Virus record (IMG/VR): IMGVR_UViG_3300044568_003096
Location: 1 to 25,776 of that record
Direction: 5' to 3' (one strand)
Length of the DNA stretch: 25,776 nucleotides
From: a virus
The notes under the pieces are model-generated. The model had not been told where the DNA came from. It did no database searches and saw nothing but the letters and a program-made list of their open reading frames with translations. The position numbers and the translations under genes are program-made. Positions 1 to 25,776 of the stretch are shown here, in pieces (positions within the stretch are counted from its first letter, which is position 1; the number at the start of each line of letters is the position of its first letter).

Positions 1-218
1 GAAAAATTAGTTCCAGGAGAATATCTAGATAAATGTTTTAATTTTTGTTCTGGTGTTAATGGGTTTTTCTTTAAATCATTAGTACCAGAAGCTATAACAT
101 TATGGTTAGCATTTTCTTTTTCTGCTATAGAACGAACGGTATTAATTAACTGTAAATGTCCAGTTGTAGGGGGATTCATTCTACCAAAAGCAGTAACTAC
201 AGGATTTTTAGTTGTCAT
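1..218 (-). CDS. TxGH nucleotidylyltransferase (cytidylyltransferase/NMNAT-like), N-terminal part only
   Basis: The reading frame starts at ATG 218-216 and runs open to the window edge, giving about 72 residues; the C-terminus lies outside. Residues 11-21 read FGRMNPPTTGH, the phosphate-binding TxGH signature of the nucleotidylyltransferase superfamily (CTP:glycerol-3-phosphate and NMN/pantetheine adenylyltransferases). It is followed by SGTNDLKKNPL, which I associate with phage members of this superfamily. The enzymes transfer AMP or CMP to a phosphorylated small molecule; the substrate here cannot be read from the fragment. The start codon shares one base with the TAA stop of the upstream gene (TAATG), so the two are translationally coupled and probably made late. 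The superfamily call is firm; NadM-like activity is only a possibility. Confidence 0.75.
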   Translation of the reverse strand, partial: MTTKNPVVTAFGRMNPPTTGHLQLINTVRSIAEKENANHNVIASGTNDLKKNPLTPEQKLKHLSRYSPGTNF

Positions 219-1390
219 TATCTTACCTTTAACAAATTAGCTTTAGAAAATTCTTCTCTATTAACAAGTTTAGATGGTTCACCATTATGATGAATAACAA
301 ATCCTTCTGGATCAGTTCTTTTATCGCCAATATGATGTTCTAAACCACCTTCATGTTGATTTAAAGTTTTAGTAAGAATATTTTTGGCATCTTGTAAATG
401 ACCATGCATTTTTAATAGATGATTATAATCATCAGAATTATTAGCAACATGATTTATATTACTAGTTAATTCAGTATGTTTTCTAGCTCTACCTGCGTCC
501 GTTTTTAATTTATCAATTTGCTTTTGAAACTTATCCGCTATATGATTTTGCAATCCATCTGCAGTTGGTTTCTCGCCAGTTCTAACAGTATGATTGATAT
601 ATGTATTCAAATAACCTTTATCTCCACCATGAGGAGCAGTTATATCATACATAGTATCTTTATGCGCTCCGTGAATTTTCTCAGCAGAATTCATATGTGA
701 ATTAAATTTAGCCTGATCGCCTTCACTATAATGAACATGTTTCGTATCGTGTTCTGGGGTTTTACTCCAAACATCTTCATGAGATTTAAAATTATGCAAA
801 TCTGGATGTGGGTCAGCTTTCATAGAAGATATTGTATTTCCATGATATTGAGTATGAGTAACAACACCTAATTTTGCATTTTTAATTTTATCTGCTTCTT
901 CGCCATGAGCAGTATATTTAATCGTATTTGGAGTAAATGATACAGAACCATTATCATTATGTTTTTTATCATCACCGCTAAACATTAAATCGCCTTGATA
1001 CACACCCTTTTTAGGAGTAATTTTAGGTAAATGTTCTAAAGAATCTTTTAATTTTTCAACCAACCCAGGAGCATGTCCGTGATTTTCTTCAATATCTTCT
1101 GGTGTATAATTAATTTTAGGGTTTTTATTAAATGCAGATTTACTAGCTACAAAAAATTTACCATTCTCTGGATGATACCCATATACAATGGAAGGAGATC
1201 CATCATATTTCATAGTAAGATTAGTGCTATGTTCACCAGACTTAATTGCTGTATGAGCATGATTTAATGCTCCCTTAGCATGATCATATCCATTTGCTCC
1301 CTCGAAAACTCTATCTTCTGGGTGCTTAATGTGCTTTAATTTAGCACCTTCTTCTTCACTTTCAACAATAAAATCTTTAAAACTTAGCAT
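218..1390 (-). CDS. Predicted capsid-targeted protein with ligase-like nucleotidyltransferase motifs (DUF6267-like)
   Basis: This 390-aa protein begins MLSFKDFIVE, close to the capsid-targeting leader of T4 internal proteins (MKTYQEFIAE in IPIII), which the gp21 prohead protease cuts after a hydrophobic-x-E site; cleavage after E10 would fit. The body carries motifs in the order of covalent nucleotidyltransferases (DNA/RNA ligase fold): KYDGS at 61-65 (motif I, candidate nucleotidyl-lysine K61), YQGDLMF at 131-137 (motif III-like), PEGFVIHH at 361-368 (motif IV-like) and SKLVN at 373-377 (motif V-like). About 9% of residues are histidine. I recall similar uncharacterised proteins in T4-like aquatic phages as DUF6267; that name needs checking. 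A perfect late promoter lies 33 bases upstream and GGGG sits 4 bases before the ATG. Family membership is fairly sure; enzymatic activity is inference. Confidence 0.72.
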   Translation of the reverse strand: MLSFKDFIVESEEEGAKLKHIKHPEDRVFEGANGYDHAKGALNHAHTAIKSGEHSTNLTMKYDGSPSIVYGYHPENGKFFVASKSAFNKNPKINYTPEDIEENHGHAPGLVEKLKDSLEHLPKITPKKGVYQGDLMFSGDDKKHNDNGSVSFTPNTIKYTAHGEEADKIKNAKLGVVTHTQYHGNTISSMKADPHPDLHNFKSHEDVWSKTPEHDTKHVHYSEGDQAKFNSHMNSAEKIHGAHKDTMYDITAPHGGDKGYLNTYINHTVRTGEKPTADGLQNHIADKFQKQIDKLKTDAGRARKHTELTSNINHVANNSDDYNHLLKMHGHLQDAKNILTKTLNQHEGGLEHHIGDKRTDPEGFVIHHNGEPSKLVNREEFSKANLLKVR

Positions 1391-1422
1391 ACAACCCCTT
1401 TGGTTTAATGTATATATTTAAC

Positions 1423-1430
1423 TATTTATA
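1423..1430 (-). promoter_or_regulatory. T4-type late promoter TATAAATA
   Basis: The minus strand reads TATAAATA at 1430-1423, identical to the T4 late promoter consensus used by gp55 RNA polymerase with gp33 and the gp45 clamp. It immediately follows the stop codon of the epimerase gene and lies 33 bases before the start of the predicted capsid-targeted protein, so it would give a short leader starting near 1416. Late expression fits an internal virion protein. Confidence 0.7.
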
Positions 1431-1459
1431 TTATAACAGTTTTTCTTTAATCCAGTCAA
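1430..1459 (-). promoter_or_regulatory. Sigma70-like promoter overlapping the late promoter
   Basis: On the minus strand TTGACT (1459-1454) is followed after 18 bases by TATAAT (1435-1430). The -35 lies in the last codons of the epimerase gene and the -10 shares base 1430 with the late box. The -35 is embedded in TGCTTGACT, the same element seen at three other promoters in this window. It would allow transcription of the 218-1390 gene before the late phase. Confidence 0.5.
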
Positions 1460-2342
1460 GCACTTTTATTGTTGGTTTCCAATTTGTTGCAAATTTAAAT
1501 TTAGTATTATCAGATAAATTATTTAATACTTCACCAGCTGGTTTTTTGATATAAACTATACTATCAGATAATGTATTAGCAATCTGATTAATAGTATATG
1601 CTTCACCATAACCGATATTAAATACCTGAGCTTTCCACATATCTGGATTAGATTCAAAATGAGTAATGCAATCGATATTAGCCTGAACAACGTCAGTTAC
1701 ATGAATAAAATCTCTTTGTTGAGTTCCATCTCCAGTAACTGTTAAAGGTTTACTATCTTTTAATAATTTCTCAAAAATACCTAAAACTAATGCATACTGA
1801 CCAGACTTTGGAGAACGTTCGCCGTAAACATTAAAATAACGAAGAATAACTGATTTAATTCCATAGATTTCATAATAGTTTCTCAAAAATAATTCTGCTG
1901 CATATTTTGTTGATGCGTATGCATTTAAACAATTTTCTCTCTCAGTTTCTTTTAATGGGAAATTTGTATTTGATCCATAAATTGAAGATGTTGAAGAGAA
2001 AACAATACCTTTAATTTTATTTGCCCTTGCTGCTTCTAATATTGAAACAACGCCTTTAATGTTAGAATCAATTGCCTTTCTCGGATTAGCAATTGACGCA
2101 CCTAATCGAGATTCTGCAGCTAAATGAAAAATAAATTCACATCCGCGACTAATTGATGTTAATTTTTTAGTATCACAAACATCAAAATGATAATTGGTAA
2201 CATTTTTACTTTCATTAAAATAAAACTTATCATTATCTGCTGATAAGTCATCAATGTTAACAACAGTATAACCACAATTAACTAATAAATCAATTAAATG
2301 ACTACCAATAAAACCGCAACCACCAGTAACTAATACTTTCAT
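1431..2342 (-). CDS. NAD-dependent sugar-nucleotide epimerase/dehydratase (UDP-glucose 4-epimerase type SDR)
   Basis: Extended short-chain dehydrogenase of 303 aa. The Rossmann motif TGGCGFIG is at residues 6-13, the DD pair after beta-2 (31-32) fits NAD binding, and the catalytic pair YASTK gives Y142 and K146, with serines SSTSS about 25 residues before. RYFNVYG and the later QRDFIHVTDV are typical of the GalE/WbpP-like branch acting on nucleotide-linked hexoses. It probably makes a sugar donor for the neighbouring glycosyltransferases. Unlike the rest of the cassette it is separated from its upstream neighbour by 66 bases containing its own promoter, and its stop codon abuts the late promoter of the next gene. 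The exact substrate (UDP-Glc, UDP-GlcNAc, or a 4,6-dehydratase reaction) cannot be assigned; the absence of a clear dehydratase TDE triad favours an epimerase. Confidence 0.85.
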   Translation of the reverse strand: MKVLVTGGCGFIGSHLIDLLVNCGYTVVNIDDLSADNDKFYFNESKNVTNYHFDVCDTKKLTSISRGCEFIFHLAAESRLGASIANPRKAIDSNIKGVVSILEAARANKIKGIVFSSTSSIYGSNTNFPLKETERENCLNAYASTKYAAELFLRNYYEIYGIKSVILRYFNVYGERSPKSGQYALVLGIFEKLLKDSKPLTVTGDGTQQRDFIHVTDVVQANIDCITHFESNPDMWKAQVFNIGYGEAYTINQIANTLSDSIVYIKKPAGEVLNNLSDNTKFKFATNWKPTIKVLDWIKEKLL

Positions 2343-2360
2343 ATATCACCATTTATGTTA

Positions 2361-2390
2361 TAGATGCCTTATTATAATACAAAGCATCTA
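2361..2390 (-). repeat. Inverted repeat flanking the -10 box (possible operator)
   Basis: TAGATGC at 2361-2367 and its reverse complement GCATCTA at 2384-2390 are separated by 16 bases that contain the -10 box of the promoter for the epimerase gene. Arm centres are 23 bases apart, about two helical turns, as in operators bound by dimeric repressors. There is no T-run after it on the minus strand, so a terminator is unlikely. Confidence 0.35.
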
Positions 2391-2399
2391 TATTATCAA
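2371..2399 (-). promoter_or_regulatory. Sigma70-like promoter of the epimerase gene
   Basis: Minus strand TTGATA at 2399-2394, spacer of 17 bases, perfect TATAAT at 2376-2371; expected start near 2364, about 20 bases before the ATG at 2342. The -35 is within AGTGCTTGATA, matching the shared TGCTTGA element. This is the only intergenic gap over 50 bases inside the glycan region, which supports a real promoter. Confidence 0.7.
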
Positions 2400-2408
2400 G
2401 CACTTTTT

Positions 2409-3377
2409 TTAATTAAGGAAAACTTTTTTAAATTTTTCCATAACTGTATTTGGGTTAAATTGTTCTACCAGTTTAGAATAATTACCAGTATATGATTTAA
2501 CATTAAGTAACATATCATGCAATTCTTTTTCATCATTATATAACAAACCAGAATCTTTTAATAAATGTACATGATTTTTATCTCTACCGCCATTAAAACA
2601 AAATACAGGTTTATTATGCAATAATCCTTCACAAATAGCTAAACCAAATGATTCTCCATCACTTCTAGCATGAATCATAGCATCACAAGATAAAATAAAA
2701 TCAGTTTTTTCTTGTTCATCAATTATTGGATCAATAAATAAAATATTTGGTAATTCAACAAATTTAAAGGTATTAACAAATACAAAAACATAATTAGGGT
2801 TTTTAAACGCAAATTCAGCAACAGTTTGCATTACCGATCGAATATCAAATTGAAAGAAACCTCCAATTCTACCAATAACAATTTTATCTTTGCCTATTCC
2901 TAATTTTTCTTTAAAATCAATTTTTTGTTCTTTAGGTAAATCAACAATATGTGGAACATACTCAATTTTTCCATCACTTACATGATTTGATAGCCATTCA
3001 GAGATATAAGCATATCTATCCCCATGAGGCTGATTAGCTTGAAATACTGCATGCACTAAATTTTTAGATTTTGTTGTTAATATTCCATCATCAAACCCGC
3101 CTTTGATAAAATAAGTAGCATCAACATTATTATCAGCTACAATTTTATCTAGTTCAGCAAGGGAAGAATAACCAAATACTGGAAATTGTTTTTCAACTTC
3201 TTCTAATACATCTTGTTGAGTTAATGAATCTGAACTAACTCCTGGATCACTAAAATTTGAAGGATACACAATTATGCTTTCATTACCTAAAATTTCTTCA
3301 TTATATTTTGCGTAATCAAGAATTGCAACAGTAGTCCCTCTATGACACAGAGTATTTGATTGAAAAGCTATTTTCAT
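2409..3377 (-). CDS. GT-B fold glycosyltransferase, family 4-like
   Basis: This 322-aa protein has the C-terminal signature of retaining GT4 enzymes: SDGESFGLAICEG around residues 239-251, with the E-x7-E pair E242 and E250 that contacts the nucleotide sugar. The central stretch IVIGRIGGFFQFDI (166-179) is the usual start of the second Rossmann domain. The N-terminal half (about 1-150) is less typical and would bind the acceptor. It should transfer a hexose from a nucleotide sugar to a growing cell-surface glycan at the cytoplasmic face of the membrane. Its start overlaps the stop of the upstream gene by 4 bases (ATGA), so it is coupled to the cassette. It is the last gene of the run that starts behind gp41. 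Donor and acceptor are unknown. Confidence 0.8.
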   Translation of the reverse strand: MKIAFQSNTLCHRGTTVAILDYAKYNEEILGNESIIVYPSNFSDPGVSSDSLTQQDVLEEVEKQFPVFGYSSLAELDKIVADNNVDATYFIKGGFDDGILTTKSKNLVHAVFQANQPHGDRYAYISEWLSNHVSDGKIEYVPHIVDLPKEQKIDFKEKLGIGKDKIVIGRIGGFFQFDIRSVMQTVAEFAFKNPNYVFVFVNTFKFVELPNILFIDPIIDEQEKTDFILSCDAMIHARSDGESFGLAICEGLLHNKPVFCFNGGRDKNHVHLLKDSGLLYNDEKELHDMLLNVKSYTGNYSKLVEQFNPNTVMEKFKKVFLN

Positions 3378-4171
3378 TTAGGTAACATCCATAAAAATTT
3401 ATTCATTTCATTAGTTAAATCAGAAAATCTTTGCAATAATCTAGGAAAATTTAAATTTTCTGCAGGTAAATATTCTCTATACATTTGAATAAAACGTTCT
3501 CTAGTTAACCCATTTGGATTTTGTGCATCCGTATGCGCTCCGCCATTATATGCTAAACGTTCTGATTGGGGAATTCTATTTTGTATTTGTAGTTTTCTAG
3601 CATAGAATTTTTCTGTCATAGGAGCAAAACCATAATTAAAAATAATAAATCTATCAGTATTAATTAATCGCTTAAAATGTCTACCTAAAGGATAATATAG
3701 TTGATTAGTATGTAATGCTCGGGAACCTCTAAAATCAAATGTAAATGGAATATCTAATCCAGTTTTTATTACATCCCATAAATTATTTGTATATGGAATC
3801 TCTTCTGTTCTAAGTTCTTGATCATCAATAAAATACAAACATGGAACTAAAAGAGTCCCTTGTGTGTTAGTTAATGAATCATAATCACCAATCAAAAATT
3901 CAGTAACATTTAAAGCAATTTTCCATACATCATCACCATAAGTTGAAAGATATTCTTGGACTTCTCTATCAACAGCATGAGCAATAAAATCAGAATTTTT
4001 AGATTGAACAATATCCCAAGTTGGACAAATTTCTTTTATTATCTCAATAGATCTATCCGTTGATGCATAATCAATAATAACTCCATGATCAAAATATTTT
4101 TTATGGTGATTTAACCACCAAGGCAAAAGATATTCTTCATTATAAACGTGACTTACAATAACTTTTTTCAT
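3374..4171 (-). CDS. GT-A fold glycosyltransferase, GT2_4-like, with altered metal motif
   Basis: The N-terminus (HVYNEEYLLPWWLNHHKKYF, 8-27) followed by VIIDYASTDRS matches the glyco_tranf_2_4 / GT92-like family, where the loop after strand 2 carries the D-x-S-x-D-x-S pattern. In most relatives the second motif reads D-x-D-E-F; here the equivalent place reads ALNVTEFLIGD (near residue 90), so the first aspartates are absent while the E-F is kept. Either this subgroup binds the donor without the usual metal pair or it is altered in function. The C-terminal part contains GGAHTDAQN, a common feature of this family. It is 265 aa and translationally coupled on both sides. Family call moderately sure; substrate unknown. 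Confidence 0.65.
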   Translation of the reverse strand: MKKVIVSHVYNEEYLLPWWLNHHKKYFDHGVIIDYASTDRSIEIIKEICPTWDIVQSKNSDFIAHAVDREVQEYLSTYGDDVWKIALNVTEFLIGDYDSLTNTQGTLLVPCLYFIDDQELRTEEIPYTNNLWDVIKTGLDIPFTFDFRGSRALHTNQLYYPLGRHFKRLINTDRFIIFNYGFAPMTEKFYARKLQIQNRIPQSERLAYNGGAHTDAQNPNGLTRERFIQMYREYLPAENLNFPRLLQRFSDLTNEMNKFLWMLPK

Positions 4172-4615
4172 TTAAATTTCCACATAATCAACACAAATTC
4201 CATATATTTTTCTATTCGCATAAAAATTAAAATCAACATGTTTAGAAAAATCTAATATCACAATATTTTTATAATATTTTGCGTGCTTATCAGGATAAGC
4301 CCAAATAAATTCTTGTGATGTTAAAGTAACTTCATCTTGTTGATGCCAAAAATAATTAAATCCTAAATTATTAAATTTATATAGCGCATCTTGATTTTTA
4401 CAATGAATCCACAACCATTCTTTTCTCTCTAGTAAATACGAAAATGATATTTTATAAATTGGTTTATCATGCCCCAAATAAAAATTTTCGTCTATATACC
4501 AAACATCAATTTCAACATCATATCCTTTTGAAATGCATAAATTTATTTGATCCGGAGAATTTTCAGTCAAAAAATTTGGTCCATTTAAATTACCTCTATG
4601 TGCAATTATTTTCAT
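4172..4615 (-). CDS. GDPD-like (glycerophosphodiester phosphodiesterase superfamily) protein
   Basis: The preferred start is ATG 4615, giving 147 aa beginning MKIIAHRGN: it has GGAG 6 bases upstream and overlaps the preceding stop as ATGA. An ATG at 4651 is in frame but would add 12 residues not typical of the family. Conserved points of the PLC-like/GDPD TIM barrel are seen: H6-R7, E19 (TENSP), E35 and D37 (VEIDVW) and GHD at 48-50, then WIHCKN and YFWHQQD. It is shorter than classical GDPDs (about 240 aa) and matches a compact version found in polysaccharide gene clusters. The reaction in glycan assembly is not established; it could act on a glycerophosphate or phosphodiester-linked substituent. 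Confidence 0.7.
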   Translation of the reverse strand: MKIIAHRGNLNGPNFLTENSPDQINLCISKGYDVEIDVWYIDENFYLGHDKPIYKISFSYLLERKEWLWIHCKNQDALYKFNNLGFNYFWHQQDEVTLTSQEFIWAYPDKHAKYYKNIVILDFSKHVDFNFYANRKIYGICVDYVEI

Positions 4616-5343
4616 AAATAACTCCGTATTCCATTCTCTCTTTGTATGCATTCAAGTAAAGGTAATATATCTGCTGTAAGATTATTACTATCAATAGAAT
4701 ATTTCAACAACGAATGCGGTATATGTACACTACTTCTTTCGCTTGAATACGCATAAAATTCATTTATCATAAAATCAATAACATTAACAATATTTTTCTT
4801 TGTTGATATTATAATTTGATCGTTCACTTGCATTGATTCAGTATTTCTTTCTGTACTATTGCATACAACAATTTTTTCATGTATATTTGAAAAATTGATG
4901 CAAGATAAATCTTTGTGAATCAAATCAGTTCTAGTTTTGATAATTATATCATATGAAATATTATTATCAATTTCATATTGAGTAATTAAATCTAATCCTC
5001 TTTTAATTTTCCAAAATTGTAGAAAATGAGAAGAGTCCCCAAATAACATATTTTTATTAAATTTCTCAGATTCAGTAGTATAAATTTCTTCTGCGTATTG
5101 TTGATTATCTATTAATATATCTTTAATAGAAAAATCTACAAACTTATTTTTAATCTCTTCATCGTTTAATGCAATATCATTATGAAAATTTAGAGAACGT
5201 TTCATAAAATAGTGATATTGATGCGAATTATTATATGTAGAAACAAAATAATCAGGCGATAAAAATTTAAATGTATCTAATATATTTTGTTTACATAATT
5301 CTAAAGTTCGTACATTTCCTGCTAATAAAACAGCAACTTTCAT
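4612..5343 (-). CDS. Putative surface-glycan glycosyltransferase (LLSGNVRT-type, WavE-like)
   Basis: This 243-aa protein opens with VAVLLAGNVRTLELC, then DYFVSTYNN and later FLQFWKIKRGLDLI and YDIIIKTRTDLIHKDL. This set (GNxRT, FISTY-like, YDxIIKxRxDL) is what I associate with a family of LPS/capsule-cluster proteins such as WavE that are thought to be glycosyltransferases. No classical DxD is obvious except the RTDL stretch. It overlaps both neighbours by 4 bases. The role in glycan synthesis comes mainly from family resemblance and context; catalytic function is inferred. Confidence 0.55.
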   Translation of the reverse strand: MKVAVLLAGNVRTLELCKQNILDTFKFLSPDYFVSTYNNSHQYHYFMKRSLNFHNDIALNDEEIKNKFVDFSIKDILIDNQQYAEEIYTTESEKFNKNMLFGDSSHFLQFWKIKRGLDLITQYEIDNNISYDIIIKTRTDLIHKDLSCINFSNIHEKIVVCNSTERNTESMQVNDQIIISTKKNIVNVIDFMINEFYAYSSERSSVHIPHSLLKYSIDSNNLTADILPLLECIQRENGIRSYL

Positions 5344-6137
5344 TTAGAAAACTCCCGTAATGCTTGATGCCATTTATAAAATACATGATCCGCAAATAAA
5401 TTAGGCTGATCAAAATAACATTGCAGCCAAACTCCTTGTTCATCATCTGCAATTTCATTTTGTTGAAATATTAATAACCATTTATGACAAAGTTTTTGAA
5501 ATTCTTGCATTTTTTCTTTACTTGCCATAAAGAAATACGCTCCAATTTTTTCAGGAGCATATTGTAAGCTATAAATTACATCTTGATCCCTATCAGTAAT
5601 AGAATTAATTAAACAAATATTGACTTTGTTTAAATCAAATTTATTCAAATCTAAAGGTCCAGTAGGTAAAAATTCACCAGAAGTTTTTTTATAAAAATAA
5701 CCAAAATCGATCCACGCAACATAATCAGTATCAATTAAATTATTATCAATGGCATAATTAACAACATCTATTTTACTATGTGTTAATATTGTATATAAAG
5801 GATTAACATTTTCTGGGTAATTTTTATCTATTCTATGCTGTACTAATGATTGATATGTAAAACTAGACATAATTTCTTTTTCTCTATCTAATCTAGACCA
5901 AGACCAAAGATTAGACATAACCCATTCTTCGTTAATAGGAATAAGAGTTATTTTAGAACCAATAACCTTTTCTTGCAATTTATCAATATATTTGTCATCA
6001 ATAAACACAATCATTGTATAATCATAATCTAAAAATTTTTCAAAAGCTGAAATATATTCCTGAACTTTTCTAGGGTAAAGATTCCAATTTTCTCTTCCTA
6101 TATCATAAAACATTGATACTAATGTAATATCACTCAT
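5340..6137 (-). CDS. WlaTC/HtrL-like glycosyltransferase
   Basis: I use ATG 6137, giving 265 aa starting MSDITLVSMFYDIGRENW; it begins just before the stop of the upstream gene would clear (2-base gap), with AAGG about 10 bases upstream. An in-frame ATG at 6200 would extend into the preceding gene and adds 21 basic, low-complexity residues. TLVSMFYDIGR, the YISAFEKFL stretch, the MIVFIDDKYID strand and the central YVAWIDFGYF resemble the WlaTC/HtrL glycosyltransferase family, found in Campylobacter LOS loci and many phages. WIDFG takes the position of the DxD-like motif. It likely adds a sugar to the same surface glycan. It overlaps the next gene by 4 bases. Substrate unknown. Confidence 0.65.
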   Translation of the reverse strand: MSDITLVSMFYDIGRENWNLYPRKVQEYISAFEKFLDYDYTMIVFIDDKYIDKLQEKVIGSKITLIPINEEWVMSNLWSWSRLDREKEIMSSFTYQSLVQHRIDKNYPENVNPLYTILTHSKIDVVNYAIDNNLIDTDYVAWIDFGYFYKKTSGEFLPTGPLDLNKFDLNKVNICLINSITDRDQDVIYSLQYAPEKIGAYFFMASKEKMQEFQKLCHKWLLIFQQNEIADDEQGVWLQCYFDQPNLFADHVFYKWHQALREFSK

Positions 6138-6139
6138 TT

Positions 6140-7522
6140 TTAATTTACCTTTTTTAATTTTAAAAATGTATTCAAATCTTCTGGGGTTCCAATTCCCCAC
6201 ATTTCTTGCACATAGCTAACTTTAATTTTTTTATTATCAGAAATAGCTTCATTAATTACTGGACAAACATAAAATTCATTATTAACCCTAATATTTTTTT
6301 CTATCATTTGTTCAGCATATTTGATATAATCAGAACCTTTAGCCCAATAATAAACTCCAACACTAGCTATATTACTAATTGGATCTTTTTCAGCTACTTG
6401 CTCAACAAACCCATCTAAACCAAGTTTAGCGAAACTCCATTTAGGGTGAACTGCATTAAATACTAACATACCACCATCAATGTCATTATTAGAAAAAGAA
6501 TACATAGTTTCATTTGAATTCCATTCAATATATTGATCAGAATTTGCAATTAATAATGGATTATCATTATCTATAAATTCTTTAGCAAGTAATGTTGTGC
6601 AAGCAGCTCCTTCAGTTAAACCATCAATAACAACAATTTTACAATTAGGTTTAATTAGATTGAGCAAATGTTTAATGTTATATTTTTCTAAATGTTCTTG
6701 TTGTACAACAAAAATATAATTAGCATCAATATTTAAATTGTCAACTACAACCTGAATCATTGGCTTACCATTAACATCAATTAATGGTTTAGGAAAAGTA
6801 TATCCTTGTTGAGAGAAACGCGAGCCTAAACCAGCCATTGGAATTAATACATTTAATTTCGCATCAATCCAAGGAATAGTATTTTCTTTTGTAACAGAAT
6901 TAATCTCATTTATTTTCATTTCAATTTTAGCCAATGATAAATCATTTGTATTTTCAACTGCCAATAAATTAGCTCCAGAATCTAAAGCTCCTTTTCTACC
7001 AATATGACTATCTTCAACAATAAGGGTGCTTTTTGGAATAGCGTTTAAAGCTGTCATACATTTCCAATACATTTCAGGAAATGGTTTTGGTTTAGTAACA
7101 TCTTCATTACTAACGTAATAATCAACATATTCTAAGATACCAAGTTTTAATAGACATAATTTAACCGATTCTCTAATTGAGTTTGTAGCTACAGCAATTT
7201 TAATATCTTTTGTTTTTAACCAAGAAAATATACTAATAAGTTTAGAACTTGGTTGTATTTGTTTTAATATATCAAATGTAGCATATTGTTTATCATTCCA
7301 AATTTGATCAAAATATTTTTTTTCTAAACCTTTATTAATTGAAAGCAATTCTAATTTTTTCGTGGTTGTTAATCCATCATATTTACTCAAATGCTCATCA
7401 ATTGATATTACATATTCATTACCAATCTTTAATAAAGCATCATTTAATGCAGTATAATGCCAATCCTTAGATTCAACTAAAACTCCATCCAAATCAAATA
7501 TCACTAATTTATTATAATTCAT
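6140..7522 (-). CDS. Bifunctional HAD phosphatase - sugar nucleotidyltransferase fusion
   Basis: Two enzymes are fused in 460 aa. Residues 1-200 are a HAD hydrolase: motif I DLDGV with D10 and D12, motif II VATNS (111-115), the lysine of motif III in TKPKPFP (143-149) and motif IV VEDSHIG (169-175). Residues 223-460 are an NTP-transferase: LNVLIPMAGLGSRF (223-236) is the nucleotide-binding loop and FPKPLIDVNGKPMI (243-256) the following signature; NSDQY is the metal-binding region and WGIGTPEDL near the end is the usual closing motif. The pair would dephosphorylate a sugar phosphate and activate a sugar-1-phosphate with a nucleotide, feeding the glycosyltransferases. AAAGG precedes the ATG by 6 bases. 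Which sugar and which nucleotide cannot be told. Confidence 0.85.
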   Translation of the reverse strand: MNYNKLVIFDLDGVLVESKDWHYTALNDALLKIGNEYVISIDEHLSKYDGLTTTKKLELLSINKGLEKKYFDQIWNDKQYATFDILKQIQPSSKLISIFSWLKTKDIKIAVATNSIRESVKLCLLKLGILEYVDYYVSNEDVTKPKPFPEMYWKCMTALNAIPKSTLIVEDSHIGRKGALDSGANLLAVENTNDLSLAKIEMKINEINSVTKENTIPWIDAKLNVLIPMAGLGSRFSQQGYTFPKPLIDVNGKPMIQVVVDNLNIDANYIFVVQQEHLEKYNIKHLLNLIKPNCKIVVIDGLTEGAACTTLLAKEFIDNDNPLLIANSDQYIEWNSNETMYSFSNNDIDGGMLVFNAVHPKWSFAKLGLDGFVEQVAEKDPISNIASVGVYYWAKGSDYIKYAEQMIEKNIRVNNEFYVCPVINEAISDNKKIKVSYVQEMWGIGTPEDLNTFLKLKKVN

Positions 7523-7537
7523 ATAAAACCTTTATAT

Positions 7538-8254
7538 TTAAGCATAATTATGTATTAATACATCTCCATTATAATTATCTGTATTAATTTCAGTTAAACT
7601 TGGATCTGGGTCAGAACAAGAAACATATTGATTCACAATAAAACCTAAAAATCCTTCTCCATCAAAATATCTATCTGAATGTAAATAAACTTTATCTAAT
7701 AATCCTAAATCGCATATATTTTTATGAACTTGCATCTCAAAATTAGCATGCCACACTTCAGGTTTTTCTAAAGAAAATGCCTGTTTGAAGAAATCAATTT
7801 CACAATAATATGCAAGAGTTCCTACAGTAATTTGTTTATTACCCCATCCATTAGAAATAAGGCGTTTGTCATAATTATCGCATATATATTGACATCTTTG
7901 TATTAATTCGTTATAATCTAAAGTTGAATCGCAATCATAAGCTAATTTAAAAATATGAGTAAACCCAAGTCTTTGTAAATAATTAACTGCATTATGCATA
8001 CTAGTTAATTCAGCCATACCATGAGTTAATTTATCTTTAGGCAATCCATTTATTTGGAAACTATTATCTGAATCATAAATAAACGCATTACAATATTGTT
8101 GCGTTTCTATATCAATTGGGCTATGCGAAACTAAACAAATATAATATGAAGTATTTTCGGATATTACCTTACAAAGATTTTTAGTTATAGAAGCTTTAAC
8201 ATCTGAATATTCTCCGCCTGTGTATGTTGCAATAACTATTGCTGCTTTATGCAT
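7538..8254 (-). CDS. Probable GT-A type glycosyltransferase
   Basis: This 238-aa protein starts with a strand and loop like GT-A enzymes (AAIVIATYTGGEYSDVKASI, 4-23), where the next element would bind the nucleotide. FTHIFKLAYDCDST (98-111) places a D-x-D (D107, D109) after a hydrophobic strand, as in metal-dependent family 2-like transferases. A C-terminal SDRYFDGEGFLG stretch may contribute the acceptor side. I do not recognise a named family. Position inside the cassette, 15 bases before the HAD fusion gene and 7 bases after the upstream gene, supports a glycan role. Confidence 0.5.
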   Translation of the reverse strand: MHKAAIVIATYTGGEYSDVKASITKNLCKVISENTSYYICLVSHSPIDIETQQYCNAFIYDSDNSFQINGLPKDKLTHGMAELTSMHNAVNYLQRLGFTHIFKLAYDCDSTLDYNELIQRCQYICDNYDKRLISNGWGNKQITVGTLAYYCEIDFFKQAFSLEKPEVWHANFEMQVHKNICDLGLLDKVYLHSDRYFDGEGFLGFIVNQYVSCSDPDPSLTEINTDNYNGDVLIHNYA

Positions 8255-8261
8255 TTTTCAC

Positions 8262-8963
8262 CTATAATAATTTTAAATTTGATTTTCTATTCATATAAAA
8301 ATGTTTCTTATATGAATATTCTATCGGTTGTTCAGCCCATCCATCAAAATCTGAATCATAATACAAATCAAAATCTACGTTCAGCAAATCAGCCATTACA
8401 GCAATTCCAGTAAAAGTAGAGATAAATTTACCGCATTTTTTTATTATGTTTGCATTATGCATACAACTTTTAGAATAATCAATAAAATAACAATCATTAA
8501 ATTTACCAGAATCATATAATATTCCGCTTGGGCGAGATTTATCATTTGTTGATAATAAACACCTATCTCCAACATAAAATAATCCAGAACAATCAATATC
8601 TATATCTTGAATTTTTAAAATATAATCATTATCAATATCAAAATTTATACCATACAATCCAAACTTTTTTTGATATCTTGTTGTTTCCATTGGAGCAATT
8701 CCATCATATATAGGATCAACCCAACTATTAAATGGAATAAAATCTCGTTTTTCTTCAATAGGAACTTCATGATCAAATTTAACCCAGTCAATAAAATCTT
8801 GATATTCTATTAGTTCTCTTATTCCATTAAATTTAATCATATCTGATTGTAATATCAATTGTATTTTATGATTAAACGTTTTACTCATACCAGATAAAAC
8901 GGGAAGGGAATTTAAAAAATCTCCTAAATTTGATGTTCCAATATCTCCATATAATTTTATCAT
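8262..8963 (-). CDS. GT9/heptosyltransferase-like protein
   Basis: At 233 aa the protein is shorter than usual heptosyltransferases (about 320-350 aa). Its start, MIKLYGDIGTSNLGDFLNSL, resembles the G-x-G-D acceptor loop of GT9 enzymes followed by the PVL helix, and the C-terminal ISTFTGIAVMADLLNVDFDLYY looks like the usual S-x-x-T-G-x-x-x-x-A donor-binding helix. The middle part is reduced. It may transfer a heptose or similar sugar in a GT-B fold, or be a degenerate relative of the GT9-like protein encoded two genes upstream (9574-10296). It overlaps the methyltransferase gene by 4 bases. Confidence 0.5.
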   Translation of the reverse strand: MIKLYGDIGTSNLGDFLNSLPVLSGMSKTFNHKIQLILQSDMIKFNGIRELIEYQDFIDWVKFDHEVPIEEKRDFIPFNSWVDPIYDGIAPMETTRYQKKFGLYGINFDIDNDYILKIQDIDIDCSGLFYVGDRCLLSTNDKSRPSGILYDSGKFNDCYFIDYSKSCMHNANIIKKCGKFISTFTGIAVMADLLNVDFDLYYDSDFDGWAEQPIEYSYKKHFYMNRKSNLKLL

Positions 8964-9580
8964 ATTTTCTTATATACGCATGTTAAAATATTAGAATATT
9001 CTTCATTATTTTTTCTTATGGTATCTTCAATATTAGTATAAGAAACTAAAGCAAAACCAGAATCTTTCATAAAATTATCTAAAGATTCTTTATTAAAATG
9101 CCATATATGTTCATTGGGTCTTCTATGTTTCCATGTAGCAAACCAGTCATCAGAAAAATAATGGCATTCAGGAACCGATATACAAATATAATTACACTTT
9201 AAATCTTTAACAAAAGATATATCGTCAAAATGTTCTAATGAATCAAAAAAAGTAATTACATCAAAAAAAGAATCTAAATTATATAATTTTTCACAAGAGT
9301 TTGGCAAAGGATAATCAGAAACATCAAAACCATAACATTTTGTATTATTTTTAGAACAAACTTTTAAAAAAGCTCCATTACCATACCCAACATCGACTAT
9401 TGATTCTGGAATTCTACCTAAAACTCCAACTAAATAGCCATATCTTAAATATGACATATAATTAGTCAATTCTCCATAAGAATCATATCTTACTCTCGAA
9501 TAATTTAAACTATAATCAATGTTTTCAGTAATTTCATTTTGTTTAATAACTTTATTAACTATCTCATAATTTTCTAACAT
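8960..9580 (-). CDS. SAM-dependent methyltransferase, class I
   Basis: Rossmann-like methyltransferase of 206 aa. Motif I IVDVGYGNGAFL (61-72) binds S-adenosylmethionine, GFDVSD (84-89) gives the acidic residue (D86) that holds the ribose, FFDVITFFDSLEHFDD is motif IV with the usual D-S-L-E-H, and HRRPNEHIWHFNKESL is typical of the Methyltransf_23 type found in polysaccharide clusters. It probably methylates a sugar hydroxyl or a terminal residue of the glycan, which in O-antigens often caps chain growth. It overlaps the upstream gene by 7 bases and the downstream gene by 4. Confidence 0.75.
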   Translation of the reverse strand: MLENYEIVNKVIKQNEITENIDYSLNYSRVRYDSYGELTNYMSYLRYGYLVGVLGRIPESIVDVGYGNGAFLKVCSKNNTKCYGFDVSDYPLPNSCEKLYNLDSFFDVITFFDSLEHFDDISFVKDLKCNYICISVPECHYFSDDWFATWKHRRPNEHIWHFNKESLDNFMKDSGFALVSYTNIEDTIRKNNEEYSNILTCVYKKI

Positions 9581-10296
9581 AAATTTTCACCAAAATAAGT
9601 TCCTTCACAATCTAACCAATATGTTCTTATCTCATTATTAAATAAAGAATAAAATGGAGTTGTGTGTAATAACCCTCTAGAAGAATAATAATAACGTTTT
9701 TTTAATGGACCTCTATCTAAAGCTGAAGCAAAATGACTTGTTCCAGTATCTCCTCCAACAAATATTTCACAATCTAATATATGAGAAATATTTTCCATAA
9801 AATCTACGCTAATATCAAACCCATTAGGAATATCTATATTTTTTATAAATGATTTATCTGAAATGCAAATAACCTTTTCATATCCATCATATTTGGAATA
9901 TTTAGCTAAAATATCAACAAATACATGAGGTGGCCAATTTCTATAAGTATTATATGGAGCATCAAATATAGGAAAAATTGCTATTTTCTTTTTTATATCT
10001 TTTTGATTTTTTATTTTAATCAAATCTCCAGATATAGCTCTAAAATCCCATAAATTTACTTTTCTCCAATTTAATAACAAGTCTCCTGGAGATATAGAAA
10101 AATAATCAGTATTTTCCAATAAAAAATTAAAAAATTTCTTAGAATATTCTTCTGAATTTACAGAACCTTCCATCATATGAAATTTAACTGGCAAATTATA
10201 TATTTTTCGTAAATATTCAATAATATTACAAGCACCAAGTAAATCACCATTTCGCAATGGACCGCCGAAAACTTCTTTAACTATATTTACAATCAA
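9574..10296 (-). CDS. GT9-family (ADP-heptose transferase-like) glycosyltransferase, TTG start
   Basis: A GT-B protein of 240 aa. FVGGDTGTSHFASAL (179-193) is the donor-site signature of heptosyltransferase-like GT9 enzymes, where the G-D-T-G-x-x-H helix binds the nucleotide; IAIFPIFDAPYNTYRNWPP (106-124) is the start of the second domain, with the N-x-W-P of the family. The first codon is TTG (10296-10294); AGGTGA sits 5 bases before it and no in-frame ATG or GTG precedes it. An overlapping ATG in the leader is in another frame and stops after two codons. It is likely to add a heptose-like residue to core or O-chain sugars. Confidence 0.7.
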   Translation of the reverse strand: MIVNIVKEVFGGPLRNGDLLGACNIIEYLRKIYNLPVKFHMMEGSVNSEEYSKKFFNFLLENTDYFSISPGDLLLNWRKVNLWDFRAISGDLIKIKNQKDIKKKIAIFPIFDAPYNTYRNWPPHVFVDILAKYSKYDGYEKVICISDKSFIKNIDIPNGFDISVDFMENISHILDCEIFVGGDTGTSHFASALDRGPLKKRYYYSSRGLLHTTPFYSLFNNEIRTYWLDCEGTYFGENLC

Positions 10297-10304
10297 AACA
10301 TCAC

Positions 10305-11120
10305 CTATATTATCAATTTATCAATAATATTATATATTGAATATTTTTTAACATATCCTAAAGATTTAATTTTACTTATATCCAAAACCATATCTTTAGT
10401 TTGAACTTTTTTGTGGAAATCAACAACTTCTATAGAATTTATTTCTGATTTAGAATTTAATTTATCTTTAGCATAATAAATTATATCCTTAAAATTAACA
10501 AATTCTCCGTTACCAACATTATAAATTTGATCTAAATCTCCTTTATCTAATATCAAATTTATGGCATCAATTGCATCATCAACATAAATATAATCTCTAT
10601 ATAGATCTCCCCCATTATATAAACTAATAGGTTTATTTTCTTTAATTTCATTTATTAGAAATTGAAGAGCATTTTTTTGTTTAGATACCTTTTTATCAGA
10701 TTCACCAAGAATATTAGCCAAACGTAATATTCTATATTTTATACCGAATGTTTCGCAATAAGAAATTAATAACTGTTCAGCAGTTCTTTTTGTTATACTG
10801 TAAAACCCTTTTGGGTCACAATAAGAATTTTCTCTAGCGGGTAAATCAACATTACCATAAACAAACCAAGAACTAATAAAATTAAATGTTACATCTTTAT
10901 TTTTACAATTTTCCAAAACTTTAATAAGAGTTATTAAATTTGTATCTATATCAAGATAAGGATCAGTAAAAATATTATAATTGTGTACTGTTGAAATAAA
11001 ATATAATATATTTTTAGATTTAACTGAAAAATCGTCTCTATCGTTCTTAATGACGTTGGGCGTCATTTCACAATAACGCCCCCCTACAAATCCATTTCCA
11101 CCCAATACATTTACTTCCAT
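10305..11120 (-). CDS. SDR-family NAD(P)-dependent reductase/epimerase (CDP-abequose/paratose synthase-like)
   Basis: Extended SDR of 271 aa, on the short side for the family. The cofactor motif is NVLGGNGFVGG (4-14), the catalytic pair FYSITK gives Y107 and K111, and FISSWFVYG supplies the serine. DLYRDYIYVDD (about 175) is the usual C-terminal substrate-domain motif. It overlaps the RfbH-like gene directly upstream by 10 bases. In Salmonella and Yersinia the product of RfbH and its reductase is reduced at C4 by an SDR (RfbJ abequose or RfbS paratose synthase), so this gene is a good candidate for that last step. The assignment rests on adjacency plus fold; it could instead be a general 4-epimerase. 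Confidence 0.7.
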   Translation of the reverse strand: MEVNVLGGNGFVGGRYCEMTPNVIKNDRDDFSVKSKNILYFISTVHNYNIFTDPYLDIDTNLITLIKVLENCKNKDVTFNFISSWFVYGNVDLPARENSYCDPKGFYSITKRTAEQLLISYCETFGIKYRILRLANILGESDKKVSKQKNALQFLINEIKENKPISLYNGGDLYRDYIYVDDAIDAINLILDKGDLDQIYNVGNGEFVNFKDIIYYAKDKLNSKSEINSIEVVDFHKKVQTKDMVLDISKIKSLGYVKKYSIYNIIDKLII

Positions 11121-12394
11121 TCTTTACATACTCCCTCAATATAATTTAAAATTTTATCATTATATAATGGGGAACATCCTAAGAAAAATACATTACTTAA
11201 TGCTAAATTAGAATTAGGGTATTTTTTATAATCATCTAAATGCTTATATCCAGGATGCAATAAAATATTTCCGCTAAAATAATTTCTTGTTTGAATTTTA
11301 TTATCTTCAAAATACTTAACTAATTTTTCTTTTAATTGTTGAGAGTCGCAAAACACAGGAACTCCGAACCAAGATGGATCTGACTTTTCTGTTGCGTTAA
11401 TTACTCTGGCTCCTGGAATATTAGATTCGATATATGTTTGAATTATTTGTTTATATTCTCTACGTTTAGACTCAAGATAATCAAACTTTTCTAACTGTTC
11501 AATACCAATTGCTCCTTGTAAATCCAGCGGTTTTAAATTATACCCCATTGTTGCAAAAACATATTTATGATCAACAATACCATCGTAATTTTCTAACCAA
11601 TTATCAAATCTATTTCCGCAAGTTCCACAAGCTAAAAGATTATTTTGTCCTACACAATAACAATCTCTACCCCACCATGTAATACTTTTTGCAATTTTAA
11701 TTAATTCTAAATCATTAGAACAAACCATTCCGCCTTCGCCAGTAGAAATATGATGAGCCGGATAAAAAGAAGTAGTCCAAGCATAATAATAATCAGTAAT
11801 TAAATTACCATTCCAATTCGTACCTAATGAATCGCAATTATCCCCAAGTAAAGTAATATTATATTTTAAACATAATTCCGTTAATTTATCTATATCTGGA
11901 GGATTACCTAAAACTGGAGAAACAAAAATTGCTTTTGTTTTTGACGTAATTTTTTCTTCAATTAAATCAACATTAAAGTTTAGTGTATCTAATTCAATGT
12001 CAATAAAAACTGGTACTAATCCATTTTGCGAAATTGGAGCTATTGTTGTAGGAAATCCAACAGGAGAAACAATAATTTCATCTCCATCTTTCCAATTTAA
12101 ACGTTTTTTTACTGCAGAAATTAAAACTAAGTTTGCAGAACTACCGCTATTAACCATTTGAGAATATTTAACATTAAATCTTTTGCTAAACTTTTTTTCA
12201 AACTGTGCAACTTTAGTACCAGAAGTCACCCAATTACCATTTAAAAATGTATCTAATGCAGCATAAATTTCTTGATGATCCCATAATTGACCAGAGTATT
12301 GTATAAAGTCGCCATCTTTATAATCATCATAATTTTTGATATATTTTGGTGTTACATTTAGTGATAGTAATTCAATTATTTTTTGTATATTCAT
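11111..12394 (-). CDS. rfbH: RfbH-like CDP-4-dehydro-6-deoxyglucose 3-dehydrase (E1 type)
   Basis: A 427-aa DegT/AspC-fold PMP/PLP enzyme, the size of E1. Three features separate it from ordinary sugar aminotransferases. First, SFYPAHHISTGEGG (209-222) has histidine (H214/H215) where aminotransferases carry the PLP-binding lysine. Second, cysteines C245, C247, C256 and C259 occur in GRDCYC and ACGTCGNRFD, matching the E1 region that binds a [2Fe-2S] cluster. Third, DHKYVFATMGYNLKPLDLQ follows as in RfbH. GDNCDSLG (184-191) supplies the aspartate for the cofactor pyridine nitrogen. The enzyme removes the C3 hydroxyl from CDP-4-keto-6-deoxyglucose on the way to 3,6-dideoxyhexoses. RfbG, RfbF and the E3 reductase (RfbI) are not in this window, so they must come from elsewhere in the phage or from the host. 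Confidence 0.88.
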   Translation of the reverse strand: MNIQKIIELLSLNVTPKYIKNYDDYKDGDFIQYSGQLWDHQEIYAALDTFLNGNWVTSGTKVAQFEKKFSKRFNVKYSQMVNSGSSANLVLISAVKKRLNWKDGDEIIVSPVGFPTTIAPISQNGLVPVFIDIELDTLNFNVDLIEEKITSKTKAIFVSPVLGNPPDIDKLTELCLKYNITLLGDNCDSLGTNWNGNLITDYYYAWTTSFYPAHHISTGEGGMVCSNDLELIKIAKSITWWGRDCYCVGQNNLLACGTCGNRFDNWLENYDGIVDHKYVFATMGYNLKPLDLQGAIGIEQLEKFDYLESKRREYKQIIQTYIESNIPGARVINATEKSDPSWFGVPVFCDSQQLKEKLVKYFEDNKIQTRNYFSGNILLHPGYKHLDDYKKYPNSNLALSNVFFLGCSPLYNDKILNYIEGVCKEWK

Positions 12395-12403
12395 AATATT
12401 AGT

Positions 12404-13063
12404 TTATAATAAAATTGATGGAATCATACCATCGGTTGTAAACGTTCCATTTACTATATCGTCACAGCGTTTCTTAAATAAATCGAGGTTTTGTTGATAT
12501 CTACCTTGATATAAATGATAGATAGAATCACCAAATAAAGTTCCTATACCAAAATTACCATAATTACTTAATCGCCAAACACCCTCAATAGGTTTTCTTT
12601 CAAAGTAAGTAGGATAAATTGCGTGATAAAATACTTTATTTTTTTCTGCTACATGAGAAATTTCCTCAGCAATATCAGACCTTGGGTTTTCAACAAAGGA
12701 CGGTTTACCTAAATCATTCCAACATTTTCTCGAAATAAAGAAAAACCCTGGACCAGCAAAAATATGATTATATGGATATATGTGATTAGAAGATTGCGCA
12801 ATACCAACAAAAGTTCCGGATTTAACAATATCTTCTATTACAGTTTCTATAATTTGTTTATTTAATGGAACACAATCGTTATCTAAAAACCCAATAATAT
12901 CCGATTTAGAATGTTCTAAAATATAATCCATCCATAATCCTGGATTAACTCCGTCAAGATTATGATAGTTTACAGGAATATTTAAATACTCCATAACTTT
13001 TTTATGCGACTCAATTAAATACAAACCATTATTCCAATATAATGTATTAATCTCCACTTTCAT
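12404..13063 (-). CDS. GT-A type glycosyltransferase (DND motif)
   Basis: This 219-aa protein has SDIIGFLDNDCVPLNKQII (54-72) with a D-N-D (D61, D63) after a hydrophobic strand, the donor/metal site of GT-A enzymes. NHIFAGPGFFFISRKCWNDLG is the next conserved block, as in galactosyltransferase-like proteins where a G-x-x-x-F-x-x-R-x-x-W follows the catalytic site. The N-terminal strand (EINTLYWNN) is atypical, so the family remains open. It is separated by 9 bases from the RfbH-like gene downstream and overlaps the cupin gene upstream by 4 bases. Confidence 0.65.
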   Translation of the reverse strand: MKVEINTLYWNNGLYLIESHKKVMEYLNIPVNYHNLDGVNPGLWMDYILEHSKSDIIGFLDNDCVPLNKQIIETVIEDIVKSGTFVGIAQSSNHIYPYNHIFAGPGFFFISRKCWNDLGKPSFVENPRSDIAEEISHVAEKNKVFYHAIYPTYFERKPIEGVWRLSNYGNFGIGTLFGDSIYHLYQGRYQQNLDLFKKRCDDIVNGTFTTDGMIPSILL

Positions 13064-13404
13064 AAAAAATTCTCACTAGGGATTACTCTATATGAATCTT
13101 CGTCCATATCTTTTGTTGAAAATTCAATAATATCTGAATCTTCTAATCCAATAATTTGGTGGCGTAATCCAGGAGGTAAATAAAATGTATCGCCTTGATT
13201 TAAATCTATAGTATCAGTATAAAACTCATCAGTTAGCGAATAGTTAATTCTAACCTTACCATTTAACACATAAAAAGTTTCATCTTTAATCTTATGATAG
13301 TGAAATGAACCTTTTTTATCTTTATTTACATGAATAATCTTACCGCAATATAAATCTGTATTAACAATAATATTTTCATATCCCCACAATTTTTCAACTA
13401 TCAT
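13060..13404 (-). CDS. Cupin protein (mannose-6-phosphate isomerase type II / ManC C-domain-like)
   Basis: Single-domain cupin of 114 aa. It starts KLWGYENIIVN and YCGKIIHV, as do the phosphomannose isomerase-like cupins. Metal ligands are visible: H35 and H37 in FHYHKIKDETFYVLNG with E42, and H82 in PPGLRHQI. Such small proteins occur beside sugar-nucleotide genes and may isomerise or epimerise a sugar phosphate; standing alone it may also be an accessory binding protein. The gene overlaps the downstream glycosyltransferase by 4 bases and the upstream one by 11. Confidence 0.75.
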   Translation of the reverse strand: MIVEKLWGYENIIVNTDLYCGKIIHVNKDKKGSFHYHKIKDETFYVLNGKVRINYSLTDEFYTDTIDLNQGDTFYLPPGLRHQIIGLEDSDIIEFSTKDMDEDSYRVIPSENFL

Positions 13405-14116
13405 TTTTACTCCATGGATATTTTGTATATTTTTCTTTCATTAAAGTATTTCCATGCTCAAAGAATTCTTTAGTAACAGAACCTTCATTACCATCAAGTC
13501 TATAGTTTAGAGAATAATAACCAGAACAAGAAAAGTTAGGAAAATACTGTTTTAATGCTTGAAATACAACTCTATCTTGACCCCAGCCACCGTGCCAAGC
13601 TCCAGCAATTGTTACAGCAACTTTATTTGTAAAACAATAACAATTAGTATCTATATGATAACAATTAGTCCAAGCTTCCCATTTACCTAAACTTTCACAG
13701 TCATCTTTACAAATAAATTCTTCTTGCTTATCAAAAATATTACGCAAACTATAAACCCAATCTGATTTTGTTGATTCCAATTCAGTAATCATAGTTTCTA
13801 TATGATTTGGAGCAAACCAATTATCTTGGTCCAAAAAGAAAATATAATCTTCATCAAGTAAATGCGAATATGCTGCATAAATTCTATGACCATAAAACCC
13901 ATTAGCTCCAACATTTTCTTGTAAATAGTCGACACGAATAGGAACATTAAATCCCTTACCTAAAAGCATCTTTTTAACTTTAGAAAAAAACTGTTTACCA
14001 TCAACAACAATATGAACTGTTACATTTTTATAAGACTGCTCAGCAATACTCTGAATAGATCGTATAAGAGTATCAGATCCTGTTGTTGGAATTATTACTA
14101 CTGCACTTTTCGTCAT
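13394..14116 (-). CDS. Family 2-like glycosyltransferase
   Basis: Classic GT2-like protein of 240 aa: AVVIIPTTGSDTLIRSIQSI (5-24) binds the nucleotide, VHIVVDG (34-40) is the second strand with its aspartate, and YIFFLDQDNWFAPNHIE (91-107) holds the D-Q-D metal motif (D96, D98). WHGGWGQDRVVFQAL later matches the E/QDR catalytic-base area. It is the first gene of the glycan cassette and its start overlaps the stop of helicase gene 41 by 4 bases (ATGA), so ribosomes can pass straight from the replisome gene into the sugar genes. Substrate unknown. Confidence 0.8.
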   Translation of the reverse strand: MTKSAVVIIPTTGSDTLIRSIQSIAEQSYKNVTVHIVVDGKQFFSKVKKMLLGKGFNVPIRVDYLQENVGANGFYGHRIYAAYSHLLDEDYIFFLDQDNWFAPNHIETMITELESTKSDWVYSLRNIFDKQEEFICKDDCESLGKWEAWTNCYHIDTNCYCFTNKVAVTIAGAWHGGWGQDRVVFQALKQYFPNFSCSGYYSLNYRLDGNEGSVTKEFFEHGNTLMKEKYTKYPWSKNDS

Positions 14117-15510
14117 ACTTTAAATCCATCAAATGATTTCTTTTCAAATTTATTTTGTTTTTGCATTGATTTATACGATTCAGTTGGATCCATGCTTCCA
14201 GAATCAGTAATACCTTCCTGAGCTGATTGTTCAACATCAAACAATTTCATTTTAGCTCGATCAACACCAACAACAAATCGTTTATTTAAATTTAAATCTC
14301 TATAACGATTTTTTAACTGTTTAATCATCATTTGATTTAAATCATATAATTCTTCGCTGTTAATAATTGCACACATAAAATCAGCAATAGCAGGAACACC
14401 AAATGATTCTGATACATCACTCATATCAATATCACTACTTTGAGATCCACCGCGAGTAGTTTGAGTTGCAGTAATAACTGGAATACTAAACTCTTGTGCA
14501 AATCCACGCAATTCTTGAGCAATAGCCTGAATATATGTATAACTATTAATACTACCAGACATTTTCATTCTAGAACTAGCACAAATATTTAAATAATCAA
14601 CAAATACTACATCAGGAACAAAGTTCTTTTTTAACCGTAATTCATTTAATAAAGTTCTAAAATGATTTACATTTGCGGCAGCTGTTGGATATTCTTTGAC
14701 AAAAAGTTTACCGACAGTTTTTGATTTAACATAATTTATCTTTTTATCAAAAGACTGTTTATCTAATTCCATTAAATCGTCCATACTAATCCGCAATAAA
14801 TTAGCATCAATACGTTTTGCAATTTCTTCTTCAGCCATCTCACAAGTTATGTATAAAACATTTTTGCCCGATAATTGAAAATCAGCTGCAAAATTACACA
14901 TCATTAAACTTTTACCGCCATGAGGAGGAGCTAGAATAACATTTAATGTTTTCTTAGGCAATCCACCATTTGTTATAAGATTAAAATAATTTAAACCAAA
15001 TGGAACTTTTTCTTCGGTTCTATGGTAATATTCATAACGATTATCAGCATCACCCAAATAATCATGACCAACACTAGAATCAAATGAAATTGATAAAGCT
15101 TCAGATAATAATGTTGGAATACTACCTTTTGATAAATCTTTATGCTTACCATCAAGAATTGTGATTGATTCGCGAACAGCATTAAAAATTGCTTGATCTT
15201 GACAAAAAGTTTCAGTTTTATCAACTAACCATTCCAAATCAACAGTTTCTGCTCGTGCTTCATGTAAATCATTTAATAATGTTTGAGTTTCTTTATATTC
15301 TTCATCAGATATAGGTTTTTCATTAAGTTGAATAATAAGAGCTTCATATGTTGGGATATTTCCATAATTAGTAATGAACGAACTAATCTCGTTAAAAATT
15401 GTTCGTTCATTTCTATCATTAAAATAATCCGCTCTTAAAAAAGGTAATACTTTTCTAGTATATTCTTCATTATAATGAAGATTCTTTAATATAAGCGTGT
15501 TCAGATTCAA
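14113..15510 (-). CDS. 41: Replicative DNA helicase gp41 (DnaB-like), TTG start
   Basis: This 465-aa protein (T4 gp41 is 475 aa) has the RecA-like helicase core. Walker A is LAPPHGGKS (193-201), the catalytic glutamate lies in YITCEMAEEE (E224), Walker B is VVFVDYLN (301-308), and EALSISFDSSVGHD (137-150) is nearly identical to T4. It unwinds the lagging strand ahead of gp43 as a hexamer with primase gp61, which is not in the window. The start is TTG 15510: GGAG lies 6 bases upstream, the N-terminus aligns with T4 gp41 from its second residue, and no ATG occurs near. It overlaps the preceding gene by 41 bases. The C-terminus departs from T4. Confidence 0.93.
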   Translation of the reverse strand: MNLNTLILKNLHYNEEYTRKVLPFLRADYFNDRNERTIFNEISSFITNYGNIPTYEALIIQLNEKPISDEEYKETQTLLNDLHEARAETVDLEWLVDKTETFCQDQAIFNAVRESITILDGKHKDLSKGSIPTLLSEALSISFDSSVGHDYLGDADNRYEYYHRTEEKVPFGLNYFNLITNGGLPKKTLNVILAPPHGGKSLMMCNFAADFQLSGKNVLYITCEMAEEEIAKRIDANLLRISMDDLMELDKQSFDKKINYVKSKTVGKLFVKEYPTAAANVNHFRTLLNELRLKKNFVPDVVFVDYLNICASSRMKMSGSINSYTYIQAIAQELRGFAQEFSIPVITATQTTRGGSQSSDIDMSDVSESFGVPAIADFMCAIINSEELYDLNQMMIKQLKNRYRDLNLNKRFVVGVDRAKMKLFDVEQSAQEGITDSGSMDPTESYKSMQKQNKFEKKSFDGFKV

Positions 15511-15805
15511 TATTTTCTCCTGCTTCTTTGATACTATCAGTAAGAATTTTCATTAATATATCACCTATAGTATTTTTAAAATCTATAGTTTCAAATAATT
15601 CTTTGGGTTTTTCTGCATCATAAACGACATCATAATTAAAACTTAATACAGCTGAACCATCAGGATTATCTGTACCATCATCTTGCACACTAAGTTGATC
15701 TATTGTTACAATAACGCCTTCAAATTCACCTGAATTTATTTTTAACCCATTTTGACCATTTACCTCAATGAAATTATACCCTACTATTTCCCTTCCGTCA
15801 ACCAT
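15470..15805 (-). CDS. Conserved-looking hypothetical protein, 111 aa
   Basis: I do not recognise this 111-aa acidic protein. It is soluble, with an alternating hydrophobic pattern in the first 65 residues (VGYNFIEVNG, FEGVIVTIDQL, AVLSFNYDVVY) that suggests a small beta fold, and a helical C-terminal third (DILMKILTDSIKEA). It lies between a membrane protein and gp41, where T4 has gene 40, but shows no resemblance to gp40. The 41-base overlap with gp41 means its last 13 codons share DNA with the helicase N-terminus. A clean ATG and no stop in 336 bases between two real genes support it as coding. Confidence 0.7.
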   Translation of the reverse strand: MVDGREIVGYNFIEVNGQNGLKINSGEFEGVIVTIDQLSVQDDGTDNPDGSAVLSFNYDVVYDAEKPKELFETIDFKNTIGDILMKILTDSIKEAGENIESEHAYIKESSL

Positions 15806-15814
15806 TTTTTTCTC

Positions 15815-16018
15815 CTACCAAACATTAAACCAAACGCCAGTTCCATGAACCCATGCAATGGGAGCCATTATGGCTCCAGCAATTAAAAATAACCATTCTT
15901 TATTATCAATACAAACTATAATATGAGTAAACCAAGATGCTATTGTCCAACAAAGAAAACTAATAATAAATGTTAAATAAAAAATATCATTAATATCATT
16001 TCTAGTTAATCTACGCAT
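15815..16018 (-). CDS. Small membrane protein, two predicted transmembrane helices
   Basis: This 67-aa protein has hydrophobic helices at about 12-35 and 42-63, separated by the short polar stretch CIDNKEW, with a basic N-terminus (MRRLTRND) that would stay in the cytoplasm. The end reads IAWVHGTGVWFNVW, a pattern I have met in small phage membrane proteins of unknown role. It sits between uvsX and gene 41, the place of T4 gene 40, which also encodes a small membrane-associated protein acting in head assembly; equivalence is only positional. Its start overlaps the end of uvsX by 8 bases. Confidence 0.65.
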   Translation of the reverse strand: MRRLTRNDINDIFYLTFIISFLCWTIASWFTHIIVCIDNKEWLFLIAGAIMAPIAWVHGTGVWFNVW

Positions 16019-17096
16019 CTTCTAATTCCTCATCAGCAAATACTGCATCGATATCCTCATCAATAGCATTATCACCAAAAATATTACCATGAGATACCTG
16101 ATATTTACTCTCAATAAATGTTTTAAATTGAGTGCTTTCTAAAATAGGATCCCAAAACTCAGCTGATTCAGTTTCTTTTAGTCGATATTTTTTCTCTAAA
16201 AGTTCGCCGGTTTTTAAATCAACTTTTTGATACCAACCATTGCTAGGTTTAATAACGATACCGGATTCCAACGCTAAATCAATTAACCCAGACCATTTAC
16301 TAATACCACCAGTAAAACTTACACAAACTGGAATTTTAGATTTTTCTTTAGTATATCTTGATTTCTCAACATTAATAATAAAGTTATACCCAATAACTTC
16401 AGTTCCTTCTTTTTCTTGTTGACGACCTAAGATATAAATGTTATCAGCTGCATAATAACTTCCAGTACCACCACCAACAACGTCTTTTGCATAAAGTTCC
16501 ATAGTTTTATAGGTATGATTAACAGCTACCAATGGAATATCTTTAAGCATTAAATGCGGGGTAATCATTCTAAATAAAGATTTTAACTGTTTAGCTCTAG
16601 TCATGTCAGCTGTTGATTTACCATCTAATGCGTCATCAACTTCTTTCTTACTAGCCAAATTACCAATGGAGTCTATAAGGATAAGAATTCGGTCTCCACG
16701 AACGATATTATCAATCTGGTTCATTATATCAAATTTTAATTCTTCGACGTTTTTAAGTGGAGTATGGAGCACTCTATCCATATCAATACCAAAAGATTCA
16801 AAGTATGATTGAGGTGTACCAAACTCTGAATCATAAAATAACAATACCGATTCTGGATATTTGTCCATATATGATTTAGCCATTAATAAACTAAATGCAG
16901 TTTTAAAATGTTTACTTGGTCCAGCCCACATTGTAAATCCAGGAGTAAAGCCGCCATCTAAAGATCCTGATAACGCCACATTAATAATTGGAATTGGCGT
17001 TTGAATCATATCTTTATCAATAAAAAACTTTGATTTAGAAAGAACTGAAGTTTCTTTAATTGTACTATTCTTTTTAATTTTATCTAACAAACTCAT
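16011..17096 (-). CDS. uvsX: UvsX recombinase (RecA-like)
   Basis: Strand-exchange protein of 361 aa (T4 UvsX about 390 aa). Walker A is AGPSKHFKT (58-66), an S-K-H-F-K-T variant shared with T4 UvsX; the catalytic glutamate is in LLFYDSEFG (E91), Walker B is ILILIDSIG (137-145), and DVVGGGTGSYYAAD is the DNA-binding loop region. The very acidic C-terminus (about the last 20 residues) is also as in T4, where it moderates DNA binding. It coats single-stranded DNA with UvsY and drives recombination-dependent replication. It lies 13 bases downstream of the polymerase gene, closer than in T4, where genes 42 and beta-gt intervene; neither is present here. Confidence 0.94.
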   Translation of the reverse strand: MSLLDKIKKNSTIKETSVLSKSKFFIDKDMIQTPIPIINVALSGSLDGGFTPGFTMWAGPSKHFKTAFSLLMAKSYMDKYPESVLLFYDSEFGTPQSYFESFGIDMDRVLHTPLKNVEELKFDIMNQIDNIVRGDRILILIDSIGNLASKKEVDDALDGKSTADMTRAKQLKSLFRMITPHLMLKDIPLVAVNHTYKTMELYAKDVVGGGTGSYYAADNIYILGRQQEKEGTEVIGYNFIINVEKSRYTKEKSKIPVCVSFTGGISKWSGLIDLALESGIVIKPSNGWYQKVDLKTGELLEKKYRLKETESAEFWDPILESTQFKTFIESKYQVSHGNIFGDNAIDEDIDAVFADEELEDA

Positions 17097-17109
17097 ATTT
17101 TATTTTCCT

Positions 17110-19626
17110 TTAAGCAAAAAAGTCATCAATACAATTTCTTCTTTCGTGCGACCAACCAACAGCTTTTAACATACCATTTAATGGATCTAAGAAAGTTTTT
17201 TCGTACTGTTTATCATAATCGACATATTGTTCTAAATCAAACTCAGGTGGGATTGAAACTGGAAATGAAATTACTTCATGTTTTAATGGATTAGGTAATC
17301 GCAAATAACAAAACTTAATATTTGCGCCCTCGCCAATCATTTCATATTTGTTCTGGAGATTCATTTCACGAAGTTTATTGTTATATAGTATCGTTCCTTT
17401 GGTATGGATTGGACACTTATTACCATAAATTGTTTCAGAATCAGAATATTTTTCAATACCATTTACTCCACGAGGAAACGCAATCTCTTCAACAGAATAA
17501 TTTTTAAACTCAGATTTAACCCCAGCTACAAAATTTTGAATATCTTCCTCTGATCCGTTTAAAATTAAACCAACTGAACTACGAAGTTTGTCACGAATAA
17601 CCAATGGTGTTGAAGATTTAACAACCTCAAGACCCATAATTTTTATCTTTGGTTCGTTATAAACAACGCCTTCATTTTCATAAACATTTAACGCATATCG
17701 TTTTTTACCAGTCCAAAAACCATTAGAACTAATGCCCTCAAGTTTAAATGAAATGCAGTTACGTTTTACATGAGTATAGGCTTGCAAATCATCACAACAT
17801 TCATTAATAATTGGATCAATCTTTTCTTTACAAATCTTACTTAAAACTGGAACAATTTCTTTAAATGGTTTATCAGAGTAAAATTTATTAACAATAGGTT
17901 CCAATGAAAGATAAATTGAATCTGTATCTTGATAAATTACCCACGAATAATCAGCTTTAAACATTTTATCCAATTTTAATTTAACAAATTCACCAACAGA
18001 AATAATAATATATTGACCAGATAAAGTTACGGCTCTAGCATTTTCTAGGGTATAATATCTAAAAAACGCATTACCCAAAGCTCCGTACAAACTGTTCATA
18101 GCAATCTTAAATGCCATCTGTTCATTATTGAACTTGGAAATTAAATTTGAAATTCGTTTGTATTCTTTTTTATCATAATCTTTATTAGATTTTAAGGCTT
18201 CTAACTCAGATTCGTATTTTAACATTGTTGATTTTGCTTCTTTACGTTTTTTCATATAAACGTCAATCAACTCAGGAATCATACCAACTTTATCTTTACG
18301 ATACATAGCTCCATTAGCTGCAACAGCATATTCTTCTGGAAAAGTATATTCTTTATTCAATAAACCTTTAGTTGTAATATTACCATCAAACATACCAGTA
18401 AACGTTTCTAAGGAAATATTCCAAGTTTGTAAAATACTTGGATACAAACTAGTAGCATCGAAACTAGCAATATCGCGATAAAATCCAGGAACTGGTTCGC
18501 GAACAAAAGCACCTTCAAATTGTTCGCTTTTACTATTTTTAGATCTAGGCGGAATTACTATTTTATTGGCTTTTAAATGATTAAAAATAATTGCATCCCA
18601 CATTCTAATCTGACTATAAATATCACCATAATTAATTTTAGCCAAATAACTCATGGTTAAACATAAATCAATAAGTTTTTCTGTATCTTCTAATTCATCA
18701 ACTCTATCACAGTCGATAATGTTATAATCTACGAACTTATTCCAACCATTGGTATAAAAATCTTTAAATGTATCAAATTCACTATGGTCTAATTTACCAT
18801 GACCTAATACTAGTTGAGCAACTGTTTCTAGACGTAAGTTTTCTGGTTTTTTCTGACCATATTTTTTATAAAGATCTCTAAAGTCAATGACGTTAACCCC
18901 AACAATTTCAAATAAAGTTGTTGGTTTACCAAAATCATCTTTGGTTTTGCGTTCTTTAATACGATTCCATGGACTCAACTCACGAACTCTATCTTCACTA
19001 ACTATTTTTGCAATACGATTAACCAGATATTTAATATCGAACCCTTCTACGTTCCAACCTGTAATAATATCGATATCGCTACGTTTCCAGAAATCAACAA
19101 AACGATTTAATAAAGAATACTCATCATCACATAAAATAAAATCACAATTTTCCTTTTTATCTCCAGTATATTCTCTAGACATGAAAGTTGTACTGCGTTT
19201 TGTTTTCATGTTTTTTAGGGTAATAAGAAGAACTTCTTCTGCAGCCAAATCTGGAGATGGAAACCCAGAATTTTCAGTTGCAGTTTCGATATCCAATACA
19301 TACGAATTAATGTATTCTATATCCCAATCAATAACTTTTGGAAATTGATCGGAAATAAATTGAACATCGAAACCAATATCACCATAAATTTCAAAATTAT
19401 CTACATCTTCGTATTTTTTAATAAAATCACGGGTTTCTTTAATATCTCCAGGTTGAATTTCCTCAACATACTGACCAAAAAGATTTTTCCAGTCACCTTT
19501 TTTATTTGATTTAACATAAATTTTAGGCGAGTATTCGTGTTTAAATTGAACTCGCTTACCATTCTCAATCCCTTTATATAAAATACTATTCCCTAATACA
19601 GATACGTCAGTGTAGAATTTTGTCAT
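17110..19626 (-). CDS. 43: DNA polymerase gp43 (family B) with 3'-5' exonuclease
   Basis: Replicative polymerase of 838 aa (T4 gp43 898 aa). Exonuclease motifs: Exo I YVLDIETA with D112 and E114, the same numbers as in T4; Exo II TGWNVEGFDIKYL (189-201, D197); Exo III YNIIDCD (Y301, D305). Polymerase motifs: A DATSLYPSI (390-398), B KIAMNSLYG (507-515), C YQDTDSIYL (565-573, DTDS), and KKRY (641-644). The end NCIDDFFA is a plausible clamp-binding tail like the hydrophobic C-terminus by which T4 gp43 binds gp45. All catalytic aspartates are intact. The gene is uninterrupted by introns and is placed one base from the 107-aa upstream gene. In T4 gp43 and RegA both control its translation. Confidence 0.97.
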   Translation of the reverse strand: MTKFYTDVSVLGNSILYKGIENGKRVQFKHEYSPKIYVKSNKKGDWKNLFGQYVEEIQPGDIKETRDFIKKYEDVDNFEIYGDIGFDVQFISDQFPKVIDWDIEYINSYVLDIETATENSGFPSPDLAAEEVLLITLKNMKTKRSTTFMSREYTGDKKENCDFILCDDEYSLLNRFVDFWKRSDIDIITGWNVEGFDIKYLVNRIAKIVSEDRVRELSPWNRIKERKTKDDFGKPTTLFEIVGVNVIDFRDLYKKYGQKKPENLRLETVAQLVLGHGKLDHSEFDTFKDFYTNGWNKFVDYNIIDCDRVDELEDTEKLIDLCLTMSYLAKINYGDIYSQIRMWDAIIFNHLKANKIVIPPRSKNSKSEQFEGAFVREPVPGFYRDIASFDATSLYPSILQTWNISLETFTGMFDGNITTKGLLNKEYTFPEEYAVAANGAMYRKDKVGMIPELIDVYMKKRKEAKSTMLKYESELEALKSNKDYDKKEYKRISNLISKFNNEQMAFKIAMNSLYGALGNAFFRYYTLENARAVTLSGQYIIISVGEFVKLKLDKMFKADYSWVIYQDTDSIYLSLEPIVNKFYSDKPFKEIVPVLSKICKEKIDPIINECCDDLQAYTHVKRNCISFKLEGISSNGFWTGKKRYALNVYENEGVVYNEPKIKIMGLEVVKSSTPLVIRDKLRSSVGLILNGSEEDIQNFVAGVKSEFKNYSVEEIAFPRGVNGIEKYSDSETIYGNKCPIHTKGTILYNNKLREMNLQNKYEMIGEGANIKFCYLRLPNPLKHEVISFPVSIPPEFDLEQYVDYDKQYEKTFLDPLNGMLKAVGWSHERRNCIDDFFA

Positions 19627-19950
19627 TTAGTTTCCTGTAAAGATTTTTTGTGGAGCAGATACAATTTTACCAAAAATTTTATTATATTGTTCAACAAACT
19701 GTTCGTCTGGTTCAATAAAAAATACAATCAAACTTCGTGTAATTTCAATTTTATTTTTATTTTTTGGATTATTATATTCAGGGAATGGAGCAAATCCAAC
19801 AGATTGTTCAGCTGGATTATTAAGAGAATCCGTAATAACTAACTGAATTGTATCTTCAAAAAGGTCGCAATCAGGGCGATCTTCACTTACGCCAAGATAT
19901 GTACCAAGAACTGTTTCGCCAGATAATAATTTAAATTGTTTAATTGTCAT
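19627..19950 (-). CDS. Possible Sm-like phage protein, 107 aa
   Basis: The start TIKQFKLLSGETVLGTYLGV followed by beta-rich segments (TIQLVIT, RSLIVFFIEPDEQFVEQYNKIFG) resembles a group of T4-like phage proteins beginning with K-L-x-S-G-E-x-x-x-G and ending with a helix E-Q-Y-x-x-x-F-G, thought to have a small Sm/Lsm-like barrel. If so it might bind RNA, but no function is known to me. The gene touches the polymerase start (stop and next ATG are adjacent) and follows the deaminase by one base, so it is part of the replication operon. Confidence 0.6.
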   Translation of the reverse strand: MTIKQFKLLSGETVLGTYLGVSEDRPDCDLFEDTIQLVITDSLNNPAEQSVGFAPFPEYNNPKNKNKIEITRSLIVFFIEPDEQFVEQYNKIFGKIVSAPQKIFTGN

Positions 19951-19951
19951 T

Positions 19952-20452
19952 TTATTCCTCTATTTTAATAATATTAACACCACATTTTCTTAAGAACTCA
20001 ATACCATCATTAGAACGGTATTCATTTTTATAATATACAGTTTCAATACCAGAACTGTATATAATTTTTGCACACTGCAAACAAGGACTATGGGTACAAA
20101 TAATTGTTGCACCTATACCAGATTCTGTTGAACGAGCTAACTGACTAATTGCATTTGCCTCAGAATGAATTAACTCATCATAAGTTTTTAGTCCCTTATA
20201 ACATTTAGAACTTGAATCATACTCATATCTTTCCCGTTCAGCTTTAGATAATTTAGAAAATTCATACTCATCAATATATACAGGATATTCACAGTCATTA
20301 GGCATCCACCCTGCAGGCATTCCATTGTATCCACAGCTAATGATACGATTATTCTTTACTATGACCGTACCAACTTGTAGACGAGTCGCATAGGACAACT
20401 GAGCAGTCCTCTCAGCTACATCCATAAAGTATCTAACAAATTTATCTTTCAT
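19952..20452 (-). CDS. cd: dCMP deaminase
   Basis: Zinc-dependent deoxycytidylate deaminase of 166 aa. The zinc site is H96-S-E98 (in ELIHSEANAI, with S replacing the usual A) plus P-C124-L-Q-C127 in THSPCLQCAK; E98 would be the proton shuttle. VGTVIVKNNRIISCGYNGMPAG is the substrate loop typical of dCMP deaminases, and an extra segment with D54/C54-type residues (PNDCEYP) and C84 may bind a second zinc as in the T4 enzyme. It converts dCMP to dUMP, supplying dTTP synthesis for AT-rich phage DNA; allosteric control by dCTP/dTTP is known in T4. It overlaps the upstream gene by 4 bases. Confidence 0.9.
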   Translation of the reverse strand: MKDKFVRYFMDVAERTAQLSYATRLQVGTVIVKNNRIISCGYNGMPAGWMPNDCEYPVYIDEYEFSKLSKAERERYEYDSSSKCYKGLKTYDELIHSEANAISQLARSTESGIGATIICTHSPCLQCAKIIYSSGIETVYYKNEYRSNDGIEFLRKCGVNIIKIEE

Positions 20453-20721
20453 TTTTTATCAGGATTAAATTCATCATCAATATCAATTATAAATTGCTTT
20501 ATAATATAAAGTGCTTCTTCCATATTACTTTCACTAATTTCCATATCGCACCTTGCTCTAATTATTTCTGGGGTAATAGATTTTAATTCTTCATATGTAT
20601 AAATTGGATTTTCATCAGCTCCTGCATACCATAAAGCTAATTTTTGAGTTTCTTTTGTATCTCCCGATTCAGTTGTATGGAATGCATACCAATCTGAACA
20701 AGACCAACGACTATAAGACAT
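20449..20721 (-). CDS. Hypothetical protein, 90 aa
   Basis: I do not recognise a function. The start SYSRWSCSDWYAFHTTESGD is rich in aromatic residues and resembles small early proteins of T4-like phages beginning with Y-S-R-W-x-x-S-D-W-Y; the C-terminal half is acidic and helical (ISESNMEEALYIIKQFIIDIDDEF). It is the first gene after the strong promoter at 20750-20778, with an excellent ribosome site AGGAGG 5 bases before the ATG, so it is probably highly expressed early. It overlaps the deaminase start by 4 bases. Confidence 0.7.
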   Translation of the reverse strand: MSYSRWSCSDWYAFHTTESGDTKETQKLALWYAGADENPIYTYEELKSITPEIIRARCDMEISESNMEEALYIIKQFIIDIDDEFNPDKK

Positions 20722-20749
20722 ATTAACCTCCTATTTAAAGTATAAAACT

Positions 20750-20778
20750 ATTATACTATATAAGTACATTTTAGTCAA
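20750..20778 (-). promoter_or_regulatory. Strong sigma70-like promoter of the polymerase operon
   Basis: Minus strand TTGACT (20778-20773), a 17-base spacer, and perfect TATAAT (20755-20750), with the expected start near 20743 and AGGAGG at 20732-20727. It follows directly on the terminator of the hsp20 gene. The -35 is contained in TTTGCTTGACT, sharing TGCTTGA with three other promoters here. It appears to drive everything from the 90-aa gene through gp43, uvsX, gp41 and the glycan cassette, as no terminator was found before 2409. Confidence 0.85.
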
Positions 20779-20780
20779 GC

Positions 20781-20810
20781 AAAAAAAAGGGCAACCATTT
20801 CTGATTGCCC
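20781..20810 (-). terminator. Rho-independent terminator after hsp20
   Basis: On the minus strand a 9-bp stem (GGGCAAUCA with UGGUUGCCC, one U-G pair) closes a GAAA tetraloop and is followed by eight T. It lies 20 bases beyond the hsp20 stop and right before the next promoter. The T-run exists only in the minus direction. Confidence 0.92.
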
Positions 20811-20829
20811 CTGTAGTTATAAAACCTAA

Positions 20830-21258
20830 TTATTCTATTTGAAATATTTTAGGCTTTTTATTATCTGGTATTACATTTCTTAATGATACTGATAACATAC
20901 CATCAGATAATGATACTTTATCTACTTCTACAGTATCAGCTAAAGTAAATGATCTAGTAAAATCTCGTTCAGCGATTCCTTTATACAAAAACTCTGTATC
21001 TTTTTTAGATTCATCTGATTTAATTTTACCTGTAACTATAAGTTTACCTTCGTTTAATGTTACTGTTAGTTGATCTTTCGTATATCCAGCAACTGCCATC
21101 TTAATAATAAATTTCTCATCAGAGTTTTTTATAATATCGTATGGAGGAAAACCAGTTTGTGGCTTTTCCAATTCAGTGATTCTACGAAATAATTCGTCAA
21201 AACCAATTAATGCTGAATTATGAATTGTTCTAAAAGTAGTTAAGTCTTTAGCGTACAT
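20830..21258 (-). CDS. Small heat-shock protein Hsp20 (IbpA-like)
   Basis: A 142-aa alpha-crystallin-domain chaperone. It follows bacterial IbpA closely: LIGFDELFRRI (18-28), GFPPYDII (37-44), MAVAGYTKDQLTVTLNEGKLIVTG, then FLYKGIAERDFTRSFTLADTVEV and, near the end, the family motif SLRNVIPDNKKPK, with I-F-Q-I as the C-terminal I-x-I-like anchor. It holds unfolded proteins in an ATP-independent way. T4 has none, but T4-like phages of aquatic bacteria commonly carry one; possible roles are protection of replication proteins or help in capsid assembly. It follows the PAAR gene after a gap with hairpins, has AAGGAG 5 bases before the ATG and ends at its own terminator. Confidence 0.92.
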   Translation of the reverse strand: MYAKDLTTFRTIHNSALIGFDELFRRITELEKPQTGFPPYDIIKNSDEKFIIKMAVAGYTKDQLTVTLNEGKLIVTGKIKSDESKKDTEFLYKGIAERDFTRSFTLADTVEVDKVSLSDGMLSVSLRNVIPDNKKPKIFQIE

Positions 21259-21310
21259 ATTTTTCTCCTTAAAAGCAAGATTTAATTTCGACCCCCGAAG
21301 CGAGTCATTT

Positions 21311-21331
21311 TTGCAAGAACCATTCTCGCAA
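21311..21331 (-). promoter_or_regulatory. RNA hairpin between the PAAR and hsp20 genes
   Basis: The minus-strand transcript reads a 9-bp stem (UUGCGAGAA / UUCUUGCAA, with one G-U pair) and a 3-base loop just after the PAAR stop codon. A second, weaker stem (GACUC / GGGUC) follows. Neither is followed by a T-run, so these look like mRNA 3'-end stabilising or processing sites rather than a terminator. No good promoter was found in the 79-base gap. Confidence 0.4.
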
Positions 21332-21337
21332 TTCTAT

Positions 21338-21604
21338 TTAGTCACCAGCAAAAACGTTATCTGAACCCGTTGCTGGGTGACCGCAATTAGCAATATCGCC
21401 AGCTCGGCATAAAGGTTTACCATTAACAAATACAGTTCCTGAACCTTGTATCATTATTGGTCCATCATGAGGAGCTAATCCAATATGCCCTGCTACTGCG
21501 TCGTCTTTTCTAACAGCAGCTTTATTATTAACAAAAACATCAGGCGAACCCTGAATAAGATTCGCCCCAGCTAAGTCAGTTTCTTTCCTAGTAACTCCAG
21601 GCAT
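21338..21604 (-). CDS. PAAR-domain spike-tip protein (gp5.4-like)
   Basis: I use ATG 21604 (88 aa); an in-frame TTG one codon earlier is less likely, since the ATG overlaps the upstream stop as TGATG and GGAG lies 5 bases before. Two repeats typical of PAAR proteins are seen: GSPDVFVNNKAAVRKDDAVAGH and GSGTVFVNGKPLCRAGDIANCGHPATGS. Candidate metal ligands are the His of AGH, the His of APHDG and the Cys/His of NCGH near the end. PAAR proteins cap the gp5 needle and sharpen the tail tip; T4 gp5.4 is the example. Its place between regA and hsp20, far from other tail genes in this window, is notable. Confidence 0.9.
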   Translation of the reverse strand: MPGVTRKETDLAGANLIQGSPDVFVNNKAAVRKDDAVAGHIGLAPHDGPIMIQGSGTVFVNGKPLCRAGDIANCGHPATGSDNVFAGD

Positions 21605-22227
21605 CAAAACTCCGTTATATCTTTCATATCTTTATATGTTGCAGTTAAATCAACACCTTCTTTTTTAGCTAAATTAGCAACGCTAGACATACTTAACCAA
21701 CCCCATGGTTCAGTTATGCGAAGTCCGGTTGTATTTGCCAATATTTTTAATGTTTCTTGGTGCACATTCATTGAATGTAAATTACCAGAAACTCCGACTA
21801 ACATATTTACAACATTCTCAGTATCAGTATATAATGTTGTATTTATCGTAGTTAATTTAGAAATATTGTTATTAGCCTCAATTGATATCACACCTGTATT
21901 TGCATCAATACCAATTAAAGAATTAGCAATAGTAAGGGTTGAATTAGCAATAGTAAGTATTGCATTTTCAGTATTACTTGATGCAGAGCTAATTGTTGTT
22001 AATAAAGAAACTATATTATTTGTGTCTAAGGCAATACTAGCAATATTAGCAGTTAAAGCTGAAATATAATCGCCATAGTCAATACAAATTGCCGTTGGGG
22101 TTGTAGTGGTTGTTGTAGTAGTTGTCGTGGTAGTTCCATCAACAACAGTTTCAACAGCAACAGCAACGGTTTCATTATAAACAATAGTTTTCCCAGGAAG
22201 AGTCGTGGTATCTAATTGTAGTGCCAT
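21604..22227 (-). CDS. Probable virion protein with poly-threonine linker and repeats
   Basis: This 207-aa protein has no family I recognise. Residues 32-43 are twelve consecutive threonines, written with all four threonine codons, so the run is kept at protein level rather than being a slipped repeat. Residues about 55-155 are helical and rich in I, A, N and T with a roughly regular spacing of hydrophobic residues (coiled-coil or trimeric fibre-like), including a direct repeat TIANSTLTIANS encoded by a 21-base tandem repeat. The C-terminus ends WGWLSMSSVANLAKKEGVDL. It is translationally coupled to the PAAR gene, so it is probably a baseplate or tail-spike partner. The gene has no obvious early promoter of its own. 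Confidence 0.7.
   Translation of the reverse strand: MALQLDTTTLPGKTIVYNETVAVAVETVVDGTTTTTTTTTTTTPTAICIDYGDYISALTANIASIALDTNNIVSLLTTISSASSNTENAILTIANSTLTIANSLIGIDANTGVISIEANNNISKLTTINTTLYTDTENVVNMLVGVSGNLHSMNVHQETLKILANTTGLRITEPWGWLSMSSVANLAKKEGVDLTATYKDMKDITEF
21920..21957 (-). repeat. Short tandem repeat, period 21, in the poly-Thr protein gene
   Basis: The 17-base unit GAATTAGCAATAGTAAG (plus strand) occurs at 21920-21936 and again at 21941-21957, a period of 21 bases or seven codons. It gives the repeated peptide L-T-I-A-N-S. The seven-residue period suits a coiled coil and suggests recent duplication. Confidence 0.75.
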
Positions 22228-22229
22228 AA

Positions 22230-22631
22230 TTATTTTTTAACCTTTCCGATATTATATTTACTAACCAAATTATATTCGTCTTTTTCTTTATAAGATAAAA
22301 TTTTAATTTGGCTAATAGGAACTAATGGAGATTTACATTCATTTTCATGACGAATTTCTAATAGTTCCCAGTCTTTTAAAAGATTTACAATAGTATTTCT
22401 TCTAGCAATATCATTTTCGCTAATTTCATGAGATTTATTATCTAAACCAAACAATTCTTTAAAATGAATAATAACATATCTTCCTTGTTTATGTAAAATA
22501 TGGCATGATTGATATAAAGTTTTATCTTTCTTTGAAAGAACGCCAATTCTAGATAATGTTTCTTTAATTTTTAAAAAATTATTTTCATCAATAAAGACCT
22601 CAACTCCATACCCATTAAAAATGTCACTCAT
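22230..22631 (-). CDS. regA: RegA translational repressor
   Basis: Homologue of T4 RegA, 133 aa against 122. The stretch LKIKETLSRIGVLSKKDKTLYQSCHILHKQGRYVIIHFKELF (20-61) aligns almost residue by residue with T4 (KVKETLTRMG..KDKVLYQSCHIL.K.G.Y.I.HFKEM), and NIGKVKK closes like KYTIGN. RegA is a dimeric RNA-binding protein that blocks ribosome binding on early mRNAs, in T4 including those of genes 44, 45 and regA itself. The start overlaps gene 62 by 4 bases. Ten extra residues at the N-terminus (MSDIFNGYGV) are not in T4. Confidence 0.94.
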   Translation of the reverse strand: MSDIFNGYGVEVFIDENNFLKIKETLSRIGVLSKKDKTLYQSCHILHKQGRYVIIHFKELFGLDNKSHEISENDIARRNTIVNLLKDWELLEIRHENECKSPLVPISQIKILSYKEKDEYNLVSKYNIGKVKK

Positions 22632-23011
22632 TTTATAACTCCTGTTTTATCAACAACTTCCTTAATTTTATTAATTTGTTCAGGAGTAAGAATTCTTAAT
22701 GCATCTTTGGCTTTTTCTGATGAATAACCGAAATACTCCTTAATTACCTGAATATCTTTTGATTCGCTTGCTTTATACCATTTCTGAAACGGTCTTTTTT
22801 TGGCTACAAAAGTATTTATATAATAGTCATATTGCATTTTTTTATCTAAACCAGAATAACGATTCATTTCATTAACATATAATAAACAATCATTATGCTG
22901 ACTTAATGCTCTATTTACAATATAAGGTTCGTATTCCTTTTCATTATCAGATGTGATAATAGATTTTTTAGTTTGAAGTAACGATGGTAAAACTTCTTTA
23001 AACAGATCCAT
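22628..23011 (-). CDS. 62: Clamp-loader small subunit gp62
   Basis: This 127-aa protein is markedly shorter than T4 gp62 (187 aa), as in many T4-like phages of aquatic bacteria. The central block YEPYIVNRALSQHNDCLLYVNEMNRYSGLDKKMQYDYY aligns with T4 [35 protein letters not shown], and the following RPFQKWYKASESKDIQVIKEYFGYS matches the T4 GKWAKL...KLLAKRY region. It forms with four gp44 subunits the loader that opens gp45. It follows gene 44 by 7 bases and overlaps regA. The missing part is C-terminal. A late-promoter match lies inside this gene. Confidence 0.9.
   Translation of the reverse strand: MDLFKEVLPSLLQTKKSIITSDNEKEYEPYIVNRALSQHNDCLLYVNEMNRYSGLDKKMQYDYYINTFVAKKRPFQKWYKASESKDIQVIKEYFGYSSEKAKDALRILTPEQINKIKEVVDKTGVIK
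22813..22820 (-). promoter_or_regulatory. Candidate internal late promoter TATAAATA in gene 62
   Basis: The minus strand reads TATAAATA at 22820-22813 inside gene 62, identical to the T4 late consensus and one of only two such minus-strand matches I found. Transcripts from it would carry regA, the poly-Thr protein and the PAAR gene, and the last two are virion-type genes expected late. The codons spelled (TAT ATA AAT AC) are ordinary for this AT-rich genome, so chance is possible. Confidence 0.4.
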
Positions 23012-23018
23012 AAGTCAC

Positions 23019-23960
23019 CTATTTGAATTCTAAATCAACCATACATTCAGTAAAAAATGCCATCAAATTAATCTCATGATCAATAACAAAAGCTGTTTGA
23101 TATTGGTAACGACCAATTAATAATACTAACTGTGGAATTGAATTGGGTTTCAAAATATCATACATTGTATCATACATTTTACGATAAATTGTTTGACTAT
23201 CATTATCTAAGTTATCAACAACCCATTTTCTAACATCAGCAAATGATTTTTCTTTCAATCCTTTAATTAATGGTGTTAAATTTACATCAGAAACTACTGA
23301 TAATAAACCAACGTCAATAACTCCACCCATTGCATAACGCTGAAGTTCGTTTAATACTCTACGATTATCTGGATAATATTTCGCAATAACCTGAGCCACA
23401 ACTTCTTTGTTATATTCAACTTTCTCTTCATCCAAAACCCAGCAAACTCGTTTAAAAAATTGAGCCATTAGCTTTTGTTTATCTTCTTTTGTAATTTTTA
23501 CGTCAATAACAGAACATCTTGAATGTAATGGTTCAATAATACGGTTTTTATAGTTACAAGTAAAAATAAATGAACAGTTACGAGAAAACTCTTCAATTGC
23601 ATTACGAAGAGCTGGTTGTAATGAATTAGCATTTAAATAATCTGCTTCATCAATAATAATTACTTTACGTCCACCAGATAAACTAACGGATGAAGCATAA
23701 TTTTTAATTTTACCACGAAGAACATCAATACCATTTTCGTCAGAACCATTAATTACTATATAGTCGCATTCAACTTCTTTACACAATGCTTTTGCAATTG
23801 TTGTTTTACCAACTCCAGCTGAACCTGCAATTAATAAATGAGGTATTTTGTTTTGAGTGACAAATTCTTGAAATGTTGATTTGATTGATTCAGGAAGAAT
23901 ACAATCGGCAATTTTTTCTGGTCTGTATTTTTCGCACCATAACATATGCTCACGTATCAT
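23019..23960 (-). CDS. 44: Clamp-loader large subunit gp44 (AAA+ ATPase)
   Basis: I choose ATG 23960 (313 aa; T4 gp44 319 aa), with GGAG 7 bases upstream and an N-terminus MIREHMLWCEKYRPEKIADCILP that aligns with T4 (EQKYRPSTIDECILP). An in-frame ATG at 24035 would add 25 residues encoded by a hairpin and leader. Walker A is GSAGVGKT (46-53), Walker B IIIDEAD (101-107), the arginine-finger SRC motif is at 147-149, and VNGSDENGIDVLRG is as in T4. It loads gp45 at primer ends using ATP. RegA probably represses it, as in T4. A terminator lies upstream of the homing endonuclease gene, so gene 44 needs its own promoter; a candidate is at 24106-24133. Confidence 0.95.
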   Translation of the reverse strand: MIREHMLWCEKYRPEKIADCILPESIKSTFQEFVTQNKIPHLLIAGSAGVGKTTIAKALCKEVECDYIVINGSDENGIDVLRGKIKNYASSVSLSGGRKVIIIDEADYLNANSLQPALRNAIEEFSRNCSFIFTCNYKNRIIEPLHSRCSVIDVKITKEDKQKLMAQFFKRVCWVLDEEKVEYNKEVVAQVIAKYYPDNRRVLNELQRYAMGGVIDVGLLSVVSDVNLTPLIKGLKEKSFADVRKWVVDNLDNDSQTIYRKMYDTMYDILKPNSIPQLVLLIGRYQYQTAFVIDHEINLMAFFTECMVDLEFK

Positions 23961-23995
23961 AATATAAACTCCAAAATAAAAATAATAATAAATAA

Positions 23996-24027
23996 AACTA
24001 GTCGCGGAGCGCCAACTCCCACTAGTT
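23996..24027. promoter_or_regulatory. Strong hairpin in the divergent gap between gene 44 and the homing endonuclease
   Basis: AACTAGT (23996-24002) pairs with ACTAGTT (24021-24027), and within it GGAG (24006-24009) pairs with CTCC (24016-24019) around a 6-base loop. It would be in the leader of both divergent transcripts. On the minus strand it is followed by TTTTATTTATT, a weak T-tract, so it may be a partial terminator or attenuator before gene 44. On the plus strand its GGAG/CTCC arm could compete with pairing to the endonuclease ribosome site at 24049-24054. Confidence 0.45.
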
Positions 24028-24059
24028 CTAAACATTTAACGCACAATCAGGAGACTGTA

Positions 24060-24671
24060 ATGTCCAGCAATAATACTTATACCATCACTGAACAACAGCG
24101 TTCAAATTTTAAACCAACATATTTGTATATCAAGCAACATTCTATTACTGGATTAAAATATCTAGGTAAAACAACTAGAGATCCAAATAAATACAAAGGT
24201 TCTGGAACTCGCTGGAAAAATCATCTAAAAAAACACGGCAATTCAATAAATACAACTTGGGTAAAACTATTTTACGATATCGATACATTAGTAAGAGTTT
24301 CTTTACTGTTATCAGATATTTTAAATATAGTAGAATCCAAAAATTGGGCAAATATGCGTCCAGAAGATGGGTTATCTGGAGGAGATACTTCTAAATCTGA
24401 AAATTACAAACAAGGGATGATAACTCGAGATATATTAGGAGAAAAAAACCCTATGTTTGGTAGATCTAGACCAGATACAGCAAATTTCCTCAAAGAAGCA
24501 AAACAAAAAATGATTAAAGCAAATAATTGCCCAGTAAATTGTGAAGGTATAGATTATCCATCAGTAGGAGAAGCGCAAAAACATTTTCCTGGAATTAATA
24601 TTAGAAAAAGATTAGACAACCCAAAATACCCAACGTTTTATAGATTAAGAGAAAGAACTAAAAGAAAATAA
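24060..24671 (+). CDS. Freestanding GIY-YIG homing endonuclease (Seg-like)
   Basis: The only plus-strand gene, 203 aa from ATG 24060, with AGGAGA 5 bases upstream; an upstream in-frame ATG at 23946 would read through the hairpin and overlap gene 44. Residues 20-60 form the GIY-YIG module of T4 Seg enzymes: TYLYIKQH, then GLKYLGKTTRDPNKYKGSG and RWKNHLKKHG; the likely catalytic Glu is E92 in NIVESKNW. GEKNPMFGRSR (127-137) is a NUMOD3 DNA-binding motif and YPSVGEAQKHFPGINIRKRL is a NUMOD1/HTH-like tail. Such genes spread by cutting related phages lacking them near their insertion site, here between dsbA and gene 44. There is no sign of an intron, so it is freestanding. Confidence 0.9.
   Translation: MSSNNTYTITEQQRSNFKPTYLYIKQHSITGLKYLGKTTRDPNKYKGSGTRWKNHLKKHGNSINTTWVKLFYDIDTLVRVSLLLSDILNIVESKNWANMRPEDGLSGGDTSKSENYKQGMITRDILGEKNPMFGRSRPDTANFLKEAKQKMIKANNCPVNCEGIDYPSVGEAQKHFPGINIRKRLDNPKYPTFYRLRERTKRK
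24106..24133 (-). promoter_or_regulatory. Candidate promoter of gene 44 inside the homing endonuclease gene (antisense)
   Basis: Minus strand TTGATA (24133-24128), spacer 16, TAAAAT (24111-24106), in the context TTGCTTGATA shared with the other promoters here. It would start near 24099 and give a leader of about 140 bases, including the hairpin at 23996-24027, to gene 44. The plus-strand bases encode conserved residues YIKQH of the endonuclease, so the match may be coincidental. Confidence 0.35.
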
Positions 24672-24672
24672 T

Positions 24673-24696
24673 AAAAAAGGGCGACCGAAGCCGCCC
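24673..24696 (-). terminator. Rho-independent terminator after the DsbA-like gene
   Basis: On the minus strand GGGCGGC and GUCGCCC (one G-U pair) form a 7-bp stem around a UUCG tetraloop, followed by TTTTTT. It is 12 bases beyond the DsbA-like stop and ends just past the endonuclease stop on the other strand. The plus direction has no long T-run, so it serves the minus strand. Confidence 0.92.
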
Positions 24697-24708
24697 AAAA
24701 ATCAATAA

Positions 24709-24993
24709 TTACTCAGAATGACCAGATACAATACTTACATAAAGTTTAGCAAATTCTTTATCTTCAGTATTCTGTTCAGCAAAATTTTGTTTATGATATG
24801 TTTTAGCTAAACGATTAATAATTTTTTTCGGTAACTCGATTTGATCCTTAACAGCATCAACAATATCCTTTACTGCTTCTTTCTCTCGTTCAATACGAGA
24901 GAAGTGAACTGAAATTTCTTTCAACCCATCAGTAAGAATTTTTAATTGTTTATCATCAAGTGTACCAAATACTGTTTCTAAATTTTCAGTCAT
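24709..24993 (-). CDS. dsbA: DsbA-like dsDNA-binding protein (late transcription)
   Basis: This 94-aa, helical, charged protein aligns with T4 DsbA (89 aa) over its C-terminal part: AVKDIVDAVKDQIELPKKIINRLAKTYHKQNFAEQNTEDKEFAKLYVSIV fits T4 LIKDIRIRAKDELGVDGKMFNRLLALYHKDN...ELYDTVF, the best stretch being NRLAKTYHKQN. T4 DsbA binds double-stranded DNA and was linked to late transcription; it is not related to bacterial thiol oxidase DsbA. In T4 it sits beside genes 33 and rnh, whereas here it follows the clamp gene, and its transcript ends at a strong terminator. Confidence 0.8.
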   Translation of the reverse strand: MTENLETVFGTLDDKQLKILTDGLKEISVHFSRIEREKEAVKDIVDAVKDQIELPKKIINRLAKTYHKQNFAEQNTEDKEFAKLYVSIVSGHSE

Positions 24994-24997
24994 AATA

Positions 24998-25201
24998 TTA
25001 TTCCTCCGTCAAAATTGATTTAATGCCATATATAAATTCTTCATCAGTTATATTTTCGTCTGAATTAAATTGCTCATTATATAAACATGTCGTCATATAA
25101 GAATCTAATAAAGTAAATAAAAATACTTGTTTCATTTTATACGCAGTAGAGGGAATATAAGAATTCCAACTATCTAACATTTTATTATTAAAATCGCTCA
25201 T
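24998..25201 (-). CDS. Hypothetical protein, 67 aa, between clamp and DsbA-like genes
   Basis: A small acidic protein, mostly helical, with no family I recognise. It follows gp45 by 3 bases and precedes dsbA by 4, a fully operonic position. In T4 the gene before dsbA is 33, the late co-activator that binds gp45; by position this could be a shortened gp33 equivalent, but its C-terminus (IKSILTEE) does not show the LDFLL-type clamp-binding tail of T4 gp33 and no alignment is evident. I leave it unnamed. Confidence 0.65.
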   Translation of the reverse strand: MSDFNNKMLDSWNSYIPSTAYKMKQVFLFTLLDSYMTTCLYNEQFNSDENITDEEFIYGIKSILTEE

Positions 25202-25204
25202 TTA

Positions 25205-25776
25205 TTATCCGTACACAGAACTCATTTCAAGAGTAATCCAATATTTAATTTCAGCTGTGACTGATGTCCAAGCAGACAAACCTTTATTACTAATTTCTAC
25301 TGAATATGTATCAGGAATAACTTTTAAATTTTCAGTTTTAAAAACTAATTTAAAGCTTTTACCTTCTGGATTAACATCAGCTAATTCTAATGAATTAACA
25401 TGGCTTGAATCATTTGCCTCATCAAATGTAATTAAAGATACAGTAGTTCCATCAGACTCAACAGCAACGTGCGTTGCACCAAGCACAGTTGCGGTTTTTA
25501 TTACCCATTCAAAATCTTCTTTAGAAAACGTAAATTTAACATCAACTGCTGGTAAATTAGGGCGTTTATCTGGAGCAACAACAATCATTGATTGATCGGC
25601 AATACGATATTTAATCTTACTACGTCCACCACGACCTTTAATAATTACGTGTTTATCATCAAACTCTAATTCTGGACCTTCTTTAAATAAAGAAGCAACT
25701 GATAAGAAATTATTTAAATCGTAAATACCAAAGTCTTGAGGAATTGTATCAGAGATAGTAGCCGCAGATAAAATAT
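25205..25776 (-). CDS. 45: Sliding clamp gp45, C-terminal about 190 residues
   Basis: The frame is open from the stop at 25207-25205 to the window edge, giving about 190 residues; an apparent ATG at 25588 is internal. Near the start of the fragment DFGIYDLNNFLSVASLF aligns with T4 gp45 DVAIYDLNGFLGILSLV, and further on VVAPDKRPNLPAVDVKF with VVAPNKPIPFPVASAV. The protein forms the trimeric ring that tethers gp43 and, with gp55 and gp33, activates late promoters such as those at 1423 and 22813. In T4 its mRNA is a RegA target. The N-terminus and its promoter lie outside the window. Confidence 0.93.
   Translation of the reverse strand, partial: ILSAATISDTIPQDFGIYDLNNFLSVASLFKEGPELEFDDKHVIIKGRGGRSKIKYRIADQSMIVVAPDKRPNLPAVDVKFTFSKEDFEWVIKTATVLGATHVAVESDGTTVSLITFDEANDSSHVNSLELADVNPEGKSFKLVFKTENLKVIPDTYSVEISNKGLSAWTSVTAEIKYWITLEMSSVYG

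Follow-up and report, generated by a model that had tools for sequence, protein, structure and literature searches.

The gene at 218-1390 of the 25,776-nt stretch of viral DNA analysed in this work (hereafter the window; IMG/VR record IMGVR_UViG_3300044568_003096) raises the question of what its product does and whether that product is carried inside the virion. An earlier interpretation (hereafter the sequence-only reading) had proposed that the product is a ligase or another nucleotidyltransferase that is injected at infection. The interpretation that we favour, with a little more belief than doubt, is that the protein belongs to a family of divergent lysyl-NMP polynucleotide ligases that would act inside the infected cell in most members and would be packaged and ejected in the lineage of the window.

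The window protein is a full-length member of the DUF6267 family (PF19782; E 2.9e-100, 336.7 bits against a curated cut-off of 27, residues 19-387), which is its sole Pfam match, and it also matches phrog_455 (E 4.4e-96). The records of PF19782 and phrog_455 assign no function, and neither a function for DUF6267 nor a paper naming it was found in the literature and profile libraries searched (Pfam, PHROG). The family is therefore one without an assigned function, as the sequence-only reading had stated. The coordinates of the gene and its features are shown in Table 1.

Homologues of DUF6267 were identified by tblastn in 470 of 50,697 phage records, all at less than 60% identity. They come mostly from phages of Synechococcus and Prochlorococcus, and also from HTVC008M, Melnitz, DLP6, and one Pseudoalteromonas phage. 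DUF6267-bearing viruses number in the hundreds, infect bacterial hosts, and occur in marine and freshwater environments, and the gene occupies a single locus per genome in the DUF6267 phage records tested. Four scans of IMG/VR yielded 320 loci that were divided into four groups. Group A consists of window-like loci (60-88% identity), group B of cyanophage loci similar to S-RSM4, group C of Melnitz-like loci, and group D of DLP6-like loci. The members of a compact subfamily (P-SSM2, S-SM2, ACG-2014f, and gp87 of S-CREM2) have about 300 aa; they retain the invariant residues described below, and their insertion is much shorter. The DUF6267 frames of four group C loci (L215, L235, L241, and L245) start about 115 aa further upstream with a common extension (MITQSDLNQVEKFADRLF...), which is either a fusion or an overlong frame. 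The window protein is also histidine-rich as had been claimed (36 of 390 residues). The mean histidine content of its clade is 9.4%; the other clades have 1.4-2.5%, and nine further proteins of the window 1.0-3.1%.

Table 1. Coordinates and strand of the DUF6267 gene of the window and of the features in and around it.
Feature	Position	Strand	Basis or remark
DUF6267 (PF19782) ligase-fold protein CDS	218..1390	(-)	390 aa, ATG; ORF call, Pfam, phrog_455
Capsid-targeting-like leader MLSFKDFIVE, residues 1-10, predicted prohead-protease cut after E10	1361..1390	(-)	T4 IPIII positions, profile
Motif I K61-Y-D-G64, predicted lysine nucleophile K61	1199..1210	(-)	K61, D63, G64 invariant in 324/324
K84, motif Ia-like basic residue (motif assignment inferred)	1139..1141	(-)	Invariant in 324/324
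Motif III-like Q132-G-D134	989..997	(-)	Invariant in 324/324; model strand 130-138
Helical insertion, residues ~219-345, between motifs III and IV	356..736	(-)	Model secondary structure versus compact model
Motif IV E362-G-F-V365	296..307	(-)	E362, G363, V365 invariant in 324/324
Motif V-like K374-L-V-N-R378-E-E-F381	248..271	(-)	K374, R378, F381 invariant in 324/324
T4-type late promoter TATAAATA	1423..1430	(-)	Exact match, 40 nt upstream of ATG
HIGH-superfamily nucleotidyltransferase, NMNAT/cytidylyltransferase-like (GRMNPPTTGH)	1..218	(-)	Downstream, overlaps (TAATG), runs off window edge

The four motifs that the sequence-only reading had placed in the order of covalent nucleotidyltransferases were all located in that order, at residues 61-65 (KYDGS), 132-137 (QGDLMF), 361-366 (PEGFVI), and 373-377 (SKLVN). 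The conservation of these motifs was assessed from an alignment of 324 full-length homologues and from 58 representatives at less than 75% identity. K61, D63, G64, K84, Q132, G133, D134, E362, G363, V365, K374, R378, and F381 are identical in all 324 homologues and in all 58 representatives, and N155 and H179 are identical in all 324 homologues. K61 had been expected to be conserved and is so throughout. Chance cannot give such invariance of the motif positions. The invariant set includes the positions required by a covalent nucleotidyltransferase, namely KxDG, motif III, EGxV, and motif V. QGD (132-134), EGxV (362-365), and K374 lie inside or at the ends of strands predicted by the model of the window protein, and motifs I, III, IV, and V are retained in the compact subfamily.

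The AlphaFold2 model of the window protein has a pLDDT of 91.9 and a pTM of 0.88. The top PDB matches of this long model in the Foldseek search were CorA and carbonic anhydrase (E 0.1-0.2), which were set aside as uninformative, and two capping-enzyme entries and an NAD-ligase domain were found at E 1.2-2.0. The helical insertion (residues 219-345) probably explains the poor PDB ranking of the long model, and a compact homologue (L350, pLDDT 92.0) was therefore modelled. Each of the 22 best PDB matches of the compact model is a DNA or RNA ligase. They include archaeal and human DNA ligases, T4 Rnl2, Naegleria Rnl, TbREL1, and Trl1, where the archaeal DNA ligases outrank the RNA ligases. The best match has E 0.0082 and a probability of 0.82, none reaches 0.001 or below, and the TM-scores are low (0.14-0.30). 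The individual match statistics are weak and the relation to ligases is therefore distant; the unanimity of ligases among the best matches is nevertheless not noise. The search of a viral fold library with the same model placed an RNA ligase at rank 19 (E 7.6e-4) followed by many RNA ligases, and ranks 1 to 18 went to different phage proteins, among them several that are uncharacterised or are cytidyltransferase-like fusions. The proposed nucleotidyltransferase relation is thus recovered in the fold of the compact model.

No sequence link to ligase families was found by HMMER, hhalign, PDB sequence search, Pfam, or NCBIfam, and PF09414, PF01068, and PF01653 are absent among the 25 families listed in a Pfam scan of 77 DUF6267 members. 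The comparison by hhalign against the T4 Rnl2 and LigA profiles gave no match, and the control pair of T4 Rnl2 and LigA likewise gave none with the same profiles, so this test is without power. Neither an OB-fold nor another C-terminal ligase domain was found in the window protein, where nine residues follow F381 and the model ends in one terminal helix.

An intact 207-aa relative of the NMNAT-like gene downstream of DUF6267 (L002:6173-6796) matches PF01467 (E 3.2e-7). A HIGH-superfamily nucleotidyltransferase lies directly 3' of DUF6267 in all 69 group B loci with downstream room and within 4 kb of it in most loci of the other groups, and both domains form one 591-aa protein in S-PM2, a natural fusion. 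The best NCBIfam matches of the NMNAT-like partner all fall below cut-off and are for the most part NMN/NaMN adenylyltransferases, and the PDB search with this partner returned no relevant match. PD-(D/E)XK-like proteins, assigned by the pattern E...D...SxK, are encoded at most two genes away in 48/50 (B), 33/48 (D), 18/28 (C), and 15/42 (A) of the loci with enough flank. These upstream partner families have no confident Pfam match, and hhalign aligns some pairs of families but not others. One 197-aa PD-(D/E)XK-like protein (L334:4842-5435), also with no Pfam match, overlaps the end of a compact DUF6267 gene. The DUF6267 group of cyanophages follows gp43, uvsX, gp41, and mazG. A run of sugar or nucleotide-sugar and glycosyltransferase-like genes (1431-14116) separates DUF6267 from the replicative helicase gene (14113-15510) in the window, and a similar helicase-like protein is encoded one to three genes upstream of DUF6267 in groups C and D. 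Two other frames of the window were noted by eye. The frame at 23946-24671 (+), antisense over the start of a clamp-loader-like gene, is possibly a GIY-YIG homing endonuclease, and the 89-aa product of 21338-21607 (-) resembles a PAAR-type spike tip.

The first 10 residues of T4 IPIII are enough for head entry, and mutations have assigned its residues 4 and 7 to targeting and its residues 8 and 10 to processing (PMC9026906). The window protein agrees at all four mutation-defined positions (F4, F7, I8, and E10), and the confidence of its model is low at residues 8-16. The window leader scores 17.9 on a leader profile built from the family, to whose training set the window is close. In a 126-kb relative, none of the 1462 internal-Met segments scores 8 or more. 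The pattern at the key positions 4, 7, 8, and 10 is kept in each of the 35 distinct leaders found in the window's clade. Groups A, C, and D exhibit a leader of the T4 kind ahead of the conserved domain. The leader is absent from group B, whose proteins start with MANIKQLKH or close variants, and from the compact members, which start directly at the domain. A gp21-type prohead protease (PF03420) is present in all five relatives tested, including the one that is 88% identical.

The distribution of the late promoter is also uneven. The window has three exact copies of TATAAATA, where chance alone would give 10.4. The promoter is found at most 80 nt upstream in 44 of 49 distinct upstream regions of group A, the window's clade, compared with 3 of 980 control segments, and in 18/60, 3/62, and 0/58 distinct upstream regions of groups C, D, and B, respectively. 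The sequence-only reading was therefore right on both the T4-type capsid-targeting leader and the perfect late promoter.

Published virion proteomes of S-CREM2 (PMC10665884) and S-SZBM1 (PMC9146016) were compared with the leader profile. Five of the six annotated S-CREM2 genes with a leader score of at least 6.5 are present in the virion, compared with 47 of 213 (Fisher p 0.003), an enrichment that is suggestive because the cut of 6.5 was picked after the scores were seen. The five are gp154 (cytidylyltransferase), gp14 (APH-like kinase), gp6 (SAM hydrolase), gp136, and gp13, and the one missing from the virion proteome is gp100. The profile, which was built from DUF6267 leaders, separates the virion genes of S-CREM2 better than a loose leader regular expression does (4/8 versus 46/207 detected, p 0.087). 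The virion of S-SZBM1 contains gp140 (cytidylyltransferase, MRFRQFIIEA), which is encoded by the gene after DUF6267. The small proteins gp191 and gp192, whose leader scores are higher than that of gp140, were not detected in it. The leaderless DUF6267 proteins (S-CREM2 gp87 and S-SZBM1 gp141) are missing from both virion lists. The absence of the leaderless homologues from the lists and the presence of gp140 agree with the leader being a packaging signal.

Leader-like starts were also observed in other proteins. The SAM hydrolase gp6 and the APH-like kinase gp14 are virion enzymes of S-CREM2 (OR473000, L336) that carry the leader, and a stretch similar to the leader (LRFASFMAEA) occurs close to the start of gp12, which is annotated as Cas9. 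Such leaders may account for the presence of non-structural enzymes in the S-CREM2 virion. In the 126-kb relative (G001, L545-L551), capsid-targeting-like starts are present in six of the nine ORFs whose histidine content is 6.5% or more and in none of 87 others, where the total is approximate. One of its proteins (L546:4391-5260, 289 aa, leader MKTFKQFIFES) has a sub-threshold match to the ADP-ribosyltransferase exoenzyme family PF03496 (E 4.8e-4) and is a possible counterpart of T4 Alt. Another (L545:4098-5798, 566 aa, leader MLRFKSFLTEA) is similar at its start to the group A family of PD-(D/E)XK-like partners.

The leader is absent in group B and in the compact members, the late promoter is absent in group B, and the leaderless proteins are not in the two proteomes; packaging would therefore be an addition specific to the lineage of the window and not the core function of DUF6267. 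The ligase-type fold, K61, the leader, and the promoter lend partial support to the injected ligase or nucleotidyltransferase of the sequence-only reading for the window itself, and the proposal is too broad for the family, of which group B and the compact members are leaderless.

The mechanism that we propose would begin with the attack of K61 on ATP, or less likely on NAD+, to give a lysyl-NMP, so that K61 would be adenylylated if ATP is used. The NMP would be passed to a 5'-phosphate end, which would then be sealed to a 3'-OH. Most Kyanoviridae would use DUF6267 inside the infected cell, often beside replication, PD-(D/E)XK-like, and NMNAT-like genes. The protein would be made late in the window's phage and drawn into the prohead core through its leader, the gp21-type protease would cut it after E10 with the loss of ten residues, and it would be ejected with the DNA to act on nicks or breaks of the incoming genome or on host nucleic acid. 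The weak fold statistics, the missing sequence link, the uninformative ranking of the long model, the lack of a C-terminal ligase domain, and the non-detection in virions of the leaderless DUF6267 proteins and of gp191 and gp192 speak against this interpretation. The use of NAD+ with recycling of NMN by the NMNAT-like partner would be an attractive though speculative variant. A more elaborate version, which we consider rather improbable, makes DUF6267 the overlooked ligase of Kyanoviridae that lack gp30. In the lineage of the window it would be carried by the virion and ejected with the genome, accompanied by a PD-(D/E)XK-like protein that also bears a leader, and the NMNAT-like partner (fused in S-PM2) may recycle NMN to NAD+, which would give an NAD+-dependent ligation module that recycles itself.

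The protein could instead be mainly the intracellular replication or repair DNA ligase of the phage that replaces T4 gp30, with a leader that adds packaging or is inconsequential. None of PF01068, PF01653, and PF09414 was found in 14 of 17 DUF6267-bearing records, several of which are IMG/VR records that may be incomplete, and each has one DUF6267 locus. T4 exhibits the reverse, with PF01068 and PF09414 present and DUF6267 absent. The gene gp30 has been listed with the quasicore genes, a set of which cyanophages lack many members (PMC2993671), and it is hypothesised that DUF6267 fills the gp30 gap. The position of DUF6267 after gp43-uvsX-gp41-mazG and the lack of both leader and late promoter in the cyanophage clade point in the same direction. 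However, PF01068 is also found in three of the 17 records (DLP6, G006, and G007), together with PF09414 in G007 (PF01653 in none), replication could be served by the host ligase, and the late promoter and leader of the window's clade are no early replication profile. We regard this role as credible though doubtful.

A role in RNA repair, in which an Rnl2-like ligase reseals host or phage RNA cut by defence nucleases with a P-loop kinase as the end-healing partner, is unlikely. The best ligase-named match in the viral fold library is an RNA ligase, and the best PDB matches include T4 Rnl2 and further RNA ligases, but the archaeal DNA ligases rank above them there. A zeta-toxin/AAA_33 P-loop kinase is encoded nearby in HTVC008M, whereas the kinase match in the window's relative (L002) is weak. 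Transfer of the NMP to a protein or a small molecule (AMPylation or capping) by an injected host modifier like T4 Alt is quite unlikely. The lack of a recognised nucleic-acid-binding OB domain, the capping enzyme among the weak fold matches, and the second leader-bearing protein of a relative with its weak ADP-ribosyltransferase match are consistent with it, but the top fold matches are ligases rather than capping or AMPylating enzymes and the PD-(D/E)XK-like neighbours point to nucleic acid. Finally, sequence similarity to ligases that is not significant and the low TM-scores could mean that the motifs are coincidental, in a protein that has an unrelated fold or is an inactive structural head protein. 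This is very improbable given catalytic motif positions invariant in 324/324 homologues and ligases in 22/22 matches of an unbiased fold search.

If DUF6267 is indeed a divergent polynucleotide ligase, a gene that is very widespread among cyanophages would acquire a function that can be tested, and the sealing of DNA in T4-like phages that lack gp30 could be explained. With its leader-bearing branch, the family would supply the first candidate, to our knowledge, for a ligase that virions deliver. Phage proteins that are packaged and ejected could be predicted cheaply with the leader profile, which was compared with a published proteome. The view of DUF6267 as a new family of divergent ligase-type enzymes, one branch of which is targeted to the capsid, is supported in part; catalysis and packaging are predictions.

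Compared with DUF6267 and phrog_455 at large, the window protein is full-length and keeps every catalytic-like position, and its clade has in addition the leader, the late promoter, and the unusual histidine content. DUF6267 and T4 Rnl2 with the other PF09414 and PF01068 ligases have in common the motif order I, III, IV, and V and the fold found by Foldseek, and EGYVLKP and IKCKNSKFS of T4 Rnl2 resemble EGFVI and KLVNREEFS of DUF6267. Unlike the Rnl2-type ligases, DUF6267 has a helical insertion between motifs III and IV, G-D rather than G-E in motif III, no sequence-level match, and no C-terminal ligase domain. The KxDG motif and the nucleotidyltransferase fold are also common to DUF6267 and LigA, and the conserved N-terminal segment with His and acidic residues and the NMNAT-like partner could suit the use of NAD+. 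DUF6267 differs from LigA in having no PF01653 match and no OB, zinc, HhH, or BRCT domains.

The packaging features are closest to those of T4 IPI-IPIII and Alt, which like the window protein have a 10-residue leader with aromatic residues at 4 and 7, an aliphatic residue at 8, and Glu at 10. The late promoter is also found in the window and the gp21-type protease in its relatives. Unlike these T4 proteins, the window protein is neither a small basic internal protein nor an ADP-ribosyltransferase, and its presence in virions is a prediction. The cytidylyltransferase or NMNAT-like proteins S-SZBM1 gp140, S-CREM2 gp154, and S-SCSM1 ORF91 exhibit the HIGH-superfamily fold, unlike DUF6267, but gp140 and gp154 carry a leader of the same kind as the window DUF6267, and all three proteins have been found in virions.

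Follow-up and report, generated by a model that had tools for sequence, protein, structure and literature searches.

A long-loop branch of RfbH-type Fe-S sugar dehydratases in aquatic T4-like phages, with an SDR partner and a proposed dTDP-3,6-dideoxyhexose pathway

Textbook accounts of O-antigens include the 3,6-dideoxyhexoses, whose synthesis takes place on CDP or, for colitose, on GDP. The closest characterised relative of the phage enzyme described here is E1 of Yersinia pseudotuberculosis (AscC/DdhC, CDP-6-deoxy-L-threo-D-glycero-4-hexulose-3-dehydrase; 3bcx, 3bb8). In E1 and in SpnQ (dTDP-4-keto-2,6-dideoxyglucose 3-dehydratase of the spinosyn pathway), the 4-keto sugar is bound to PMP as a Schiff base, an active-site histidine abstracts a proton, the hydroxyl at C3 is lost, and the hexoseen is reduced by two electrons via a [2Fe-2S] cluster (PMC8987622). 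E1 receives these electrons from E3, while SpnQ, also an Fe-S PMP enzyme, pairs with ferredoxin or flavodoxin systems instead (PMC8987622). By contrast, ColD (GDP-4-keto-6-deoxy-D-mannose 3-dehydratase) contains no Fe-S cluster (PMC8987622). Cyanophages and pelagimyophages are known to carry clusters of glycosyltransferase and nucleotide-sugar genes, for which a role in altering the host O-chain and excluding other phages has been proposed (PMC7029224, PMC9602691).

The phage enzyme shares with E1 its fold, a histidine in place of the PLP lysine, the start of the cluster motif (C-X57-C-X1-C) and about 33% identity, but differs in the last motif spacing (X11 here, X7 in E1), in being accompanied by a dedicated short-chain dehydrogenase/reductase (SDR), and in lacking CDP-pathway neighbours and, in the phage records searched, E3. 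It shares the fold and the histidine with ColD, but has four putative cluster cysteines. The O-antigen-cluster enzyme RfbH (NF011936) is its best curated family, but the score lies under the family cut-off, the protein belongs to a separate clade, and classical RfbH mostly adjoins RfbG and RfbF. SpnQ, likened here by description and not by sequence, offers a proposed parallel in its dTDP substrate, although its own substrate is a 2,6-dideoxy sugar of an antibiotic pathway. The phage locus resembles the cyanophage and pelagimyophage LPS/glycan clusters of T4-like aquatic phages in its many glycosyltransferases and nucleotide-sugar enzymes; the available text of those reports does not describe a dehydratase-SDR module or a dTDP linkage (PMC7029224, PMC9602691).

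The glycan cluster and its dehydratase-SDR pair

The window, that is, the whole 25,776-nucleotide stretch analysed (a 25.8-kb virus record), comes from a T4-like phage. Its DNA polymerase reaches at best 44.7% identity among the phage matches listed, where T4-like phages of Synechococcus come nearest. The features of the glycan region, with functions as predicted, are as follows.

218-1390: DUF6267 gene, flanking the cluster
1431..14116, minus strand: whole glycan-modification cluster, 16 same-strand ORFs, mostly overlapping, between the DUF6267 gene and the gp41-type helicase gene
1431..2342, minus strand: NAD-dependent nucleotide-sugar epimerase, GalE-like; STSSIYG active-site segment, not that of a 4,6-dehydratase
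3374..4171, minus strand: glycosyltransferase family 2-like protein
5340..6200, minus strand: HtrL/YibB-family protein
6140..7522, minus strand: HAD phosphatase/mutase-like (beta-phosphoglucomutase-like) domain fused to a sugar-1-phosphate nucleotidyltransferase domain
8960..9580, minus strand: SAM-dependent methyltransferase
10305..11120, minus strand: partner SDR, 271 aa, proposed 4-ketoreductase; GxxGxxG and YxxxK present, 4,6-dehydratase Asp-Glu pair absent
11111..12394, minus strand: predicted RfbH/E1-type PMP- and [2Fe-2S]-dependent NDP-4-keto-6-deoxyhexose 3-dehydratase, long-loop subfamily; H214, C187, C245, C247, C259 (protein numbering)
13060..13404, minus strand: small cupin protein
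13394..14116, minus strand: glycosyltransferase family 2, abutting the helicase gene
14113-15510: gp41-type helicase, flanking the cluster, with UvsX and DNA polymerase beyond

An initial annotation of this DNA had placed an E1/RfbH-type dehydrase at 11111-12394 without naming the strand. The gene occupies exactly these positions on the minus strand, as an intact ORF of 427 aa with an ATG start and no internal stop, while stops abound on the plus strand. The product belongs to Pfam DegT_DnrJ_EryC1, and in an NCBIfam search its best curated family is NF011936 RfbH (372 bits, below the 423-bit cut-off), followed by the PseC aminotransferase family at 150 bits. A PDB sequence search placed Yersinia E1 (3bcx/3bb8) first, with E 5e-78, and ColD next, with 2e-52; lysine aminotransferases ranked far below both. 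The same E1 structures were the top Foldseek matches (E 2.9e-33, TM 0.82, 33% identity) to a predicted model of the protein (pLDDT 86, pTM 0.86), in which the cluster loop (residues 243-253) is modelled with low confidence.

The predicted catalytic histidine, H214 (SFYPAHHIS), aligns to the residue mutated in 3bb8 (the E1 H220K mutant) and stands where a PLP aminotransferase would have its catalytic lysine. H214 and the four putative cluster cysteines (C187, C245, C247 and C259) are invariant in an alignment of 43 relatives, in agreement with the histidine replacement and four-cysteine motif first read from this DNA. The two observations that the initial annotation had named as counter-evidence, a grouping with aminotransferases and cysteines that vary among close homologues, were both looked for and neither was found. 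An extra loop cysteine, C256 (LLAC), was considered as a fifth ligand and rejected, because relatives have N, E, K or other residues there. It is thus well supported by sequence and predicted structure that 11111-12394 encodes a genuine Fe-S sugar dehydratase of the E1/RfbH kind, and the best functional call is C3 deoxygenation of an NDP-4-keto-6-deoxyhexose.

The SDR gene overlaps the stop of the dehydratase gene by 10 bp. Its product matches Pfam Epimerase (E 2.5e-29) and carries the GxxGxxG and YxxxK motifs of extended SDR ketoreductases and epimerases, its likeness extending to both. Where RmlB has STDEVYG, with the Thr-Asp-Glu triad, the SDR has SSWFVYG; it is therefore predicted to be a reductase or epimerase, and its candidacy as the missing 4,6-dehydratase was rejected on the absence of the Asp-Glu pair. 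The SDR accompanies the dehydratase in 80 of the 82 viral long-loop loci, its start lying -40 to +60 bp from the RfbH end in 68, although some of these loci are near-identical contigs and hence not independent. Among cellular loci, the partner is present in 17/23 long-loop but 0/61 classical ones. The gene order is mostly RfbH-SDR in phages and mostly SDR-RfbH in bacteria, and the link between the two has thus outlived rearrangement. The SDR reaction is probably reduction of the 4-keto group, which would complete the pathway.

The interval between the gp41-type helicase and DUF6267 genes is a recurrent site of glycan clusters (window 218-15510, L006, L010, L016, L023, L034), and the position of the dehydratase-SDR pair within it is conserved in many phages. 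The HAD-nucleotidyltransferase fusion has relatives in L007, L047 and L052, and could form an NDP-sugar from a phosphorylated sugar. Elsewhere in the window, the core region contains genes for an Hsp20 small heat-shock protein (20830-21258, minus strand) and a PAAR-motif protein (21338-21607, minus strand). A 241-aa ORF on the plus strand (23946-24671), amid minus-strand genes, overlaps the start of the clamp-loader gene; it has no Pfam hit, and the N-terminal part of its product resembles, by eye, a GIY-YIG/Seg-type homing endonuclease.

With its glycosyltransferases, methyltransferase, epimerase and nucleotidyltransferase fusion, the window cluster would fit the proposal that such phages alter host glycans. 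Another use of the sugar, on phage DNA or virion proteins and not on the host surface, appears unlikely. DNA glycosylation is known in T4-like phages, and several cluster genes have no assigned function, leaving room for such a role. However, no member of the thymidylate-synthase/dCMP-hydroxymethylase family was found in eight sister records, so that hydroxymethylcytosine-based DNA glycosylation is improbable and was rejected, and 16 clustered genes, several glycosyltransferases and a methyltransferase among them, are better suited to an oligosaccharide.

Phylogeny of the long-loop branch

The cluster motif of the phage enzyme is C-X57-C-X1-C-X11-C, whereas the motif is C-X57-C-X1-C-X7-C, or its final portion C-X1-C-X7-C, in E1 and all classical RfbH proteins seen; the loop is therefore four residues longer. 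The X11 spacing is common to all long-loop relatives, and actinobacterial RfbH homologues above the cut-off have the short loop in all cases where the loop is covered. In a maximum-likelihood tree, from an alignment that kept the loop columns, the long-loop proteins form one clade (support 100/100), apart from the short-loop, classical RfbH clade (100/99) and from cysteine-free His-type relatives (L168-L179 and others), which entered solely as outgroup. The phylogeny with bacterial RfbH suggested by the initial annotation thus gave a divided answer: the protein does not group with aminotransferases, a distance that rests on the NCBIfam, PDB-search and Foldseek scores, as true Lys aminotransferases were outside the tree, but it stands apart from classical RfbH.

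Within the long-loop clade, 14 of the 16 viral sequences, including that of the window, form one clade, and the other two, from Synechococcus phages, fall elsewhere, which implies at least two gains of the gene by phages. The cellular sequences in the clade have a scattered distribution, spanning several bacterial phyla as well as archaeal bins. The sister of the main phage clade is L082 (JANXME010000087.1), a 3.7-kb contig binned as Actinomycetes that contains only RmlB-RmlA-RfbH-SDR and may be a misbinned phage fragment. Two other loci depart from the usual arrangement. The huge phage L212 (LR756502, 642 kb) carries, within the same 17 kb, a long-loop RfbH with 60% identity and a second relative with 31% identity (genes at 425-1552 and 8001-9230), and the SDR partner is absent from that stretch. 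In L086 (4006-8971, a Bacteroidia bin), which also lacks the usual SDR partner, the genes after the long-loop RfbH encode a 577-aa protein resembling TPP-dependent enzymes (by eye) and then an SDR-containing protein of 649 aa; the set may belong to a branched-chain sugar route similar to that of yersiniose.

Nucleotide linkage and electron supply

The initial annotation had assigned the enzyme to the route to abequose, paratose, tyvelose and ascarylose, and had suggested searching for RfbF, RfbG and RfbI; gene neighbourhoods point away from that route. Of the 61 classical cellular loci, 46 have RfbG and 33 have RfbF within 1.5 kb, but neither was found near any of 106 long-loop loci, although the flanks searched there were mostly longer. 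Restricted to cellular loci, RfbG adjacency is 46/61 for classical against 0/23 for long-loop genes (Fisher p 6e-11). In 13 large viral records and the Synechococcus phages RN05-S and S-H68, RfbF was not found, apart from one 13.8-bit fragment, and no RfbG hit reached the curated cut-off. An E3-type, RfbI-like flavoprotein (FAD_binding_6, PF00970) was absent from the 14 phage records searched; the window itself is a 25.8-kb fragment. A classical CDP pathway encoded by the phage itself was rejected on these absences.

It is still conceivable, if somewhat more doubtful than a DNA or virion role, that host RfbF and RfbG make CDP-4-keto-6-deoxyglucose and that the product is an abequose- or paratose-type sugar. 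The closest characterised enzyme, E1, acts in this pathway, a host could provide the CDP precursors, and RfbF, joined in one case by RfbG, is encoded by some of the bacteria that have a long-loop gene. However, the long-loop proteins branch apart from classical RfbH, their loci lack the RfbG adjacency of classical ones, and in G014, a complete Nostocales genome, two long-loop copies occur but no RfbG passes the cut-off.

RmlB (dTDP-glucose 4,6-dehydratase) is instead the recurring neighbour. It passes the curated cut-off in five phage records, and its end lies 0-35 bp ahead of RfbH in 10 viral loci, of which some are near-duplicates. The order is RmlB-SDR-RfbH in the marine virus AG-345-D19, RmlB-RmlC-SDR and then RfbH in S-H68 and RN05-S, and RmlB-RmlA-RfbH-SDR in L082; in L089, RmlA and RmlB lie just upstream on the opposite strand, and in the Nostocales chromosome locus L167 (no RfbG above cut-off) RmlB lies 0.5 kb upstream of RfbH. 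L008 has an RmlA homologue of 348 bits (cut-off 361). From this RmlB/RmlA linkage, dTDP is the likeliest substrate nucleotide. The linkage is suggestive only, because RmlB also serves rhamnose and other sugars. RmlB is absent from some large sister records, e.g. G004 (163 kb), and the window, a fragment, encodes no 4,6-dehydratase in its glycan cluster or elsewhere, so that substrate supply in such phages is assumed. The loop difference does not by itself set the nucleotide, because a short-loop gene beside RmlB also exists (L193).

A little less probable again is another 4-keto sugar as substrate, whether GDP-4-keto-6-deoxymannose, a UDP sugar or the product of a diverged RmlB-like 4,6-dehydratase. 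Many viral loci contain such a diverged family (about 233-237 bits, cut-off 365), which keeps the dehydratase motif and lies about 2-6 kb upstream of RfbH (e.g. L039 6478-7509, L062 4005-5084 and relatives), and several host-type genomes encode GDP-mannose 4,6-dehydratase. However, the latter enzyme was found in none of the 14 viral records searched, on which ground a phage-encoded GDP route was rejected, and it is true RmlB that directly adjoins the RfbH-SDR pair, in several lineages.

As for the electron donor, PF00970 proteins of the E3 kind are also absent from the complete genome G014, and genes for Fer2 2Fe-2S ferredoxins were found only in the two Synechococcus phages among the viral records searched. 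The absence of E3 from the phage records searched and the ferredoxins of the Synechococcus phages tentatively favour a ferredoxin-fed, SpnQ-like reaction, and electrons would probably come from ferredoxin with no dedicated E3.

Distribution, selection and the proposed module

The initial annotation had regarded the gene as rare in lytic phages, a view that its distribution overturns: relatives are carried by at least 336 viral contigs and by several Synechococcus phages, of which the cultured S-B05, S-B43 and RN05-S have the dehydratase-SDR pair and one has a record already annotated with the product name, and rfbH/ascC/ddhC has been listed among viral auxiliary genes in surveys (PMC10653327, PMC11295528). 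In a limited search of the open-access literature, no earlier account of the long-loop subfamily emerged, nor of the SDR partner or the dTDP linkage. By its sequences, the branch is separate, and is widespread in phages and bacteria. Phage copies are under strong purifying selection (dN/dS about 0.04-0.11 for pairs with measurable dS), and the dehydratase signal in family, residues and selection is far beyond chance. A host-derived passenger without phage function, which bacterial relatives at 48-63% identity might suggest, is very improbable given this selection, the single deep phage clade, and the SDR pairing and gp41-DUF6267 position conserved in many phages.

The preferred reading, to which we give a probability of roughly 0.6, is a module of 3-dehydratase and 4-ketoreductase SDR that converts dTDP-4-keto-6-deoxyglucose into a dTDP-3,6-dideoxyhexose, is fed by ferredoxin, and serves a cell-surface glycan. 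RmlB, encoded next door in some sister phages, would supply dTDP-4-keto-6-deoxyglucose; the window phage would rely on a host RmlB or on one encoded in the unsequenced remainder of its genome. The dehydratase would strip the C3 hydroxyl from this NDP-4-keto-6-deoxyhexose, and the resulting hexoseen would be reduced via the cluster by two single-electron transfers, the electrons probably coming from host ferredoxin, or from phage ferredoxin in the Synechococcus phages. The SDR would next reduce the C4 ketone to give the NDP-3,6-dideoxyhexose, which phage glycosyltransferases would then use, most likely altering the host surface glycan. A change of O-antigen or a block to superinfection is plausible.

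A separate branch with its own reductase-like gene and dTDP-glucose genes probably makes an unusual surface sugar by an unstudied route. A broader reading, held tentatively and at somewhat less than even odds, is that these Fe-S 3-dehydratases form a branch not recognised before, one that is common among T4-like phages of aquatic habitats, occurs here and there in bacteria, and together with the SDR constitutes a dTDP-3,6-dideoxyhexose pathway, some phages carrying the chain from RmlA and RmlB to the last reduction and installing a sugar that may lie outside the host's own repertoire. If so, dTDP would be a third nucleotide route to 3,6-dideoxyhexoses, and automatic 'rfbH' labels in viral metagenomes could point to the wrong pathway. 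The re-glycosylation of the host surface by lytic aquatic phages, often proposed and rarely tested, would then have a concrete, testable enzyme pair behind it.
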